Source: [Pseudopropionibacterium] massiliense (lineage in GTDB: Bacteria; Actinomycetota; Actinomycetes; Propionibacteriales; Propionibacteriaceae). From it: DNA of 64,000 nt. Positions 1 through 64,000 of the stretch are shown piece by piece (the stretch's first letter is position 1; the number at the start of each line of letters is the position of its first letter). The stretch is from the NCBI RefSeq assembly GCF_900607225.1, contig NZ_LR027842.1, positions 646,088 through 710,087 of the forward strand. Direction: 5' to 3'. Below the pieces are notes generated by a model. It was not told where the DNA came from and did not search any database. It worked only from the letters and a program-made list of their open reading frames with translations. Both the position numbers and the translations under genes were made by a program.

Positions 1-148
1 GATCATCAGTGGGGTCGTCTGACAGGACCTTCATGAGCCGCTCAGGCAATTTCCGCCATACGAGTTCTGAAGCGGCGAAGCGGCTATCCTTCTGAGCCTT
101 CCTCAGGATCTCTTCCTTTCCGGCTTCCGCGCCCCCCCGCCGCCCCAC
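1..148 (-). CDS. Partial reading frame running off the window edge, unknown
   Basis: The minus strand is open from a GTG at 148 to base 1 and reads as plausible protein, including the stretches KEEILRKAQKDSRF and ELVWRKLPERLMKVLSDD. The composition is charged and helical, unlike the low-complexity GC-rich run at 131-146. An in-frame TAA lies a few codons before the GTG, so this is either a true 5' end or a fragment cut by the poly-G tract. No family recognised. The rest lies outside the window, so the call is weak. Confidence 0.3.
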   Translation of the reverse strand, partial: MGRRGGAEAGKEEILRKAQKDSRFAASELVWRKLPERLMKVLSDDPTDD

Positions 149-315
149 CGCCCCGCAGCCCGCGAGTTATGTCATGTGGAAAGAAAGTGTGGGGTGTACG
201 GTACAAAATCTTCCACCGCGGCCTCAAAACTTTTCACGGGAGCCCGTGGCCACCCTCGGGTTGGACGTATCCGCCCAGCACTGATACTCTTTCCGTCGCT
301 GGTCGGCCAGCGTTC

Positions 316-397
316 GGCAGGTTGCCCGAGCGGCCAAAGGGAGCGGTCTGTAAAACCGTCGGCGTTGCCTACGTTGGTTCAAATCCAACACCTGCCA
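316..397 (+). tRNA. tRNA-Tyr (anticodon GTA)
   Basis: The acceptor arm GGCAGGT at 316-322 pairs with ACCTGCC at 390-396, followed by discriminator A at 397. The anticodon loop reads CTGTAAA, giving GTA (tyrosine). A long variable arm follows, as expected for bacterial class II tRNA-Tyr, and GGTTCAAATCC forms the T loop. CCA is not encoded. Confidence 0.93.
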
Positions 398-399
398 CT

Positions 400-424
400 G
401 CCCCGGATCGGATGGATCCGGGGC
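400..424 (+). terminator. Rho-independent-like terminator of tRNA-Tyr
   Basis: GCCCCGGATC at 400-409 and GATCCGGGGC at 415-424 form a perfect 10-bp stem with a 5-nt loop, three bases after the tRNA. It is followed by a short T-containing stretch (TTGAACTTT). The stretch 425-597 holds no gene that I can see. Confidence 0.7.
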
Positions 425-597
425 TTGAACTTTCTCACGACCCGGTACCCGCCCCGCGACGATGGCAGCGGGCCTCGCCGTCACCCGGGATCCCGGAAAA
501 GCAGGTGCAGGGGTTCGGCGTCGGAGATCTCCGGTGGTCTCAACACCACGTCGCAGGGGGCATCCATCCGGTCATCGTACGTGGCTAGGCTCCTGCC

Positions 598-1320
598 ATG
601 TCATCAACTCCGCACTTCTCCCGTGAAACCGGCGACATCGCCCCCCTGGTCCTCATGCCCGGTGATCCGCGTCGCGCCGAACACATCGCCCGGAACCGGC
701 TCGACGGTGCCCGGCTGGTCTCCGACGTCCGGGGCATCGGAACCTGGACCGGCGCCCTCGACGGGGTTCCCGCCACCGTGACCGCCTCCGGGATGGGGGT
801 TCCGTCGATGTCGATCTACGCCACTGAACTGTTCTCCCGTCACGGGGTGAGGCGCATCTGCCGGGTCGGCACCTGCGGGGCCTTCTCACCCAGGGTGCAC
901 GTCCGCGACGTCGTGATCGCCTCCGCCGCGCACACCGACTCCTCGGTTGCCACCGTCGCAGTGCCCGGGGTGACGTTGTCGCTGGCGCCGACCTTCGACA
1001 TGCTCGCCGCCGCCGTGGCGCAGGCGCGACGGGGCAGCGACCGAGCGGTTCACGTCGGCGCCGTGTTCACCAGCGACTACTTCTACCACCCCCGCACCGA
1101 CATCATCCCGGAGCTGTCCAGGCTGGGAACCCTCGCGGTCGAGATGGAGGCCGCGGGTCTGTACGCGGCGGCTGCCCGCAACAACGCCGAGGCCCTGGCG
1201 GTGCTGACCGTCTCCGACCACCTCCTCGACCACTCCGCCGACCTCACGGCCACCGAACGCGAAACCATGTTCGACGACGCCCTCGAGATAGCGGTGGCCG
1301 CCCTGCTGGCCCGCGGGTAG
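598..1320 (+). CDS. deoD: Purine-nucleoside phosphorylase, DeoD type
   Basis: 240 residues, the usual length for the hexameric DeoD family, which cleaves purine (deoxy)nucleosides with phosphate to free base and (deoxy)ribose-1-phosphate in the cytosolic purine salvage pathway. Diagnostic stretches are LMPGDPRRAEHIA near the N-terminus (phosphate and ribose site), GMGVPSMSIYATEL, RVGTCGAF, and VEMEAAGLYAAAA plus TVSDHL towards the C-terminus (nucleoside recognition and the catalytic Asp of the SDH motif). The ATG start gives a full-length family alignment. No strong Shine-Dalgarno sequence precedes it and it stands alone. Sibling families such as uridine phosphorylase cannot be fully excluded by eye, but the SDHL motif favours DeoD. 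Confidence 0.9.
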   Translation: MSSTPHFSRETGDIAPLVLMPGDPRRAEHIARNRLDGARLVSDVRGIGTWTGALDGVPATVTASGMGVPSMSIYATELFSRHGVRRICRVGTCGAFSPRVHVRDVVIASAAHTDSSVATVAVPGVTLSLAPTFDMLAAAVAQARRGSDRAVHVGAVFTSDYFYHPRTDIIPELSRLGTLAVEMEAAGLYAAAARNNAEALAVLTVSDHLLDHSADLTATERETMFDDALEIAVAALLARG

Positions 1321-1406
1321 GGCGTCGCACGAAGCCGGTTGGGCCGCCCTGCTCGCTCGCGCGTGTTCGAGTGGCTGGGGTCGGGTTCTGGTTACCGGGC
1401 GTCAGT

Positions 1407-1607
1407 GGTTTCGACTCAGCCGTTCGCTGGCGCTCACGTGCTGGCTCAACCGGCTTGGAAGTAGTGAAGCTGGTTGAGCCGACCCGCGAGCGCCAGCGAG
1501 TGGGTCGTGTCGAAACCGTGGTGACCGTGGCCGGGTCTGCTTGTCGGGTGTGGGTGGTTTCGACTCGGGTGGCTGTTTCGTCGCGTCCCGGCTCAACCGG
1601 CTTCGGG
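1407..1607. repeat. REP-like inverted repeats (two units)
   Basis: Unit one (1407-1517) starts GGTTTCGACTC, contains GGCTCAACCGGCTT then GAAGCTGGTTGAGCC, and ends GTCGAAACC, so the two halves are reverse complements. Unit two (1556-1607) is a half copy. The same words recur near 7.3, 23.2-23.4, 60.3 and 61.8-62.0 kb. The gap 1321-1623 holds only these repeats. They may act as terminators between deoD and the convergent transporter gene. Confidence 0.8.
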
Positions 1608-1623
1608 AGGGATGGGGCGCTCG

Positions 1624-2985
1624 TCAGGCGGCGGCTTGTCTGCCGTCCAGTTCGGCGAGGATCTCGGCGTAGCGTTTCTCGTCGAGCCGGTACCCGACGC
1701 GCAGGATCAGCCAGCTCGCTGCGATCAGCACCATGGGAATCAGCAGCATCACGGACTTGAACGCGGCTACGCCGGCAGCCGTCACGTCCTCGACCACTCG
1801 GGCGCCGCTGATCCCGGAGACCAGCAGCGCCAGGCCGACGAAACCGCTGCCGATGGCGTTCGAGGCCTTGTAGATGAACGGCTGCACCGCCAACGTCACC
1901 GACTCGTTGCGGCGCCCCAGTTTCCACTGCCCGTACTCGACGCAGTCGGCGATGAACATCAGCATCAGCAGTTGGATGAACGCCTGCCCGGTGAACAGCA
2001 GCACCCCCGCGACCGCCACCACCGTCAGCGACGAACCCGCGAACCAGAACACCACCAGCCCCACCAGGCACAGGAGGGTGGCCAGGGTGTGGATCTGGAA
2101 ACGACGCAGGAACTTCCGAACCAGCGGGAAGAGCGCCAATCCGGCCAGCTGCGTCACCGCGAGGATGGCGGCGAACACCGAATAGGTCGCCTCGTCGCGG
2201 TAGACGTACTTGAAGTAGTAGATGCCGAGGCTCGTGACGGTCATGTAGCCGCCCATGAAACACAGCATCGCCCCCGCCGCCCACAGCAGCTGGTCGTTGC
2301 GGCCGATCACCCGCACCAGCTCCCGGAACGGGGTCTGCGAGGCGGCCACCGTCACCTGCTGCCTGGTGAACAGCAGCGTCAACGACTGGAAACCCAGCAT
2401 CAGCACCACCAGCAGCGCCGCGAAGGCCAGCCACCCCAGCTGCTCGCTGCCGAGCAGCCCGCCGAGTGCCTTCGTCGCCGGCACCACCGCCACCACCACC
2501 GAGAACAAACCGAGGTTGGCGCAGATCCTGGCGATCACCCCGATGCGTTCCCGCTCCTTCAGGTCCTGGGAGAGGGCGGGCAGCATGCCCCAGAAGGAGA
2601 TGTCGTTGATGGTGTAGGCCACCGACCACACCAGGTAGACCACGGTGAACCACACCAGGAAGGCCACCCCCGAGAGCCCGAGGTCCACGAAGATCCCCAG
2701 CGTGGCTGCCCCCCACAGCACCGCGCCCAGCGCGATCCACGGTTTGAACTTGCCGAACCGGGAGCGGGTGTTGTCGACGATGACGCCCATGAAGGGATCG
2801 TTGAGGGCATCGAAGATCCGCATCGCCACCAGAACCACCGTCACCACCGCCGTCGCCGACTGCGAGATGTGCAGCACCTCGGTGAGGTAGAACATCAGGT
2901 ACATGCTGACCAGCGCGGCCGACATGTCGCGGCCGAGCGTGCCCAGCCCGAAACTCAGCCGATTGCGCCAGGGAGCCGGATTCAT
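1624..2985 (-). CDS. GPH-family sugar:cation symporter (MFS fold)
   Basis: 453 residues from the ATG at 2985; a longer upstream reading frame crosses the divergent promoter and is not used. The start reads MNPAPWRNRLSFGLGTLGRD, and LVAMRIFDALNDPFMGVIVD followed by TRSRFGKFKPWI is the typical loop 2-3 signature of the glycoside-pentoside-hexuronide:cation symporters (MelB type). About 12 hydrophobic segments follow, consistent with an inner-membrane permease for a glycoside or oligosaccharide. Substrate is not predictable. It is divergent from the MerR gene at 3070 across 84 bases, so co-regulation is likely. Confidence is high for family and low for substrate. Confidence 0.85.
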   Translation of the reverse strand: MNPAPWRNRLSFGLGTLGRDMSAALVSMYLMFYLTEVLHISQSATAVVTVVLVAMRIFDALNDPFMGVIVDNTRSRFGKFKPWIALGAVLWGAATLGIFVDLGLSGVAFLVWFTVVYLVWSVAYTINDISFWGMLPALSQDLKERERIGVIARICANLGLFSVVVAVVPATKALGGLLGSEQLGWLAFAALLVVLMLGFQSLTLLFTRQQVTVAASQTPFRELVRVIGRNDQLLWAAGAMLCFMGGYMTVTSLGIYYFKYVYRDEATYSVFAAILAVTQLAGLALFPLVRKFLRRFQIHTLATLLCLVGLVVFWFAGSSLTVVAVAGVLLFTGQAFIQLLMLMFIADCVEYGQWKLGRRNESVTLAVQPFIYKASNAIGSGFVGLALLVSGISGARVVEDVTAAGVAAFKSVMLLIPMVLIAASWLILRVGYRLDEKRYAEILAELDGRQAAA

Positions 2986-3032
2986 GGCGCAGAGTCTTGC
3001 AGGTCGTGGTCGTGATGCGGAATCCGGCCCGG

Positions 3033-3063
3033 TTGACCCTGACACGGTGTCAGGTTCCACGAT
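3033..3063 (+). promoter_or_regulatory. MerR-type promoter/operator, leaderless
   Basis: TTGACC at 3033-3038 and CACGAT at 3058-3063 are separated by 19 bp, the over-long spacer typical of MerR-regulated promoters. The spacer carries the palindrome CCTGACACGGTGTCAGG (3038-3054). The -10 element ends 6 bases before the ATG at 3070, so the transcript would start at or next to the start codon. Confidence 0.65.
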
Positions 3064-3069
3064 GGTGCC

Positions 3070-3888
3070 ATGACCGAGACGAGACTGATCCGCATCGGGG
3101 AGTTCTCCACCCTCACCCGGCTGTCGGTGCGGATGCTGCGCTACTACGACGCCAACGGCGTCCTGAGCCCGGCCGCCACCGACGAATTCACCGGCCACCG
3201 GTTCTACGCCTCCTCACAGGTGCGCGACGCGACGCTGATCCGTCAGCTGCGCGACGTCGGGTTCTCCGTCTCCGCCATAGCCGTCCTGCTCCCGCAACGC
3301 GACGACCCCGAGGCGCTGGGTCGCGCACTTGCCGTGCAGCGCGATCAACTCATCGCCGATGCCGAGGCGGTCCGCCACCGCATCGCCGAGATCGACCGAC
3401 TCATCTCCCACACCACGAGGAGGGCCACCATGGCCGACATCACCGTCACCACCCGTCCCGCGCAGCTCGTCGCCGCCCTGCGCACGAAGATCGACGCCTA
3501 CACCGACGAACCCAAGGCGTGGGCGAGGCTCATGGAGGCGTTCGAGGCGCAGGGACTCGCGTACACCGGCGAACCCTGCGGGGCAACCTTCCACGACCCC
3601 GAGTACCGCGAATCCGACATCGACATCGAGATCTGGGAACCCGTCGCCCCCGGCGCCGTCGCGTCCGAACCGCTCGTGATCCGGGAGCTGCCGGAACAGC
3701 AGGTCGCGGTGGCGGCCTTCCGCGGCGGCTACGACCAGTTCGATTCCGTCAACGAGGAACTGGCCGAGTACATCACCCGCTCCGGGCTGACGATCACCGG
3801 TCCCATGTACAACCGTTACATCGTCGGTCCGGTCCAGGCCGAGGACCCGGCGCAGTACCTCACCGAGGTCTGCATCCCGGTCGCCTGA
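3070..3888 (+). CDS. MerR-family regulator with GyrI-like effector domain (BmrR-like)
   Basis: 272 residues. The N-terminal winged helix reads RIGEFSTLTRLSVRMLRYYD and GVLSPA..TGHRFYA (residues 5-50), the MerR helix-turn-helix and wing. A dimerising coiled coil follows (about 75-115), then a GyrI/BmrR-type small-molecule domain (about 120-272; LVIRELPEQQVAVAAFRGGYDQF and YNRYIVGPV). BmrR-like proteins bind hydrophobic cations and activate efflux or transport genes by untwisting a 19-bp spacer promoter. The gene probably controls itself and the divergent symporter. The ligand is not predictable. Confidence 0.85.
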   Translation: MTETRLIRIGEFSTLTRLSVRMLRYYDANGVLSPAATDEFTGHRFYASSQVRDATLIRQLRDVGFSVSAIAVLLPQRDDPEALGRALAVQRDQLIADAEAVRHRIAEIDRLISHTTRRATMADITVTTRPAQLVAALRTKIDAYTDEPKAWARLMEAFEAQGLAYTGEPCGATFHDPEYRESDIDIEIWEPVAPGAVASEPLVIRELPEQQVAVAAFRGGYDQFDSVNEELAEYITRSGLTITGPMYNRYIVGPVQAEDPAQYLTEVCIPVA

Positions 3889-3918
3889 GAACGGATTCTG
3901 CAAATCCACGTCCACAAC

Positions 3919-3972
3919 GTCTGCAAACTGATGCCTGGAATGTCTGCAAACTGATGCCTAAAATGTCTGCGG
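3919..3972. repeat. 23-bp tandem repeat upstream of the ATPase gene
   Basis: Two adjacent 23-mers (3919-3941 and 3942-3964), each GTCTGCAAACTGATGCCT plus five bases, differ at only two positions. A truncated third copy (GTCTGCGG) begins at 3965, and a degenerate TTCTGCAAATCC lies at 3896-3907. They occupy the whole space before the ATPase gene at 3996 and look like stacked binding sites. Too few and too spacer-less for CRISPR. Confidence 0.75.
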
Positions 3973-3995
3973 AGTCAAGGCCAGGGAGGTGGACG

Positions 3996-5237
3996 ATGAC
4001 CGGGGCGTATCTTCCACGCGTGATGGACGGCGCGATGAGGCGCGCGCTCAGGATCTCCGGAGCGGTGATGCTGGAGGGCGTGCGCGCCTGCGGGAAGACC
4101 AGAACCGCCCTGGAAGCGGCGGGATCGTCGGTGCTCCTGGACGATCCCGCCGCGCGGGCGCTCAATGATCTCGCCCCGGGACAGCTTCTCATCGGTGCCC
4201 GTCCCCGCCTGCTGGACGAATGGCAGATCATTCCCGAGGTCTGGGACCAGGTGCGGCGCGCCGTCGACCGGGAATCCACCCCCGGGCAGTTCATCCTCAC
4301 CGGATCTGCGACCCCGGCGGACGATCACACCCGGCACACGGGAGCCGGACGTTTCATGCGTCAGCGGATGCGAACCCTCTCCTGGTGGGAACACGACCCC
4401 GGGTCCGGTGCGGTCTCCTTGTCGGGGCTCTTCGAAGGTGAGCGGCCGGCGGGGGAACCGGATGCGCTGACCTTCGAGGAGGTTCTCGGCCGGCTTCTGC
4501 GCCCCGGTTTCCCGGCTTGGCGTGAGGCCCCGCCCGAGGACGCGACCCTGCTCCTGCGTGGCTATTTGGACGAGGTCATCCGCACCGATCTGTCGAGGCT
4601 CGGGGGGATCCGGAACTCCCCCGCGGTGGTCGAGGCACTGCTCACCGCCATCGCCGCGAGCAGCGCCTCCGCCGTCTCCTTCCAGACCCTGGCCCGGGAT
4701 CTCGCGCCGATCGCACCGGACCTCTCGGCCGCGACCGTCAGCCGCTACGTGGACCTGCTGGCCCGGATCTTCGTCGTCGAGCGGCAACAACCCTGGGCGC
4801 CGAAGCTGCGCTCGCGGGCCAGGCTCCGGACCTCCCCGAAACTGCACCTGGCCGATCCCGCGCTGGCCGCGGTCGCCCTCCAGGCGCCACTGTCCTCGTT
4901 GCGACAGGACCCGGCGACCGCGGGCGCCCTGTTCGAGAGCGCGGTTCACCACGACCTGGCGGTGCTGGCGGGTGCTTTCGGGGGAAGGATCCAGCACTAC
5001 CGGGATTCCAACGACTATGAGATCGACGCCGTGGTGGTGCATCCCGACGGCCGCTGGGGTGCGGTCGAGGTCAAGCTGGCCGGGGCCCGGATCGCGAACG
5101 GGCACAGGGCCCTGACCTCCGCGCTGGAACAGATCGATGGGGAACCGTCGTTCCGCCTGATCGTCACCGGAACGGGTCCGGTCCTGACCCTGGACGACGG
5201 CACGGTCACGTGCGGGCTCCATCGGCTGTGCCCGTAG
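3996..5237 (+). CDS. ATPase with DUF4143-type C-terminal domain
   Basis: 413 residues from ATG 3996, preceded by GGGAGG. Residues 1-160 form a P-loop ATPase: GVRACGKTRTALEAA is the Walker A variant, RLLDEWQIIPEVWDQVRRAVD the Walker B region, and FILTGSATP the sensor stretch. The middle part (about 190-280) is helical with a winged-helix-like segment (VSFQTLARDLAPIAPDLSAATVSRYVDLLARIF). The C-terminal DUF4143 region ends in YEIDAVVVHPDGRWGAVEVKLA, whose D...E-x-K pattern resembles a PD-(D/E)xK nuclease core. Members are common, mobile and of unknown physiological role. The tandem repeats just upstream are probably part of its regulation. Confidence 0.8.
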   Translation: MTGAYLPRVMDGAMRRALRISGAVMLEGVRACGKTRTALEAAGSSVLLDDPAARALNDLAPGQLLIGARPRLLDEWQIIPEVWDQVRRAVDRESTPGQFILTGSATPADDHTRHTGAGRFMRQRMRTLSWWEHDPGSGAVSLSGLFEGERPAGEPDALTFEEVLGRLLRPGFPAWREAPPEDATLLLRGYLDEVIRTDLSRLGGIRNSPAVVEALLTAIAASSASAVSFQTLARDLAPIAPDLSAATVSRYVDLLARIFVVERQQPWAPKLRSRARLRTSPKLHLADPALAAVALQAPLSSLRQDPATAGALFESAVHHDLAVLAGAFGGRIQHYRDSNDYEIDAVVVHPDGRWGAVEVKLAGARIANGHRALTSALEQIDGEPSFRLIVTGTGPVLTLDDGTVTCGLHRLCP

Positions 5238-5400
5238 CCGGGTCCCGGTGCGGAGGTCCTGCCCGGTCGCGGCGCACCGGATCGGGCGATCCGACGTCCC
5301 GTCCGGAGCATCCTCGCCCGGGCGACACTCTTCGCGACAGGTCCTAGGGGACTCGCCGTCGCCATGACCCTCTATCCTTGGTTCCCGACCAGGAGGACCA

Positions 5401-7188
5401 ATGATCCAGCACCTCGCCGTGCAGATGCGCGCGGCCATCGCCGAGCACGCCGATCGCCCAGCCACCCGGATCCGGGTCGGCGACGACTGGCGCATCCACA
5501 CCTTCCGGGAGTTCGGCGAACGCATCGACGAGGCGGCGCAGGGGCTGCTGAACCGGGGAATCCAGCCGGGCGACCGCATCGGGTTGTTCGCGAACAACTG
5601 CCCCGAGTGGTCGGAGATCGACTTCGGCGCCGCCACTGTGAGGGCCATCCCGGTGCCCATCTACGCCACCTCCACCCCGGAGCAGATTCGCCACATCGCC
5701 GCCGACTCGGGGATGCGGATCCTGTTCGCCGGTGGTCGCAGCGAGTGCGAACGGGTCCTGGAGGTGGCCGGTGACCTGCCCGACCTGGGGCACGTGGTGG
5801 TCCTCGAGGCCTGGGACGGCATGCCGGAACGGGTCATCACCTACGACGACTTCCGGGCCGAACCCGACGCCCGGGCCCTGGAGACCCGTCTCGCGAAGGC
5901 GGGCCCCGACGACCTGGCGTCGATCATCTACACCTCCGGCACCACCGGCGATCCGAAGGGGGTGATGCTCAGGCACTCCGCGATGATCGCGCAGAAGGAG
6001 GCGATCGAGGAGTTGTTCCACTTCGGACCGGAGGAGCACTCGCTGTGTTTCCTACCCCTTTCGCACGCGCTGGAGCGGGCCTGGACCAGCATCATCCTGC
6101 TCAAGGGCTGCATGAACACCTACGTCCCCGACGCCCGCACCGTCGCCGAGGCCCTGGTGCAGGCGAAACCGACGCTGCTGGTGAGCGTCCCCAAGCTGTA
6201 CGAGAAGGTGTTCGCCACCGCGCACGCGAAGGTCGCGGCCTCGGGGGCCAAACGCGGCATCTTCAAGTGGGCGCTGCGGGTGGGGGCGCGCAACCAGCGT
6301 GCCTACCGCAAGGGAAGGAAACCGGCGTGGTTCTGGCGCGCCCAGCTCGGCATGGCCGACCGGCTCGTCCTGTCCTCGATCCGCGTCGCCCTGGGCGGCA
6401 ACAAGGCGGTCCTGGCGTGCGGCGGGGCGCCGTTGCGCAAGGAGATCGAGGAGTTCTTCTCGGCGGTCGGGATGCCCATCTACACCGGTTACGGGCTGAC
6501 CGAGGCCTCGCCGCTGGTGACCTTCAACTCGCCGGGCGGGTTCAAGATCGGCACGACGGGGCGGGTTCTCAAGGGTGGGCAGCTGCACATCGGCGAACAC
6601 GGTGAGGTGCTGTTCCGCGGCCCGAACGTGATGGCCGGGTACTGGAACAACGAGGAGGCCACCGCGGCCGCCATCGACTCCGATGGCTGGCTGCACACCG
6701 GGGACGCCGGATACGTCGACGTCGACGGGTTCCTGGTCATCACCGACCGCATCAAGGACATCATCGTCACTCTCGGCGGCAAGAACGTCGCGCCGCAGCC
6801 CATCGAGGGCCTCATCCTCGCCGACCCGCTGTTCGAGCACGCCGTCCTGCTCGGCGACAACCGGCCCTGCGTGACGCTGCTGGTCAAACCGTCGCTGCCA
6901 CACGTGGAGGAGCTCGGAAAACTGATGCAGTGGCCGGGTGAGGTGGCCGACTGGCTGAAGTCCAACGAACTGGCCGAGGAGTTGCGCCGACGGGTCACCG
7001 CCCTGACCGACAAACTCCCGAGCCAGGAGAAACCCCGCGCCACCGAACTGATGGACGGCGACCTCACCACGGACAACGGCCTGCTCACCCCGACGTTGAA
7101 GGTGCGTCGCCGGCAGGTGGAGGAGCGTTTCAAGGAACTCATCGATGGCATGTACGAGGCACTGGAACGGCGTCGGCGCTCCAACTGA
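5401..7188 (+). CDS. Long-chain fatty-acid--CoA ligase (AMP-forming)
   Basis: 595 residues, the normal size of the FadD15-like actinobacterial branch of the acyl-adenylate family. It activates fatty acids as acyl-AMP and then acyl-CoA at the membrane face. The AMP-binding P-loop reads IIYTSGTTGDPKGVM (about residue 180), CGGAPLRKEIEEFF and YTGYGLTEASPLVTFN are motifs II-III, and GWLHTGDAGYVDVDGFLVITDRIKDIIVT is the hinge/C-terminal signature. ATG 5401 follows an AGGAGG sequence at 5391-5396. A decayed second copy of its 3' end lies at 22391-22477. 5238-5400 shows no gene. Confidence 0.9.
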   Translation: MIQHLAVQMRAAIAEHADRPATRIRVGDDWRIHTFREFGERIDEAAQGLLNRGIQPGDRIGLFANNCPEWSEIDFGAATVRAIPVPIYATSTPEQIRHIAADSGMRILFAGGRSECERVLEVAGDLPDLGHVVVLEAWDGMPERVITYDDFRAEPDARALETRLAKAGPDDLASIIYTSGTTGDPKGVMLRHSAMIAQKEAIEELFHFGPEEHSLCFLPLSHALERAWTSIILLKGCMNTYVPDARTVAEALVQAKPTLLVSVPKLYEKVFATAHAKVAASGAKRGIFKWALRVGARNQRAYRKGRKPAWFWRAQLGMADRLVLSSIRVALGGNKAVLACGGAPLRKEIEEFFSAVGMPIYTGYGLTEASPLVTFNSPGGFKIGTTGRVLKGGQLHIGEHGEVLFRGPNVMAGYWNNEEATAAAIDSDGWLHTGDAGYVDVDGFLVITDRIKDIIVTLGGKNVAPQPIEGLILADPLFEHAVLLGDNRPCVTLLVKPSLPHVEELGKLMQWPGEVADWLKSNELAEELRRRVTALTDKLPSQEKPRATELMDGDLTTDNGLLTPTLKVRRRQVEERFKELIDGMYEALERRRRSN

Positions 7189-7299
7189 GCCATCAGCCGG
7201 ACGGGTTCTCGCCGGATGAGCTGGAGATCACCCCTCATGAAACAGATTGAGTCCGCCGAAGCGATCGCGAATGCCGGGAACGTTCCGATCGTCTCGCAT

Positions 7300-7348
7300 G
7301 AAGCTGGTTGAGCCGGACCGCGACGAAGGAGCGGTCCGAGTCGAAACC
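7300..7348. repeat. REP-like repeat unit
   Basis: Starts GAAGCTGGTTGAGCCGG, has a CGACGAAGGAGCGGTCC centre and ends GTCGAAACC: one half-unit of the dispersed family. The intergenic stretch 7189-7543 holds nothing else I can support, apart from a weak stem after the ligase stop (CCGG pairs near 7197-7215). Confidence 0.75.
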
Positions 7349-7543
7349 ACCTCGAGTCTGCTGCCATCGATGGTCTGTGTGAGTATGAGGACTACAAGGT
7401 CCACGAGGTCCTTCACAGGTTTCATGAACAGCTGTCCTCGAGTTCGCCTCGAATGAGAGTTCTGCGGCGACCCATGACTCGTGAACAGGCCTCTTGGGCT
7501 CAATGCAAATGAGTGAGAGCGCTGTCTTCAATCAAATCAGAAT

Positions 7544-8464
7544 GTGAGAGTCAAATTGATTCAAATCTCGACTGAGTTTTCTGCCATGATCCTGAACAGA
7601 GAAGGGGAGGCTGCCCGAGACTGGTTGGAGGCGTTGCCGTACACGGTGGGGGATTTGCTCGACAGGTGGCGCCTTCGTCAGGAGGGACCGCCGATGTACG
7701 GGATGTGCGCTGTGGTTCTGCCCGTTCATTGCGAGGACGGGAAACGCGGTGCCCTGAAAGTGAGTTGGGTCGACGACGAGACCCGGCTCGAGTCCGTTGC
7801 ATTATGCACGTGGGGCGGTCATGGAGCGGTCTCGGTGTTGCGCGCCGACGAGGTGGCCGGAGCCATGTTGTTGGAGCGGCTGGATGAGCGGCGAGTCCTT
7901 CTGGACGTCCCGATTCAGGAAGCGCTTGACACTGCCGCTGACCTCCTTCGCGAACTGCGCGTTCCTGCGCCTGCTGGGCTTCGCAGCGTCGGTGACATCG
8001 CTGCCCGGTGGGGCACGGAGTTCCTCGAGGAGTGGCGGCGGCTCGGTAAACCGTGCCCCGAGGAACTCGTCTCCTCTGCCGTCGATGTGTGCGCAGAGCT
8101 GGCCGTCCTGCCTTCGGAGTCATCGCTGCTGCACGGTGATTTCCATTACGCCAACATCCTTGGTCGTGGCAAAGACTCGTGGGCCGCCATTGACCCGAAG
8201 CCGTTGAAAGGCGACCCCGCGTATGAGGTCGTTCCGCTGCTGCGCAACCGCTGGAGCGAAATCCGGGGCGGCGACGAAACGAACGCCACGGTGCGGCAAC
8301 GGGTGGAACGGTTCGCCGGAATGGCTGAGCTGGAGCCAATGACCGTGCGCCGGTGGTGTCTCGTGCGCAGTGTGGATGACGCGATGTGGTTTCAAGAACA
8401 TGGCTACGAGGCCCGAGCGGAGATTTCTTGGGACATCGCCAGGTCGATGTTGGCGGGTGCATGA
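7544..8464 (+). CDS. Aminoglycoside/hydroxyurea antibiotic kinase-like phosphotransferase (APH(6) type)
   Basis: 306 residues. The kinase-fold signature LLHGDFHYANIL (about residue 195) carries the catalytic Asp and the Mg-binding Asn, and AAIDPKPLKGDPAYEVVPLLRN is the DFG-equivalent region with the P-L-K-G-D pattern typical of the streptomycin 6-phosphotransferase/hydroxyurea phosphotransferase branch. The N-terminus has the expected YTVGDLLDRWRL and a Gly-poor ATP lobe (GALKVSW). Members O-phosphorylate hydroxylated small molecules and some give streptomycin resistance, but many chromosomal copies have no known substrate. The start could instead be the ATG at 7586. It lies at the left edge of the accessory region. 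No partner genes. Confidence 0.75.
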   Translation: MRVKLIQISTEFSAMILNREGEAARDWLEALPYTVGDLLDRWRLRQEGPPMYGMCAVVLPVHCEDGKRGALKVSWVDDETRLESVALCTWGGHGAVSVLRADEVAGAMLLERLDERRVLLDVPIQEALDTAADLLRELRVPAPAGLRSVGDIAARWGTEFLEEWRRLGKPCPEELVSSAVDVCAELAVLPSESSLLHGDFHYANILGRGKDSWAAIDPKPLKGDPAYEVVPLLRNRWSEIRGGDETNATVRQRVERFAGMAELEPMTVRRWCLVRSVDDAMWFQEHGYEARAEISWDIARSMLAGA

Positions 8465-8530
8465 TCGAGATGCATAAGTTCGATCGACAACGAAACGGCA
8501 GAGTTAAGGGTTAGCGGCGCAAGGGATTAC

Positions 8531-8593
8531 CTTGGTCTCAAGTGGTGGAAGTATACGAACGTCTACTCGCTGTTTCCGCCACTTGAGGCCAAG
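8531..8593. repeat. Long imperfect stem-loop
   Basis: CTTGGTCTCAAGTGGTGGAA (8531-8550) pairs with TTCCGCCACTTGAGGCCAAG (8574-8593) over 20 bp; the only two mismatches become G-U pairs in RNA on the plus strand. The loop is 23 nt. It may be a terminator for the phosphotransferase gene, a small RNA, or a mini transposon end pair. A second small hairpin (CCAGAG-ATG-CTCTGG) sits at 8681-8695. Otherwise 8465-8884 is empty apart from the promoter below. Confidence 0.6.
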
Positions 8594-8849
8594 TCTTGGA
8601 AGCTGACATAATGATAAACTTGTGTCTCGCATGTTCGATTAAACCTGTTTTTCGTCACTGCCCATGAAATGCGCAGCGCTCCAGAGATGCTCTGGCCAGC
8701 GTTCGCAGCTGCGAAGAATAACTCTAGTAGGGGGCAGACGAGGCTAGCCTATTCATAGCAACACCTGTATTCTTGGCCCACTGACATGGAACCCTGGCCG
8801 AGGTGCAGTCCATGATCCGGGGCGCACAGGGCATCAACGCTAGATCCCG

Positions 8850-8858
8850 TGTTATAAT
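8850..8858 (+). promoter_or_regulatory. Extended -10 promoter (TGtTATAAT)
   Basis: A consensus TATAAT at 8853-8858 is preceded by TG at -1 spacing, forming an extended -10. No clear -35 hexamer lies 16-18 bases upstream, as is common for extended -10 promoters. It would start transcription near 8865, about 20 bases before the gene at 8885. Confidence 0.5.
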
Positions 8859-8884
8859 GCGCAAGTCAAGCCAACGCAGGGAGG

Positions 8885-9907
8885 ATGATGCCTGGACAGT
8901 TGCGCGGAGCCACTCACTATGTACTCGTTGCTACGGCGGGGTTCAGCGAACATGCCGACTGGTCGCGGCTTCGGCGTATGGCGGGAGAGACAGGTAGCGC
9001 AGTATCGGCCGTTGTTGTTGATGGAGCGCAGGCAATCACAGTGGTCCCAGCTCAGGAGGCACGGTTGTCGACGCCGCAGATCACGATGCCGAGGCCAACA
9101 CATGAACCCGGGTCAGCGGCGTGGGCCAGCGTCCTCGACGGTCTGTACCATGCCCAAGCTGCTATTCCTAATATCCAGCGCACTGAGGTTCACATCTACG
9201 GAGACGTCTCGACCGGTCGAGCATTCTCTAGCCTCACGAGCAAAGACAAGAGTATCGTCGTTCATACTCATCATAAGCACCCCGATAGTGGGCGCACAGG
9301 ATATCAGTCTCGGGCAACCTCTTCCGCTCGGGCAACGAACTACTTGGTCGGCGCATCCAAACCCAAGGTAACCTCGCGTCCGCCTTCCCGCGTATCGACA
9401 CCGATTACTCCTCCGACACGACCAAGCCTTCCCAGTCCGCCCCCGCCGCCTGCCCCGACTGCCAACCATCCAGGGTACGGACGGACCGTGAAGGAATCTT
9501 TCAAGATATTTGGGGGCATGCTTGGATTGTTTGCTCCTCTGTGGCTCCTCACTCCGGCTGTGGCGTCCTTCGGCCTACTGGTCATCCCTGGCCTCAGAAC
9601 CGCGGTTTTCGCCGCCAGTGAGAACGATGGGAGAACTGCCCGGGATGCTCCCGAAACGCTTTATGGCCATCTTGCCTTTATCTTGGTACTTATTTGCGTT
9701 TTCGTGCTCGTTCTCAATCTGATAATTGGGATTGCCGATGAAAGGTTCGCTTGGCTGCCGTTTCTCTTCACTGTTGGCGGTGTTGTCGGGTTCTTCTGGC
9801 TTGTGACTTCAAAAGGTGGAGAACTCTGGATGTGGGACCTTGCCCCGGCATTTGGTGTAGTAGGATATATGCTCGCTCAGCTATTCACTCGAATGAGCCG
9901 ATCGTGA
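8885..9907 (+). CDS. Unknown protein: soluble N-terminus, Pro-rich linker, membrane C-terminus
   Basis: 340 residues, not recognised. Residues 1-150 look globular (HYVLVATAGFSEHADWSRL, TEVHIYGDVSTGRAF). About 155-200 is a Ser/Thr/Pro-rich linker with PSLPSPPPPPAPT. About 205-335 holds four hydrophobic stretches (LGLFAPLWLLTPAVASFGLL, LAFILVLICVFVLVLNLII, LPFLFTVGGVVGFFWL, PAFGVVGYMLAQLF), so the protein is probably membrane-anchored with the N-terminal domain and linker on one side. Two ATGs (8885, 8888) follow GGGAGG with almost no spacing; the true start is uncertain by a few codons. It has its own promoter, a lower-GC composition, and is followed directly by a repeat and IS debris, so it belongs to the accessory region. 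Confidence 0.65.
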   Translation: MMPGQLRGATHYVLVATAGFSEHADWSRLRRMAGETGSAVSAVVVDGAQAITVVPAQEARLSTPQITMPRPTHEPGSAAWASVLDGLYHAQAAIPNIQRTEVHIYGDVSTGRAFSSLTSKDKSIVVHTHHKHPDSGRTGYQSRATSSARATNYLVGASKPKVTSRPPSRVSTPITPPTRPSLPSPPPPPAPTANHPGYGRTVKESFKIFGGMLGLFAPLWLLTPAVASFGLLVIPGLRTAVFAASENDGRTARDAPETLYGHLAFILVLICVFVLVLNLIIGIADERFAWLPFLFTVGGVVGFFWLVTSKGGELWMWDLAPAFGVVGYMLAQLFTRMSRS

Positions 9908-9913
9908 CTACTA

Positions 9914-9966
9914 AGACTTATTTACAGGATGCCTTCCGACTAGTGAAGCCCTCAGTCAAACCGTGT
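9914..9966 (+). repeat. Direct repeat copy A flanking the phosphorylation-operon segment
   Basis: AGACTTATTTACAGG through CCGTGT matches 19483-19534 at roughly 80% by eye with a one-base gap; shared words are CTTCCGA, TAGTGAAGC and GTCAA. It starts 7 bases after the membrane-protein stop. Unlike the other copies it lacks an obvious inverted right end. The rest of 9908-10109 shows no convincing gene. Confidence 0.6.
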
Positions 9967-10109
9967 CAGTTATCTCATTGAGTAGGTCATTGCTAATCTC
10001 AAGACTTGATGTGTTCATCCGCGCCGAATGTCGCCGCCTCTGCAGCACCTTCGAAATCACAGTGCAGGCCATCATGGGGCTCTTCTTCGCCTATGCTCTA
10101 TGAATAAGC

Positions 10110-10410
10110 GGCTCTTCACAGAAGGCGGTGGGTGGTGGGGCTGGAGTTCGGACGGGCCTGGTGACGTGAGGCGGGCCCTCGGGTTGGCAGGATGAGGGTG
10201 TCTACGCCACATCTGAAAACCCAAGGGCCCTTGTGCGAAACGCTACCCCACCCTGCCTCGATACGTTCTGCCGTCTGGACCGTGAATGGGTTACTCGAAC
10301 ACCTCCGCGGCACAGCCAAAGACTTCCGCAGCATCGTCAACTACACCGCCCGGTGCCTCCCCGACACGGGCGGATTCAAACCCCTGATCCACTCACTTCT
10401 GTGAAGAGCC
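10110..10410 (+). mobile_element. Internally deleted ISL3-type element (301 bp)
   Basis: Perfect 15-bp terminal inverted repeats, GGCTCTTCACAGAAG (10110-10124) and CTTCTGTGAAGAGCC (10396-10410). Inside, 10281-10404 encodes VNGLLEHLRGTAKDFRSIV and TARCLPDTGGFKP, the extreme C-terminus of an ISL3-family transposase (compare LNGRLEHLRGSALGFRNLT in the next element). The remaining transposase is gone, so the element could move only in trans. No matching 8-bp target duplication is visible. Confidence 0.75.
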
Positions 10411-10415
10411 AAACC

Positions 10416-11626
10416 GGATCTTCCCAAACGAGGGTGGTAGGTAGGGGTTCCGGCGTGGCTGCTGGGTGAGGGGTCGAGGCTTCCCGAGGATGGGAACTCT
10501 CACACTACTTATCTGGAAGACCTCGGCGTGTTCAACGCTATCTTCAGCGCGCTTGGTCTGACTATGTTCTGTCGGCTTGATGGGTTCGGGTTGGAGGTGA
10601 CCGGTCAACACGTGACTCCGGGCCGGGCGGTGTTGGAGTGCCGTATCGTCGATGCTGATGACTGGTGTCGGAATTGCGGCGGTCGCGGTCTGGTTCGGGA
10701 CATGGTGTCGTGTGGGACATCGCCAATGAAGCGATCATTGCTGAAGGCAAGCGGGTGTTGATCGATTACCCTGCTCGGTTCGACGGGGTCACCGTGCTGG
10801 GGGTCGATGAGCATTGCTGGCGTCACACCCGCGGCGATGACAAGTTCGTTCGTCACTGTCATCATCGATCTGATTCCCGTAGCTCAAGGCACTGGCCCGG
10901 CACGGCTGCTCGACATGGTCGAGGGCCGCTCGAAACAGGTGTTCAAACGCTGGCTCTCCGCCCGGCCCGCCGCTTGGCGGACCGGGGCCAAGATCGAGGG
11001 CGATGGATGGGTTCACCGGCTTCAAGACCGCCGCCGCCGAAGAGCTCCCTGACCCGGCAGCGGTGGTGGACCCGTTCCACGTCGTGCGGCTCGCCGGCGA
11101 GGCTGTCGACAGATGCCGCCAACGCGTCCAACAAGACACGTGCGGCCACAGGGGCCGCCGCGGTGACCCGCTGTATCAGGCCCGCCGGACCCTACTCACC
11201 GGGGCTGATTTGCTCACCGACAAACAAGCCACCCGACTCGAAGACCTGTTCGCCGGTGATGACCATGTCGAGGTCGAAGCCACCTGGGGCATCTACCAAC
11301 ACCTCGTCCAGGCCTACCGCTGCACCGACCCCGGACTTGGTAGTCACCTCATGGCCAGCGTGATTGAGGTGATCGCCACCGGCGTCCCCGCCCAGCTGAC
11401 TGAACTGGTCCGGCTCGGCCGCACCCTGAAACGCCGCGCCACCGACATCCTCGCGTTCTTCGACCACTCTGGCACCAGCAACGTCCCCACCGAAGCACTC
11501 AACGGCCGCCTCGAACACCTCCGCGGCTCCGCTCTCGGGTTCCGGAACCTGACCCACTACATCGCCCGCTGCCTCCTCGAAACTGGCAGTTTCAGGCCCC
11601 AACTACACCCTCAAATCGGATGAGCC
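10416..11626 (+). mobile_element. Degenerate ISL3-family insertion sequence
   Basis: The left end GGATCTTCCCAAACGAGGGT (from 10416) and the complement of the right end, GGCTCATCCGATTTGAGGGT (ending 11626), form imperfect terminal inverted repeats around a transposase pseudogene. About 1.2 kb, short of the usual 1.4 kb of ISL3 elements because of an internal deletion. It begins 6 bases after the mini-element at 10110-10410. No target duplication seen. Confidence 0.65.
10528..11623 (+). pseudogene. ISL3-family transposase, frameshifted and deleted
   Basis: Reading has to switch frame three times. The first part (10528-10710) gives CRLDGFGLEVTGQHVTPG and the zinc-site start CRNCGGRG. The second (about 10700-10850) gives VTVLGVDEHCWRHTR, the first catalytic Asp region. 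The third (to about 11010) gives VIIDLIPVAQGTGPARLLDM. The fourth (about 11003-11623) gives DPFHVVRLAGEAVDRCRQR and ALNGRLEHLRGSALGFRNLT. The zinc finger and helix-turn-helix section expected between CRNCGGRG and the DDE core is largely missing. This transposase cannot be active as it stands. Confidence 0.8.
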
Positions 11627-11858
11627 CCCCAAAGACCCTGAGCTGTATGGTTTTCTCTTTGCTCAGCGCGTCATTGAGTTCGGTCTTGGTGAGAACTGCG
11701 CAATAGAAGCGCGCCTCGGTCGTCTGGATGGTGAGACGAGTCCTTGGGGTTCCGTCAGCTGGTCAATCACCGCTGCGGTGACGCCAGGCGAAGCGGTTTC
11801 TGCCCCGATCGTCGACACTTGCGTCGAATCTGGTCGGCGGTTGGCACCGACCGCATGA
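11627..11858 (+). pseudogene. Orphan 3' gene fragment cut by the IS
   Basis: Directly after the right IS end the plus strand stays open for about 75 codons to the TGA at 11856-11858 and reads like a protein end (DPELYGFLFAQRVIEFGLGE, then LGRLDGETSPWGSVSWSI). There is no start codon context, so it is probably the tail of a gene interrupted by the element; its 5' part was not found left of 10110. Family unknown. 11859-12137 shows no further gene; a TTGACA at 12046-12051 may be the -35 of the next operon. Confidence 0.35.
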
Positions 11859-12137
11859 TTCAGCTCGAGCGGGGTCCAGCGAACAGCGCAAGCTACAGAT
11901 AGCCCCGTCGCCACGGTGCTCTGGCCATTGCTGTCCAGCCGAGCCCCTTCAAGACCTGTCTAGCCTCGATGACGATGAAGACATAGCGCCCATGGGTTGG
12001 CGCTTGAACATCCTCGTTCACGCACAGTCATCTTCCTGGTTAGGCTTGACATCCGTCAAGTTCACACAGCAGTATTGACGTGCACAGCGCCTGTGGGTGG
12101 CGTGCACGACTGGACCCCAGCAACCGGAGGTAGGCGC

Positions 12138-12872
12138 GTGTCCACTGAGACCCAGCAACTCGAAGCACTTGAGGCGGACGCGAAGTACATCCTCCCCGTG
12201 TACATCGCCGTTGACCACTCTTGGTCGATGTCACCCACCGAGAACAACGCGATCGATGCAGCGAACTCGCTGATCCCGATCATCATTCGAACCTGTGTCA
12301 AGAACCCCTTGGCGGATGCGCGTGCCAGATTCTGCGTTATAGGGTTCAATGATCGTGCGCAAGTAGTCTCGCCGCTTGCGAGAGGCACCAACTTGGCTCA
12401 GCACACGTTCGAGGCCTCAAGCGGTACGAGCTTCTCCGAGGTTTTCAGACTTCTGCGGTCCCAACTCGAGGCAGACTACTCATCGCTGAAGGCCGACGGG
12501 TACAAGGTATACCGACCAGCAGTGTTTCTCATCACAGATGGGGAGCCCCTTGACGACCCCACATCTGCATTCGCAGAGCTGACCAACCCGAGCTTCGATC
12601 GTCGCCCCAACCTTTCCGTGTTCGGCCTTGGGCATAATGTGCCCCGAGAGGTCGTTGAAACATACACTGCTGGCAAGGGGCGCGCTTTCCTCACAGCAGA
12701 TGGGTCGGGTGCTTCAGAGGCCTTCAAAGGATTCATCGAGATTCTGATGCTGAGCATCGTAAACAGCACAGCCAAGGTCAGCAGCGGCGACGCATCCGAG
12801 GCCGACGATGGCTTCAAGTGGGACGACGACGCGATTGCGGACGAAGATTTCCTGCTTGAGATCGAGTCCTAA
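12138..12872 (+). CDS. TerY-like von Willebrand factor A domain protein
   Basis: 244 residues from the GTG at 12138, chosen because GGAGG lies 7 bases upstream and the vWA fold begins soon after; an open frame extends back to 11997 without a ribosome site. LPVYIAVDHSWSMSPTENNA holds the metal-ion-dependent adhesion site D-x-S-x-S, and FLITDGEPLDDPTSAF the second metal-site strand. This is the compact single-domain vWA of the TerY type, which in TerY triads is partnered by a PP2C phosphatase and a protein kinase; both follow here. The C-terminal tail is acidic. First gene of a six-gene plus-strand operon. Likely role: scaffold or switch protein acting with the kinase and phosphatase. Confidence 0.85.
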   Translation: MSTETQQLEALEADAKYILPVYIAVDHSWSMSPTENNAIDAANSLIPIIIRTCVKNPLADARARFCVIGFNDRAQVVSPLARGTNLAQHTFEASSGTSFSEVFRLLRSQLEADYSSLKADGYKVYRPAVFLITDGEPLDDPTSAFAELTNPSFDRRPNLSVFGLGHNVPREVVETYTAGKGRAFLTADGSGASEAFKGFIEILMLSIVNSTAKVSSGDASEADDGFKWDDDAIADEDFLLEIES

Positions 12873-12956
12873 ATTGCCTTGGGGACTCGGATGTTGGGGA
12901 GTCGATCCAACGCCGCCCTTCGAAGAAACGGGTTGGAAAAAATGGAAGGGAGAGCA

Positions 12957-14219
12957 ATGTCGGACAATCCGATCCTCGACTCGGAAACTCCCACTCAGGA
13001 GCGGATCCAAGCTTTTGCGCAGGAATCCCGAGCGAATATTCCAGAACATGTTTTTCGACCGGACAGTCCGAATCAACCGAATTCTTCTCACAAGAAGCCA
13101 CCTTTCGATAAGTTTGATGAGATCCAAAAACCCTTCAACTCCGCTGAACTGGAGGAGGAATCCACAATCCACGCGAGGGCCGAGATAGAGACAGCAGGAG
13201 CCCCGCAGTCTGGGGAAGATGATCCCGAAGCAGTACTACTACCTGTGGACACGCGGGAGAAACTCCGGTGGATGCGGCCTGCGGCCCCAGATGACATCAG
13301 TGTGCAGGAAGGCGTCTATCGCGGCAGGGTGCAGGTAGGCGATGTTGGAGCGATGCTCCGAATCTTGCCTTCGGTTGGGAGCAAACTCGCTGGAGCGTTC
13401 GTTCCGGATTCGATTGTCGACTCTGGCATCGTGAGTGACTCCGTCAGCATCGGGGTAGTCAGCATCAAGGGCGCCAGCCATCACCTGTCCGGCATCCCGC
13501 GCCAGGATGCTTACGCGATCGGCTCTGATGATTCATGGGTAGTGATCGGAATTGCTGACGGTGTCTCCGAGGGGAAGCTCTCCCACGTGGCGGCGTCCGA
13601 AGCCACGCGAGTCGCAGTTACGGAGGCAGTCCGGGCACTCGCTGCCTCGGACCCCGCAGATGTCTCTTGGTCAGAAGTGGGCAGGAAAGTGCGAGAAGCT
13701 ATCCGCACACTCGGCAAGCGCCGAGCGCAGCAGCAAGTCGGACCGGATGACACCGTGCAAGAAATTTCAGATCGTACCATTGCGCGCCTCATGTCTACTA
13801 CTTGCGATCTGCTCATCACCCCCAACGCCCGGAAGGACGACTCGCTGCGAGTATGGCGTGTCCGGATTTCAGGCGATGGAAGCTTGTATGTTCTTGATCC
13901 CGTCCAAGGCTGGGGTCTTCTTGATAGCGGGAAGGACCCTGCATCGAGCACCGTAGACAACTCCGTTAGTGACCCACTACCGATCGGCGGGGAGCACCCT
14001 GACGTCGAAAGTTGGGAACTGCGCCCCGGCCAGGTGATCATTCTCTGCACCGATGGGTTTGGTGATGTGATAGGAGAAGGTGCGCGCCCCGTCGGGCGGT
14101 ACCTCTTCGACGCGTGGCAGCAGCCACTTGACACCACTCAACTTCTCTACACTTCCTCGTTCGTCAACACAAACGCAGACGACGATCGAACCGCCGCAAT
14201 CGTCTGGGCGACAGCATGA
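12957..14219 (+). CDS. PP2C-family protein phosphatase of a TerY-type triad
   Basis: 420 residues from ATG 12957 (GGGAGAG just upstream; the longer frame to 12879 lacks a site). Residues 1-150 are acidic and probably disordered. A PP2C domain covers about 155-420: GVVSIKGASHHLSGIPRQDA, VVIGIADGVSEGKLSHVAA (the DG metal-binding motif), VWRVRISGDGSLYVLD, QVIILCTDGFGDVIGEG (second DG), and NADDDRTAAIVW (third aspartate motif, DDRT). The metal-binding aspartates appear intact, so it is predicted active. The stop overlaps the kinase ATG (ATGA). It presumably reverses phosphorylation by the next gene product. Confidence 0.85.
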   Translation: MSDNPILDSETPTQERIQAFAQESRANIPEHVFRPDSPNQPNSSHKKPPFDKFDEIQKPFNSAELEEESTIHARAEIETAGAPQSGEDDPEAVLLPVDTREKLRWMRPAAPDDISVQEGVYRGRVQVGDVGAMLRILPSVGSKLAGAFVPDSIVDSGIVSDSVSIGVVSIKGASHHLSGIPRQDAYAIGSDDSWVVIGIADGVSEGKLSHVAASEATRVAVTEAVRALAASDPADVSWSEVGRKVREAIRTLGKRRAQQQVGPDDTVQEISDRTIARLMSTTCDLLITPNARKDDSLRVWRVRISGDGSLYVLDPVQGWGLLDSGKDPASSTVDNSVSDPLPIGGEHPDVESWELRPGQVIILCTDGFGDVIGEGARPVGRYLFDAWQQPLDTTQLLYTSSFVNTNADDDRTAAIVWATA

Positions 14220-15232
14220 GCCGCACCCCAGCGGATGTCACCATCCAAAAGTCTGCCCTCGGATCGATGAGAAAACTTGGCCGAGGTGGGCAGGCCACAG
14301 TCTTCAAGCTGGTTTCTCCACCACCCATACCAGGAGCCGAAGGCCAGTACGTCTTCAAGCGATACCACAAGGACATTCTTGATGAATCGGGCTACTCCTT
14401 GGCAACTACGATGCCCCAGCTCATTCTGCACCCGGATTCCATGAGCGCCGAGGATCAGCGCTTCGTCCGTCGCTACACCGTCTGGCCGCAAGGTCTAGTG
14501 GTTGAGAATGGTACTGCTCAAGGTATTCTCATGAAGCTCATCCCAGAGCCATTCTTCTTCGACCTTAAGTTTGGTGGCGTCGGTCCGAGTGAAAGGACTC
14601 TTCTTGAGGTACAGTACCTCATGACGCCCGAGTCCAAGAAGCCTGAGCGTGGAATCCCCGCCGCAACACCCAAGGATCGACTCTACCTGATCTTGGATGT
14701 TCTTAAAATCGTTGACTTCTTGCATAGGAATGGGTTGGTAATCGGCGACTTCAGCCCGAAGAATCTCGTCATTACCAATCCCGCGAAGGGCATCGCCTCC
14801 AGCGGAAGAAAGTTCACACCGAAATTCCTTGATGTGGACGCTTTCCGCTTCACGGGCGGAGTTCCTCCTATCCGGCAAATGCACACGCCGAACTGGTTTC
14901 CACCCGAGGTTCGGGCAGCGGCCATTCTGCGCGACGAACTGATCGCGAAAGGGGCATCCCAGAATGACGTCAGTCGCGCGCGTGCCGCAGCCAACATCCA
15001 GACCACCAAGTCTGACATTTTCAAAATAGGGCTCTTGGCGCTGAGGCTTCTTCACACCCCCCGAGACCCCAACGAAGACGACACTCAGACCGTATATGTA
15101 TCGGCTACGGCTACCTCGAATATAGAGCGACTTGTTAACCCGAGGCGTGCTAGGCTTCTTCGAAGCATGCTTGACGCTGATCCCAACAATCGTCCATCCG
15201 CTCGCGATGTACTTGCGGCGTTCTCCGGATAG
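14216..15232 (+). CDS. Ser/Thr protein kinase of a TerY-type triad
   Basis: 338 residues. The Gly-rich loop is KLGRGGQATVFKL (about 20-33), the ATP lysine is in YVFKRYHKD (about 45), and the catalytic loop is LHRNGLVIGDFSPKNLVI (about 170-187; D and N present although the usual H-R-D is altered to I-G-D). The magnesium loop DFG is replaced by FLDVDAFRF. About 65 residues between the lobes and 30 in the activation region are longer than in Pkn-type kinases, and no transmembrane or PASTA part exists. Translation is coupled to the phosphatase by a 4-base overlap. Family members of TerY triads share this cytosolic, single-domain form. Substrates may be the vWA protein or the FtsK ATPase. Confidence 0.8.
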   Translation: MSRTPADVTIQKSALGSMRKLGRGGQATVFKLVSPPPIPGAEGQYVFKRYHKDILDESGYSLATTMPQLILHPDSMSAEDQRFVRRYTVWPQGLVVENGTAQGILMKLIPEPFFFDLKFGGVGPSERTLLEVQYLMTPESKKPERGIPAATPKDRLYLILDVLKIVDFLHRNGLVIGDFSPKNLVITNPAKGIASSGRKFTPKFLDVDAFRFTGGVPPIRQMHTPNWFPPEVRAAAILRDELIAKGASQNDVSRARAAANIQTTKSDIFKIGLLALRLLHTPRDPNEDDTQTVYVSATATSNIERLVNPRRARLLRSMLDADPNNRPSARDVLAAFSG

Positions 15233-15241
15233 TAGGCACGA

Positions 15242-18200
15242 GTGGCCCTTCCCACATTGGCCTATTGGGTCAAGAAACAAACGCCGGATGACTACATAGC
15301 GGCCATCCGTCGAGGGCTGGTGGGCACAGTAAGTGGCATCGAGGCGCACTTGTCGAAGGTGACAAGACAGCTCGATGCGCGAGCCGATTCGATGGACGCC
15401 ATCATTGCTGAGCGTGATGCCATCTTGCAGGCGTTCGCGTCGAGATGGAGCGGCACAATTCCCCCAGCCCAGCGCTTTTCTTCGGTTTCGCCGCCGTCTG
15501 ACCTAATGCAACGGCTACGGACTGGGCGGATGCCTTGGTTCCAGTCTGGTAAAGAAGCTCTCCGTCAGAGGGAGAGCCAGTGGGTAAGTCAGCGGCTCTT
15601 CGAACTTGAGGGGCTGCTGGTCGATGAGCTACGGTCAGTTGCAGATACTTGGAGCCGGGCTCTGCCTGCCAAGGTCGCTAGTCCGGTTTCTCAGCCACCG
15701 GAGCTCATTGCTGGCATCCAAGACTTCGCACACGATCTGGATCGGGCAAACCCGGGCGAAGGGCCACTCGTAATCCAAGTTGGCGAAGCTGCATGGGCAG
15801 TTGACGTCGTAGTGCCGCACCTAGGAAGCGCGGCAGTGTCGGGTTTGACGACACAGAAGGCAGCGGGGTTGACATCAGCCAGTCCCTTCGCCACGCTGGT
15901 CGACCTAGTCCAAGATGGAGGGCTTGCCACCGATCATCGAACATCAGTGGAGTCCGCGGTCGTACGACTTCTAGCGCTATTGCCTGCTGGGCAGTTGAAG
16001 GTACATCTCTTTGACCCAGTCAAGGTTGGTGCTTCGCTGAAGTTCCTGAGTGATTTGGGTGATGCGACACGTGCAGTCATCGCCGATGTGCGCGTCGTTG
16101 CGGCCGATCTAGAGCCACTTCTCGATGATCTGACGCGCCACGTGGCACGTGTTACGCAGCAGTACCTTGGTTCGCGTCATAGCTCGTTGGAGGAGTACAA
16201 CCGTGCAGCGGGGGAAGTCGCGGAGGCATACCACCTTCTTGTGCTTATGGACTTCCCGACAGGGCGAGTTGACGATGACGTGATGCGCAAGCTCGACACG
16301 CTAGTAAAAGCCGGTCCAACATGTGGGGTGTTCACGCTCATCCTCTCATCGGACCCAAGCAGGTATTCATTCGGCTTGCCTGTGTTGCGCAACGAGGTCT
16401 GGGATGATCCAGCCAAGATGATCCCTAGGATGCGAGGTGTCCTACCAACGCTCCCTAGCGGGTCTAGTCAGGTTACCGTGGACAACATACGGTCGAAGGA
16501 CTGGCGTCGGTACATTTTGCTCAGGCCGATCGTGTTCTGGCGCGGGTCCCCGTGGTCTCCCTCGACTTCGTCGGAAGTGCGGCGCCTAGTTGCTCGCCTA
16601 GACAGAGACGTCTCGGGAGCCAAGCCCCGGAGCATCAGCCCAGCGGCCACAGCAAAACGCCTTCAAGCGATGCCGGGCCGCGGACGTGACGCTAGCCCCG
16701 ACGATCCGTCAACCTGGTGGCGCAAGAGTGCAGCCCAAGGCGTAGAGGCAGCAATCGGTGTGACAGGGGATCGTGACGTCGCTACGGTGGTGTTCGAATC
16801 TGCCGGTAGCGAGCCGGGGCTCATCATCGGCGGCCAGCCAGGTACGGGAAAATCCGTACTACTACATGCGCTGATTTGCGACCTTGTCCGGAACTACTCG
16901 CCACATGACCTCGAACTGTATCTCCTTGATCCAAAACAGGGAGTCGAGTTCAACGTTTACGCGATGGGCAAACTACCCCATGCCAAGGTCATCACCGTCA
17001 ATTCACCGCCCGAGTCGACGATCCTCGTGCTTGAAGACCTGATTGAACAGATTGCTGAGCGTGGTGAGCTGTTCCGCAATACGCGCACACCTAGTGGGGC
17101 CAATCCCGACAAACTCGATGACTATCTATCCGTTCCGGGTGTCCGTCCGCTACCTCGCATTGTCGCGGTTATTGATGAGTTCCAGTTACTCCTTAACACG
17201 GGAAGCGACGATACCTCGATGCGCGCATCAGATCTGCTGGACCGTACGATTCGAGAGGGGCGCGCGTTCGGCGTCCATCTGGTTCTTGCCACCCAGAGCC
17301 TCCAAGGCATTAGGCACCTGCCTGCGGCGGTCACAAACATGATCGGCTCGAAAATCGTGCTACGCGTCAGTGAAGATGACTCGCGCATCTTCTTGGGCCC
17401 ACAAGACCTCGACGCCGCCAGACTAGGCAAAGGTAGTGGAAAAGCTATTCTGAAGCGGCCTGGCATTGATAAGCGAGAAATCCAGGTCACCAACGAAACA
17501 AAGGCCTCAGCTCACAAGACAGTCAAGGCGCTCGCGTTGAAGGCATCTAATCCTCGGCGTCCAAAGGTGCTTGATTTCTCACGGCTGCGGCCTCCGACAA
17601 AGTTGAGTGCGAAGTCTGATGGAGCCAACGGGCTACAGCTGCTGGTTGCGAGGGGGATGGGTGTCTCAGAATCGGTGATGGCTCACCTTCCTCCCAGCGA
17701 TGACGGACATCTCTTGGTCGTTGCGGGATCTGGCCGAGGAGGCGTCTCTTCTCTCAGCATCGGAACTCTATCGGCGATGCTTGCAACCTGTGTAGTAGCG
17801 AAAATTTCCTTCGATGTTGTCGATTTCGGAGACATGCAGACGCCGTTTGACATTGCGTTGGGAAAGATACAGAAGGTGATCGCCAGCCCTCAGCGTAGGT
17901 TCGCACGAAGGAACCTGTTTGAGTCGTATCTCGACGAAGCGCGCATGCTTGCCCAGCAGAGCGGTACAAGGGCATCCACTAGGAGGGTCCTATTCCTGAC
18001 TAACACCCACCGTAGCCGAGACCTAATTGATGGCAGGGATGTTGCATACAAACTGTCAGAACTGCTCGAGGTAGCCGCTACTGGGCGCGTCCATGTCGTG
18101 TTGCACAGTGATACAGGCGCCGCCGCTTCACGCATACTGTCCAAAGCCGACATGTTGTGCCAATTCGGCGCCCGTCTTTTCGCGCGAATGGACGCTGACA

Positions 18201-18343
18201 GTAGCTATCAGCTGCTCGGCTCCAATGAAGCTGAGCGGCTTGTCGGGGATGAACTGCTCCTATGGGAGCAGACAGGCGAGAAGACAAAGGCAGTATCGTT
18301 CGCGCCGTTCGACGCAAAAGCTTGGGCGCGGATCGCGCAATGA
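15242..18343 (+). CDS. FtsK/SpoIIIE-type (EccC-like) multidomain ATPase
   Basis: 1033 residues from GTG 15242. Residues 1-130 are helical. About 150-400 resembles a degenerate ATPase-like domain. The main FtsK domain spans about 490-760: Walker A LIIGGQPGTGKSVLLHALIC near residue 530, LYLLDPKQGVEFNVY, Walker B RIVAVIDEFQLLLN near 640, and REGRAFGVHLVLATQSL as sensor. A third domain (about 790-1033) has a decayed P-loop (VVAGSGRGGVSS) and LFLTNTHRSRD. One competent and flanking degenerate ATPase domains recall EccC/EssC of type VII secretion more than chromosomal FtsK; no membrane anchor is evident. It follows the triad after 9 bases, adding a motor to it. Confidence 0.8.
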   Translation: MALPTLAYWVKKQTPDDYIAAIRRGLVGTVSGIEAHLSKVTRQLDARADSMDAIIAERDAILQAFASRWSGTIPPAQRFSSVSPPSDLMQRLRTGRMPWFQSGKEALRQRESQWVSQRLFELEGLLVDELRSVADTWSRALPAKVASPVSQPPELIAGIQDFAHDLDRANPGEGPLVIQVGEAAWAVDVVVPHLGSAAVSGLTTQKAAGLTSASPFATLVDLVQDGGLATDHRTSVESAVVRLLALLPAGQLKVHLFDPVKVGASLKFLSDLGDATRAVIADVRVVAADLEPLLDDLTRHVARVTQQYLGSRHSSLEEYNRAAGEVAEAYHLLVLMDFPTGRVDDDVMRKLDTLVKAGPTCGVFTLILSSDPSRYSFGLPVLRNEVWDDPAKMIPRMRGVLPTLPSGSSQVTVDNIRSKDWRRYILLRPIVFWRGSPWSPSTSSEVRRLVARLDRDVSGAKPRSISPAATAKRLQAMPGRGRDASPDDPSTWWRKSAAQGVEAAIGVTGDRDVATVVFESAGSEPGLIIGGQPGTGKSVLLHALICDLVRNYSPHDLELYLLDPKQGVEFNVYAMGKLPHAKVITVNSPPESTILVLEDLIEQIAERGELFRNTRTPSGANPDKLDDYLSVPGVRPLPRIVAVIDEFQLLLNTGSDDTSMRASDLLDRTIREGRAFGVHLVLATQSLQGIRHLPAAVTNMIGSKIVLRVSEDDSRIFLGPQDLDAARLGKGSGKAILKRPGIDKREIQVTNETKASAHKTVKALALKASNPRRPKVLDFSRLRPPTKLSAKSDGANGLQLLVARGMGVSESVMAHLPPSDDGHLLVVAGSGRGGVSSLSIGTLSAMLATCVVAKISFDVVDFGDMQTPFDIALGKIQKVIASPQRRFARRNLFESYLDEARMLAQQSGTRASTRRVLFLTNTHRSRDLIDGRDVAYKLSELLEVAATGRVHVVLHSDTGAAASRILSKADMLCQFGARLFARMDADSSYQLLGSNEAERLVGDELLLWEQTGEKTKAVSFAPFDAKAWARIAQ

Positions 18344-19233
18344 GTAAGATTGTCGTCGATCCACAAACGCTCCGGGCGCTTCAGCTGACCCTCAAAGCGA
18401 CCTTGATCAAGGCTATAGACGCGCACCGCTCGACAATGCATGAGATGAGACGGATGCTGTTGACAATCGACGGTGCAGTCAAAGTACGTCAAGCAAAGGT
18501 GCACCAATGTGAGAATGCGCTACACGCGTGTCGGCGTTCGGACCGGAACGACTGCTTCGTCGAAGCGGCAGCCCTTGCGGAGGCGCAACGTCGTCTCGCC
18601 GCTGCGCTGAGTGCGCAAAGGCAGGCCTCACAGGCCGCCTCAGCCTTTGAATCACGATCTCGTGCATCGCTCAAGCGCTTGGAAGGCATCCAAGCCGAGG
18701 GACAACGCTACTTGAGTTTCAAACTCGATAAAGTCAACGCAGTAAACGCCGGAGGAACAGGACCAACTAGTGCAGCCGCCAGCATCGGCTCTATGCTGAC
18801 CAGCGGACCCGGATCAGAAGGGCTAGGGGCACGCTCCGTCCCCGGTCTGCCGCCTGGATTCACGATGGTCCCGGTCGCCCAAATCGACCAGACTGAGAAC
18901 CCAATCAACGGACCACAAGACTTCGGCAAGGGATACTCAATCGAAGACCTCGACTACGCATTCGATTTGCTCGAAACTCAGGTGCTACCCGGGCTTGCCA
19001 GCGGATCGACGGCATCGAGCTTCGCTGCGACCGACCAAGCCAACGGGAGCTATGGAACTAGGTCCCTGTCGGATACCTTCAGTGGATTCTTCGGCGGTGA
19101 CGCAATCCGACTTGAACTACGTCCTGACGGTTCATACGCGATTACGAACGGAAGACACCGTATATTCGTCGCAAGCCAGTTCGGGCGGCAGTATGTTCCC
19201 GCGCGAGTGACCAGGAGTGCTCCATGCCCCTAG
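18340..19233 (+). CDS. Coiled-coil protein with ParB-like C-terminal segment (putative effector)
   Basis: 297 residues from ATG 18340, which overlaps the ATPase stop (ATGA). Residues 1-135 are helical with paired cysteines (CENALHACRRSDRNDCF) followed by an Ala/Glu/Arg-rich helix, a layout often seen in N-termini of secreted polymorphic toxins. A Gly/Ser-rich linker follows. The end carries MVPVAQIDQTENPINGPQDF and DGSYAITNGRHRIFVASQFG, matching the ParB/sulfiredoxin-fold pattern of a substrate-binding strand plus the NGRHR motif. It could be a nuclease-like or NTP-using effector, or a DNA-binding adaptor. The family is inferred from motifs only. Confidence 0.6.
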   Translation: MSKIVVDPQTLRALQLTLKATLIKAIDAHRSTMHEMRRMLLTIDGAVKVRQAKVHQCENALHACRRSDRNDCFVEAAALAEAQRRLAAALSAQRQASQAASAFESRSRASLKRLEGIQAEGQRYLSFKLDKVNAVNAGGTGPTSAAASIGSMLTSGPGSEGLGARSVPGLPPGFTMVPVAQIDQTENPINGPQDFGKGYSIEDLDYAFDLLETQVLPGLASGSTASSFAATDQANGSYGTRSLSDTFSGFFGGDAIRLELRPDGSYAITNGRHRIFVASQFGRQYVPARVTRSAPCP

Positions 19234-19439
19234 TCAGTCAGCAATCCAGCAACCTTTGGTCCCTCGCTGAACAGATAAAGGCCCGTGCCGAGCAAACACG
19301 CTCCACCTTCGCGGACGAGTCCCGTCCCCAGTTTGATCAACGCGTGATCGAGGCAATGAGGACTGAACTTCGCAACTTATCGACCCAAGTCTCCGAGCTC
19401 GGCACTGAGCTTGAATGCTCGCTTCGCCTGCTTAACTAG
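19224..19439 (+). CDS. Small helical protein at operon end
   Basis: 71 residues; AGGAG lies 8 bases before ATG 19224 and the gene overlaps the previous stop by 10 bases, so it is translationally linked. The sequence (SLAEQIKARAEQTRSTFADE, MRTELRNLSTQVSELGTELE) predicts one or two amphipathic helices. There is no WxG motif, so it is not a classical WXG100 protein. It may be a chaperone, immunity partner or adaptor of the 18340 product. Function unknown. Confidence 0.65.
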   Translation: MPLVSQQSSNLWSLAEQIKARAEQTRSTFADESRPQFDQRVIEAMRTELRNLSTQVSELGTELECSLRLLN

Positions 19440-19481
19440 GCGAAGCGCTTATTGCGTCAATCAGAGAAAGGGGAACACGGC

Positions 19482-19557
19482 GAGACTTATTCACAGGCTG
19501 TCTTCCGAATAGTGAAGCTCTAGTCAAGTCGTGTTCGAAGGCGATTGTGAATAACTC
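19482..19557 (+). repeat. Direct repeat copy B, MITE-like
   Basis: Matches copy A at 9914-9966 and has inverted ends: GAGACTTATTCACAGG on the left and TGTGAATAACTC at the right (19546-19557). About 76 bp, located 43 bases after the operon stop. Related ends occur at 21354-21437. The rest of 19440-19680 shows no gene. Confidence 0.6.
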
Positions 19558-19680
19558 TCGCTGTCCATGAAATGTGTACCAGTCCAAACTCTTAATGCCT
19601 CATAGTACTTGGTTATGGGCACAATGCGCTCGCTAGAGTCTGAACTGGTCCGTAGGCCACACCGCTAGCCGGTGACGTGT

Positions 19681-19938
19681 TCACCCGCGATTGATGTTCT
19701 CAAGTTGTTGAGCTACGGATGTGAGTCGTTTTTCAAACTCACCAAGTCCTTCCTTAGCAGTGTTGAGTTTTTGTCGAGCATCTCTTAGTAGATCGTCGAT
19801 CCTGCTCTTATTTGGAACATCGAACCGTAGAGAGTTATAGGCACTTTCTACAGCACGCAGATCGGAGTCGAGTGACTGCTGTGCGCTTCGAGCTTTGGCG
19901 GCAGTGTTCCGCAGCTCGGCAGGGTTTCCGCTAACCAT
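19681..19938 (-). CDS. Small coiled-coil protein coupled to transglutaminase-like gene
   Basis: 85 residues. The ATG at 19938 shares its A with the TGA of the upstream gene (TGATG), so translation is coupled. The sequence predicts two long helices (NPAELRNTAAKARSAQQSLD and LLRDARQKLNTAKEGLGEFE) forming a hairpin of the size of WXG100/ESAT-6-like proteins, but without a WxG turn. It is convergent with the FtsK operon. It may be a substrate, a cofactor of the ATPase, or an antidote to the transglutaminase. Unknown. Confidence 0.6.
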   Translation of the reverse strand: MVSGNPAELRNTAAKARSAQQSLDSDLRAVESAYNSLRFDVPNKSRIDDLLRDARQKLNTAKEGLGEFEKRLTSVAQQLENINRG

Positions 19939-20807
19939 CAGGTTCTCCTTTGTCCGGTAGTGCCTTGTTGCCGCTTCGATAAATTGTCAGTTGCTCTGTA
20001 GGAGGAGCGGATACCAAGACGAAACGAGACGGCAAGCGGGTAGCTCTCTTCAAGGCGTAGGTACTCCTCATATAGCCGCGCAATCTGTTCTTCGCGGTCT
20101 CCGGTCGGAATCCTCACTGGACGGCCTGTGTTTGAGTTAGTGCCAACCCGTCGGGTGTCCGAAATACGCGGATTTTCGTCGTCGAGAAGAGTTTCTATTC
20201 GTGCGATAAGCGCTAGGGCGTGCAAGGTTCGTGTGAAGTCAATGTCGCGAATGTCCTTCGCCATGTGCGTTTGCCCGAGTAGACCGAGGGTCAACAGCGT
20301 AGCTTCTGAGTCAGAATTCGTGAGCAAGTATCGCCGCCGGAAATCGGGGTCGGTCCTAGCTGACTCAGGAATCTGTGAGCCGCTCGCAAAGATGCCGCCC
20401 GCGTTCCAAGTGACATCGACGTTCCACCACTCTCCCCCAAGGTGAACCATATTCCAAGCGTGGTTCATCGAATCGCTGATAACGGACTTTGCCTTGAGGT
20501 TGACACGTCGTGCGGATGCCTCAAACAAAGCAGCGAAATCCATGCAAATACCCAACCCCCGCGCGAGGGTCTCTTGGGGAGTCTGTAACCTGCGCGGGTT
20601 GGTCGAGAGTGCCCTATCGTGATCGTAGCGAACGCGTTTGACGATGGCGTCGTTGACTCGACAGAGCGCTTCCCAGTCCAACTGGCTCACGTGACTCGGC
20701 TTCTCCGCGACCGGCACTGCCAAGGCTCGGCAGCCGTCAAGGTACAGAAGTTTGGTCTTGGGCCTGACAATCGTCGGCACGAGGGAGACAAGACGTGTTG
20801 TCTGCAA
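19938..20807 (-). CDS. Transglutaminase-like cysteine protease/transferase domain protein
   Basis: 289 residues from the TTG at 20807, chosen because GGAGG lies 7 bases upstream; an open frame reaches a TTG at 20825. The core reads RLQTPQETLARGLGICMDFA (Cys nucleophile in GLGICMDFA), SVISDSMNHAWNMVHLGGEW (His in NHAWN) and WNVDVTWNAGG (Asp), a complete Cys-His-Asp triad of the transglutaminase/peptidase fold. No signal peptide, so it acts in the cytosol unless exported by another route. The C-terminal third is charged and helical. It forms a two-gene unit with the 85-residue protein. Such domains cleave or crosslink proteins; the target is unknown. Confidence 0.75.
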   Translation of the reverse strand: MQTTRLVSLVPTIVRPKTKLLYLDGCRALAVPVAEKPSHVSQLDWEALCRVNDAIVKRVRYDHDRALSTNPRRLQTPQETLARGLGICMDFAALFEASARRVNLKAKSVISDSMNHAWNMVHLGGEWWNVDVTWNAGGIFASGSQIPESARTDPDFRRRYLLTNSDSEATLLTLGLLGQTHMAKDIRDIDFTRTLHALALIARIETLLDDENPRISDTRRVGTNSNTGRPVRIPTGDREEQIARLYEEYLRLEESYPLAVSFRLGIRSSYRATDNLSKRQQGTTGQRRT

Positions 20808-20852
20808 TACAGGACCTCCGTTCAAGCTCTGGACTGACGACCGACGCCATCC

Positions 20853-21149
20853 TCACCCACACAATAAGCCTACAGCCAATCCCACGTCTATTTTAACGAG
20901 GACCTTTGGCAACATCCAACCAGTGTAGTGTATCTCCGCAACCATTTGGCGCCATTCCTCTGGCAAGTTTGTCTCGCCTGAAGGATCGTCGCTCAGAGCG
21001 GAGGTGAGGTCCGCGAAGAGCCGCTGTTCAGCAGCAGGTGGGGAACCGCCGTGTGAGCGAGGGGGCGGTGTGCCGGCCCTCAGCGAGCGTGGCAGGTATC
21101 GCAACCAGGCGAGTAGCGGGGGACGGGTTGGGGCACTGCTGACCCGCAT
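20853..21149 (-). CDS. Hypothetical short ORF upstream of transglutaminase-like gene
   Basis: 98 codons ending 45 bases before the transglutaminase start on the same strand. The second half looks protein-like (LFADLTSALSDD, LPEEWRQMVAEIHYTGWMLP, VLVKIDVGLAVGLLCG), while the first half is Pro/Arg-rich and may be non-coding. It could be a short first gene of that operon, the tail of a truncated gene, or chance. Nothing else is evident in 21150-21248. Confidence 0.3.
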   Translation of the reverse strand: MRVSSAPTRPPLLAWLRYLPRSLRAGTPPPRSHGGSPPAAEQRLFADLTSALSDDPSGETNLPEEWRQMVAEIHYTGWMLPKVLVKIDVGLAVGLLCG

Positions 21150-21248
21150 GAAAATCTTGGCGATTCCCTGAAGGTCAAGACGACCATCTCGAAGTAGCTG
21201 GACTGCTATAGGTTTTTGTGGGTGGCAGCGAAAAACTTGGATTGTGAT

Positions 21249-21353
21249 TTAAGTTGCTGTTTCGCTTTCCTCGAATCCTGATGTGTGGTACCCGAGCGAG
21301 GAGTGAAGTCTACTCTTATTGCAGTCAGTGTTCAATCTTATAATGTCATATTC
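21249..21353 (-). pseudogene. IS3-family transposase (OrfB) C-terminal remnant
   Basis: On the minus strand the stretch ending in TAA at 21249-21251 reads EYDIIRLNTDCNKSRLHSSL then GYHTSGFEES, matching the conserved R-L-H-S-S-L-G-Y end of the rve/IS3 integrase. Only about 35 codons remain, cut on the 5' side by the element starting at 21354. Confidence 0.7.
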
Positions 21354-21437
21354 TTGAGGCTTATTCACAGGCGACGCATCCGCCAGTAAAACCTTTGGTC
21401 AGCGTACGGCCAAAAGGGTTCCGTGAATAAGGTTCAA
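21354..21437. mobile_element. 84-bp MITE-like element at the 3' end of the AbiEi-like gene
   Basis: TTGAGGCTTATTCACAGG (21354-21371) and the complement of 21420-21437, TTGAACCTTATTCACGGA, are terminal inverted repeats with 14 of 18 matches. It shares ends with the elements at 19482, 60287 and 61721. It supplies the last 25 codons and the TAA stop of the neighbouring gene. Confidence 0.6.
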
Positions 21438-22185
21438 GGGTTTCCTGCATCTTGGGGGAGGGGTGGGCGATGTGCTGGCTGAGGATCTTTGCCATGAGGG
21501 GTCCGTTTTCTGCGATGCGTTTGGCCCAGCTGTTCTCGTCGATTCCCGCCGACCGGGTGAGCTTTTCCAGCAGCGCCGCGCCGTCACCTGCCGCACAGTC
21601 GTTGCGGCGCGCCAGGGGAGCCAGGAGCTCGGTGAGGCGTTCGGTGTCCAGGGCGGACTGCCGGGTGGCGTCTCGGAGCGCGTCTGCGACGGTGCTGAGG
21701 TCCTGCCGATCCTCGACTAGGTCGGCGATGGTGCGTTCTCGTGTGGTCGCGGGCAGGCCGTCCCGGACGGTGATGTCCTCACGGGGAAGGTCCCGGGTGC
21801 GGTACCGGACATCGAGCCGCTGGCTCTGTCGCCGTGTCGGCGAGGTGAACTCGCTCCGAGTGGCCCGGAGGTCTCCGATGCCGTGGAGCTGGGCAGCGGA
21901 TTCCCCGGAGACGACGATCCCCGGGCGGTCGTCTCGGAGGCGTTCGAGAGCGAGCCTGCGGGGTTCGGTCGCGAGCCACGCCGCCCGGAGTTCCTCGTGC
22001 TCCGCAGTCGGGGCGCCGGTGCTGCGGTAGACGCCGTGGATGAGCCGGGCCAGGTGGCCGTCATCGTTGAGCCGCTTGAGGGTCATGTGGTCGATGCCTT
22101 GCGCGCGGGCCTGGGCGGTTGTGACCATGCCCCACTGGGATTCGGTCACCTCCGCCAGCTGCTGCAGCGCCACACGTGACTTCAT
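21361..22185 (-). CDS. AbiEi-like antitoxin/regulator, orphan
   Basis: 274 residues. The N-terminal winged helix QQLAEVTESQWGMVTTAQAR then MTLKRLNDDGHLARLIHGVYR (residues 8-55) is the AbiEi_4 DNA-binding domain, followed by the AbiEi core (IVVSGESAAQLHGIGDL, DGLPATTRERTIADLVEDRQ). AbiEi proteins repress the abiE operon and counter the AbiEii nucleotidyltransferase, but no AbiEii gene is adjacent. Residues from about 250 on are encoded by the MITE at 21354-21437, so the natural C-terminus was replaced. The gene appears leaderless (see the promoter entry). It may be a solitary antitoxin or a plain repressor. Confidence 0.75.
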   Translation of the reverse strand: MKSRVALQQLAEVTESQWGMVTTAQARAQGIDHMTLKRLNDDGHLARLIHGVYRSTGAPTAEHEELRAAWLATEPRRLALERLRDDRPGIVVSGESAAQLHGIGDLRATRSEFTSPTRRQSQRLDVRYRTRDLPREDITVRDGLPATTRERTIADLVEDRQDLSTVADALRDATRQSALDTERLTELLAPLARRNDCAAGDGAALLEKLTRSAGIDENSWAKRIAENGPLMAKILSQHIAHPSPKMQETLEPYSRNPFGRTLTKGFTGGCVACE

Positions 22186-22192
22186 GCTTGAA

Positions 22193-22220
22193 TACTAACT
22201 TCCCAATTGTTAGTTTCCAA
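22193..22220 (-). promoter_or_regulatory. Leaderless promoter with inverted-repeat operator for the AbiEi-like gene
   Basis: On the minus strand TTGGAA (22220-22215) and TAGTAT (22198-22193) are spaced by 16 bp, and the ATG follows 7 bases after the -10. The perfect inverted repeat ACTAAC-N9-GTTAGT (22194-22214) covers the spacer and -10, a fitting site for autorepression, as known for AbiEi proteins. Confidence 0.55.
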
Positions 22221-22390
22221 GGGAAATTTGCATCAGGGGATGGTTGGGAGCGATCCACGAAGGAACTGGACCGGTCGAAGCGTTTCTGATCATCAGCCGA
22301 GGTCCCTCACCCACAGCGACTCGCTGCCCGATGTGTTTCCTGTGTTTTCCGCTTCTCCTCGGCGGACCACGGTCCCCTCGACAACACATC

Positions 22391-22477
22391 CTCAAGGTGC
22401 GTCGCCGACAGGTGGGGAACGCTTCAAGGGAACTTGCCGACGGCATGTACGAGGCGCCGGAGCGGCGTCAGCGCCCC
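22391..22477 (+). pseudogene. Relic of an acyl-CoA ligase 3' end
   Basis: CTCAAGGTGCGTCGCCG...CAGGTGG and GACGGCATGTACGAGGC match the last 87 bases before the stop of the intact ligase gene (7096-7182) at most positions, with one deleted and one inserted base that cancel. The encoded relic reads LKVRRRQV, then ELADGMYEAPERRQR, against LKVRRRQV and ELIDGMYEALERRRR in the intact protein. No other part of the gene is found in 22186-22390. Confidence 0.7.
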
Positions 22478-22562
22478 GGCCGAGGTGCCAGGACGATCAC
22501 GCAGGAGATGGTTTGACCGCCCTCCCCGAGGCCGCGGGAAAGGCGTCGCTAGGGTCTTCCGC

Positions 22563-23195
22563 ATGGATCTGGACTGCCAGGAAGCTCTCAAGACGATCAT
22601 CAAACGCCGCCGCGATGTGCGCGCCGAGTTCACCGGCGACCCCCTGGGCGAGGAGGAGCTCGCCGACCTCTTGAACGCGGCCCACGCCGCCCCGAGCGTG
22701 GGCAACAGCCAGCCCTGGGACTTCGTCGTCGTCCGCGACCCCGCTACCCTGGACGCCTTCGCAGAGCATGTCGCGCAGTGCCGACAGGACTACGCCGACT
22801 CCCTCGACGGGGAACAGCGGGAGAAGTTCAATCCCATCAAGATCGAGGGCATCCGCGAATCCGGGCTGGGAATCGTCGCAACCTACGATTCGACACGCTT
22901 CGGGCCCAACGTCCTGGGACGCCACACCATCAGCGATGCCGGGGTGTTCTCGGTGGTGTGTGCCGTGCAGAACCTGTGGCTGATGGCCACCGCCTTGGAC
23001 CTCGGGGTCGGGTGGGTGTCGTTCTACCAGGAACCCTTCCTCAAGGAGCTGCTCGGGCTGCCCGAACAGGTGAGGCCGGTCGGCTGGCTGTGCGTGGGTC
23101 GCGTGACGAAACTCCAGGAGGTCCCCGACCTGATCCGTTTCGGCTGGAATCACCGCATCGCCCTGGAGGAGGTCGTCCATCATGACCGATGGTGA
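22563..23195 (+). CDS. bluB: 5,6-dimethylbenzimidazole synthase (BluB)
   Basis: 210 residues from ATG 22563; longer frames run into the ligase relic. BluB is a flavin-destroying nitroreductase-fold enzyme that turns FMNH2 plus oxygen into the lower ligand of cobalamin. Supporting motifs are IIKRRRDVRAEFTGDPL (FMN phosphate binding and BluB-type RRDVR), LLNAAHAAPSVGNSQPWDF, the NLWLMATALDLGVGWVSFY helix, and the C-terminal VPDLIRFGWNHRIALEEVV. B12-dependent metabolism fits Propionibacteriaceae. It stands alone, with no riboswitch visible upstream. A plain nitroreductase is the alternative, but the RRDVR and GVGWVSFY stretches favour BluB. Confidence 0.85.
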   Translation: MDLDCQEALKTIIKRRRDVRAEFTGDPLGEEELADLLNAAHAAPSVGNSQPWDFVVVRDPATLDAFAEHVAQCRQDYADSLDGEQREKFNPIKIEGIRESGLGIVATYDSTRFGPNVLGRHTISDAGVFSVVCAVQNLWLMATALDLGVGWVSFYQEPFLKELLGLPEQVRPVGWLCVGRVTKLQEVPDLIRFGWNHRIALEEVVHHDRW

Positions 23196-23203
23196 CCTCC
23201 CCT

Positions 23204-23415
23204 GAAGCTGGTCGAGCCGGGTCGCAAGGAACGAGCGGCCCGTGGCGAAACCGCCACCGGCGGTCAAGAAACAGACCCGACCTCAGGGCCTTGGGGGGTG
23301 GTCGCCGTGGTTTCGACTCGACCGGCTCGCTGGCGCTCGCGGGTCGGCTCAACCAGCTTCGGGGGTAAAGCTGGTTGAGCCGGGGTGCTAGGAACGAGCA
23401 GCCCGTGTCGAAACC
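23204..23415. repeat. REP-like repeats (three half-units)
   Basis: Half-unit 23204-23252 (GAAGCTGGTCGAGCC...GGCGAAACC), then the paired unit 23309-23415, which runs GGTTTCGACTC...GGCTCAACCAGCTTC and, inverted, AAAGCTGGTTGAGCC...GTCGAAACC. Positioned between bluB and the rhodanese gene; no gene is seen in 23196-23689. Confidence 0.8.
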
Positions 23416-23689
23416 ATCCGGCGCCCGGTAGGTAGACCCGACCACAAAGCTGTAGCGGTTCACGTCCTTCTCCCCGTGCACGAATCGCGGAGGTTCGACG
23501 GTTCAACGCCGGGCGGGCTCAGAGGGTGTGCGCAACAACAGCTTCTGGAGGTGTGGTGACGTTGAACCGGTTTTCTTCCGCATTTCGCGCACAGAATAGG
23601 GAGGGGAACCGCGTCCCGCCGTGACCATCTCCCGGCCGGACCGGCATGGCTCGGTCAGTGCCCTGGGGAGCCGTGGAATCATTGACCGC

Positions 23690-24064
23690 ATGGGTCTGTT
23701 CGACTTCCTGAGCAAACGCTCCTCCGGGCTGAGCGTCGAGGACGCGGTGCTGGCGCTCAGCAAGGGCGCCGTTCTGATAGACGTCCGCTCCAAGGCCGAG
23801 TACGAGGCCGGGCACGCACCCGGCGCCCGGCCGGTCGATCCCAAGGACCTGCACGACCATCCCCTCGACGCCATCCACGGCGGCGACCCCCTGGCCGAGC
23901 GCGACTCCGCCGTCGTCGTGATCTGCGACAACGGGCTGCGCAGCTCCATCGCCGCGGCGGAGCTTCGGGAGAAGGGCATCCTCGCGGAGTCGGTCGCGGG
24001 CGGGCTGATCGCCTGGGGCCGCGACGGCAACCCGATCATCCCCGGCCCCTACCGCCGCCGATGA
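23690..24064 (+). CDS. Rhodanese-domain protein
   Basis: 124 residues from ATG 23690 (MGLFDFLSKRSSG). A single rhodanese domain: VLIDVRSKAEYEAGHAPGAR is the CH2A-like substrate region and VVICDNGLRSSIAAAELREK is the active-site loop with the catalytic Cys. Single-domain rhodaneses move sulfur as cysteine persulfide; the physiological acceptor is unknown. The stop overlaps the next ATG (ATGA), so the two genes are co-translated, though a functional link is not obvious. Confidence 0.85.
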   Translation: MGLFDFLSKRSSGLSVEDAVLALSKGAVLIDVRSKAEYEAGHAPGARPVDPKDLHDHPLDAIHGGDPLAERDSAVVVICDNGLRSSIAAAELREKGILAESVAGGLIAWGRDGNPIIPGPYRRR

Positions 24065-24813
24065 AACGCTGGGTGGGTGCCGCCCTCGCGGCGGCCGGGA
24101 TCATGGCGGGGGTGGCCTACGTCGCGGGGCGCGCCACGATCAACCGTCACGCCGTCGACTACGCCGAGCACTGGCGCCGAGCGGCCACCGACGTTCCCGG
24201 GGACGCGATCCACTACGTCGCGCTCGGGGATTCCGCGGCCCAGGGGGTGGGGGCGAGCCGGGTGGAGGCCAGCTACGTGGCGCTGCTCGCGGAACGGATT
24301 GCGCGGGCCAGTGGACGGGAGGTGGTGGTGACGAATCTGTCGGTGTCGATGGCCACCAGCCGCGACGTCGTCCGATACCAGCTGCCCCGGCTGGCGGAAC
24401 TCGACCGCGCACCCGACATCCTCACCCTGGACATCGGGGGCAACGACGTGGTGCTACCGGGAAACACCCTCGAATCCTTCGAGAAACACTTCGTCGACAT
24501 CCTCACCCAACTGCCCCCGGGCAGTTTCGTCGCGGACGTGCCCTGGTTCACGCTACCCGTGCTGTCCAGGCGGGCGGAGAGGTTCAACGACGCGGTGACC
24601 GACCTCATTGCCCTCCACGGACACCACCGGGTCCACGTCCACGAGGCCACCCGGGAGCTCGGGCCGCTGCGCTACCACACCAACACCGCGGCGGACTGGT
24701 TCCACCCGAATGACGCCGGCTACCGGGCCTGGGCCGACCTCTTCTGGGAGGCGATCGAATCGTCCGGACACCCGGGTCTGTCAGGTTTCCCCGCGACGGG
24801 GCCGCTCGGGTAA
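24061..24813 (+). CDS. SGNH/GDSL-type esterase, membrane-anchored
   Basis: 250 residues. An N-terminal hydrophobic segment (WVGAALAAAGIMAGVAYVAG) acts as signal anchor. Block I is IHYVALGDSAAQGVGASR (catalytic Ser in GDS), block III LTLDIGGNDV (oxyanion GGND) and block V TAADWFHPNDAGYRAWADLF (Asp-x-x-His dyad in DWFH). All catalytic residues are present, so an extracytoplasmic lipase/esterase is expected. The stop TAA may also form part of a -10 (TAAACT, 24811-24816) for the rpsF operon. Confidence 0.85.
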   Translation: MKRWVGAALAAAGIMAGVAYVAGRATINRHAVDYAEHWRRAATDVPGDAIHYVALGDSAAQGVGASRVEASYVALLAERIARASGREVVVTNLSVSMATSRDVVRYQLPRLAELDRAPDILTLDIGGNDVVLPGNTLESFEKHFVDILTQLPPGSFVADVPWFTLPVLSRRAERFNDAVTDLIALHGHHRVHVHEATRELGPLRYHTNTAADWFHPNDAGYRAWADLFWEAIESSGHPGLSGFPATGPLG

Positions 24814-24826
24814 ACTCAACCCCCGG

Positions 24827-24842
24827 CCGACCACCCGGTCGG
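24827..24842 (+). promoter_or_regulatory. Leader stem-loop upstream of rpsF
   Basis: CCGACC-ACCC-GGTCGG forms a 6-bp stem 64 bases before the rpsF ATG. Many bacteria carry an S6:S18-binding autoregulatory leader here; whether this is that element cannot be decided by eye. Confidence 0.3.
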
Positions 24843-24905
24843 TCGTGCCCTCCTGCCGCGGGAACGACCCGTGGCCGCCAGTCCGAAGGAGGTTGGGCAG
24901 TACCC

Positions 24906-25193
24906 ATGCGCAAGTACGAGATCATGGTCCTCGTCGATTCCGACGTCGACGAGCGCCAGGTTCCGGGCCTGATCGAGAAGCACCTCGAGGTCATCACCGC
25001 CGGTGGTGGCACGGTCGACAATGTCGACCACTGGGGTCGCAGGCGTCTGGCCTACGACATCAACAAGAAATCCGAGGCGAGCTACGCCGTCCTGCAGGTC
25101 ACCTGCACCCCGGCGCTGGTCCAGGAGATGGACCGCCTGATGAGCATCGACGAGCGGATCGTCCGCACCAAGGTGCTCCGCCTCGAGAAGTGA
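24906..25193 (+). CDS. rpsF: 30S ribosomal protein S6
   Basis: 95 residues beginning MRKYEIMVLVDSDVDERQVP, with GGTVDNVDHWGRRRLAYDIN (the W-G-x-R-x-L-A-Y signature) and MSIDERIVRTKVLRLEK at the end. S6 binds S18 on the 30S platform. First gene of the rpsF-ssb-rpsR-rplI block, the standard bacterial order. AAGGAGG lies 14-20 bases upstream of the ATG, somewhat far, but the family start is unambiguous. Confidence 0.97.
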   Translation: MRKYEIMVLVDSDVDERQVPGLIEKHLEVITAGGGTVDNVDHWGRRRLAYDINKKSEASYAVLQVTCTPALVQEMDRLMSIDERIVRTKVLRLEK

Positions 25194-25292
25194 GCTTTCA
25201 ACACTGATGCCGAATCCCCGACCCTGAGGATTTTCTGTCGGGCCGGGCGGCCATAGTGTTGACGAAAGACAAGTCCGATCCCGGAGGAAAAC

Positions 25293-25877
25293 ATGGCAGG
25301 CGAAACCCAGATCACGCTGGTGGGCAATCTCACCGGAGACCCGGACCTCCGCTTCACCCCCAGCGGTGCCGCGGTGGCCAATTTCACCGTCGCCTCGACG
25401 CCCCGCACCTTCGACCGACAAACGGGTGAGTGGCGCGACGGCGAGGCCATGTTCATCAACTGCGCCGTGTGGCGCCAGTACGCCGAACACGTCGCCGAAT
25501 CCCTCACCAAGGGGATGCGCGTCATCGTGCACGGCAGGCTGAAGTCTCGCAGCTACGAGACCCAGCAGGGCGACCGCCGCACGGTGTTCGAGATTGACGT
25601 CGACGAGGTCGGTCCCTCCCTGCGGTACGCCACCGCGCAGGTCACCCGCACCAGTGGTGGGGGCCAGGGCGGCGGGAACTGGCAGGGCAACCAGAACCAG
25701 GGTGGCGGACAGAACTACGGCGGCCAGGGCCAGCAGGGGCAGGGTGGTTACGGCAACCAGCCTCAGCAGAGCCAGGGCAACGATCCGTGGGGTAGCAGCG
25801 GCGGAGGTTACGGCGGCGGGAACCGGGGCGGTAACGACCCGTGGAACCAGTCGGCCGCGGAGGAACCCCCGTTCTGA
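25293..25877 (+). CDS. ssb: Single-stranded DNA-binding protein
   Basis: 194 residues. The OB-fold covers 1-115 ([60 protein letters not shown]), followed by a Gly/Gln/Asn-rich flexible tail and the acidic tip AAEEPPF, the conserved protein-interaction peptide for replication and repair partners. GGAGG precedes the ATG. It sits between rpsF and rpsR as usual in actinobacteria. Confidence 0.97.
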
Positions 25878-25978
25878 TCCACCCGCACAACCGACCCGCC
25901 GGGTCGGCTGGCACATTCCGTCTCACGACGGGCTTCCCACTGGGCCGGAAAGGCCCGCAAGACTAGGAGAGCACCACA

Positions 25979-26218
25979 ATGGCCGGTCCACAGCGCAAGT
26001 CTGTGAACAAGAAGAAGATCATGCCGGTGAAGACCACTCGCGTGGCCAACATCGACTACAAGGACATCGCGACGCTGAAGAGGTTCATCTCGGAGCGCGG
26101 CAAGATCCGCGCCCGTCGTGTGACCGGGCTGTCCGTCCAGGACCAGCGCAAGATCGCGCTCGCTGTCAAGAACGCGCGTGAGGTGGCCCTGCTGCCCTAC
26201 GCCTCGACCGCCCGCTGA
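25979..26218 (+). CDS. rpsR: 30S ribosomal protein S18 (zinc-independent, Cys-free form)
   Basis: 79 residues with the S18 core [20 protein letters not shown], then [20 protein letters not shown]. The N-terminal CxxC seen in zinc-binding S18 is replaced by [10 protein letters not shown], and the protein has no cysteine at all, so it is of the C-minus type. S18 pairs with S6 on the small subunit. It is in the main operon, 15 bases before rplI. Confidence 0.95.
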
Positions 26219-26233
26219 TCGGAGGAAGAACAG

Positions 26234-26680
26234 ATGAAGCTCATTCTGACCAGCACCGTCGACAAGCTCGGTATCGCCGGCGACATCGTCGAGGTCCGCA
26301 ACGGCTACGGCCGCAACTACCTCGTCCCCCAGGGCAAGGCCATCGTCTGGTCCCGTGGCGCCGAGAAGCAGATCGAGGGCATCAAACGCGCCCGCGACGC
26401 CCGCGAGGTCCGCGGCGTCGAACACGCGCAGGAGCTCCGCACCCAGATCGAGGAACTGACCATCAAGGTTCCGGCCCGCGCCGCCGAGTCGGGTTCGCTG
26501 TTCGGTGCCGTCACAGCCGCGAACGTGGCCCTGGCCGTGAAGAAGGCCGGCGGCCCTGCCATCGACAAGCGGTCGGTGTCGTTCGCCAAGCCGGTCAAGA
26601 CCGTCGGCAACCACGTCGCATCCATCAAGCTGCATCCCGCTGTCACCGCGCGGATCGGTTTCGAGGTGGTTCCCGCCTGA
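26234..26680 (+). CDS. rplI: 50S ribosomal protein L9
   Basis: 148 residues: MKLILTSTVDKLGIAGDIVE, then VRNGYGRNYLVPQGKAIVW (the L9 signature with the G-Y-x-R-N-Y-L stretch), a long linker helix (about 40-75) and the C-terminal domain (ESGSLFGAVTAANVALAVKK). It binds 23S rRNA near the L1 stalk base. GGAGG precedes the ATG. Last gene of the ribosomal block, ending at a strong terminator. Confidence 0.96.
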   Translation: MKLILTSTVDKLGIAGDIVEVRNGYGRNYLVPQGKAIVWSRGAEKQIEGIKRARDAREVRGVEHAQELRTQIEELTIKVPARAAESGSLFGAVTAANVALAVKKAGGPAIDKRSVSFAKPVKTVGNHVASIKLHPAVTARIGFEVVPA

Positions 26681-26695
26681 GACCGGGGAAAACCA

Positions 26696-26737
26696 GCACG
26701 GGGGTCCGGGTTCCTTCAGGAACCCGGACCCCCGTGC
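26696..26737. terminator. Bidirectional terminator between rplI and the SGNH gene
   Basis: Arms 26696-26714 and 26719-26737 form a perfect 19-bp stem (GCACGGGGGTCCGGGTTCC) with a TTCA loop. There is no T-tract on either side, as is common in high-GC actinobacteria. It directly abuts the stop codon of the convergent gene. Confidence 0.85.
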
Positions 26738-26739
26738 CA

Positions 26740-28425
26740 TCAACTCCCGGTTTCGGGAAGGCCGGGCGATGCCGGGAGAACCGATGGCTTGGGCAGGGGC
26801 GGAACGGGCAGTTCCTCGGCCGGAGGTGTGACCGGTTGCTCCCCGCTTCCCAAGGGGGCGGTGATTCCCCATTCCGCGGGGTCCTGGCAGGAGTCCCCGA
26901 CACCGTTGCCGTCGAGGTCCTCCTGCATCGGGTTGGAAACCTCCGGGCAGTTGTCGAACTCGTCGGGGATGGTGTCGCCGTCCCGGGTGATGTCCAACAG
27001 CGCGGACGCCGTGGCCTGGGCGCCCGAGTCATCCGTGACTCGAACCCGGACGTATCCGCTGATCTGTTGCGAGTAGTTGCGCAGCACGCGTCCGTCGCCG
27101 GTGGCCGCGTCAAAGGTGCCATCGCCGTCGAAGTCCCACTCGAACCGGGTGCTCCCTCCCCGTGAGGTGTGGCTCGCCCGGGCATCCAGCACCAGGTTCT
27201 CGCCCACTTTTCCCGTATACGGGCCCTGCAGCGTCGCGACGGGGGATTCGGGCATCTCAGCGGTGGAGCGTGCACTGGCCAGGTTCTCCGGATCCTGCAT
27301 GAGCCTGGCGATCCGGCGATGCCCTGCCAGGTTGGGATGGTACCAGTCGGTGCTGGACCCGGACCGGGACCCGCTGATTCCCCCGTTCTGTCCGTGGTCA
27401 CCCGAGGATTCCAGGAACTCGTTGATCCAGCGGTGCTTGTTCCTGGTGAACACGCGCGGATCCGGTTCGTGCCCGTCGAAGGCATCCGCGACCTTCTCCA
27501 TGAACCTCACGCGGCCGGGAAAACGGTTCTCCAGCTCCCCGATGATTCGTCGCTGCTCCCTGATCGCAGCCCACCCCAGGGACCGCACCTCCCGGGCGGC
27601 GTCGAACTGTGCCGCACCATCGGGCAGGAGATAGGGACGGTCCAGGGACAGCAGGGGATAGGCCACCAGAAGCACCCGCGACCCCGGGTTGCCGGTCATC
27701 CGCTCCGTGATGAGCCGGGCGATCTGCGACTTGAGCCGATCCAGCATCGCAGGGAGCCCCTCCCGGGTTGCCGTGATGCCCTCGCGGCACCTCGGCCCGT
27801 TCGCTCCCTCCAACGCGCCGGGAATCCGTGGGCCGAAACAGTTCATGATGATGTCGGTGAACCCCAGCTCGTTCCCGCCGATGGTCAACAGCACCAGATC
27901 CGTTCGGGGATCGACGAAATCCGTCTGGGCGCGAATGGTCATCTCGCACTCGTAGACGTAGTGCTCCGTCCACTGCCACGGCGCGTCACTCCTGCGCAGG
28001 TTGTATTCGACGGACAGGAGATCATCGCCCGCCGACCGGGCAGAACAGGCATCGGCCTCCTCCAGCCGTTTCCGGGCCTGCTCGATGGAATCGGCGGTCA
28101 CCTCTTTCGCGGGTTGCCTGGGAAGGACGCGCGGGGAGAACAGGTCGTCGATGTTACCGCCGGAACAGGCGTGGTTCTGATAACTCGTGGCGACACCCTG
28201 CGAATTGGCCCAGGATGTGAACAGGGAACCCCAGTTGTTGTTGCTGCGCAGGCAGGAGGGAGGACCCTGGTGGCTTCCGAGGCCGTTTCCCGAGGAATAG
28301 GAATCCCCGAGGTGCACGATGGACAGGCTCCGGGGTTCTTCCGTGTCGGAATGCGCGGGTGCCGCTGGTGGGAGCAGCGTGAGAACAACAACCCCCAGAG
28401 TCAGCCACGTTCCGAGACCTCGCAT
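26740..28425 (-). CDS. Secreted SGNH hydrolase with PKD and Ca-binding repeat, ending LPETGS
   Basis: 561 residues. A signal peptide (residues 1-25, TWLTLGVVVLTLLPPAAPAHS) precedes an SGNH domain (about 30-370): HLGDSYSSGNGL, LLTIGGNELGF and STDWYHPNLAGH carry Ser, the oxyanion Asn-equivalent (here GGNE) and the Asp/His pair. A PKD domain follows (about 380-465; FEWDFDGDGTFD), then a thrombospondin-3-like calcium loop (DGDTIPDEFDNCPEVSNP). The protein ends PGLPETGS, a sortase-like motif at the very terminus without the hydrophobic stretch or basic tail. It is a paralogue of the next gene. Probable surface or extracellular esterase. Confidence 0.8.
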   Translation of the reverse strand: MRGLGTWLTLGVVVLTLLPPAAPAHSDTEEPRSLSIVHLGDSYSSGNGLGSHQGPPSCLRSNNNWGSLFTSWANSQGVATSYQNHACSGGNIDDLFSPRVLPRQPAKEVTADSIEQARKRLEEADACSARSAGDDLLSVEYNLRRSDAPWQWTEHYVYECEMTIRAQTDFVDPRTDLVLLTIGGNELGFTDIIMNCFGPRIPGALEGANGPRCREGITATREGLPAMLDRLKSQIARLITERMTGNPGSRVLLVAYPLLSLDRPYLLPDGAAQFDAAREVRSLGWAAIREQRRIIGELENRFPGRVRFMEKVADAFDGHEPDPRVFTRNKHRWINEFLESSGDHGQNGGISGSRSGSSTDWYHPNLAGHRRIARLMQDPENLASARSTAEMPESPVATLQGPYTGKVGENLVLDARASHTSRGGSTRFEWDFDGDGTFDAATGDGRVLRNYSQQISGYVRVRVTDDSGAQATASALLDITRDGDTIPDEFDNCPEVSNPMQEDLDGNGVGDSCQDPAEWGITAPLGSGEQPVTPPAEELPVPPLPKPSVLPASPGLPETGS

Positions 28426-28549
28426 CCGCTGCCCTCCGTTCGAGAGGCCGAATCGACAGGACCTTCTTTGTGGTCACTCGACTGCCGATGCCCTGATCGG
28501 CGGCGGCAAGAGTATCACGGCGTGCGTGATGGCGGATGATGAATGATCA

Positions 28550-28580
28550 TGGCCCCGGCCCTTGAGCGGGACCGGGGCCA
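28550..28580 (-). terminator. Terminator after the large SGNH gene
   Basis: TGGCCCCGG (28550-28558) pairs with CCGGGGCCA (28572-28580), extended inward by CCC/GGG with one bulged base. It lies 11 bases beyond the stop of the gene at 28591 in the direction of its transcription, so the two paralogues are separately terminated. 28426-28549 is the upstream region of the smaller paralogue. Confidence 0.7.
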
Positions 28581-28590
28581 CACCTGTGGT

Positions 28591-30855
28591 CTATGCGTCC
28601 GTGCGGGGCAGACCGGGATGGTTCGGGGTCATGGGCCTGTCCTGCGCCGGAACCTCCGGGGCGAGGGACACCGGCGTGGCCGGCTGCGCAGCCGAGTCGG
28701 AGGACGCAGGGCTGGACGAGGAGGATTCGGCGGAGGTCTGCTCCTCCGCGCCCGGCGGTTCCTCAGCGCTCCACGTGCCGGAATCCTGGCAGGCATCTCC
28801 AACCCCGTTGTGGTCGAGATCCTCCTGCTGCGGGTTCGAGACCGTCGGACAGTTGTCGAACTCGTCCGGAACGGTGTCGCCGTCCTGGGTGACGTCGAGA
28901 CGAGCGGATGTGATGGACTGGCGACCGTTGCTGTCGGTCACCCGGACCTTCACGAAACCGTTGTCCACCGCATCCGTGTACGCATGGGTCGTTGAACCGG
29001 TGGTGGTCGTCGTGTCGTAGTTCCCGTCCCCGTCGAAGTCCCACTCGAACTGGGCCACCTGACCGTCGAACGCGTAGCTTCCGCGGGCATCCAGTTCCAG
29101 ATCCTCACCGATCTTTCCCATGTACGGTCCCTGGAGCGTGGCAACCGGGGCATCGAGCAGAGCGTCGATCTTCGCGGTGGTCGTGCTCTCCAGCTCGGCA
29201 CCATCCGTCACCGTGAGAGTGCTGGTCTCGGCTCCCTGGCTCCCGGAGGTCTCCTGCGGCGATGCGCCGGCTCCGGTGTCGATGGTCAGCACCTGTGTGG
29301 TGGAACCCGCATCCGCCGTGGGAACGATGTTCTTGGCGCGCGACTCCTCCACGGAGCTCTCGCCGCTAACCATGACCGTGGTGTGACGCACCCCGGAACG
29401 CCAGTCCAGGGAAGCGGTGGATTCCTCCGCGGATCCCGTGGCGGCCTGGGTGGGATCCAGCTTCGTGACCGCATCGAGGAAGGTGGTGGTGTCCGCTGTG
29501 AAGGGTTGCGCCACCCGGTGCTGGCCGGTGGTGTCCGTGGCGATGAGCGCGAAGCGGGCGGAACTCGTCTCGGCGGCGACCTTGTTGGTGGCGGAGGAGA
29601 CAGTTGCCCGGACCTGATCGATCTGGGTCGAGAGGGGGCTGTTGGCGTTGATGACGAAAGCCATGTCCATGTTCCCGCGGCGGTCGCCGATCTCCTGGGC
29701 GCTGGTCGTGTTGGAAGCGCTCTGGGTGAGCTTGGACATCTCGCGATGCCCGATCAGGTTCGGGTGGTACCAGTCCGAGGGTGTCCTCGAGAAGTTGCTT
29801 TTGACCTTGTTGTCGGAGCCGTAGTCCCCTTCGGTTTCCAGGAACTCGTTGATCCAGCGGGAATCATTCTCCGTGAACGCCCGGGGATCGGGTTCGTGTC
29901 CGGCGAAGGCCGCCGGGGCGCCCTCGACGAACGTCACGCGACCGGGGAACGTGGCCTCGAGCTCACCGATGACCCGTTTCTGCTCGGTGATCGCCAACTG
30001 GCCGAGTTCCCTGATTCCGCGAGAGGCGTCGAAGCGGACACCGTCGTTGTTCAACACGTAGGCCCGGTCCGTGGAAAGGAGGGGATAGCTCAGGAGCACC
30101 ACCTTGGAGGTCGTGCTCCCTGTCATCCGGGTGGTGATCAGCTGGGCGATGTTCTCCTTGAGCTTGTTCAACGTGCTCGGAAGGTTGGTCTTGGCGGAGG
30201 CGATGTCGTCACGGCACTTCACGGCGTGGGCGCCGTCCAGGATGAAGGGAATCTTGGGGCCGAAGCAGTTGCTCATCAGGTGGGAGAACCCGAGGTCGTT
30301 CCCTCCCATCGTCAGCAGCACGAGATCGGTCTGGGGACCGACGAAATCCGCCTGCGCACGAATCGTTATCTGGCACTCGTAGGTGTAGTCCTTGGCCCAG
30401 GGCCACCAACTGTTGTTCTTCTTCAGGTGGTAGTCGACCGACAGGAAGTCGTCGCCGACGGCTCGGGTGGAACAGGCGTCGGAGGACTCGAGCTTGGCCT
30501 TGGCGTCCTCCACGGAGCTGGCGCTCACCCCCTTGGCGGACTGTTTGGGTAGGGTGCGGGAGGAGAACAGATCTCCTATTGTTCCTCCCGAGCAGGCGCG
30601 ATTCTGATAACTGGCCGCGATACCCTGCGAGTTGACCCAGGAAGCGAAGATGGCCCCCCAGTTCCGACCGCTGCGCCGGCAATCGGCAGGACCGTGATAA
30701 TCTCCCGCCCCGTTCCCGGCGGAATAGGAGTCACCGAGGTGGACGATCGAGAGGCTCTTGGGCTTCTGACCCTCCGAGTGGGCGGGCGTTGAGCCGGCGA
30801 GTAACAATAAGAACGCGGCGCCCAGAACCAGCCATGGTTTGATGTGCTTCTTCAT
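28591..30855 (-). CDS. Secreted SGNH hydrolase with inserted vWA-like domain and PKD domain
   Basis: 754 residues. Signal peptide 1-28 (PWLVLGAAFLLLLAGSTPAHS). The SGNH domain spans about 30-375 (HLGDSYSAGNGAG, LLTMGGNDLGFSHL, PSDWYHPNLIGH), closely similar to the downstream gene. About 395-600 is an insert absent from that paralogue; it begins GNMDMAFVINANSPLSTQID and looks like a vWA fold, but the metal site reads N-A-N-S instead of D-x-S-x-S. A PKD domain follows (VAQFEWDFDGDGNYDTTT), then the calcium loop (DGDTVPDEFDNCPTVSNP), a Ser/Pro-rich tail and PGLPRTDA at the end. Tandem duplication with domain gain in one copy. Exported, likely cell-surface associated. Confidence 0.8.
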   Translation of the reverse strand: MKKHIKPWLVLGAAFLLLLAGSTPAHSEGQKPKSLSIVHLGDSYSAGNGAGDYHGPADCRRSGRNWGAIFASWVNSQGIAASYQNRACSGGTIGDLFSSRTLPKQSAKGVSASSVEDAKAKLESSDACSTRAVGDDFLSVDYHLKKNNSWWPWAKDYTYECQITIRAQADFVGPQTDLVLLTMGGNDLGFSHLMSNCFGPKIPFILDGAHAVKCRDDIASAKTNLPSTLNKLKENIAQLITTRMTGSTTSKVVLLSYPLLSTDRAYVLNNDGVRFDASRGIRELGQLAITEQKRVIGELEATFPGRVTFVEGAPAAFAGHEPDPRAFTENDSRWINEFLETEGDYGSDNKVKSNFSRTPSDWYHPNLIGHREMSKLTQSASNTTSAQEIGDRRGNMDMAFVINANSPLSTQIDQVRATVSSATNKVAAETSSARFALIATDTTGQHRVAQPFTADTTTFLDAVTKLDPTQAATGSAEESTASLDWRSGVRHTTVMVSGESSVEESRAKNIVPTADAGSTTQVLTIDTGAGASPQETSGSQGAETSTLTVTDGAELESTTTAKIDALLDAPVATLQGPYMGKIGEDLELDARGSYAFDGQVAQFEWDFDGDGNYDTTTTTGSTTHAYTDAVDNGFVKVRVTDSNGRQSITSARLDVTQDGDTVPDEFDNCPTVSNPQQEDLDHNGVGDACQDSGTWSAEEPPGAEEQTSAESSSSSPASSDSAAQPATPVSLAPEVPAQDRPMTPNHPGLPRTDA

Positions 30856-31131
30856 GACATCCCTTTCATTGAATCATGAAATTTTGTCCTGGAAGTTCCG
30901 CTTGACCTGCTCGAAATTGTTGAACATTCAGCCGACAGCGCAATGAGCCTCGCGATGCAGGCCAGACGGCGTGGCGAGTTTGCCATGTGGCCATCTCTTC
31001 TGCGAAACGACCGCACTGCGACTTGCCATTGCAACACGCTAGCAGGAAAAGGGTGCGGCGGGAACGGATCGGAAAGAACTTCAGAAAGACGGGACGCTGC
31101 ACATTTCATGACCGGTGTTGGAAGGATCCCG

Positions 31132-31161
31132 GGCCGGGGCCGGTATTTCGTGGTCCCGGCC
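31132..31161 (-). terminator. Possible terminator at the 3' end of the NRPS-PKS operon
   Basis: GGCCGGG (31132-31138) and CCCGGCC (31155-31161) form a 7-bp GC stem with a 16-nt loop, 10 bases beyond the last stop codon of the cluster. The remaining 30856-31131 is the upstream region of the SGNH gene; no gene seen. Confidence 0.4.
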
Positions 31162-31170
31162 TCGGTGGTG

Positions 31171-31860
31171 TCACATCAGGGTGGGGGTCAGCTGGCGGAG
31201 AGGATGCTGCGGCCCCTCGCACCATGTGGCAGGAGGCCGTGGGGTGAGGAACCGCACCCGCAACAGGTCCCGGAGCGCATCCATGGTGAGGCCTTGGACG
31301 CTCAGGCTGACCTGGAAGTCCATCGCCTCGCAGGTGAAGGTGAGAATGTCCTCCGCCGTTGTGGTGTCGACCTGCCGCAGCGGCATTGTCAGCCCCAGGC
31401 CGGTGCGTTTGACCGTCGCTTCCTTCCGGGTCCACAGTGCGCTGAGATCATTCTTGCGCTGCAGATGCCCCCCGAGGCGGCGTTCTCTTGGTGCCGCCAT
31501 GTAATGAAACAGATCCTGCTCGAACGGGACGGGGCCCGATATGTCGACCCCCACCGGCGTCGGGGCCAGTGCGCAGGCGCACAACGCCGAGTCGTGGGAC
31601 CAACTGAAGTGCAGGCCGGTGTTCGTGCTGAATTTCGGTTTTCCGAACCTGCCCACCGTGATCTCCGGTAACGGGCCACGGTGGCGTTCCGCCCACAGTT
31701 TTTGAAGCTGTGCGAACACCACGACGCTCGTGTAGCGGTCCACTCTCCGGTCGTAGCGGTCGCTTCGTTCCTGTCGCTCGTGTGGCAGCAGTGATTTCAG
31801 GATTCTGAACGAGTGCGCATCGAGCGCGTCGGCGTCGGTGATGACAAGATCGACCGTCAT
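31171..31860 (-). CDS. Sfp-type 4'-phosphopantetheinyl transferase
   Basis: 229 residues from ATG 31860, which overlaps the ketosynthase stop (ATGA). The family motifs are LHFSWSHDSALCACALAPTP, VGVDISGPVPFEQDLF (Mg-binding GVDI) and LSALWTRKEATVKRTGLGLT (W-x-x-KEA). It transfers phosphopantetheine from CoA to the conserved serine of carrier domains; the clients here are five T domains in the megasynthase and the two free ACPs. Last gene of the cluster. Confidence 0.9.
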   Translation of the reverse strand: MTVDLVITDADALDAHSFRILKSLLPHERQERSDRYDRRVDRYTSVVVFAQLQKLWAERHRGPLPEITVGRFGKPKFSTNTGLHFSWSHDSALCACALAPTPVGVDISGPVPFEQDLFHYMAAPRERRLGGHLQRKNDLSALWTRKEATVKRTGLGLTMPLRQVDTTTAEDILTFTCEAMDFQVSLSVQGLTMDALRDLLRVRFLTPRPPATWCEGPQHPLRQLTPTLM

Positions 31861-33074
31861 GTCGCCTTCTCCAGGATCAGGCACGTGTTGTGTCCCCCGA
31901 AACCCAGTGACAGGGAGACAGCGCGTGCGAGTGTGGTTTTTCTGGAGGCCGTCAGTACAACATCGATGTCGATGTGTGGATCCAGCTCTGATGTGCCGAC
32001 CGTGGGCGGTACCTCGTCACGCAGCAGGGCGAGGATCGATGCGATCGTCTCCAGCGCTCCTGCCGCACCCATGAGGTGACCGGTCATTGATTTCGTCGAG
32101 GTCACGGGGGAGCCGGGGCCGAACGCCCGGGCGATGGCCCGGGACTCCATGCGGTCGTTCTTGACGGTGCCCGTGCCATGCGCGTTGATGTGCACGGTCC
32201 CCGAACCGGGACCCGCCTCTGCCAGGGCGTCGTCGATGGCCCGGTCCACGGCTGCCCCGTCGTCGGACGGGGCCGTGATGTGAAACGCATCCGTGGTGTT
32301 TCCGTAACCCGTGATCCGTGCCAGGACCGTGGCGCCGCGGGCCCTGGCGTGGTCCTCCCGTTCCAGGACCACGGCCGCACCACCCTCGCCCATGACGAAA
32401 CCCGTCCGGGCCTTGTCGAAGGGAAGGCTCGCACGATCGGGATCACCGACCGGGGTGAGCGCTCGCAGGTTCTGGAATCCAGCCATGGCCAGTCGGGTTC
32501 CCAGCATCTCCGCCCCACCGCACACCATGGCATCGGCATAGCCGTGACGGATGGCTCGTGCGCCTTCACCGATGCTCATGGCACTCGACGCACATGCCGC
32601 CACATGGGCCAGGGACGGGCCGTGTGCCCCCAACTCGATGGCCGCCATTGCGGCCAGGGCGTTGGTTGTCCACTTGGGGATCAACAGGGGAGAGACCCGG
32701 TGAGGTCCTGTTCGTCGCAGGGTGTCGCACTCGCCCACGACTGTGGTGGCGCCTCCCAGGCCCGAGGTGAGATAGACGCCGAGCCGGAACGGATCGACCT
32801 GCCCGAGCACACCTGCTTGGGCGACGGCCTCGCGAACAGCGGCCAGGCCGAAAGTGGTGTAGGGATCCTGCCTGCGAAGTTCCAAGGCCGAGAAGTGGCT
32901 CTCCGGCTCGAATCCCGCCACAGGAGCGTAGACCTGAACGTTCAGGCCCTCTCTTCGTTCCTCGGGGAGGGCAACGATGCCGTGGTGTCCTTGGAACAGG
33001 TTTTCTTCGAACTCGCCAGTGGTGGCGCCGAGAGGGCTCACGACGCCCATGCCGGTGATGACCACGTCATGCAT
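31857..33074 (-). CDS. Beta-ketoacyl-ACP synthase, FabF-like, stand-alone
   Basis: 405 residues, a full KS fold: DVVITGMGVVSPLGATTGEF, active-site Cys in SLAHVAACASSAMSIGEGA, the two His in VHINAHGTGTVKNDRME and TSTKSMTGHLMGAAGALETI, and LSLGFGGHNTCLIL at the end. It elongates acyl chains by decarboxylative condensation on the neighbouring ACP (33084), 9 bases upstream. Together they could make or extend an acyl unit for the peptide. It is more like FabF/type II KS than the modular KSs of the cluster. Confidence 0.88.
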   Translation of the reverse strand: MHDVVITGMGVVSPLGATTGEFEENLFQGHHGIVALPEERREGLNVQVYAPVAGFEPESHFSALELRRQDPYTTFGLAAVREAVAQAGVLGQVDPFRLGVYLTSGLGGATTVVGECDTLRRTGPHRVSPLLIPKWTTNALAAMAAIELGAHGPSLAHVAACASSAMSIGEGARAIRHGYADAMVCGGAEMLGTRLAMAGFQNLRALTPVGDPDRASLPFDKARTGFVMGEGGAAVVLEREDHARARGATVLARITGYGNTTDAFHITAPSDDGAAVDRAIDDALAEAGPGSGTVHINAHGTGTVKNDRMESRAIARAFGPGSPVTSTKSMTGHLMGAAGALETIASILALLRDEVPPTVGTSELDPHIDIDVVLTASRKTTLARAVSLSLGFGGHNTCLILEKAT

Positions 33075-33083
33075 GAGGGCTCC

Positions 33084-33305
33084 TCAGCCTGCAGCCTCTT
33101 CGACGCAGTCGAAGAGATCCTGCACGGTCGTGACGTTGTCGGTGAACTGAATGGTCTGCCCCAGTTCGTCTTCCAGTTTCATGGCGAACTCGAAGACTCC
33201 GATCGAATCGAGCCCCACAGCGTCCATGTCATCGGCGAGGGTGAGCGTCTCCGGGGTGCGGGTGGTGAATTCGGCCAGTGCAGTGATGAAGTCGATTTCG
33301 GTCAT
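33084..33305 (-). CDS. Acyl carrier protein 1
   Basis: 73 residues; the four-helix ACP pattern with the phosphopantetheine serine in DMDAVGLDSIGVFEFAMKLE and an acidic helix II. It is co-directional with the FabF-like KS and is its probable partner. The gap 33306-33449 before the ABC gene holds no visible gene. Confidence 0.88.
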   Translation of the reverse strand: MTEIDFITALAEFTTRTPETLTLADDMDAVGLDSIGVFEFAMKLEDELGQTIQFTDNVTTVQDLFDCVEEAAG

Positions 33306-33449
33306 GATGGTTTCTCCTCGTGTCGTGGGGGGTGGGTGTCAGGGGTGCCCTCACGGCGGTTTTCCGGATGGTGAGGGCGCAACCGGCCATCGGGTCAGGG
33401 GCGGGATGCTCCTGATCCGTGGTTCGGGGTGTCCTGGTAGGGGCCGGGT

Positions 33450-34211
33450 CTAGAAGCCGAGGCCTCGCAGCCAGGCCAGGAGGTCGTCCTCGCGCTGCGT
33501 GGCCTGTTCGGGATGCCAGCGGCTCATGGAACGCGAGGCGACGAGTCGCCCGTCCTTCAGGTACACCACCCGGTCCGCGCGGGCCGCGCACGCCGGGTCA
33601 TGGGTGACCATGACGATGGTTCGCCCCTCGGCATGGACACCGGACAGGGCATCCATGACCTCGACCGTCATGGAACTGTTCAGGGCTCCGGTGGGTTCGT
33701 CGGCGAACACGATGGCCGGTTCACCAGCCAGCGCCCGGCAGATGGAGGCACGCTGGAGCTGCCCGCCGGAGACCTCCGTGATCCCGTGCTGTTTGACGTG
33801 CCCGATACCGAACCGGTCGAGCAGCGCATCCACACGGGTGGCCGCTTCGCCGGCTCTTCTCGGATCGGCCTTGAGCGCGGGAAGCAGCACGTTGTCGCGG
33901 ATGGTGAGATTGGACAGGAAGTACGCCTGCTGGAACACGAAACCCATGCGGGTCAGACGAACCCGGCTCATCTCCTTGTCGTTGAGACCGGTCAGGTCCC
34001 GTCCCTCGAGACGCACCGTTCCCGTGGTGGGTCGGTCCATGCCGCTGATGCTGTAGAGCAGGGTCGACTTGCCGGACCCGGAGGCCCCCATGATGACCAG
34101 GAATTCTCCTTCGGTCACCTGGAGATCGACCCCGTGGAGAACCTGGGTCGGCGGGTCGGTGGTGGTGTAGGTCTTGGTGATCTCGGTGCAGTCGAGTGTG
34201 ATGGTTGGCAT
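33450..34211 (-). CDS. ABC transporter ATPase (LolD/MacB-like)
   Basis: 253 residues from ATG 34211 (preceded by GAGAGA; an upstream ATG at 34238 would overlap the permease gene). Walker A GEFLVIMGASGSGKSTLLYS, Q-loop GFVFQQAYFLSNLT, signature EVSGGQLQRASICRALAGEP, Walker B IVFADEPTGALNS and the H-loop VMVTHDP are all present. Pairs with the FtsX-type permease 11 bases upstream as an exporter or lipoprotein-type mechanotransmission system. Probably for export of, or self-protection from, the cluster product. Confidence 0.9.
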   Translation of the reverse strand: MPTITLDCTEITKTYTTTDPPTQVLHGVDLQVTEGEFLVIMGASGSGKSTLLYSISGMDRPTTGTVRLEGRDLTGLNDKEMSRVRLTRMGFVFQQAYFLSNLTIRDNVLLPALKADPRRAGEAATRVDALLDRFGIGHVKQHGITEVSGGQLQRASICRALAGEPAIVFADEPTGALNSSMTVEVMDALSGVHAEGRTIVMVTHDPACAARADRVVYLKDGRLVASRSMSRWHPEQATQREDDLLAWLRGLGF

Positions 34212-34222
34212 GATCGTCTCTC

Positions 34223-36616
34223 TTACTTGTTGAGCCATTCGCTGGATTCGCCGCGACGCAACCCGGCGGTGAGCGGCACGGAGGCGAGGAAGCCAACCGT
34301 GATGAGGAGCAGGGGGTAGCCGATGTAGACCAGCAGCGGATCGGGGATGAAACTCAGACTGGTCAGGCCGATGCCGGTCAGCGAGATCAGCCCGCTGATC
34401 AGTCCTTCCCCGAGAGTGGCCGCGAACACCGTGCCGATGACGGTGCCGACCGCCACGGTGAGCACGGTCTTGAGTCTGACCTGGCTGATGAGCTCGTTCC
34501 TGGAGAACCCGAGCGCGGACAGCACACCCATTCGACGGCGTTCCCGGGTGAGCCGCAGCTTCAGGAACAACCCGGTGATCAGGGCGGCCACCGCCAGGCC
34601 GAAGACGAGCGACAGCAGAGCGGCGCTGCGGAACGCGTCGGTCACGTATGACAGGGTCTGTTTCACGTATTCCTGCATCGGAACGATGCTCGCGTGCTTG
34701 TACTGTGAGTCGTATTCCGCCGCGATCGCCATGGGGTCAGCGCCACCGACCGTCTCGGCGTAGATGACGTAGCTTGCTGCTCCCTCCGTGACGGCGCCCT
34801 GCATCTTGGCGGTGTGGCCGCCGCTGGTGACGTCCTGGTAGGTGCCCGAGATCGTGACGGTGCTCGGTTTCCCATCGAGCCTGATGGTCATGGTGTCACC
34901 GGCCTTGACGTTGTATTTCCTCGCGTTCAGCACGGACAGTGCAATTTGACCGTTGGCCGGGCGGCTGCCGGTGAGGAAGTTCACGGTGTTGGCCGAGTAG
35001 TCACCGACCTCCACGCGCAGCGTCTCCCAGCCTTCTTTCCCCTGGGTCTCGTACAGGACGTTCGCGTAGGTCCGGATGTTGGTGAGGCGCTGGTCATTCT
35101 CCAACGCCCTCACGAGCGTGCCACGTGTGGCCTCGACTTCTTTCGAGAACTGCACGTCGGCGCGGATGTCGGATTCGGGAGCCCCCATGTAGGTGACGAA
35201 CCGTGGGCTGGAGAAGGTACTGAGCAGGTTCATGGGGAGGATCAGCAACAGTGAGGTCAGGAAGAACACCAGGGGAATGAGGATCCACTGTCCCATCTCG
35301 GCGCGCAGATCCGCCAAGGACAGGCGCTGGTTGATGCTGCCGTGTCCTGCGCTCAGACTGGTGCTGCGCGCCCTGCGAGCCAGCTTCGCAGCTTTCCTCG
35401 CGGTCTGCCGGTCATTCAGGGTGCTGCCGTGCACCAGGGCGTTGACCACCTCGATGCGACGGATCCCGCGCAGGATGCCGCGGCAGATTCCGACGACGAG
35501 GAGATACACCAGTGCCAGGGCGATCACGGGTGTCAGTACGGTGGCCGGGCCGGGAGCCGAAGCGGAGTAGTTCTTGACGATGCTGGCCGTCAACAGATTC
35601 GTGGCGAGGATGCCGAGCAGCCCGCCGATGACGCATGCCAGGAACGCCATGATGCTGTACTTGCCCAGGTAGAGCCCCGTGACCGCTCGCGCGGGGAGCC
35701 CGATGGCTCGCATGACACCGATCTCACGGACCTCGTCCTCCATGGCTCCCCGGATGACGAAACGCAGGTTGATCAGGGCGATCAGCACCAGCAGGAGGCT
35801 GGCGAAGACCAGCGCCACCGCGACGAGCCCGTCGCTGAACGCGTTGATCAGGCGGATCATGTCGAACGTGACGGCCGGGCCGTTGCGGGGAAGGGAGTGG
35901 TCCGAGTCGTATGCCGTCTGCAAGGCACTGGCCTTGGACGCATCCGCGAGCCGGTACTCAGCGATGATCTCGCTGCTCCCCCCGCCCGCGGAACCGAGGG
36001 CGGCGAAGTCGTCGGGCGAGATGACGAACCGGGTCGCGGAGGACAGTGAGGAGGCCATCTGGGAGTCGCGGACGAAACCCGAGATCGTGAAGTCACGGGG
36101 CCCTGTGTCCGTCTGGACCGAAAGGGTGTCGCCGACTCGGAGGCCGAACTTGTCCTGGTAGGCAACGGGGACGTAGATCTCTCCTCTGCCCGGTTCCACG
36201 ACGGTGCCCGAGGCGTCCAGCAGGTGGTCGAATTTCTTGTTCTGCGTGATGAACAGGTTGTCGATGAGGCTCGCGGCCAGGCTCCCGGATTCACCTGTCG
36301 AGGACCGGGACCATGTCAGGGAGGAGGAGTCGTAACCCACCATGTCCTCGATGAACCACGAATCGATCTCGGGATGCGCGGCTGCGAAGTCGTCGAGGGC
36401 CTTGGTGTCGTAGTCCCCGGTGTGCATCTGCAGGAAATGAGGTGGTTTGGCCTCCCCGAAGAGCTGGTCGATGCCGCCGAGGAGGCGTTCCATCACCATG
36501 CAGCCGGTTGCCATGAGGAAGGCGCTGAGGACCAGGATGGCCATCAGGGCCGTGTTGACACCCCAGTTCCTTTTCAGGTCGTTGCGGGAGTACCGCAGAT
36601 ACAAACGGTCTTTCAT
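34223..36616 (-). CDS. FtsX/MacB-like ABC transporter permease
   Basis: 797 residues from ATG 36616, overlapping the preceding stop (ATGA). A first transmembrane helix at about 15-40 (NTALMAILVLSAFLMATGCM) is followed by a large extracytoplasmic domain (about 45-270), FtsX core helices (about 275-420; VALVFASLLLVLIALINLRF, EVREIGVMRAIGLPARAVTG), a second outer domain (about 470-670) and a final helix bundle (ALLSLVFGLAVAALITGLFL, RRRMGVLSALGFSRNELISQ). Two FtsX modules in one chain mean one polypeptide can form both half-sites. Works with the ATPase at 33450. Confidence 0.88.
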   Translation of the reverse strand: MKDRLYLRYSRNDLKRNWGVNTALMAILVLSAFLMATGCMVMERLLGGIDQLFGEAKPPHFLQMHTGDYDTKALDDFAAAHPEIDSWFIEDMVGYDSSSLTWSRSSTGESGSLAASLIDNLFITQNKKFDHLLDASGTVVEPGRGEIYVPVAYQDKFGLRVGDTLSVQTDTGPRDFTISGFVRDSQMASSLSSATRFVISPDDFAALGSAGGGSSEIIAEYRLADASKASALQTAYDSDHSLPRNGPAVTFDMIRLINAFSDGLVAVALVFASLLLVLIALINLRFVIRGAMEDEVREIGVMRAIGLPARAVTGLYLGKYSIMAFLACVIGGLLGILATNLLTASIVKNYSASAPGPATVLTPVIALALVYLLVVGICRGILRGIRRIEVVNALVHGSTLNDRQTARKAAKLARRARSTSLSAGHGSINQRLSLADLRAEMGQWILIPLVFFLTSLLLILPMNLLSTFSSPRFVTYMGAPESDIRADVQFSKEVEATRGTLVRALENDQRLTNIRTYANVLYETQGKEGWETLRVEVGDYSANTVNFLTGSRPANGQIALSVLNARKYNVKAGDTMTIRLDGKPSTVTISGTYQDVTSGGHTAKMQGAVTEGAASYVIYAETVGGADPMAIAAEYDSQYKHASIVPMQEYVKQTLSYVTDAFRSAALLSLVFGLAVAALITGLFLKLRLTRERRRMGVLSALGFSRNELISQVRLKTVLTVAVGTVIGTVFAATLGEGLISGLISLTGIGLTSLSFIPDPLLVYIGYPLLLITVGFLASVPLTAGLRRGESSEWLNK

Positions 36617-37101
36617 GCCAGGCTCCAGACGCCGGGGATCAGTAGGGACATCCACGTCAGGACGACGTGGTAGATCACGTCAAGCACTATGTTGCCAATT
36701 TCCACCCAGTCCGTGGTGCCATTCTCGCGATGTTTCCGGACAACTTCCTGGGTGTGGGTCCACAGTCCGCTCGCACCGTAGATGTAGAGGGTGATGAGAG
36801 CGGCGGCCCAGAAATTGCCCTGGAACCAGATGGTGAGTACGCCCATGATCCCGAGGCCGAGCTGCTGGAAACCGTATTTGATCTGGTAGGGGCTCGTTGC
36901 CCAACCGAGTTTCTCCGCCGTCTGTCCGGGCGTGATGACGTTGGTGAAGAATCCGATGACGGCCAGGAGTCCGTGGGTCACCGCGAACTGGTGCAGCAGC
37001 AGCGTGTGCATGATGACGGCGGTCCCGGACGGGAAGCCGGCCAGGGCCAGTTGCGCCAGGCCGGTGATGACGCCGAGCCCTATGAGTACGAGGATCCACA
37101 T
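36613..37101 (-). CDS. Small integral membrane protein of the cluster
   Basis: 162 residues from ATG 37101. Four hydrophobic segments: MWILVLIGLGVITGLAQLAL, TLLLHQFAVTHGLLAVIGFF, LGIMGVLTIWFQGNFWAAAL and NIVLDVIYHVVLTWMSLLIP. Resembles the DUF6790 type in outline (HQ..VTHGL, GPGQ-like ITPGQTAEKLGW, YQIKYGFQQLGLG); that match is from memory. It overlaps the permease start and follows the MFS gene by one base, so it is co-expressed with export functions. Role unknown. Confidence 0.65.
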   Translation of the reverse strand: MWILVLIGLGVITGLAQLALAGFPSGTAVIMHTLLLHQFAVTHGLLAVIGFFTNVITPGQTAEKLGWATSPYQIKYGFQQLGLGIMGVLTIWFQGNFWAAALITLYIYGASGLWTHTQEVVRKHRENGTTDWVEIGNIVLDVIYHVVLTWMSLLIPGVWSLA

Positions 37102-37102
37102 G

Positions 37103-38479
37103 TCACGCGCCTTTCTTCTCGGTGGGAGGCAGGTTGCTCTGGAGGGAACGAATGCTGCGGGCACGGGGGATCGCAACCGCCATGCCGATCAGGAGGACTC
37201 CGACGATCATGAACATGAACCCGATGCCGCGCGAGGTGCCGACTCCGATGAGGCCACCCAGGGAGTTCGCCAGTGCGCCGTCCTCGCGGAGCAGGGGATT
37301 GAAAACGCTGTCGGCGAGGACACCGGAGACCGCATAGGCCAGGACGTAGCCGAGCTGGGAGATCAGGCCCATGAGACCCCAGACCTTGCCCTGGGTTTCG
37401 TTGGGTATGGAGGATCTGGCGATGACCTCGATGCTCGTGTTGAGTGGGGGAAGGGTCATGAAGAAGGCGAAGGCGAGCACGCCGATGGCCAGAACGCTGG
37501 TGGTGGTTCCCAGGAAGAAGATGAGAACACCACCTGCTGCCAGGAAACACGTGATGTAGGTGAGGTGGACCCCCTTCATGTTGAACACGCCGATGATCAG
37601 GCTCGCAACAACCATGCCCACGGCTGCGACGGAACGGACCACGCCGAGCGTGGATTCGTCCGTGAGATCGAGCAGCATCGGGGTGAGCAGGGTCTGCAGG
37701 AAGCCCATGCAGAACGTGACCACTGTGATCAGGGCCATCAACACGGTGATGCCAGAATGCTGGCGCAGAAAGCTGATTCCTTGCCGGAAGTCAGCCCAGA
37801 AGCCGGTTGTCGTGCGGCGGGGCGGGGTTTTGACGGTTCGCCACACCAGCAGCATGCACGCCACCGTCAGAACCATGGTGGCGATGTCGATCGTGAGCAC
37901 CGCCGTGATCCCGGAGGAGGCCATCAGCAGGCCGGCAATGGCAGGGGAGATCAGGTACTGGGAAGCGGAGGCCAACTGGACCAGTCCGCCGGCCCGGGCG
38001 TACTGCCCGGGGGTGAGCAAGTCGGTGACGGTGGCCCGATAGGCGGGATCCATGACAGAGCTGAACACCGAGCTCAGCGCCACGCATGCGCAGATGACGG
38101 GAACGCTTGCGAAATCGGTGTGGAAGGCGACGATCAGGGCGAGCAGGCCGAGTGCGGAGAAGGTGTCGCCGAAGATCATCAGGAGGCGGCGGTCATATCG
38201 GTCGGCGAGCACACCCCCGAACGGGGACAACAGCAGCGACGGCAGGAAAGCAGCCAGTGTGACGAGTGACACGGCGGTGCTCAGGCCCGACTGCTGATAG
38301 ACGTAGACCCCGAGCCCGAAGGCCGTGAGCCCGTTTCCAACCCTGGCCACCAGCTGGGCGGCCCAGATCACCATGAAGCTGCGGAAATTGCGGTGGGAAT
38401 GGGTGTCGGTGTGTGGGCTGGGTGACGGGGTGCCGGACAGGATTTCAGCATCCTCGGGTAAATGGGTGGCGACGCTCAT
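37103..38479 (-). CDS. MFS exporter
   Basis: 458 residues with about 12 membrane segments. After a 35-residue soluble N-terminus comes FMVIWAAQLVARVGNGLTAF, and the loop 2-3 signature is SPFGGVLADRYDRRLLMIFG (G-x-L-A-D-R-x-x-R-R), typical of the MFS enterobactin-exporter-like (EntS/MFS_3) branch. A likely second export route for the product or a resistance pump. Probably co-translated with downstream membrane genes. Confidence 0.85.
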   Translation of the reverse strand: MSVATHLPEDAEILSGTPSPSPHTDTHSHRNFRSFMVIWAAQLVARVGNGLTAFGLGVYVYQQSGLSTAVSLVTLAAFLPSLLLSPFGGVLADRYDRRLLMIFGDTFSALGLLALIVAFHTDFASVPVICACVALSSVFSSVMDPAYRATVTDLLTPGQYARAGGLVQLASASQYLISPAIAGLLMASSGITAVLTIDIATMVLTVACMLLVWRTVKTPPRRTTTGFWADFRQGISFLRQHSGITVLMALITVVTFCMGFLQTLLTPMLLDLTDESTLGVVRSVAAVGMVVASLIIGVFNMKGVHLTYITCFLAAGGVLIFFLGTTTSVLAIGVLAFAFFMTLPPLNTSIEVIARSSIPNETQGKVWGLMGLISQLGYVLAYAVSGVLADSVFNPLLREDGALANSLGGLIGVGTSRGIGFMFMIVGVLLIGMAVAIPRARSIRSLQSNLPPTEKKGA

Positions 38480-38507
38480 GGGTGTTCCTTTCGGTGGATC
38501 AGCGATG

Positions 38508-39236
38508 TCAGAGCCTGTTGAGGATCTGGTTCAAGGCCTCGGTGGTATGGAGGACGAACATGTGTTCCTCCCGCTCCAACACGTGGGTTTTCACAGGAGA
38601 GGCAAAGTATTTCTGCCAGGCCGCAGGGGTGCCCTCCGGAATCTGGGGGTCCCGTCCACCGAACACGAGGCGGGCGCGTATCGGTAGATTTTCCCTGGGG
38701 GTTGTTCTCATTTCCTCGAGAACCTTGTAATCGGCTCGGAAGGCGGGCACGAACAGATCCATCAGGGACTTGTCCTTGACCACTTCATCGGGAATGGCTC
38801 CGAAGGATGCGAGATGGAGCACGAGATCGGTGTCGGCCAGGTCGGCCTTGCCCGCCACCGGAAGTTGATGCGGGGCGCAGGAACCCGACAGCACCAGATC
38901 CGATGGCATGCGGTCCGCGAACGCCGCAAGACGGTGCATACAGGCCAGGAGATGGTAGGCGACCACGCTGCCCATGCTGTGACCGAAGAACACCGCATCC
39001 GGCTTCAGGACGTCGCGCAGCGCGCCCAGGTAGTGGGTCCGCAGACTGGCCAGATCGGTCAGCGGCGGCACCGGGCTGGGTCCGTGCCCCGGTGGGTTCG
39101 CGGTCCAGACGTCCCAGTCGCCATCCAGATCGGAGATGAGACGGTTGTAGGAGGCCCCGAAACCACCAAGAAACGGGAACATGATGAGTTGACGCCCGGT
39201 CTCGGAACGACGCAGGTTCCAGAAGGTGCTGTCCAT
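38508..39236 (-). CDS. Type II thioesterase
   Basis: 242 residues from ATG 39236, sharing its last base with the previous stop (TGATG). An alpha/beta hydrolase with the TEII pattern: LIMFPFLGGFGASYNRLISD, NPPGHGPSPVPP, the nucleophile elbow VFFGHSMGSVVAYHLL (Ser), the acid in LVFGGRDPQIPEGT (Asp) and the His in EREEHMFVLHT. TEIIs hydrolyse misprimed or stalled acyl groups from carrier domains. As the megasynthase has no built-in thioesterase, this one could also take part in release. Confidence 0.88.
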   Translation of the reverse strand: MDSTFWNLRRSETGRQLIMFPFLGGFGASYNRLISDLDGDWDVWTANPPGHGPSPVPPLTDLASLRTHYLGALRDVLKPDAVFFGHSMGSVVAYHLLACMHRLAAFADRMPSDLVLSGSCAPHQLPVAGKADLADTDLVLHLASFGAIPDEVVKDKSLMDLFVPAFRADYKVLEEMRTTPRENLPIRARLVFGGRDPQIPEGTPAAWQKYFASPVKTHVLEREEHMFVLHTTEALNQILNRL

Positions 39237-40219
39237 CACAGCGCTCCTTCGGTGGCGAGGTTCCGTGCCGCCGGTGTGTAGCCGGTGGCTGTTTCGCAAC
39301 TCCTGTTGCCCCTGCCCGGGAGGACCGCCCCCTCGCGGAGGGTGTAATCCTGCTCAAGGTATTCGGGGAACGTGTGAGGAGCCGCCATGTTCCCGCGGGC
39401 CTGGTGAAACAGCACCAGATACAGAATGCCGGTCAGGGCCAGCAGCAGGGTGATCTGCACGAGCTGGGTTGCGGCTGCGAAGTAGTACGTGCGCCACAGG
39501 CTGCCGGAGGCCGAGACCCAGAAGGGAATCAGGAAGAACAGCATGTTTCCTTTCATGCGGGAGAGCAGAAGGCTCATGGCCACGCCGAGAATGACCAGCT
39601 GCAGGGCGTAGAGGGGCCACGCTATGGCCAAGTTGAATGACGAGAACAGATTGCCGGGGGCGACGAACACGGCGACTCCTCCACCCGTTGCGATGCCCGA
39701 CCACAGATGGCTTCCCGTGAGGCGGTGCATGAGGGGAAGGAAGACCCCGAACCAACCGATGCCGATGGCCACCATGCCGACCTCACCCCAGAGCAGGGAG
39801 ATGAAGCTGGTCAGCATGTCCAGCGGCGGCATCGGATCAGGGGGAACGGGGATCCCCGCGGCAACGCATCCGAGCCGGACGGCGAAGACGTAGGCCAGCA
39901 TGACGGCGATCAGGATGGGCAACCACAGCAGGTCACGGCGACGCGGAACGAGAGTTCGCAGGAAATTGGCCACGCCGCGAGCTCCGTCGTAGGCGAGCAG
40001 GATGCCGAGAGCCGCGAGCGCAGGGGAGTGCAGGACGAGCATCACGACGGGGTTGGTCAGAACCAGCGGCCCCAGGACGGCCGCGGCGAATTCATGGTTG
40101 AGCAGGTAGAACAGGCACAATCCCCACACGGCGCCGATCGTGAGCGCCAGGAAAACCGCCACGTAGGACGTGCAAGGGCGCCGGGACAACCGTGGTGAGG
40201 GCGTGGATGGCGTGGACAT
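39236..40219 (-). CDS. Polytopic membrane protein, weakly CPBP-like
   Basis: 327 residues from ATG 40219 (GAGGAG 7 bases upstream). About eight hydrophobic segments (YVAVFLALTIGAVWGLCLFY, PILIAVMLAYVFAVRLGCVA, PLYALQLVILGVAMSLLLS and others). The stretch LLWGEVGMVAIGIGWFGVFL followed by PLMHRLTGSHLWSGIATGGG resembles the CPBP/Rce1 prenyl-endopeptidase core, but the E-E-x-x-x-R and distal His motifs are not intact, so a protease role is doubtful. It could be an immunity or export helper. Lies between the aminotransferase and the thioesterase. Confidence 0.6.
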   Translation of the reverse strand: MSTPSTPSPRLSRRPCTSYVAVFLALTIGAVWGLCLFYLLNHEFAAAVLGPLVLTNPVVMLVLHSPALAALGILLAYDGARGVANFLRTLVPRRRDLLWLPILIAVMLAYVFAVRLGCVAAGIPVPPDPMPPLDMLTSFISLLWGEVGMVAIGIGWFGVFLPLMHRLTGSHLWSGIATGGGVAVFVAPGNLFSSFNLAIAWPLYALQLVILGVAMSLLLSRMKGNMLFFLIPFWVSASGSLWRTYYFAAATQLVQITLLLALTGILYLVLFHQARGNMAAPHTFPEYLEQDYTLREGAVLPGRGNRSCETATGYTPAARNLATEGAL

Positions 40220-40232
40220 GGGAACTCCTCGA

Positions 40233-41582
40233 TCAGTAGATCTCGTCGATGGTGGCCTTCGCCTCGCGCAGGGCGAGGGGAGCGCGGCGTGCGAAGTACT
40301 CGAGGTCCGCATCGCTCAGCCGGATGTTGGGGTAGAGACGGGAGATGCTGGAGACCAGCACGCCGTGACGCTGCAGCGCGGTGGCGACGATGATGTCCTT
40401 CGCCATCACCTCGAAGTCGTACTCGGCAGGGTGCTGCAGAGGTCTCGGCGCGCAGTGGAAGGAAGCGAGTCCGGCCGGTCCCTGCACGATGAGCGGCAGG
40501 CCGGCTGTTTCGGCGGAATCGATCAGGATCCTGTGCAGGATCTCGGTGCGTTCGTGCATGCTGCGCAGGGCCTCGCCATCGTTGCGGGACAGGATCTCGA
40601 ACGTTGCGTGCACCGCGGCGCTGCCCAGGGGATAGCCGTTGTAGGTGCCGGCGTGGATGACCTTCTTGTTCTCCAGCAAGGACATGATCTCGCGTCGCCC
40701 GGTGATTGCGGAGACGGGAACACCACCCCCGGCGATGGCCTTCCCGAAGGTTGCCAGATCCGGGGTCACACCGTAGCGGGCCTGTGCGCCGCCCACGCCG
40801 AGTCGCATTCCCGTGATCATCTCGTCGAAGATCAACACGACGCCGTGTTCGGTGCACAGTTTTCGCAGCAGTTCGAGGAAACCGGGCGCGGGCTCGATGG
40901 AGCCACCATTGACGCACACGGGCTCGGTGAGCACGCAGGCCAGCATGTGGCCGTGCTCGTCGAAGAACTGCTGGAGACGTTCGGCGTCGTTCCACGGCAG
41001 CAGGAAGGACTGGTCGGCCATGATGTCCTTCGCTCGTCCCGCGGTGCCCTTGTAGTCGCCGCGGAATTCCACGGGAACCGGATGCCCGGGGTCGACCACA
41101 TGGCCACCCATGATGTTGTCGGCATTGCCGTGATAGTGGTTCTCGAACCGTAGGAAGCGATTGCGTCCCGTGTGGGCCCGCGCCAGTCGCAACGCGGTCT
41201 GGAGGATCTCGGTGCCGGACAGCCCGAAACGGATCATCTCCGCCGAGGGAATGTGGGCGTGCATGATCTCCAGTGCGTCGGCGTCGAAGTCGCAGTGACT
41301 CACGCAGAGCACGCGCTGCATGGCCTCGGTGAGAGCATCCAGGTACTCGGGGTTCTGGTGCCCCAGGATCATGGCGCCGAAACGCGCATAGAGGTCGAGG
41401 TATTCATTGCCGTCCATGTCGGTGAGTCGGCTTCCGTCACCTCCGACGAAATGTATGGGAATCTCCTCCCAGGGCATGTTGAAGTTGTAGTGGACCCCTC
41501 CGGGAAGGAGGCGTTTCAGTCTTTCGTGGTAGGCCAAGTTTTTCGTTGACCTGATCGTCGCCGGCTGGATTGTTGCGGTCAT
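40233..41582 (-). CDS. GSAM-type PLP aminotransferase
   Basis: 449 residues from ATG 41582. A class III fold: LLPGGVHYNFNMPWEEIPIH start, DMDGNEYLDLYARFGAMILG, RFGLSGTEILQTALRLARAH, GVVLIFDEMITGMRLGVGGA (Asp for the PLP pyridine N) and LATFGKAIAGGGVPVSAITG with the PLP lysine. Closest in outline to glutamate-1-semialdehyde aminomutase. In synthetases such as mycosubtilin or iturin, a GSAM-like domain installs a beta-amino group on an ACP-bound beta-ketoacyl chain. The gene order KS (41846), ACP (41610), aminotransferase (40233) copies that domain order as separate proteins. A role in haem synthesis is less likely here. Confidence 0.85.
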   Translation of the reverse strand: MTATIQPATIRSTKNLAYHERLKRLLPGGVHYNFNMPWEEIPIHFVGGDGSRLTDMDGNEYLDLYARFGAMILGHQNPEYLDALTEAMQRVLCVSHCDFDADALEIMHAHIPSAEMIRFGLSGTEILQTALRLARAHTGRNRFLRFENHYHGNADNIMGGHVVDPGHPVPVEFRGDYKGTAGRAKDIMADQSFLLPWNDAERLQQFFDEHGHMLACVLTEPVCVNGGSIEPAPGFLELLRKLCTEHGVVLIFDEMITGMRLGVGGAQARYGVTPDLATFGKAIAGGGVPVSAITGRREIMSLLENKKVIHAGTYNGYPLGSAAVHATFEILSRNDGEALRSMHERTEILHRILIDSAETAGLPLIVQGPAGLASFHCAPRPLQHPAEYDFEVMAKDIIVATALQRHGVLVSSISRLYPNIRLSDADLEYFARRAPLALREAKATIDEIY

Positions 41583-41609
41583 GGGTTGTCCTTTCCTTTT
41601 CACCGCGGT

Positions 41610-41849
41610 TCAGGCGAACTCTTCGGCCAAGTAGGTGCTGATGTCGTCGACGGTGTTGAACTCGAACAGAGCAACTGGGTTGATGTTGACGGACAGTTCC
41701 TTGCGGAGATGATTGATGATCTTGAGTGCCTGCACCGAGGACACTCCCATCCGTGTGAAACTGGCGTACTCGTCGACATCCGTGGAAGCGACCTTGAGCT
41801 CGGATGCGATCTCGTTGATCAACACGGTCTTGATGGTTTCCTTGTTCAT
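41610..41849 (-). CDS. Acyl carrier protein 2
   Basis: 79 residues; the carrier serine lies in SFTRMGVSSVQALKIINHLR, with helix III NINPVALFEFNTVDDISTYL. The start overlaps the KS stop (ATGA), so KS and ACP are made together. Probably holds the beta-ketoacyl intermediate for the aminotransferase that follows 27 bases later. Confidence 0.88.
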   Translation of the reverse strand: MNKETIKTVLINEIASELKVASTDVDEYASFTRMGVSSVQALKIINHLRKELSVNINPVALFEFNTVDDISTYLAEEFA

Positions 41850-43702
41850 GATGGTTCTCCTTGTTGGTGTGCTGGAATCCAGTGCGCGGTGTGCGCAAAG
41901 GGGTAGGGGCTGAGGGTGAGAAGAGTTCCTTGGCCGTCGGGGAAGAAAACTTCCCAGTCGAGCAGGCAGCCGTTCAGGAACAACTGGGTAGCTATTTCCA
42001 TGTCCGGCAGGTCAGGGTCGAGAGCGAGGAGGTCTTTCTCTTCGGACTCTCCGATGACGACCGCGAGATCGGTGCGGCGGGCGGCGGCGGAGGAGACGAT
42101 CACCCGTCCGGTGAACACCCGACGGAAGAAGTCCTCCCGCGCCAGGGTTTCCGGTGTGGGTCGTAGCAGCAGCTTCCGGACAGTGGCCCGGGGCCTGCTG
42201 GTCGTGACCCGGACGTCCTGCGGATCGGTCGGGTCCCAGCGCAGTGCGGCGCGCCATTCATGGGCTGGCCGGAACCGGCTGAACGTCATGGCGAGGTTGT
42301 AGGGATCGGCCCCGGATGCGAGCAGGCGATGTGCCTCGGCGGTGCGTTCCTCGAGGGCGGCCGGGGTGGTCGCGGAAAGGCAGAGCACGGGATGTTTCAG
42401 CGCGGTGCCGTGGCGTGGGGTGGTTCCTTCGGCCACCACCAGGTGCACGTTGGTGCCGCCCAGTCCCAGCGACGTGATTGCCCCAACCCTCGGTTGGTCA
42501 TCAATCCGGTCCCACGACCGCAACTCGGTCACCACCTCGAAGGGGGTCTCCTCCAGCTGGAGCAACGGGTTGATGGTGCGCAGGTTGAGGTTGGGAACCA
42601 TCCGGCCGTGCTGAAGGCTGAGAAGCAGTTTTGCCAGGCCGACGCCGCCAGCGGCGGCCAGCAGGTGCCCGAAGTTCGATTTGACGGAGCCGATGCCCAC
42701 CTTGCGATCGGTGAAATCCTCAATCCGGTAGACCTGCCCCAGCGCATTGACCTCGATGGGGTCGCCGATCCGGGTTCCCGTGCCATGGGCTTCGATGTAG
42801 CCGACGCGGGTGTGGTCCACGCCAGAGGCGTAGCAGTCCCGGATCACTCGGGCCTGACCACGTGGATTGGGCGCCATGATGTTGAGTGAAGCGCCATCGT
42901 TGTTGATGGCGTGGGCCAGGACTCGGCCGTAGACGTGGCGGTTCTTGCGGTGGGCGATGTCCTCCCGTTCCAGAACCACCACCACTGCGCCCTCCCCGAT
43001 CAGGGTGCCGTTGGCCTCCGCGTCGAACACGCGTGTCACACCGGTGGGAGCGGTGATCCCACCCGCGTTGCACAACATGCTCGAGAAAGCAGAGCTGAGG
43101 ATGTTGGCTCCCCCCACCACCGCGCCGTCACACTGCGAGTGCGCGATGGCCTCGAGCGCTTCCACCAACGCGCTCAGGAATGACGAGCAGGCCGTGTCCA
43201 CGGACATGACCGGACCTGTGAAGTTGTGCTGGTGGGAAATCCGGGCCGCAACGGCGCTGTTGATGCTGTTCATGATCGTGCGCGGATGGACGCTGTCCTG
43301 GCCGTTGCGTGCCAGGTGTTGGCACACCAACGGGTAGTAGGCATTCGTCGCGAGTGCCATGTAGACCGCATAACGACGATCCGCGGGGCGATGAGGCTCC
43401 ACGAGCCCCGCGTCGCAGACGGCGTCGTGGGCCACCTCCATCAGGATTCGCTGTTGCGGGTCCATGAACCTGGCTTCCTCGGCCTCGATCCCGAAGAACT
43501 CGGCGTCGAAGCGTTGGATGTCGTCCAGCTCGCCGACGGTGTCCGTCCAGTTCTGGTTCGATGCCAGGTCGCGTCGGTGCTGACTCACAGGGGCCGTCTT
43601 GTCCACCCCGTCGGCGAGGAGCTGCCAGAACTCGTCCTGGGTCTCGGCTCCGGGGAGACGGAGTGCCAGCCCGGTGATGGCGATCGCCGGTGCGCTGCTC
43701 AT
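41846..43702 (-). CDS. Stand-alone modular-type ketosynthase with post-AT linker but no AT
   Basis: 618 residues from ATG 43702, overlapping the megasynthase stop (ATGA). The KS spans 1-430: Cys in GPVMSVDTACSSFLSALVEA, His in VGYIEAHGTGTRIGDPIEVN and GSVKSNFGHLLAAAGGVGLA. About 430-560 is a linker that keeps an AT-flanking fold but has no GHSxG serine. About 590-612 reads GTLLTLSPYPFAHTAHWIP, the post-AT linker that normally wraps the AT. The AT was therefore lost or never present, and the extender unit must come in trans. Probable partner ACP at 41610. Confidence 0.87.
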   Translation of the reverse strand: MSSAPAIAITGLALRLPGAETQDEFWQLLADGVDKTAPVSQHRRDLASNQNWTDTVGELDDIQRFDAEFFGIEAEEARFMDPQQRILMEVAHDAVCDAGLVEPHRPADRRYAVYMALATNAYYPLVCQHLARNGQDSVHPRTIMNSINSAVAARISHQHNFTGPVMSVDTACSSFLSALVEALEAIAHSQCDGAVVGGANILSSAFSSMLCNAGGITAPTGVTRVFDAEANGTLIGEGAVVVVLEREDIAHRKNRHVYGRVLAHAINNDGASLNIMAPNPRGQARVIRDCYASGVDHTRVGYIEAHGTGTRIGDPIEVNALGQVYRIEDFTDRKVGIGSVKSNFGHLLAAAGGVGLAKLLLSLQHGRMVPNLNLRTINPLLQLEETPFEVVTELRSWDRIDDQPRVGAITSLGLGGTNVHLVVAEGTTPRHGTALKHPVLCLSATTPAALEERTAEAHRLLASGADPYNLAMTFSRFRPAHEWRAALRWDPTDPQDVRVTTSRPRATVRKLLLRPTPETLAREDFFRRVFTGRVIVSSAAARRTDLAVVIGESEEKDLLALDPDLPDMEIATQLFLNGCLLDWEVFFPDGQGTLLTLSPYPFAHTAHWIPAHQQGEPS

Positions 43703-46700
43703 GCCGCACCGCCTACCACCAGCTGCGCGGAATCGGTGATCCACTGCACGTGCAACGCGTCGTCGTCGTACCAGAGGTTGACCTGGGCCGTGGCCAGCGT
43801 GGGGCCAGCGACATCCTCGGAGGGAAGATCGGCGGGGTCGATGCGGCCTTGGAAATTGACCAGGATGAAACCGAGCTTTCCGTCGTCGCCGCGGTATGTG
43901 GAGCGGAGCTGCTCCAGGAGCTCTTCGTCCCGACGCGTGGTGGTGAACAGCGCGTGCAGGTAGTGCAGGCCCTGGTTCTTCGCGTCCGCCAGTCGTGCGG
44001 TGATTGCAGGTTGGTCGTTCTCGCCGTTCAGCATGACCGGGACCGCATCCAGGAACTCCCCGACGCAGGACGAGTAGTTCGTGTCCTGCCATTGGCGACA
44101 GTCGGAGACCATTCCCACCGCGATCTCGGATTCGTTGCTGAGCTCGGCCAGTTGGGAATGGACCGAACGCAGGCCCAGATCGAGAGGGTTCTCGCCGTTC
44201 AAGGGCACTGACAGGCGACGCGGCAGGGGCCCGGAGGTGCGGAGCGCCCTGGTCACGGACTCGCTGGAGGCCAACCAGCGGGAGTAGTCGAAGCGTCGCA
44301 GCTCGTCCTCCCAGTCGTGATCCACGGCGAGATCGGTCAGGAAAGCGCTGTACCGCTGGGCCGGGGGAACCTCGTCCCCGAGGACACGGTGTTGCAACTC
44401 GTCGTGCAGCAGTTGTGCGCTGAAGCCGTCGAAAATGCTGTGGTGGAACGCCCAGATCAGGCGTGCCGAGTTCTCGGGTTCCAGGATGATTGCGCAGCGC
44501 CACAGCAGACCTGAGCCGAAAGGCGCGCTCGTGAGGTCCCTGGCCACGGCACTGGTGATGTCGATCACCTGGTCGGCCGGAATCCGGCTGAGGTCGTGAA
44601 CCCGGATGAGCACGGGCAGATCAGCCACCGTTTCAGCGGAGATCACGTCGAAACCATCACCGGTGGAACGGGCCCGTAGCATCTCGTGGTCGGCCACGAT
44701 GTCAGCCAGTGCTTCCAGGAGCGTGACGGCGTCCGTGTCGCCGATGGTGTGGACGAACCCGCCGGTCGACGCCCGTGAGGCGTGCAGGTGGCTCAGGACT
44801 CCCGCATCGAATCGGTAGCTCGGGGCGTCGCAGGCGAAGGCCTCGGCCAGATCACTGGCGTCCATGACGATGTCGGTTGCGAGCCGGTCCAGGTGCTGCT
44901 GGGTCAGTCGGCGAGTTGATTCGGCCGGGGCGACGGGAACCGTTGGGCTGGGGGACGAATCAGATGCCCTGAGGGCCTGGGTGAGCTGTGCCACCGAGGG
45001 GTAGCGGTAGATGTCGCTGACCTGGGCCTCGATGCCGGTCTCACGGAGTTTGCGTGTCAGGGCGATGGCCTGGATCGACTGGACACCGAGTGCGAAGAAA
45101 TTGGCGGTGGCGGACAGCTCGGGCATGCCGAAGGTTGCCCTGGCCATGGCCAGGATGTCCTGGGAAACAGCCTCCGTTGCCACGTCCGGGGAGGGCTCTG
45201 TCGTCGTGGCGGGTTGCCCGGTCGCCTCGGGGATGGTGTCGCACAGGGCGAGCAGACGGTGACGGTCCACTTTGCCGTGGCCGGTCAGGGGGAACCCGGC
45301 CACTCGACGCAGCTGCTGGGGAACCATGTAGGAGGGCAGCGAGGCCAGCAGATGTGCGCGCAGATCGGAAGGATCGGCATCACCGGTGTAGAACCCGAGC
45401 AGGCGGCTGTCGTTCTCGCCCGTGCTGGTGTGGACGATGACGGCCTCGACCACTCCGGGATGGGCCTGGGCCACGATCTCGATCTCGGACAGTTCGATCC
45501 GATAGCCCGCGTGCTTGACCTGCCGGTCCACGCGATCCAGGTAGACCACCCTGTACTCGTCATCCAGGACCACCCGGTCCCCGGTACGGTAGATGCGCTT
45601 GCCCGGACACGCCGGGCATTCCGGGAACTTCTCGTCGGTCAGCTCCGGGCGTTGGTGGTAGCCCAGGGCCAGGCCGGCACCCGCGATGCACAGTTCACCC
45701 GGGACGCCGCGGGGCACATCCGTGCCGTCAGGATGCAGGATGAAAAGTTCCCGGTTGTTCGTGGGGAACCCGATCGGCATACGCGTGAATTCAGGACGTT
45801 CGTCCATGCGGAAGAAGGTGCTGACGATCGATGACTCCGTGGGGCCGTACAGGTTGAACAACCGGCCCGGGCCCATGACGTCGTAGGCGCGCTGGGCGGC
45901 CCATGGCTGCATGGCCTCGCCACCCACGAACAGGGCCGACATGTTCGCCACGGCCTCGGGGTTCTCGGCCATCAGCAGATGGAAGACGGCAGTGATGAGC
46001 AAACCCTTGGTGACCTTCTCCGAGGTCAGCAGATCGGCCAGCAGGTGCATGTCCATGTTGTGCTCGTGGCCGCCCATCACAATGGTCGCCCCGGACAGCA
46101 ACGCGCTGTAGACGTCGAACATCGATGGGTCGAAGGTGTAGCTGGTCAGGTGCAGCACGCGATCACCCGGTCCGTAGTGCATGTATCCCGTGTCCGCGCA
46201 GGCGCTCAGCACGCCGCCGTGGGTGACGAGCACACCCTTGGGGCGTCCCGTGGTGCCGGAGGTGTAGATCATGATCAGTGGGCTGTCGGGAATCAGGCCG
46301 CCGGGCTGCTGGAAGTGACCGGAGAGAAGGTCCGGGCGATACGCCGTCACGTCCTCGGGAAGTATGTGGGACCGCGGGTCGCTGCACAGCACCGCCCGGG
46401 CCCGGGCATCCGACAGGGTCTGGTTGATCCGTTTTGCCGGTGCCCCGGGATCGAGGGGGAGCTCGACGGCCCCACACTTGGCCAGCGCGAGCCGGGACCA
46501 GACCTGCCAGGGACCGCGGTCGATGATGGTTCCCACCACAGTTCCCGGTTCGATCCCTTCCCGCTGCAACCCGCCGGCCAGGGCGTCGGTGATTTCGTCC
46601 ACCTCGGCGTAGGTCCATTCCTCGCCTTCCCAACGCAGGGCCGGCAGCTTCGCGTGACGGGCGAACGACGTGCGCAGGGGCGTGTCCAGGGCCGTGGTGA

Positions 46701-49700
46701 CGGGCGACCCGCTTCCCGTCATCGCCTCGCGCCGCCGGGCATGCTCCTCGGCGGACTCCAGCGGTGCGGAAGCCAGGCTGCGATCGGGATCCTCGGCCAT
46801 CTCGACCAGGAGGCGGTCCAGGTGGCCGGCCATCGTGGCGATGGTGGCCCGGCGGAACAGTTCCGTCTGGTATTCGAGATCGATGCTGTAGTGGTCGGTG
46901 TGTTCCGCGATGCTGAAGGACAGGGGGTAGCGGCTGCGCAGTTCTCCCGGTGGCAGGGCCTCCAGCGTCAGCCCGTCGAGTTCGAGATCCTCGGTGCCCA
47001 TGTTGACGAAGCTGATCAACACGTCGAACAGCGGTTGGGCCTGTTCACCGACGTGTGTTCCGCTGGCCGCGAGTACCTGCTCGAAGGGGGCGTTCTGGTG
47101 GGAGAGGACCTCGGCCGCGTGGTCGCGTGCGTTTCGCACGGCGTTGCGCACGCTCTGGCCGGGTGTGTCCTTCATGCACAGCGGCAGGGTGTTGACGAAC
47201 ATCCCGACGGTGTTCTCGGCGCCTGCCAGCGTCCGGCCGGCCAGCGCGGTCCCCAGCAGGAATTCCGACTGGCCGCTGAACAGACTCAACACCCTGGTCA
47301 CCGCGGTCAGGAACACTGCATAGGGGGTGGCCCGGGAAACCGAGGCCAGACTGGCCAAGGAGTCCTTGCCCACGGCGCAGTTGATCGTCAGCCTGTCCCC
47401 GGAGAACGTGGGTTCTTCCGGAGGGGACTGGTCGTATGGCAGCTCGAGACGTGGCGGGGCCTCGGAGATCATGTCGGTGAAGAAGGCGACGTCCTTGGCG
47501 AAGGCGCCGGATGCCTCGAGTTCCGCCACGGCAGCCATGTACGTGGGATAGGGCAGCGGTTCAACGTCCAGCTCGCGACCCGCCCATGCCGCGGTGAGGT
47601 CCTTGCCGAGCACCGCCAACGAAGTCTGGTCGCCGACGATGTGATGCAGTTCGAGCCGCAGGTAGTGCTCGGTGTCGCTGACGGTCAGCACTTCCACGCG
47701 GAACAGCGACGCCCGGGTCAGGTCGAACGTCCTGGGCTCAGCGGCGAGCCGCCGCCTGGCCTCCTGCGCCGTCACACGTTCGTGTGTCACGACATCGGCG
47801 ACCTCGGTGTGGATGTGCATCATGAGGTCGGTTCCCTCCAGGTGGAAGGAAGCACGCAGCTGATCGTGGCGGCTCACCAGCGCCGCACAGGCCCGCCGGA
47901 GCCTGTCGATGTCGAGGTGCCCCGTGATCTTGTGGTCGATGGCCATGTTGTAGGCGGTCGTGTCGTTTCGCATCGAGCAGAGCGCATAGATTCTGCGTTG
48001 GGCGGCGGATGCGGGGAACAGCCCGTGCACCGCTTCGACGGCGAATTCCGGGGTGTCACTCCTCACGACCGATCCGGCCAGCCGGGCCCGCAGCGCACCG
48101 AAGGTCGGGGCGGCGAAGACGTCGCGAATGCTCAGGGCCTGACCTGTGGCCTCCTTGATCAGGGAACACAGGTGTACGGCGGTCAGGGAGTCGCCTCCGC
48201 TGGTGAGGAAGTCATCCGTCTCCTCCGGTACGGTGCCGATGACCTTGGCCCAGGCAGCTTTCAAGGCATCTCCTGCGTCCTGCGGCTCAGCCGGGCCGGT
48301 GGGGGTGAGTACTGTCGCGGGGGTGGCTCCTGTCCGTTCCGTGGCTCCCGGCATGTGGTCGAGGCGTACATCCGATGGGAGGTGCTGCGGGACGAAGGCA
48401 TAACCCGGAAGCGAAATCCTGCGACCCCCGGTGTGGAACCAGTTGCGATCGACATCGGCACCTCGAACCCAGAGGGATGCCAGCAGGGTGCGTAGAAGAT
48501 CTCCGGTGATCGGGCCGGTCACCGTGGTGCCATCCGCGGCGGGTGGCAGAGCGGGAACCGGGATGTCACGGGAACGAAGCCGGGACAGTGCCTGGGAGGA
48601 ATCAAGCATGCCGGTCGCGTGGGCGTGGGCCACACGCAGGAGCCGGTCCTGTCCGTGGCGGGCGGTCAGGCAATCAGGCCCCAGGGTGGACAGCAGCGCG
48701 GCACGCAGCACGAACTGGGCGATGCGATGGACGATCCCGTCCCCGGAGTGTCCTGTCAGCGCGTCCTGGACGGCGGCGCGGGCCTTCGCGTCGAATCGCG
48801 ACAACCACAGCTCGACCTGTTCCTGGTAGGCGTCGACGAGGGCGTCCTCTGTCTCTGTGCCGCGGTGGTCCGCGACCACGAGGTGGATGTCATCCGAGGC
48901 CTCACCGAGCACGGCGGGGGAGCCCGCATCCATCCACGTCAGTGGGGCTCCGGGAGAAACGAGAGCCGCTGCCCGGGAATCGAATTCGCTGCGGCCGGTC
49001 GCGAGTGTGTACGCAACGTCCCTGATGGGGGCCCCTGAGCCGATCGCGTCCACCAGATCGGACTGCATCCGGCGCCGGGACTCCTCCGTGCGGGCGGAGA
49101 CGCCGAGGATCACCGAGGAGGTCAGCGCGGTTTCCCCGTCATCGGTGGGTGGGGCCTGTTCCAGGATGATGTGTGCGTTGGTGCCTCCGATGCCGAAGGA
49201 ACTGACCGCTGCCTTGCGCACCGTGCCCGCCACGGCCTGGCCGACGGGGACGTACAGCTGTCCGGTGGGGTCGATGGCCCGGTTGAGTTCAGTGAAATTG
49301 GCCAGCGGCGGGATCTGCTGCTGGTGGAGGACACCGACAGCGCCCAGGAAGCCGGCCACGCCTGCGGCGGCATCGAGATGGCCGATGTTCGCTTTCACCG
49401 CTCCCAGTGCGCACGGCGAGGATTGGCCGTAGACGTGGGACAGGGCCGTGTACTCGATCGGATCTCCCAGGGCCGTTCCGGTTCCGTGGGTCTCCACGAA
49501 GTCCACCTCGTCCGCGCTGATCCCCGCGTCGGCGAGTGCGCTTCGGATCACTCGTTCCTGACCCTGCACGCCGGGCGCGGTGTAACCGACCTTGGCGTCA
49601 CCGTCATTGTTGATGGCTGAACCCGCGATGACGGCGTAGATGTGATCACCGTCGCTGAGCGCCCGGTCGAGCGGCTTGAGCAGTACCATGCCACAGCCCT

Positions 49701-52700
49701 GACCAGCCACGGTGCCTGAGGCGTCTGCGGAGAACGGACGACATGTGCCGTCGGGGCTGAGGATCATGCCGTCGTGCCACACGTACCCCTCGACGCGCGG
49801 GAAGTTCAGTGCCACCCCGCCGGCGAGTGCCATATCGGCCTCACCGCGACGCAGACACGAGACCGCTTCATGGATGGCCACCAGCGATGTGGAGCAGGCG
49901 GTCTGTACCGTGACCGCGGGACCCGTCAGGTCGAGTTTGTAGGCGACCTTGGTGGCCAGGAAGTCCTTTTCATTGCTGGTCATCGCCTCGAAGGCGGCCA
50001 TCGGCCCGGAATGTTGTTGCAGCAAACCGGTGAGCCAGGCGAAATTGGTTCCGCTGCCTGCGAACAGTGCGACGTCACCGTGGAGCCGTCGGGGGTCGTA
50101 GCCGGCATCCTCCAGCGTGTGCCAGGCGGTTTCGTGAAGTAGCCGGAGCTGTGGATCCATCGTCTCGGCGTCGCGTCGCGAATAGGAGAAGAAGTCGAAA
50201 TCGAAGGTGTCGGCCGCGATGTGGCCGCGGGCGGGAACATAGTCCGGATGATCGACGGTGGTCTGGTCGATGCCCGAGGCCAACAGCTCGTCCCGGGTGA
50301 AACGTCGGATGCTGACCACGCCGTTCGCGCGGTTGTTCCAGTGTTCCCTCACGGAGGGTGCGCCCGGGAAGGTTCCTGCGACCCCCACAACGGCGATGCG
50401 CCTGCTCACGGGCGGAGCGGATGTGTTGCGGTCCTCGAGGAACGTCGGGGCATCGGAGGTGTCCTGGTCCTCGACATCGCTCAGATCCTCCAGGGAGAAG
50501 GTCGGCTCCGTCCGTGGCCGTTCCGACGCCCCACCGTTACCGAGAATCGCTGCGAGCGTCCGCGGTGTGGGGTACTCGAACAACTGCACCAACGGGATCT
50601 CGCGGTCGAGAATCTCGTTGAGCCGGTTGTTGACCAGCATCAGTTTGAAGGAGCTGCCGCCGATGTCGAAGAAATTGTCGTCCGCGGTCACGCCGCGGCC
50701 GAGCACCTGGGTCCAGGCGCTCATGATGGCGTCCAGGACATCGGTTCCGGTGGGCGCTTTCGTCGCCGGGCGGGTGTCGGGGCGGAGGGTGCTGAGGGCC
50801 GAACGATCGATCTTGTTGTTGGGGAGACGGGGCATGTCGGATACCTGCTGGAAGTGCTGGGGGGTCATGTAGCGCGGGAGGGAGGTGGCGATCGCGGAAC
50901 GGATCGCGATCACGGGGTCTTCGGCGGACTCGTCGGTGGTGAAGTAGCACACGATGTCACCGTCCTCGACGAGCGCGATCGCGTAGGTGATCCCGGGGGC
51001 GCGCATGGCGGCCTGTTCGATCTCGCCGAGTTCGATGCGATTGCCGTTGACCTTGACCTGGTGGTCGGTACGGCCCTTCAACACGATCTCGCCGTCGGGC
51101 AGGGCAACGCCCATGTCCCCGGTTCGGTACACCGGGAGATCCGGGAGCTCCGGGAGCGTGGTGAAGGCATGTCGCGTCTCGTCCGGACGGTTCACGTAGC
51201 CGGCGGCGAGCCCCTGCCCGGCGACGCACAGCTCGCCGGGGACGCCGGCGGGTTGCGCCATACCGGTTTCTCCCACCACCAGGACGTGGGAGCCGAAAAT
51301 GGGCGAGCCGATCGTGACCGCGTCGCCGGGAGCGAGCTCCTTCACCGTGGTGGTGACGGTGGTCTCCGTCGGGCCGTACATGTTGAAGATCCGTGCATCG
51401 GCGTTGTCGTGCAGCAGCTCGGCCAGGTTCTCGGAGAAGTGCTCACCGCCACACACGATGACACGGAGGCGGGGGAGCTGGTCGCGGAACCGGCGGTTGC
51501 CGCACAACGCCGTCATCTTCGAGACGGGAACCTGGATGTGGGTCACCCGATGGGCGGCGATCCGCCGGGCGATGGCGGAGGCGTCCTTCTGGTCCTCGGA
51601 GGGGCACAGGTGGACGGTGGCGCCGGCTGCCAGGGGAATCAGGCTTTCGAAGGCGAAGATGTCGAAGGTGGGATCGGCCAGGCTGATGATGACGTCACCC
51701 GGTGCGAAGATGTTCCGTCGCAGGTGATCCTGGAACAGGTTCGCCAGTCCGCGATGTTTCACGGCTATGCCTTTCGGGCGTCCCGTGGAGCCGGAGGTGT
51801 AGACGACGTAGACGGGGCTGTCCGCCGATACCTCGGGGCCATTGAAGTGCTTCGTTCCTGCCTGGGTGCACGTGGCCAGATCGATCACGGTGGGGATTGT
51901 TGCGGTACTGGTGAACCCGGCCGGGGCGAGGGCCACGCGGGGCCGGGCGTCATCGAGGATGCTGGCGTGACGATCGACGGGCTGGGTGGGGTCCAGCGGA
52001 ACATAGGCCCCTCCGGCCTTGCAGATGGCGAGTTGCGCGATGAGCAGGGAAGCATCGCGCACCGTGACCAGGGCCACGGGATCGCCGGTTCTCACCCCTG
52101 CTTCCAGAAGACGGGTGGCCACGGCGTTGGCGTGGGCATCGAGCTGGGCGAAGCTGTAGGACCGGCCGGTGCCGTCGATCACGGCAGTGGCCCGGGGACG
52201 TTCAACGGCCTGCCGGGCCACCAGGTCGTGAATGGCTGTGAAGGGGGCGCCGATGATCCGGGACAACCAGGCGTCGTGATCGGCCCCGGTGTAGATGCTG
52301 ATGGTACCGATGGGTGCGGTGGAGTCAGCGCAGACGTGTTCCAGGAAGGCGTCGAGATGGTGTGCCAGACCCGTGATGGTGCTGGCGTCGAACAGGTCGG
52401 AGGAGTAGTCCAGCAGGAACTGGATGCCGTCGGCGGTCTCGGTTGCCGTGATGACCAGGTCCATACCCACTGCGAGGGGATCGGTTTCGATCTGCTGGCC
52501 TTTCAGGCCGCCGATGCGGAGCTGGTGGTGTTCCATGTTGTGGTAGTCGAAGGACACGTCGAACAGGGGGTGGCGTCCTGCCGTTCTCGGCTGGCCGAGT
52601 TTCTCCACGATCCGGTCGAAGGGCACGTCCTGGGCGGACAGGGCATCCAGCACGGTGGTGCGGGTGCCTGCCAGGTAGTCGTCGAAACTCGTGTCGGAAC

Positions 52701-55700
52701 GCGGTTTCAGACGAATGGGAAGCATGTTGACGAACATGCCGATCATTTCCCGGGTCTCGGTCAGTGTGCGCCCGCTGACCGGGGTGCCGATCACCAGGTC
52801 CTCGGTCCCGTTGTAGCGGGACAGAACTGCGCCCCAGGCCGCCAGCAGCACCATGGAGAGGGTGGCCTGACGGGCCTCGGCGAGTTCGGTCAGTTCCGCG
52901 GTTCGTTCGGAACTGAGCGTCCAGGCGACGCGACCCGCAGCGGATGCACGTTCTGCCCGGGGACGGTCGGGAGGGAGCACGTCTGCGGTGGGCGGATCGG
53001 TCAGCTGTGTGAGCAGGGCGTTCTCCGCCTCCGCGAGATTCTCATCCTGTCCCGCGGCTCGAACGTGGTGGACGTAGTCGGTGTACTGGTGGGTCAGTGG
53101 TGCCAGTTCCATGTCGTACAACTCGCCGAAGTCGCGTGCGAGGATTTCTGCCGAGGTGGCATCACCGATGATGTGGTGAAGGTCGAACAGCAGCAGACTC
53201 GTGTCCGTGTCCTCGACGATCTCCATGCGGAACAGGGGACCCGTCTCAAGGTTGAACGGGCGGACGAACCGGGCCAGGTGCTCCCCGGCCGATTCGGGGG
53301 TGGCGTGGCCGTGGATGAAGTTCAGTGGAAGATCGTTCCGATCGATGCGGGTCAGGCCTTGGCGGATCTCGCCGTCCCGTGTCGTGAACGTGGTGCGCAG
53401 CGGCTCGTGGCGTTCCACCAGCCGTGCCAGCGCGGAACGCAACCGGTCGCGATCCAGGAGGCCGTTCAGCCAAGTGGCCGATGCCATGTTGTAGGTGAGG
53501 GATCCCGGGTCGAGCCGGGCGGCCAGGTACATGCGTTCCTGTGCGGGGCTGAGGGGATGATCGGCCGCCTCGGGTGCCTTGGCCATGTGGGTGACGGCGG
53601 TTTCCGTGAGAAGACGTGCCTCGAGGGCCGCCGGGGTGGGGGCAGCGAACACGTCTGCCACGGTGGCGTCCACGCCGAGCAGGGCCTTGAGCTGGGCTGT
53701 CAGACCGGTTGCCTTGAGGGAATCGCCGCCGAGGGTGAAGAAGTTGTCGTCGGCCGACACGTCGGCGTGGCCCAACACCTGACGGAAGGCATCCCGGAAC
53801 GCGTCGAGTCGGGTGGCGTGGACGGGCTTCGGTGTTTCCCGGACCGGCGCGGCGACGGGCGTGGCGGTGACGGAACCACCGGGAACGGGGTGTGGATGGG
53901 CGTCAAAGCTGTATCCGGGCAGCGACCTGCGACGGCCGGTGTCGTGCTCGGACCAGTCCAGGGGCAGACCCGCGATCCACAGGTCGCCCAGCGCAGCCAG
54001 CAGATGGGCCTCGTCGGCCACGTCGGTGGCAGCATGACGCAGCAGACCCACCACCTGCTGATCGGCGCCACCGACGTGGGTGACGAAGGTGGCCAGGCTG
54101 TTGCCCGGGCCGGTTTCGATCCCCAGCAGCGGCCCGTCGGCCAGCAGCGTGGTGAGGCCGTCGGTGAAGCGCACCGTACCCGTGATGTGGTCGCCCCAGT
54201 AGCCGGGATCGGTCATGTCACCGGGACGCACGAGCTGTCCGGAACGGTTCGAGATGATCGGGAGCCGGGGGTCCCGTGAGGTCACCTTCGCCACCGCAGC
54301 GGTGAAAGCGGTGGCCGCAGCATCCATCATCGGGGTGTGGAAGGCCTGGGACGTGTGCAGCCGGGTGCCGATGATGTCCGCGGCGTCCAGCTTCGCCAGC
54401 ACGGGGTCAACGGCGTGTGGCGCCATGCCGACAACGGAACGTTCGGGCGAGTTGTCGAGACAGACCCAGACGTCCGGTGTTCCGGCGATCACCTCGGCGA
54501 CACGTGCCGCAGGGGCAAGCGTGGCAATCATGATCCCGGGAGGTTGGGACTGCATGAGAAGGCCGCGTTCGCGTACCAGGAGGGCCGCGTCCTCCGGGCT
54601 CCACACCCCGGCCAGGGCGGCTGCGGTCAGTTCGCCGACGCTGTGCCCGAGGAGAACATCGGGGACGATCCCGAAGGATTCGAGGACCTTCGCCAGCGCG
54701 AACTGGGTACTGAACAGAGCGAACTGCGACCATTCGGTGCGATGGATACGGCCGTCATCGGAGCCCGCATAGAGCACGTCGCGGAAGTCGCGGGCATCGT
54801 CCCGGGGCAGCATGTCGATCAGATCGTCCATCCAGCCACGGAACATCTCCCCGATGGAGCTGTCACTGGTGTAGAGACCGTGGCCCATCCGGTGGTACTG
54901 GTTGCCCTGACCGGAGAGGAGAAGGGCGAGCCGGGGCCGTGACGCTCCGGCGGGCAGTTCACCGTGACGCAGACGTTCGATCCACGCATCGGTGTCGCGG
55001 GGCTCATCAGGGGAGACCACCAAGGTGCCGCGGTAGGGCAGTTCGGCGCGCGAACGAAGGGTGACGGCGGCGTCGGCAAGTTTCACCGAATCGTCAGCTG
55101 CCACGTGGTCCACGATGCGTTCGGCCGTACGGATCATGGCCTCCCGGCTGGCCCCGGAGAACTGGAGCAACGCGTGTGGCTGGTCGTCCGTCTCCGGGAG
55201 GACGGGTGCCTCGTCGAGAATCATGTGCACGTTCGTGCCTCCTACTCCGAAGGAATTGATGCCTGCACGGATCTGGTCGCCATCCAGGGAACGGTTCGTC
55301 GACGACACCTCGAAGGGTGTGGCCCCGAAGTCGATGTGAGGGTTGGGGCGGGAGAAGTTGAGGGTGCCCGGGAACAACCGGTGCTTGAGGCTGAGCGCCA
55401 CCTTGCTCAGCCCGACAGCACCTGCGGCGGAGTCCGTGTGCCCGATGTTGCCCTTGACCGAGCCGAGCAGGCAGCTCCCCGGCGGTGCTGTCGAGAAGGC
55501 CCGTGCCAACGAGGCCACCTCGATGGGGTCACCCAGCAGCGTCCCGGTCCCGTGGGCCTCGACGAAACTCACCGTGGCGGGATCGATGCCCGCAGTGCGG
55601 TAGGCGGCGGAGATGGTTTCGTACTGCCCGTCCTCGCTGGGGGCGGTGTAGGACTGTTTGCGCCGGCCGTCATTGCCGCTCGCAGACCCCTTGATGACGG

Positions 55701-58700
55701 CGTAGACGGGGTCGCCGTCGCGTCGAGCGCTCGTCAACGGTTTGAGCACCAGAAGGGCGGCGCCGTTGGAGAACACCGTGCCGCTTGCGTCGGCGTCGAA
55801 CGGTCGGCAGTGGCCGTCGCGCGACAGCATCATCCCGTCACTCCACTGGTAGCCACCTCCGTTGGGCAGTTCCACGGTGACGCCACCGGCCACGGCCAGT
55901 TCGCACTCCCCGGACCGCAGCGCCTGAACCGCCAGGTGAACCGTCAGCAGCGACGAGGAGCAGCCGGACAGGGCGGACAGCGAGGGGCCGGTGAGGTCGA
56001 AGTGGTAGGACAACCGGGTGCTGAGGAAATGGTTGGTGGCCAGGGTGAAGTTCTGATATGCATCCCCGAACGATGTGGGATTCATGAGGGTGCGTCGATA
56101 CCATTCGAAATCGTCGCTGCCCGCCGCGAAGACCCCCACTCGGCCCGGCAGTTTTCGGGGATCGTAACCGGCGTCCTCGCAGGCCAACCAGAAACACTTG
56201 TACAGCAGACGCAGTTGGGGGGACGTGACGTCCACCTCCGCCGGCGCGATCTGGAACAGACGGTCGTCGAACTCGTCGATTCCCTCGACGCGGCCGGAGG
56301 CCTTGACGTAGGTGGGATCGCGCAGCTGGTTCTCGGACACTCCGAGGCGACGCAGTTCGTCGTCGTCATGGAAGGTGATGGTTTCCTCACCGGCGACCAG
56401 AAGATTCCAGAAATCGTGCACGTCCTCGGCCTTCTGCACCTGCACACCGATCCCGATGATGGCGATGTCGTCGCCGAGGGGCTGGGTGGTCTCGGTGGAT
56501 TCTTCGGGAGAATCTCCCCGGGGCTTCAGCAGCTCGGTCTGGGTCGCGATGGTGGGGTGGCTGAGCAGGTCGGTGATGCCGATCTGGGTCCCGAAGGTTT
56601 CCTGGAGTCGTAGTTGCAACCGCATCAGGCTCAGTGACGTGCCTCCGGCCTCGAAGAACGTGCGGTGGTGGTCGGTGACGGGGCGTCCGAGCACGTCCTG
56701 CCACAGGTCCGCGAGCCGGGCGGCAACCGTGGTGGTGACGGAAGCATCTGTGTGGTCATTCTGCTGATCGAGCAGTGTGCGCAGGGCGGCGCGATCCAGC
56801 TTCCCGGCGGCGGATGTCGGCAGGGCATCGACCTGCATGAGCACCGATGGGATGAACTGGGAGATCAGCACCTTGCCCAGGGAAGCGCGAATCCGGTCCG
56901 CCGGGATTGGGGATTCGGACGCGTAGAAGCCTGCGAGTCGCGGTTCCGCCGCCGAATCATCGACCAGGACCGCGGCCTCGACGACCCCGTCGATGCGATG
57001 CAGGGCCTGCTCGATCTCGCCGAGCTCCACGCGGAGACCCCCGACCTTGACCTGGCGGTCGATGCGGCGCGAGAACGCGAAACGACCGTCGGGACGCAGG
57101 AAACCCAGATCGCCGGTGCGGTACATGCGTCGCATGTGCTCGGGATCGATGTCAGCGTCGAAGAAGGGATTGTCCACGAATTGCCGGGCAGTGAGTTCCT
57201 CGCGGTTCAGGTAACCCACACCGACACCCGCCCCTGCGATGCAGACCTCACCGGGCAGGTCGGTGCCGCACGGCTCGCCCCGGCGATTCAGGACGTAGAT
57301 CCGATAATCGTTCAGGGGGGTGCCGATGGGAACGTTCGCCACCGAGTCCTCGGGGTGGATACGCGTGTGGGTGGCCCACATCGTGGCCTCGGTGGGGCCG
57401 TAGACGTTTTCCAGGGTGCACGGGAGTCCCAGGGCGTGGAAACGTTCGATGATGTCCGGGGTCAGTGCTTCTCCGCCAGAGAACAGATGGGTCAGGCCAT
57501 CGAGATCGTGACGCCGACCGGTGCTCTCGATGGTCGCGAGCAGGACGCGCAGCATGGTGGGGGACGAATTCAGGTGGGTCACGCCGTAGGTGCGGACAGC
57601 CCTTGCCAAGGCCTGGGGGTCACCCTCCTGGCCGACGGGGAGAATGGCCAGACGCCCGTCACCGACGAGCCAGCCATAGAGCTCGGTTCCGAAGATGTCG
57701 AAGGTGAACGAGGTCTTGAGCAGGAACACGTCGTCGCGTCCCAGGGGGAATCGTCGTTCCAGGTCCAGCGCCGTGTTCTGAACGTTCGCATGTGTGATCG
57801 CCACGCCCTTGGGGCGGCCGGTGGAACCGGATGTGTACTCGATGTAGAGCAGGTCCTCGGGTGCCCTGTCGACGGGGGCCGGGATTTCGGCGATGGTGTC
57901 GCGGTGATCGCCGGTCAGTGCGACGATGTCGTCACAGGTGTCCAGGTCGAGTCGCGTCACATGGTCCGGAAGCTCCAGGTCCAGGTCCGAGAAGGTGATG
58001 ACGGCTGCCGCATCGGCGTCGCTCAGCATGTCCAGGATGCGAGCGGCAGGCATGTGCTCGGACAGGGGAACGTACGGATGTCCAGACAACACCGTTCCCA
58101 GTACGGCCGCGAGCAGGGTTGCCCCGCGCGGCAGAAGCACGGCGACAGGACGCTTGTCCGAGCCGATGGCATCGAGGACGTGACGCTGTACCAGTACGGC
58201 CGCGTCATGGGCCCAGGCATTCGTGTACCCACGGGTCTCGTCGAGCCACGTCTCGCGTGCCGGATCGGCACTCGTGCGGTCGAGGAAGAGGGTCCCCAGA
58301 TCGGTCGGGTCCCAGTCGAAGTAGTGGGTTTCGCGTGAGGCGGCCAGCAGGTCGCTGCGTTCGGACGCGGACATGGGCTGCAGCTCCGTCACGGGCGCGT
58401 CGAGGTGTGTGGGGATCTGCCGGACCAGGGCCAGGAAGCGTTCGGCGAACCGTGTCGCACGCTCGGTGGTGAGCGCGGATTCCTTGTACCAGATCACGAT
58501 GTCGGTGTTGCTGCCGAGCTGTTCGATGGTCACGGTGAGCCGGCCGGGGAAGTGAACCTCGCCGGGATGTGTGGCCGCGAGGACGCCCTCGGGTAGCTCG
58601 GGGTAGGCGTCGTGGATGAAGGTGATGTCGAACAGGCCTGCGCTCGACAGCCCCGACAGTTTGCGGGCGACCGGGAAGTCGAGGTTTCGCCACAGGCCCA

Positions 58701-59625
58701 TCACCTCGGAACGCGTACGCTTCAGCAGGTCGCGGACCCTCAGACCGGGTGAGACATCAACCAGTACCGGGAGTGTTCGGATGAAACAACCAATGCTGTT
58801 CTCCATCTCCAGGTGAGGGCGATCCATGAAGGGACTTGCGAAGGAGACCTGGTCCTCACCGGCGTAGTGTGCGAGCAGTGTCCCGAAGGCCGCCAGATAC
58901 ACGGTGAACTCGGAAACCTCGGCCTCCTGCGCGGTTTCGCGGACGGCTTCGGCGGTGTCGTGGGGCACGGTCAGGCGGAACTCCCGGGCCGCATCCTCGT
59001 GTGGGGAGGCAAGCAACCAGTGATCGAGTTGCGGGACCCGGTGGCGGGGTAGGTTCTCGGACCAGAAACTCTCGCGCCGGGCCAGTGCCTCGGGCGATGG
59101 GTGGCTGAGCTGACCGTTCTGATAGGTGAACAGCCCTTGGTCGGTGTGTGATGCGGTGATCTCCCGGGTTCCCCGGGCCATGTCGATGATGCGGTCGGTG
59201 AGGATGCTCACCGACCGTCCGTCGGCGATGAGGTGGTGGCACACGACCAGCAGACGGTCTCCGTCGGACAGACGAGCTGCCACCACTCGGAACAGGGGGG
59301 CGGTGTTCAGCTGGAAAGGTGTGTTCCGGGCCGTGTGGAAGATCTTGTCCAGCTTCTCCTCCGCACCTGTCAGGTCGTGGTGACGCACAGGTGCCTCGAC
59401 CGATTCGGCGATCATGTACACGGGCCCGGATTCGTTTCTGGTCACTGACGCGCGCAATGCCGGTTGCTCCGCCATGACTGCGCTGACCGCCTGGGTCAGA
59501 CGTGAACGGGAAAGATGCTCCGTGCGCAGCTCAATCGCGATGTGGTAGTCGGCGGACTGCCGAAGCTGGCTGTCGAAATACATGCCTTGCTGGGCAGGGG
59601 ACATGGGAAGGGTGGGTTCGGTCAT
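43699..59625 (-). CDS. Hybrid NRPS-PKS megasynthase, 5308 aa
   Basis: Domains by residue: C1 1-440 (HHLIADG at 130), A1 445-960 (YTSGSTGRPKGV near 598), T1 (GGTSL at 993), KS1 1045-1470 (GCSSS, Cys 1222; EAHGTGT; KGNIGH), AT1 1570-1870 (GHSVG, Ser 1662; AFHT, malonyl-like), T2 (GGDSL, 1968), C2 2020-2450 (HHIIGDA at 2150), A2 2460-2940 (TSGSTG near 2609), T3 (GGSSF, 2989), KS2 3060-3480 (TACSTS, Cys 3244), an AT remnant without GHSxG 3500-3700, T4 (GGDSL, 3811), C3 3860-4290 (HHIVGDQ at 3993), A3 4310-4790 (TSGTTG near 4454), T5 (GVQSIQ, 4848), C4 4900-5308 (HHSIFDG at 5061). No epimerase, methyltransferase, ketoreductase or thioesterase is present. An N-terminal C domain suggests acylation of the first residue; the terminal C domain suggests transfer to an external amine or alcohol, or cyclisation. 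Three amino acids and up to two ketide units are expected. Product unknown. Confidence 0.93.
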   Translation of the reverse strand: MTEPTLPMSPAQQGMYFDSQLRQSADYHIAIELRTEHLSRSRLTQAVSAVMAEQPALRASVTRNESGPVYMIAESVEAPVRHHDLTGAEEKLDKIFHTARNTPFQLNTAPLFRVVAARLSDGDRLLVVCHHLIADGRSVSILTDRIIDMARGTREITASHTDQGLFTYQNGQLSHPSPEALARRESFWSENLPRHRVPQLDHWLLASPHEDAAREFRLTVPHDTAEAVRETAQEAEVSEFTVYLAAFGTLLAHYAGEDQVSFASPFMDRPHLEMENSIGCFIRTLPVLVDVSPGLRVRDLLKRTRSEVMGLWRNLDFPVARKLSGLSSAGLFDITFIHDAYPELPEGVLAATHPGEVHFPGRLTVTIEQLGSNTDIVIWYKESALTTERATRFAERFLALVRQIPTHLDAPVTELQPMSASERSDLLAASRETHYFDWDPTDLGTLFLDRTSADPARETWLDETRGYTNAWAHDAAVLVQRHVLDAIGSDKRPVAVLLPRGATLLAAVLGTVLSGHPYVPLSEHMPAARILDMLSDADAAAVITFSDLDLELPDHVTRLDLDTCDDIVALTGDHRDTIAEIPAPVDRAPEDLLYIEYTSGSTGRPKGVAITHANVQNTALDLERRFPLGRDDVFLLKTSFTFDIFGTELYGWLVGDGRLAILPVGQEGDPQALARAVRTYGVTHLNSSPTMLRVLLATIESTGRRHDLDGLTHLFSGGEALTPDIIERFHALGLPCTLENVYGPTEATMWATHTRIHPEDSVANVPIGTPLNDYRIYVLNRRGEPCGTDLPGEVCIAGAGVGVGYLNREELTARQFVDNPFFDADIDPEHMRRMYRTGDLGFLRPDGRFAFSRRIDRQVKVGGLRVELGEIEQALHRIDGVVEAAVLVDDSAAEPRLAGFYASESPIPADRIRASLGKVLISQFIPSVLMQVDALPTSAAGKLDRAALRTLLDQQNDHTDASVTTTVAARLADLWQDVLGRPVTDHHRTFFEAGGTSLSLMRLQLRLQETFGTQIGITDLLSHPTIATQTELLKPRGDSPEESTETTQPLGDDIAIIGIGVQVQKAEDVHDFWNLLVAGEETITFHDDDELRRLGVSENQLRDPTYVKASGRVEGIDEFDDRLFQIAPAEVDVTSPQLRLLYKCFWLACEDAGYDPRKLPGRVGVFAAGSDDFEWYRRTLMNPTSFGDAYQNFTLATNHFLSTRLSYHFDLTGPSLSALSGCSSSLLTVHLAVQALRSGECELAVAGGVTVELPNGGGYQWSDGMMLSRDGHCRPFDADASGTVFSNGAALLVLKPLTSARRDGDPVYAVIKGSASGNDGRRKQSYTAPSEDGQYETISAAYRTAGIDPATVSFVEAHGTGTLLGDPIEVASLARAFSTAPPGSCLLGSVKGNIGHTDSAAGAVGLSKVALSLKHRLFPGTLNFSRPNPHIDFGATPFEVSSTNRSLDGDQIRAGINSFGVGGTNVHMILDEAPVLPETDDQPHALLQFSGASREAMIRTAERIVDHVAADDSVKLADAAVTLRSRAELPYRGTLVVSPDEPRDTDAWIERLRHGELPAGASRPRLALLLSGQGNQYHRMGHGLYTSDSSIGEMFRGWMDDLIDMLPRDDARDFRDVLYAGSDDGRIHRTEWSQFALFSTQFALAKVLESFGIVPDVLLGHSVGELTAAALAGVWSPEDAALLVRERGLLMQSQPPGIMIATLAPAARVAEVIAGTPDVWVCLDNSPERSVVGMAPHAVDPVLAKLDAADIIGTRLHTSQAFHTPMMDAAATAFTAAVAKVTSRDPRLPIISNRSGQLVRPGDMTDPGYWGDHITGTVRFTDGLTTLLADGPLLGIETGPGNSLATFVTHVGGADQQVVGLLRHAATDVADEAHLLAALGDLWIAGLPLDWSEHDTGRRRSLPGYSFDAHPHPVPGGSVTATPVAAPVRETPKPVHATRLDAFRDAFRQVLGHADVSADDNFFTLGGDSLKATGLTAQLKALLGVDATVADVFAAPTPAALEARLLTETAVTHMAKAPEAADHPLSPAQERMYLAARLDPGSLTYNMASATWLNGLLDRDRLRSALARLVERHEPLRTTFTTRDGEIRQGLTRIDRNDLPLNFIHGHATPESAGEHLARFVRPFNLETGPLFRMEIVEDTDTSLLLFDLHHIIGDATSAEILARDFGELYDMELAPLTHQYTDYVHHVRAAGQDENLAEAENALLTQLTDPPTADVLPPDRPRAERASAAGRVAWTLSSERTAELTELAEARQATLSMVLLAAWGAVLSRYNGTEDLVIGTPVSGRTLTETREMIGMFVNMLPIRLKPRSDTSFDDYLAGTRTTVLDALSAQDVPFDRIVEKLGQPRTAGRHPLFDVSFDYHNMEHHQLRIGGLKGQQIETDPLAVGMDLVITATETADGIQFLLDYSSDLFDASTITGLAHHLDAFLEHVCADSTAPIGTISIYTGADHDAWLSRIIGAPFTAIHDLVARQAVERPRATAVIDGTGRSYSFAQLDAHANAVATRLLEAGVRTGDPVALVTVRDASLLIAQLAICKAGGAYVPLDPTQPVDRHASILDDARPRVALAPAGFTSTATIPTVIDLATCTQAGTKHFNGPEVSADSPVYVVYTSGSTGRPKGIAVKHRGLANLFQDHLRRNIFAPGDVIISLADPTFDIFAFESLIPLAAGATVHLCPSEDQKDASAIARRIAAHRVTHIQVPVSKMTALCGNRRFRDQLPRLRVIVCGGEHFSENLAELLHDNADARIFNMYGPTETTVTTTVKELAPGDAVTIGSPIFGSHVLVVGETGMAQPAGVPGELCVAGQGLAAGYVNRPDETRHAFTTLPELPDLPVYRTGDMGVALPDGEIVLKGRTDHQVKVNGNRIELGEIEQAAMRAPGITYAIALVEDGDIVCYFTTDESAEDPVIAIRSAIATSLPRYMTPQHFQQVSDMPRLPNNKIDRSALSTLRPDTRPATKAPTGTDVLDAIMSAWTQVLGRGVTADDNFFDIGGSSFKLMLVNNRLNEILDREIPLVQLFEYPTPRTLAAILGNGGASERPRTEPTFSLEDLSDVEDQDTSDAPTFLEDRNTSAPPVSRRIAVVGVAGTFPGAPSVREHWNNRANGVVSIRRFTRDELLASGIDQTTVDHPDYVPARGHIAADTFDFDFFSYSRRDAETMDPQLRLLHETAWHTLEDAGYDPRRLHGDVALFAGSGTNFAWLTGLLQQHSGPMAAFEAMTSNEKDFLATKVAYKLDLTGPAVTVQTACSTSLVAIHEAVSCLRRGEADMALAGGVALNFPRVEGYVWHDGMILSPDGTCRPFSADASGTVAGQGCGMVLLKPLDRALSDGDHIYAVIAGSAINNDGDAKVGYTAPGVQGQERVIRSALADAGISADEVDFVETHGTGTALGDPIEYTALSHVYGQSSPCALGAVKANIGHLDAAAGVAGFLGAVGVLHQQQIPPLANFTELNRAIDPTGQLYVPVGQAVAGTVRKAAVSSFGIGGTNAHIILEQAPPTDDGETALTSSVILGVSARTEESRRRMQSDLVDAIGSGAPIRDVAYTLATGRSEFDSRAAALVSPGAPLTWMDAGSPAVLGEASDDIHLVVADHRGTETEDALVDAYQEQVELWLSRFDAKARAAVQDALTGHSGDGIVHRIAQFVLRAALLSTLGPDCLTARHGQDRLLRVAHAHATGMLDSSQALSRLRSRDIPVPALPPAADGTTVTGPITGDLLRTLLASLWVRGADVDRNWFHTGGRRISLPGYAFVPQHLPSDVRLDHMPGATERTGATPATVLTPTGPAEPQDAGDALKAAWAKVIGTVPEETDDFLTSGGDSLTAVHLCSLIKEATGQALSIRDVFAAPTFGALRARLAGSVVRSDTPEFAVEAVHGLFPASAAQRRIYALCSMRNDTTAYNMAIDHKITGHLDIDRLRRACAALVSRHDQLRASFHLEGTDLMMHIHTEVADVVTHERVTAQEARRRLAAEPRTFDLTRASLFRVEVLTVSDTEHYLRLELHHIVGDQTSLAVLGKDLTAAWAGRELDVEPLPYPTYMAAVAELEASGAFAKDVAFFTDMISEAPPRLELPYDQSPPEEPTFSGDRLTINCAVGKDSLASLASVSRATPYAVFLTAVTRVLSLFSGQSEFLLGTALAGRTLAGAENTVGMFVNTLPLCMKDTPGQSVRNAVRNARDHAAEVLSHQNAPFEQVLAASGTHVGEQAQPLFDVLISFVNMGTEDLELDGLTLEALPPGELRSRYPLSFSIAEHTDHYSIDLEYQTELFRRATIATMAGHLDRLLVEMAEDPDRSLASAPLESAEEHARRREAMTGSGSPVTTALDTPLRTSFARHAKLPALRWEGEEWTYAEVDEITDALAGGLQREGIEPGTVVGTIIDRGPWQVWSRLALAKCGAVELPLDPGAPAKRINQTLSDARARAVLCSDPRSHILPEDVTAYRPDLLSGHFQQPGGLIPDSPLIMIYTSGTTGRPKGVLVTHGGVLSACADTGYMHYGPGDRVLHLTSYTFDPSMFDVYSALLSGATIVMGGHEHNMDMHLLADLLTSEKVTKGLLITAVFHLLMAENPEAVANMSALFVGGEAMQPWAAQRAYDVMGPGRLFNLYGPTESSIVSTFFRMDERPEFTRMPIGFPTNNRELFILHPDGTDVPRGVPGELCIAGAGLALGYHQRPELTDEKFPECPACPGKRIYRTGDRVVLDDEYRVVYLDRVDRQVKHAGYRIELSEIEIVAQAHPGVVEAVIVHTSTGENDSRLLGFYTGDADPSDLRAHLLASLPSYMVPQQLRRVAGFPLTGHGKVDRHRLLALCDTIPEATGQPATTTEPSPDVATEAVSQDILAMARATFGMPELSATANFFALGVQSIQAIALTRKLRETGIEAQVSDIYRYPSVAQLTQALRASDSSPSPTVPVAPAESTRRLTQQHLDRLATDIVMDASDLAEAFACDAPSYRFDAGVLSHLHASRASTGGFVHTIGDTDAVTLLEALADIVADHEMLRARSTGDGFDVISAETVADLPVLIRVHDLSRIPADQVIDITSAVARDLTSAPFGSGLLWRCAIILEPENSARLIWAFHHSIFDGFSAQLLHDELQHRVLGDEVPPAQRYSAFLTDLAVDHDWEDELRRFDYSRWLASSESVTRALRTSGPLPRRLSVPLNGENPLDLGLRSVHSQLAELSNESEIAVGMVSDCRQWQDTNYSSCVGEFLDAVPVMLNGENDQPAITARLADAKNQGLHYLHALFTTTRRDEELLEQLRSTYRGDDGKLGFILVNFQGRIDPADLPSEDVAGPTLATAQVNLWYDDDALHVQWITDSAQLVVGGAA

Positions 59626-60286
59626 GGGAGAAAGGCTCCTAAAACGGCGTCTGCGACATTCAATGACTAAATCGCTGGGTGTGTGTTTGATCGAAGGATG
59701 AGGTATGGCGCTGTGACCAGACCGAGGAAACCATCAAACAATTTGTATTGTGATCGATTTTCAGGTGCGGCAATTACGGATGAGGCGTTGCCTGACAACT
59801 TCTCGAGCGTGTGAAGGCTTCCGTCGCCAGATATACGGTCGAGAGGGGAGTGTTCCTGTCCGATCGACTTCTGAACGGCAAATTTTTTCTTTTCCTGTCG
59901 AGGAGTTGATCCGGCAGGAGAGTGGGTGTCACTCGGGTTTGCGCATGACTCGCTCGAGGTGTGTCGGGTTGTCTTCCGGGTTCATTTGAATTTGTATTTC
60001 TTGACCATGAGATTACGGAGCTGTCCGAGCGGCGTCAAAGCAAATACCCCGAAAGTTGACGGCCTCATGTGTGATGGTGAGGAGCGCATGCGGCGGGCGG
60101 GTGGGGCATCTCGGGGACGAGCCGGTGGTTGATGGTGCGCGAGGTCGTGGTGGAACAGGGCGTGAAGCAGGGTGGTAGGGGTGGCTCCCCGGGGGAGTGA
60201 TCGTGTCCTGGGCGGTTACCTGACGCGGATGGTCAGACGTTTCGCCCGGTTCCGCTCGACAGGGGAAGAGAAATTGAAAATGCGAT
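59626..60286. other. Intergenic control region upstream of the megasynthase gene
   Basis: No convincing gene; the short frames here have no ribosome sites or recognisable products. On the minus strand AGGAG (about 59637-59641) precedes the megasynthase ATG. An inverted pair TGTTTGAT (59684-59691) and ATCAAACA (59733-59740), 41 bases apart, lies 59-115 bases upstream of the ATG. The AT-rich patches at 59736-59762 and 59880-59895 are unusual for this genome and mark the likely promoter zone. Confidence 0.5.
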
Positions 60287-60512
60287 CATTGAGGCTTGTT
60301 CGCAGCCCCGCCGAAGCTGGTTGAGTCGGACCGCGACGAAGGAGCGGTCCACATCGAAACCCCGCTAGAGCCCGCCGCAATTTCCGGGACACGGCTGCCA
60401 GGGGTTTCGAGGCGGCCGGCTCAACCGGCCTCCACTCTTCGAGATCTTGGCCACAGGCCCTCGCCAGAGGATTGCGCTGGCCTGTTCCCCCGCCTGTGAA
60501 CAAGCCCCATTG
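60287..60512. mobile_element. 226-bp MITE-like element carrying a REP unit
   Basis: The left end CATTGAGGCTTGTTCGCAG (60287-) and the complement of the right end, CAATGGGGCTTGTTCACAG (ending 60512), match at 16 of 19 positions. A REP-like half-unit (60313-60361; GAAGCTGGTTGAGTCGG...ATCGAAACC) is nested inside. No open frame. Related to the elements at 61721 and 21354. Confidence 0.6.
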
Positions 60513-60570
60513 CCCGGCTCGGGTTTCTGTGCAGAGGACCGCGTCGAGTGGCTCTTCTCGTGTGCTCGGC

Positions 60571-61698
60571 CTATCCGTTGGTTCCGGTGGTCAGGGGTAC
60601 CCTGACCTCGGCATGCCACTGATGTCCCTTGGGGGTGAAGGAATATGCGCCGTTCAACAGATTGACCCTTTCCTTGACGCCGAGCAGCCCGTGGCCTCCG
60701 TTGCTCTTCGCCGGAGCTGCGGTGCCGATGTCGTTGACCACCCTCAGCATGACGCAACCGTCGTCTTCCCGGGCTTCGATGGTGCACGTTCCCGGAGCCC
60801 CGTGCCACACGACGTTGGCGACGAGCTCCCCCAAAATCTTGGACATGCCGTATTCGAGGTCGGGGGAGAGCTTGTCGCCGGGGATGTCGACATGAGTTTC
60901 TGTATTGAATCCGTTGTCCCGAAGGGCGCTCAATGCCTGGGTCAGCTGCGTATCGAGGGAGTGGTTCGATTGCTGTCCGAAAGAACTGAAGTCCTGATCG
61001 ACGTTTCGAAGAGCCACCATGGCGGCGCGTAGCTCGGTCGCCGCGCGGCGTGACAACTCGAGCGCATCGAGAAGATCGGGAGACAGTTCCCCTGGGAGAC
61101 GTGGATCCTCCGCGAGGTCCTCGAGGCTCATCACCACCAAGGTCTGGGTTTGGGCGACGCTGTCGTGGAGCTCACTCGCCACGAGGAGGCGGGTCGATCG
61201 CAGGGCCTCCTCGCTTTCCCGGTGAGCCCTTTCCTCGGTCTCGTGCCTCTTATGAGCGATCGCTCCGGTGGCGCCGCCGAACAGGGTGATTCCGGTGAAG
61301 AAGATGAGATTGATCAGAGTGTCGTTCCACGAATCGCGAATCTCCCAGGTGATCAGTAATAACAAGGGGTAGATGATGGCCAGTGCCCAGCGACCGGTGC
61401 GGCGATTTTTGAACCAGTTGTATACGAAAGCTCCTCCGCACAGATTCATGGATACCCCGGGGATATTGAATGTGCTCCACAGGCCGAAGTAGCACATTGC
61501 TAGTGCAAGGGCTGGTAATGGTTGCCAAGGAAGTAGGAAAGAGGCTGCGAGCATCACCAGTGCAACTCCTGTGGAAGTCGGCTCCGGTGTGCCCTGTGGC
61601 GTACCCAGGGTCATTGCAAATAGCGCAACGCCGATCACCGGCTCCACGGGCAGTTGCTTGATGAGGGAGAGGACCAGGCGGGCGCGTCGCAACTTCAC
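60571..61698 (-). CDS. NarL-type sensor histidine kinase with multi-pass membrane domain
   Basis: 375 residues from the GTG at 61698. Residues 14-150 hold five to six hydrophobic segments (VIGVALFAMTLG, GVALVMLAASFLLPW, LALAMCYFGLWSTF, ALAIIYPLLLLITWEI, LINLIFFTGITLFGGATG), with short loops and no large outer domain. The HisKA_3 helix is LRSTRLLVASELHDSVAQTQ (phospho-acceptor His about 180), and the ATPase end has GELVANVVWHG and NGGHGLLGVKERVNLLNG. This compact polytopic sensor is the kind that detects peptides or membrane ligands. Partner: the regulator at 62385. It lies between the cluster and the peptide gene. Confidence 0.88.
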   Translation of the reverse strand: MKLRRARLVLSLIKQLPVEPVIGVALFAMTLGTPQGTPEPTSTGVALVMLAASFLLPWQPLPALALAMCYFGLWSTFNIPGVSMNLCGGAFVYNWFKNRRTGRWALAIIYPLLLLITWEIRDSWNDTLINLIFFTGITLFGGATGAIAHKRHETEERAHRESEEALRSTRLLVASELHDSVAQTQTLVVMSLEDLAEDPRLPGELSPDLLDALELSRRAATELRAAMVALRNVDQDFSSFGQQSNHSLDTQLTQALSALRDNGFNTETHVDIPGDKLSPDLEYGMSKILGELVANVVWHGAPGTCTIEAREDDGCVMLRVVNDIGTAAPAKSNGGHGLLGVKERVNLLNGAYSFTPKGHQWHAEVRVPLTTGTNG

Positions 61699-61720
61699 CC
61701 GTTAAATGATACAGCTGTGC

Positions 61721-61993
61721 CATTGAGGCTTATTCGTGGGTAGGGTACCCGCCGGCACATTCCTCTGGCCGGGGGTTCAGGTGAGGGCGTGTGGTCAAGT
61801 TTTCGAGGAACGAAAGCTGGTTGAGCCGGCCTGGTTGCTCTGCGGACTGGCTGTGTCGAAACCCCCGGCGACCGTTTTCAGGGAATTGCAGCGGCCTCTG
61901 TTGTGCGGCTGCCGGGTGGTTTCGAGGTTGATCGCTCCTTCGTCGCGGTCCGGCTCAACCAGTTTCGGGGAGGCTGTGGATCACGCCTCATTG
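61721..61993. mobile_element. 273-bp MITE-like element carrying REP units
   Basis: Left end CATTGAGGCTTATTCGTGGG (61721-61740); the complement of the right end is CAATGAGGCGTGATCCACAG (ending 61993). Two REP half-units lie inside in opposite orientation (61813-61863 and 61918-61970). It sits exactly between the histidine kinase gene and the small peptide gene, ending 3 bases before the peptide stop codon. Confidence 0.55.
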
Positions 61994-61996
61994 ACT

Positions 61997-62173
61997 TCAG
62001 CAGTAACCCCTCCAGATGTGGCAGAGGAAATTGGATGCGGGGGTGGTGCTGGTTGGAGGAACGGTCTTGGAGACAGTGGTGCTGGGCGCCGCGCTGGCCT
62101 CGGTCGGGAGGGTGAGCAGGGGGGTGGCGAGGGTGAACATGGCTGCGAGGGTGATCGTGATCTTGTGCTTCAT
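61997..62173 (-). CDS. Secreted small peptide precursor ending CHIWRGYC (putative pheromone)
   Basis: 58 codons from ATG 62173 to TGA 61997-61999, shorter than usual gene-finder cut-offs. Residues 1-28 form a signal peptide: basic MKHK, a hydrophobic core (ITITLAAMFTLATPLLTL) and a cleavage site after EASA. A Ser/Thr/Pro-rich spacer (APSTTVSKTVPPTSTTPAS) leads to NFLCHIWRGYC, where two cysteines bracket six residues at the extreme C-terminus, allowing a small disulfide ring. It is encoded upstream of the kinase gene on the same strand and divergent from the response regulator. A weak AGTAGAG site precedes the ATG. An autoinducing peptide is the best guess; an antimicrobial or structural peptide is possible. 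Confidence 0.65.
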   Translation of the reverse strand: MKHKITITLAAMFTLATPLLTLPTEASAAPSTTVSKTVPPTSTTPASNFLCHIWRGYC

Positions 62174-62235
62174 GGTATGCTCTACTTTGAACAGGGATAA
62201 AGATTAAATTTCAGTAAGCAGTCCCCGATATGGAG

Positions 62236-62297
62236 AAGGGAAGATCCCTTTTCGCTATCGATTCGGTGTGGGCTGTTTTCGTTGATCCCAATCAAAC
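62236..62297. promoter_or_regulatory. Operator-like inverted repeats in the peptide/regulator intergenic region
   Basis: AAGGGA-AGA-TCCCTT (62236-62250) and TTGAT-CCCA-ATCAA (62282-62295) are perfect inverted repeats between the divergent peptide and regulator genes. The word ATCAAAC (62291-62297) also occurs, in both orientations, upstream of the megasynthase gene. These are candidate response-regulator sites. 62174-62384 has no other gene. Confidence 0.4.
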
Positions 62298-62384
62298 CTG
62301 TCCCGCCGCATCGAGGCACGCGTACGTCAACTTTGGGAGATCGACGCAGCAGACGGTCTGGGTCGAACGGCTAGATTGTGTGAC

Positions 62385-63035
62385 ATGAACGAAGCCGAGA
62401 TCCGTGTTCTGATCGCTGAGGACCACGACCAGGTGCGTGCCCGCATCCAACGCATAGTGGATGCCATGCCCGGGATCCTCGTGGTCGGGGCGGCCCCGAA
62501 CGGGCTGACGGCCGTTTCCACCGCCAAACGCATCGACCCCGATGTGATCCTGATGGACATCAGCATGCCGGTGCTCGACGGCATCCAGGCCACCCGGCAG
62601 ATCGTTGATCTGGGGCTCCGGGCGCGCGTCATCGCGCTCACATCGTTGGAGGACGATTACACCTTCCACGACGCGCTGCGTGCAGGGGTTGCCGGGTTCC
62701 TGCTCAAGACCAGCTCCCGCGGCGAGATCATGCACGCCATCCAGCAGGTTCACCTCGGTGAGTCCATGCTCTCACCCAGCCTCATCACTCGGGTTCTGAC
62801 CAACTATGAACGCGGGCACCGTCCCTCGAAAGCCATCATTGAACTGCCCGAGAAGGACCGGGACCTGCTCCGTCTGATCGCGCAGGGCCTGAGCAATCTC
62901 GAAATCGCGGAGAAACTCTCGCTCTCGCCCGCGACGGTGAAGAGCTACGTCTCCAGGCTGTTGACCAAGCTGGGTGCCCGCGACCGAGCCCAGCTCGTGA
63001 TCCTGGCCTACCAGAACGGCCTCGTGGAAAGCTGA
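62385..63035 (+). CDS. NarL/LuxR-type response regulator
   Basis: 216 residues from ATG 62385. Receiver domain 1-120: VLIAEDHDQVRARIQ (acidic pair), VILMDISMPVLDG (phospho-Asp), ALTSLEDD (Thr/Ser) and FLLKTSSRGEI (Lys). The C-terminal LuxR helix-turn-helix is DRDLLRLIAQGLSNLEIAEK followed by LSLSPATVKSYVSRLLTKLG. Cognate of the kinase at 60571 by type and position. There is no clear Shine-Dalgarno site, and TAGATT (62372-62377) sits 7 bases before the ATG, so the mRNA may be leaderless. Likely targets are its own region and the NRPS-PKS operon. Confidence 0.9.
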   Translation: MNEAEIRVLIAEDHDQVRARIQRIVDAMPGILVVGAAPNGLTAVSTAKRIDPDVILMDISMPVLDGIQATRQIVDLGLRARVIALTSLEDDYTFHDALRAGVAGFLLKTSSRGEIMHAIQQVHLGESMLSPSLITRVLTNYERGHRPSKAIIELPEKDRDLLRLIAQGLSNLEIAEKLSLSPATVKSYVSRLLTKLGARDRAQLVILAYQNGLVES

Positions 63036-63068
63036 CGAAATCCCGGACGGAAGCGTCCCGGAACGACG

Positions 63069-63860
63069 TCACAGTGGCCGGACCGGGTTCCCGTCGAGCA
63101 CCGGGAGTCTTTCGCGAATGACGGCGACCTGCTCCGGATCGACATCGACGAAGGCCAGATCGGGTTTCGCCCCCAGCTCCAGCAGGACCTGCCCGGTGGG
63201 ATCCACCGCCATGGAGTGGCCGATTCCTGTCGGACCGGCGGCGGGGGTCTCCACATCACCCAGGAGTGCCTGATCCACCGCGATCACGAACGAGACGGAG
63301 TCCATGGCCCGGGCCGTCACCAGTGTTCGCCACTGGTGGAGCTTCCCCGGACCGGGCGCCCAGGACGCGCACACCACCATGACCGTTGCTCCTCCCAGCG
63401 CCAGGTCGATGAAATGGGTGGGAAACCTCACGTCGTAGCAGATGGCCAGCCCCAGCCCGTGCCCGCAGACCTCGATCGCCGTCGACCGCCGCCCCGGTGC
63501 GACGGTTTCTGATTCGCGATGACCGAGAGCGTCGAAAAGATGGATCTTGTCGTAGCGACCCTCGGATTTGCCCGTCGCCAGGAGCGTGTTGTGCACCCTG
63601 GCGCCGTGCGCCGTGGTGAACATGCCCGCGATGATGGTGATTCCGAGGTCACCGGCCACGCGTCGCACGGCCGAGGCCCACGGCCCGTCGAACGACTCCG
63701 CGGCCCGGGCAGGATCCTGCTGGAAGGAACACATGGTTGCCTCCGGGAACACCACCACGTCGGCCTCGTTCCGGGAGGCCCGGCGGGCCAGGTCGGCGGC
63801 CAGGGCCAGGTTTTCCCGGGGATCGACGGTGGAACGGAGCTGTGCCAGAGCGAAACGCAT
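63069..63860 (-). CDS. Carbon-nitrogen hydrolase (nitrilase superfamily)
   Basis: 263 residues from ATG 63860; the longer frame to 63983 overlaps the divergent gene start. The Glu-Lys-Cys triad is visible: VVVFPEATMCSF (Glu), GRYDKIHLFDALGHRESETV (Lys) and LGLAICYDVRFPTHFIDLAL (Cys). The D-x-R-F-P stretch matches the omega-amidase/deaminated-glutathione amidase-like branch. It cleaves a C-N amide bond of a small metabolite in the cytosol; exact substrate uncertain. Unlinked to the biosynthetic cluster. Confidence 0.85.
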   Translation of the reverse strand: MRFALAQLRSTVDPRENLALAADLARRASRNEADVVVFPEATMCSFQQDPARAAESFDGPWASAVRRVAGDLGITIIAGMFTTAHGARVHNTLLATGKSEGRYDKIHLFDALGHRESETVAPGRRSTAIEVCGHGLGLAICYDVRFPTHFIDLALGGATVMVVCASWAPGPGKLHQWRTLVTARAMDSVSFVIAVDQALLGDVETPAAGPTGIGHSMAVDPTGQVLLELGAKPDLAFVDVDPEQVAVIRERLPVLDGNPVRPL

Positions 63861-63957
63861 GTTTCCACTGTGACCGTGCACCATCCGTTGCACAACCCCG
63901 GGGTCCTCATCCGACGGAGGCGATAGGCTCGCTGCGACCCTGAATGAAGGAGCCCAG

Positions 63958-64000
63958 ATGTCGCGACTCACCCTGCTGGCCACAACCGATGTTCATGGCG
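63958..64000 (+). CDS. 5' end of a 5'-nucleotidase/metallophosphoesterase-like gene (cut by window)
   Basis: ATG 63958 with AAGGAG 6 bases upstream, reading MSRLTLLATTDVHG to the window edge. T-x-D-x-H-G after a short hydrophobic strand is the first metal-binding motif of 5'-nucleotidase and 2',3'-cyclic-nucleotide phosphodiesterases. No signal peptide precedes it, so a cytosolic form is possible. Only 14 codons are visible. Confidence 0.65.
   Translation, partial: MSRLTLLATTDVHG

Follow-up and report, generated by a model that had tools for sequence, protein, structure and literature searches.

The window analysed here, a stretch of 64,000 nucleotides from the Arachnia genome of [Pseudopropionibacterium] massiliense, hosts a short gene between a histidine kinase and a response regulator (Table 1). 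The neighbours scanned at this locus are the kinase, the regulator, a carbon-nitrogen hydrolase and an NRPS-PKS megasynthase. The short gene translates to MKHKITITLAAMFTLATPLLTLPTEASAAPSTTVSKTVPPTSTTPASNFLCHIWRGYC (58 aa), with cysteines at positions 51 and 58. In the kinase, HisKA_3 scores over its curated cut-off and HATPase_c under it. The first-pass annotation had called this kinase polytopic: a crude hydropathy cut-off returns three to six membrane segments in the kinases of similar length of five relatives and only one strong segment in the window kinase, so that the description is likely correct but weakly tested. The regulator carries Response_reg and GerE domains on the plus strand and is of LuxR type and divergent from the peptide gene, as previously proposed. 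One of two inverted copies of an interspersed repeat takes up most of the 299-bp gap between the peptide and kinase genes, the widest among the 30 peptides of this kind that lie directly upstream of a kinase.

Table 1. Features of the peptide-kinase-regulator locus and of the adjacent megasynthase, in window coordinates
Feature	Coordinates	Strand	Remarks
NRPS-PKS megasynthase, presumed main target	43699..59625	-	5308 aa
Putative megasynthase promoter	60010..60038	-	TTGACG, 17 nt, TAATCT
Candidate regulator box GTCAACTTTCGG, upstream of megasynthase	60049..60060	-	
Interspersed repeat copy	60303..60489		3' side of kinase gene; inverted relative to the copy at 61743..61976
HisKA_3 histidine kinase, predicted receptor	60571..61698	-	375 aa; residues about 1-140 form the variable sensor region
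Interspersed repeat copy	61743..61976		between peptide and kinase genes
Peptide precursor	61997..62173	-	signal peptide, Ser/Thr/Pro spacer, C-terminal loop LC-HIWRGY-C; from family alignments and pN/pS
Candidate regulator box GTCAACTTTGGG, regulator promoter	62326..62337	+	
Putative -10 TAGATT, regulator promoter	62372..62377	+	7 nt before ATG
LuxR-type (GerE) response regulator	62385..63035	+	Response_reg and GerE; divergent from peptide gene; alternative TTG start at 62376

The first-pass annotation had proposed searching for short ORFs with a cysteine tail beside homologous HisKA_3 kinases, and this search was positive on a large scale. We collected 31 ORFs with a signal peptide and a C-terminal cysteine pair from 26 genomes in five genus groups of Propionibacteriaceae. 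In 30 of the 31, the next gene downstream on the same strand codes for a HisKA_3 kinase, and 23 have a divergent LuxR-type regulator on their other side. This combination of signal peptide, terminal cysteine pair and position, which the window peptide shares, defines an apparently new Cys-loop family. As a control, a Cys-tail scan of the 18 HisKA_3 kinases of the window's own genome returned such a peptide for three of them and none for the other 15. The uncorrected pN/pS is at most 0.72 in 17 of the 18 peptide pairs compared. Recurrence of the same kind of peptide beside the same type of kinase, together with pN/pS, thus confirms from comparative sequence evidence that the 58-codon ORF is real and more than a chance frame; a spurious ORF is rejected on these grounds.

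The family is variable in its details. The tail had been expected to be a conserved Cys-x6-Cys, and as a strict invariant this is ruled out: the loops range from 4 to 11 residues, and one peptide (G005b) has three cysteines. An A-x-A motif is found at residues 17-38 in 28 of the 31 members. When peptide presence is mapped on the kinase tree, the label changes six times, compared to a mean of 18.2 after shuffling (0 of 500 shuffles as low), and the family appears to be tied to six well-supported groups of kinases within Propionibacteriaceae. No Cys-tail peptide was found beside the kinases of the next-nearest group (L068, L069, L070, L073, L074, L075 and L292). Searches were widened to the order (245 genomes) and to the class (394 genomes), with no more than 16-32 first-look candidates scored in each genome. 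Among the matches listed by the order search at E ≤ 1e-5 and outside the query alignment, 13 of 14 adjoin a kinase and a regulator, the lone exception being a 473-aa frame in G116. Of 15 candidate places inspected, 14 have both genes, and one (G023:C104, L181) has neither. Many weak matches outside Propionibacteriaceae are among those listed by the order and class searches, and ten inspected loci there have no kinase or regulator within roughly 3 kb; absence outside the family is nonetheless a weak result, because it refers to the matches listed from at most 16-32 candidates per genome.

Neither Pfam nor NCBIfam holds a convincing match to the peptides. For the window peptide, no Pfam family is returned at E ≤ 1, and its NCBIfam matches reach 12-13 bits, compared to cut-offs of 29 or more. 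No description of the family was found in the titles and abstract openings of the openly available papers listed by literature searches. The family is apparently undescribed, and its members are likely bacterial communication peptides.

We compared seven orthologous loci, namely the window and six relatives. The Cys-pair ORF is intact in three of them (window, G017 and G005). Two others, G003 and G004, have a signal-peptide ORF without the cysteines (G003a and G004a), and in the remaining two, G034 and G023, no peptide was found between kinase and regulator. The expectation that relatives with the same kinase and regulator would keep the ORF and its cysteines therefore holds for G017 and G005 and fails for the other four relatives. 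These differences, and the absence of a GGAG-type ribosome site from the 16 nt 5' of the window ORF's ATG, would fit an ORF that is spurious or decayed, with a two-component system that senses something else. We consider this very improbable, as reading frame, signal peptide, cysteine pair and position are conserved across five genus groups. A GGAG-type site, in a loose pattern, precedes 20 of the 31 family members.

In the close relative G003, the mature peptide and the kinase sensor have been replaced, but the promoter, the signal peptide and the kinase domain agree with those of the window. A second kinase in G003 bears a sensor of the window type (89% identical), and beside it the window-type tail persists in broken form (DIWRGYC). 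Judged on sequence, G003 shows specificity swapping through the replacement of a cassette made of mature peptide plus sensor. Overall, the kinase domain is better conserved than the sensor region in 91 of 93 pairs, a trend that is weak evidence when taken alone because it is common for sensor kinases. In G017, peptide, kinase and a 5283-aa megasynthase are kept together, and this megasynthase is 68% identical to that of the window over 1424 aa.

The cassette-like replacement also bears on whether the peptide leaves the cell to act as a signal. MgrB is a small protein with an uncleaved signal anchor and a cysteine pair outside the membrane that inhibits its kinase directly, and the producer may keep the peptide as an MgrB-like regulator of the neighbouring kinase rather than as an intercellular signal. 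The tight pairing with one kinase, the cysteine pair on the outside and the lack of the A-x-A motif in three members (G004b, G017b and G005a) are in favour of this. We regard it as unlikely, since the motif is present in the other 28 members, a spacer precedes the loop, and the joint replacement of mature part and sensor resembles pherotype switching.

One of the closest known systems is ComX-ComP-ComA (comQXPA), which in Bacillus regulates the srfA surfactin NRPS. Both systems have a membrane HisKA_3 kinase, a LuxR-type regulator with a GerE domain and, by prediction for the window, a secreted peptide and an NRPS target, and in both the mature peptide and the sensor change fast while the kinase stays constant. 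The ComX precursor, however, is prenylated on a tryptophan and has no Sec signal, whereas the window precursor has a Sec-type signal peptide and a cysteine pair and thus is not of ComX type. No ComQ-like isoprenyl-transferase gene was recognised among the ORFs of positions 58000-64000, and the window system differs also in belonging to Actinomycetota. The best reading is that the system works like ComX-ComP-ComA with a peptide that is not ComX.

The agr system, whose AgrD gives rise to cyclic peptides, resembles the predicted circuit in its C-terminal ring around a cysteine, in signalling to an adjacent kinase and in its pherotype groups. It differs in that the window regulator has GerE rather than LytTR, the kinase is HisKA_3, two cysteines take the place of a thiolactone, and the precursor has a Sec-type signal peptide and no convincing peptide-family match. 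Rap-Phr receptors are intracellular, and the receptor candidate here is a membrane kinase; RRNPP systems differ likewise, as kinase and response regulator rather than a cytoplasmic TPR receptor lie beside the peptide. The tandem module of G003 with its broken old peptide is similar in kind to the divergence of Rap-Phr specificity via intralocus duplication of the phr gene, as described in PMC5199041, except that in G003 the kinase is duplicated too.

At three loci of one kinase group, the small Ser/Thr/Cys-containing peptides lie near lanthipeptide genes, LanM-like ones among them. With the short hydrophobic tails and their cysteine pair, this would agree with secreted bacteriocins that the kinase and regulator sense only for their own production or immunity. 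This reading is even less probable than an MgrB-like role: the constant neighbours in the loci read are the kinase and the regulator, with no constant immunity or export gene noticed there, and G037, where a lanthipeptide is made, has a precursor of its own. That separate LanA next to LanM rules out the peptides as lanthipeptide precursors. They also differ from type II lanthipeptides in having an N-terminal signal peptide rather than a LanA leader, and in adjoining the kinase even in loci with no LanM nearby; the window genes scanned include no LanM or LanC-type enzyme. GSP, a bacteriocin-inducing peptide, was checked as a disulfide precedent, and the main text of PMC8545107 contains neither 'disulfide' nor 'cysteine'.

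A candidate regulator box, GTCAACTTTsGG, may connect the peptide system to the megasynthase. It has three exact copies in the 3.48-Mb genome, one before the megasynthase, one before the regulator and one elsewhere. This distribution must be read in the light of how the box was identified, namely from a comparison of the two regions that it is now said to link. The putative megasynthase promoter begins 10 nt past the box, some 385 nt upstream of the annotated start, a distance that counts against the link. Fixed spacing of the box to a -35 is seen also in four relatives, and the regulator -10 is TAGATT in G003, G017 and G034, and TAGACT in G004. Degenerate copies are not enriched, either genome-wide with one mismatch (12 sites, compared to 17 for the reversed control pattern) or in the window with two (6, compared to 8.09 expected). 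The G023 regulator promoter has no copy within two mismatches, and the two G023 copies near the end of the kinase do not have the layout.

We propose, with a probability of roughly 0.77, that the adjacent kinase is the receptor of a secreted peptide pheromone and that the circuit controls the NRPS-PKS cluster. Such a circuit had been suggested in the first-pass annotation, and the Cys-tail peptides beside kinases, the shared promoter box and the linkage in G017 argue for it, the last two specifically for control of the cluster. Sec would export the precursor, and signal peptidase would cleave it near TEASA|AP. This would leave a mature peptide of about 29 aa, and either this peptide or a shorter piece from its C-terminus is probably looped by a disulfide between the terminal cysteines. 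The membrane sensor region of the HisKA_3 kinase would read this loop, as suggested by G003, where tail and sensor both differ from those of the window but signal peptide and kinase domain do not. The phosphorylated regulator would then bind the conserved GTCAACTTTsGG sites, one in its own promoter and one beside the -35 of the NRPS-PKS promoter, and enough peptide would switch the cluster on. In the window species, the peptide thus probably activates the neighbouring NRPS-PKS gene cluster, and exchanging the cassette of mature peptide and sensor would alter the specificity of the system.

More broadly, we lean towards a new class of bacterial pheromones, peptides that are exported by Sec, looped by a disulfide and read by HisKA_3/LuxR two-component systems in six kinase groups of Propionibacteriaceae. 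A single cell would have up to three such channels in parallel, pherotypes would switch by cassette, and the circuits would control NRPS-PKS and elsewhere lantibiotic production. In Bacillota, quorum sensing by peptides is well established. In Actinomycetota it appears little documented, going by a 2016 review (PMC4748050), which reports quorum sensing in 25 out of 342 genera, nine with experimental evidence, and lists the autoinducer AI-2 in its table row for Propionibacterium. Here, the predicted ligands are short and chemically simple and come with paired receptors, which makes the family amenable to direct testing. It would give a means of activating clusters that are silent in these actinobacteria, and would allow the study of pherotype switching outside Bacillota.

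The 58-aa peptide of the window is encoded between the gene of a HisKA_3 kinase and the divergent gene of a LuxR-type response regulator. When this peptide was compared with 146 relatives, the single strong match beyond the window was in G003 (G-numbers denote genomes of relatives) and covered residues 1-35 only, while a weak match in G017 (E 0.0085) was later shown to be a family member. We listed the kinase homologues across 39 genus members, then inspected their surroundings. Beyond the window, the orthologous kinase occurs in six genomes, with identities to the window of 77 and 90% in G003 and of 42-49% in G017, G034, G004, G005 and G023. The G017 peptide lies between kinase and regulator and ends in GNWLCVFRWRC. 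The G005 peptide (tail AHWLCEVFRLQCPRK) is upstream of the kinase, at a locus close to a contig end where no regulator was seen, and a second G005 kinase likewise has a peptide (FWNCRCFRICF). Signal-peptide ORFs devoid of Cys were found in G003 (tail SSFIPGLRGR) and in G004, where a transposase gene separates ORF and kinase. No peptide was found between kinase and regulator in G034 and G023, which also belong to the genus group of the source genome.

We searched an alignment of eight peptides (A1) in 198 genomes of the family Propionibacteriaceae. Full-length matches to short frames were obtained in G009, G034, G022, G160, G051 and G205, all six beside a kinase and a regulator, as were the weaker picks in G084 and G146. 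A 16-row alignment (A3), searched in 245 genomes of the order, listed 14 matches at E <= 1e-5 that were not themselves query rows, and 13 of these adjoin a kinase and a regulator (G156, G159, G155, G073, G158, G023, G041, G065, G021, G030, G003, G004 and, in the source genome, a second locus). The fourteenth, a 473-aa frame in G116, is not part of that count. Of two weaker picks, G162 is a member and G023:C104 is not. Overall, we collected 31 signal-peptide ORFs with a C-terminal Cys pair from 26 genomes in five genus groups. Among the order and class matches listed, with ten such loci inspected, no convincing member was found outside the family, an absence that carries little weight.

In 30 of the 31 cases the peptide gene immediately precedes a kinase gene of the same strand, at distances from a 33 bp overlap (taking the kinase at its longest start) to a gap of 299 bp, and within 70 bp in 25 of these pairs; the exception, in G205, is placed after the regulator. 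A divergent regulator occupies the other side of the peptide in 23 members, although in three of these (G002, G023 and the second system of the source genome) the regulator ORF, as called mechanically, overlaps it. A same-strand regulator is present in four members, and in four none was seen within the stretch of locus examined. The family and its linkage to the kinase are read directly from the sequence.

The Cys-Cys loop spans 4-11 residues across the 31 members (five in G005b, a G005 peptide with three Cys, counted on its outer pair), with typical tails LCHIWRGYC, LCHIFPQFC, LCLIFPC, FCPIFPWLPMC, LCTIYPNWC, MCYFFPRIC and FCDWIPVKPFC. An A-x-A motif occurs at residues 17-38 in 28 members, and a loose pattern for a GGAG-like ribosome site is matched in 20 and not in the window ORF. 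Uncorrected pN/pS is 0.05-0.72 in 17 of 18 peptide pairs; it is 0.91 in the window-G003 pair, where the tail is replaced. Scans of 13 members returned at best the WGxxGxxG family of NCBIfam (E 0.0008, two members) and the lipoprotein attachment site of Pfam (E 0.0026, one member), both judged unconvincing.

Three of the 18 HisKA_3 kinases of the source genome have a Cys-pair peptide; the Cys-tail scan found none at the other 15, some of which have unrelated short hydrophobic ORFs nearby. With a loosened form of the scan, reversed sequences yielded 8 chance matches per 415 kb. We built a tree of 57 kinases by a quick method and labelled as peptide-linked those of the 31 Cys-pair systems, those of the G003 and G004 loci with Cys-less ORFs, and the one beside a broken window-type tail of G003 (the relic). 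The label changes six times, compared with a shuffled mean of 18.2, and 0 of 500 shuffles had as few changes, a contrast inflated by near-copies. The peptide-linked kinases fall into six groups with starred support; one of them also takes in the peptide-less G034 and G023 kinases. Thirteen peptide-less kinases of the source genome cluster in one group. The six groups may not correspond to six independent origins. One peptide-linked group consists of kinases of about 745-780 aa (fetched loci L071, L105, L106, L107 and L167-L172), with no Pfam domain in the long N-terminal part of the two scanned.

G003 carries two kinases in tandem. Over the first 420 alignment columns, which encode the sensor, the two share about 64% DNA identity; from there to past the stop codon the identity is 97-100%. 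The sensor of kinase 1 is 56% identical to that of the window and the sensor of kinase 2 89%; each of the two kinase domains shares 91% identity with its window counterpart. The Cys-less peptide adjoins kinase 1 upstream; the DNA of promoter and signal peptide aligns closely to the window, and similarity stops just past the signal peptide. Upstream of kinase 2 lies the relic, preceded by broken transposase pieces, with final codons DIWRGYC and an altered stop codon, and it aligns with the window as far as the kinase start. In this one genome, therefore, a given sensor type goes with a given tail type, whereas the promoter, the signal peptide and the kinase domain are common to both. This specificity swap, read directly from the sequence, is the pattern expected for pheromone-receptor pairs changing specificity, and we compared it with Rap-Phr, for which a route through intralocus duplication has been described (PMC5199041).

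The NRPS-PKS megasynthase (5308 aa; Condensation, AMP-binding, carrier, KS and AT domains) lies downstream of the window kinase on the same strand and is followed by KS, aminotransferase, thioesterase, MFS and FtsX/ABC genes. Comparison of the regulator-peptide and kinase-megasynthase regions identified a common candidate regulator box, GTCAACTTTsGG, with three exact copies in the 3.48-Mb source genome, one of them apparently unrelated. Ten nt past the megasynthase copy starts TTGACG-17-TAATCT. The layout of box, 10 nt, TTGAC, 17 nt and TA recurs after the kinase in G003, G017, G034 (ahead of an MFS gene) and G005, whose box departs from the motif at two positions. As for the regulator promoter, G003 carries an exact copy of the box, the copies in G017 and G034 have a single mismatch and the G004 copy has two; in G023 no copy was found there with up to two mismatches allowed. 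These promoter sites are observed in the DNA. Since the motif was picked by inspecting the very regions it links, and relaxed versions showed no enrichment in window and genome-wide counts, what counts in its favour is conservation and spacing. A putative -10 box only 7 nt before the regulator ATG suggests a leaderless or near-leaderless transcript; its placement is comparable in G003, G017, G034 and G004. The window kinase gene is flanked by inverted copies of an interspersed repeat, whose 200-bp query has at least 41 matches in the source genome, at least 33 in G003, 2 in G004 and none in G034 among the candidates scored.

When the N-terminal 700 aa of the megasynthase were searched against six relatives, a full counterpart was found only in G017 (5283-aa frame, 68% identical over 1424 aa), directly following peptide and kinase. 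In G003 and G005 only about 320 aa remain, within 532-aa and 589-aa frames that contain a truncated Condensation domain, which looks like the outcome of losing most of the megasynthase. For G004, G023 and G034 the search found only distant NRPS relatives, located elsewhere in the genome (25-34% identity). An intact megasynthase thus accompanies an intact Cys-pair peptide (window and G017), and the peptide-less G034 and G023 have no counterpart (n=7).

In another kinase group, three systems (G017, G004 and G037) adjoin LanM-like and C39-ABC genes. Since G037 also encodes a dedicated LanA (PF04604), the Cys-loop peptide at this locus is a product distinct from the lanthipeptide precursor. The third system of the source genome adjoins PALP and ornithine cyclodeaminase/mu-crystallin genes, which we take to be an SbnA/SbnB-like pair.

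Positions of the features discussed (window coordinates unless a locus is named)
Feature	Locus	Position	Strand
Peptide precursor, 58 aa, ending NFLCHIWRGYC	window	61997-62173	-
HisKA_3 kinase	window	60571-61698	-
LuxR-type response regulator	window	62385-63035	+
Putative -10 box to regulator ATG	window	62372-62385	
Inverted repeat copies	window	60303-60489; 61743-61976	
Exact box before megasynthase	window	60049-60060	
Exact box before regulator	window	62326-62337	
Exact box, apparently unrelated	source genome	C1:2999738	
Peptide system, GCIIWWLFKTTTWCKR	source genome	C1:1884.8 kb	
Peptide system, DLCGYFLYLFCR	source genome	C1:3213.4 kb	
PALP; ornithine cyclodeaminase/mu-crystallin	L287	2-1069; 1017-2111	
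Type-A lantibiotic precursor (PF04604)	L108 (G037)	11647-11802	-
LanM-like enzyme, beside Cys-loop peptide and kinase	L108 (G037)	8432-11224	-
C39-ABC transporter, beside Cys-loop peptide and kinase	L108 (G037)	6321-8639	-
Truncated Condensation fused to membrane-protein-like stretch, after kinase	L061 (G003)	8780-10378	
Truncated Condensation fused to membrane-protein-like stretch, after kinase	L065 (G005)	1895-3643	

In the proposed mechanism, the peptide would be exported, its precursor cleaved and a disulfide formed; binding of the peptide would then lead to transcriptional control. The window system would work like ComX-ComP-ComA and agr, yet for each of them it lacks features that were tested. 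We therefore report it as a separate variant of peptide-pheromone two-component signalling, distinct from ComX-ComP-ComA and agr.
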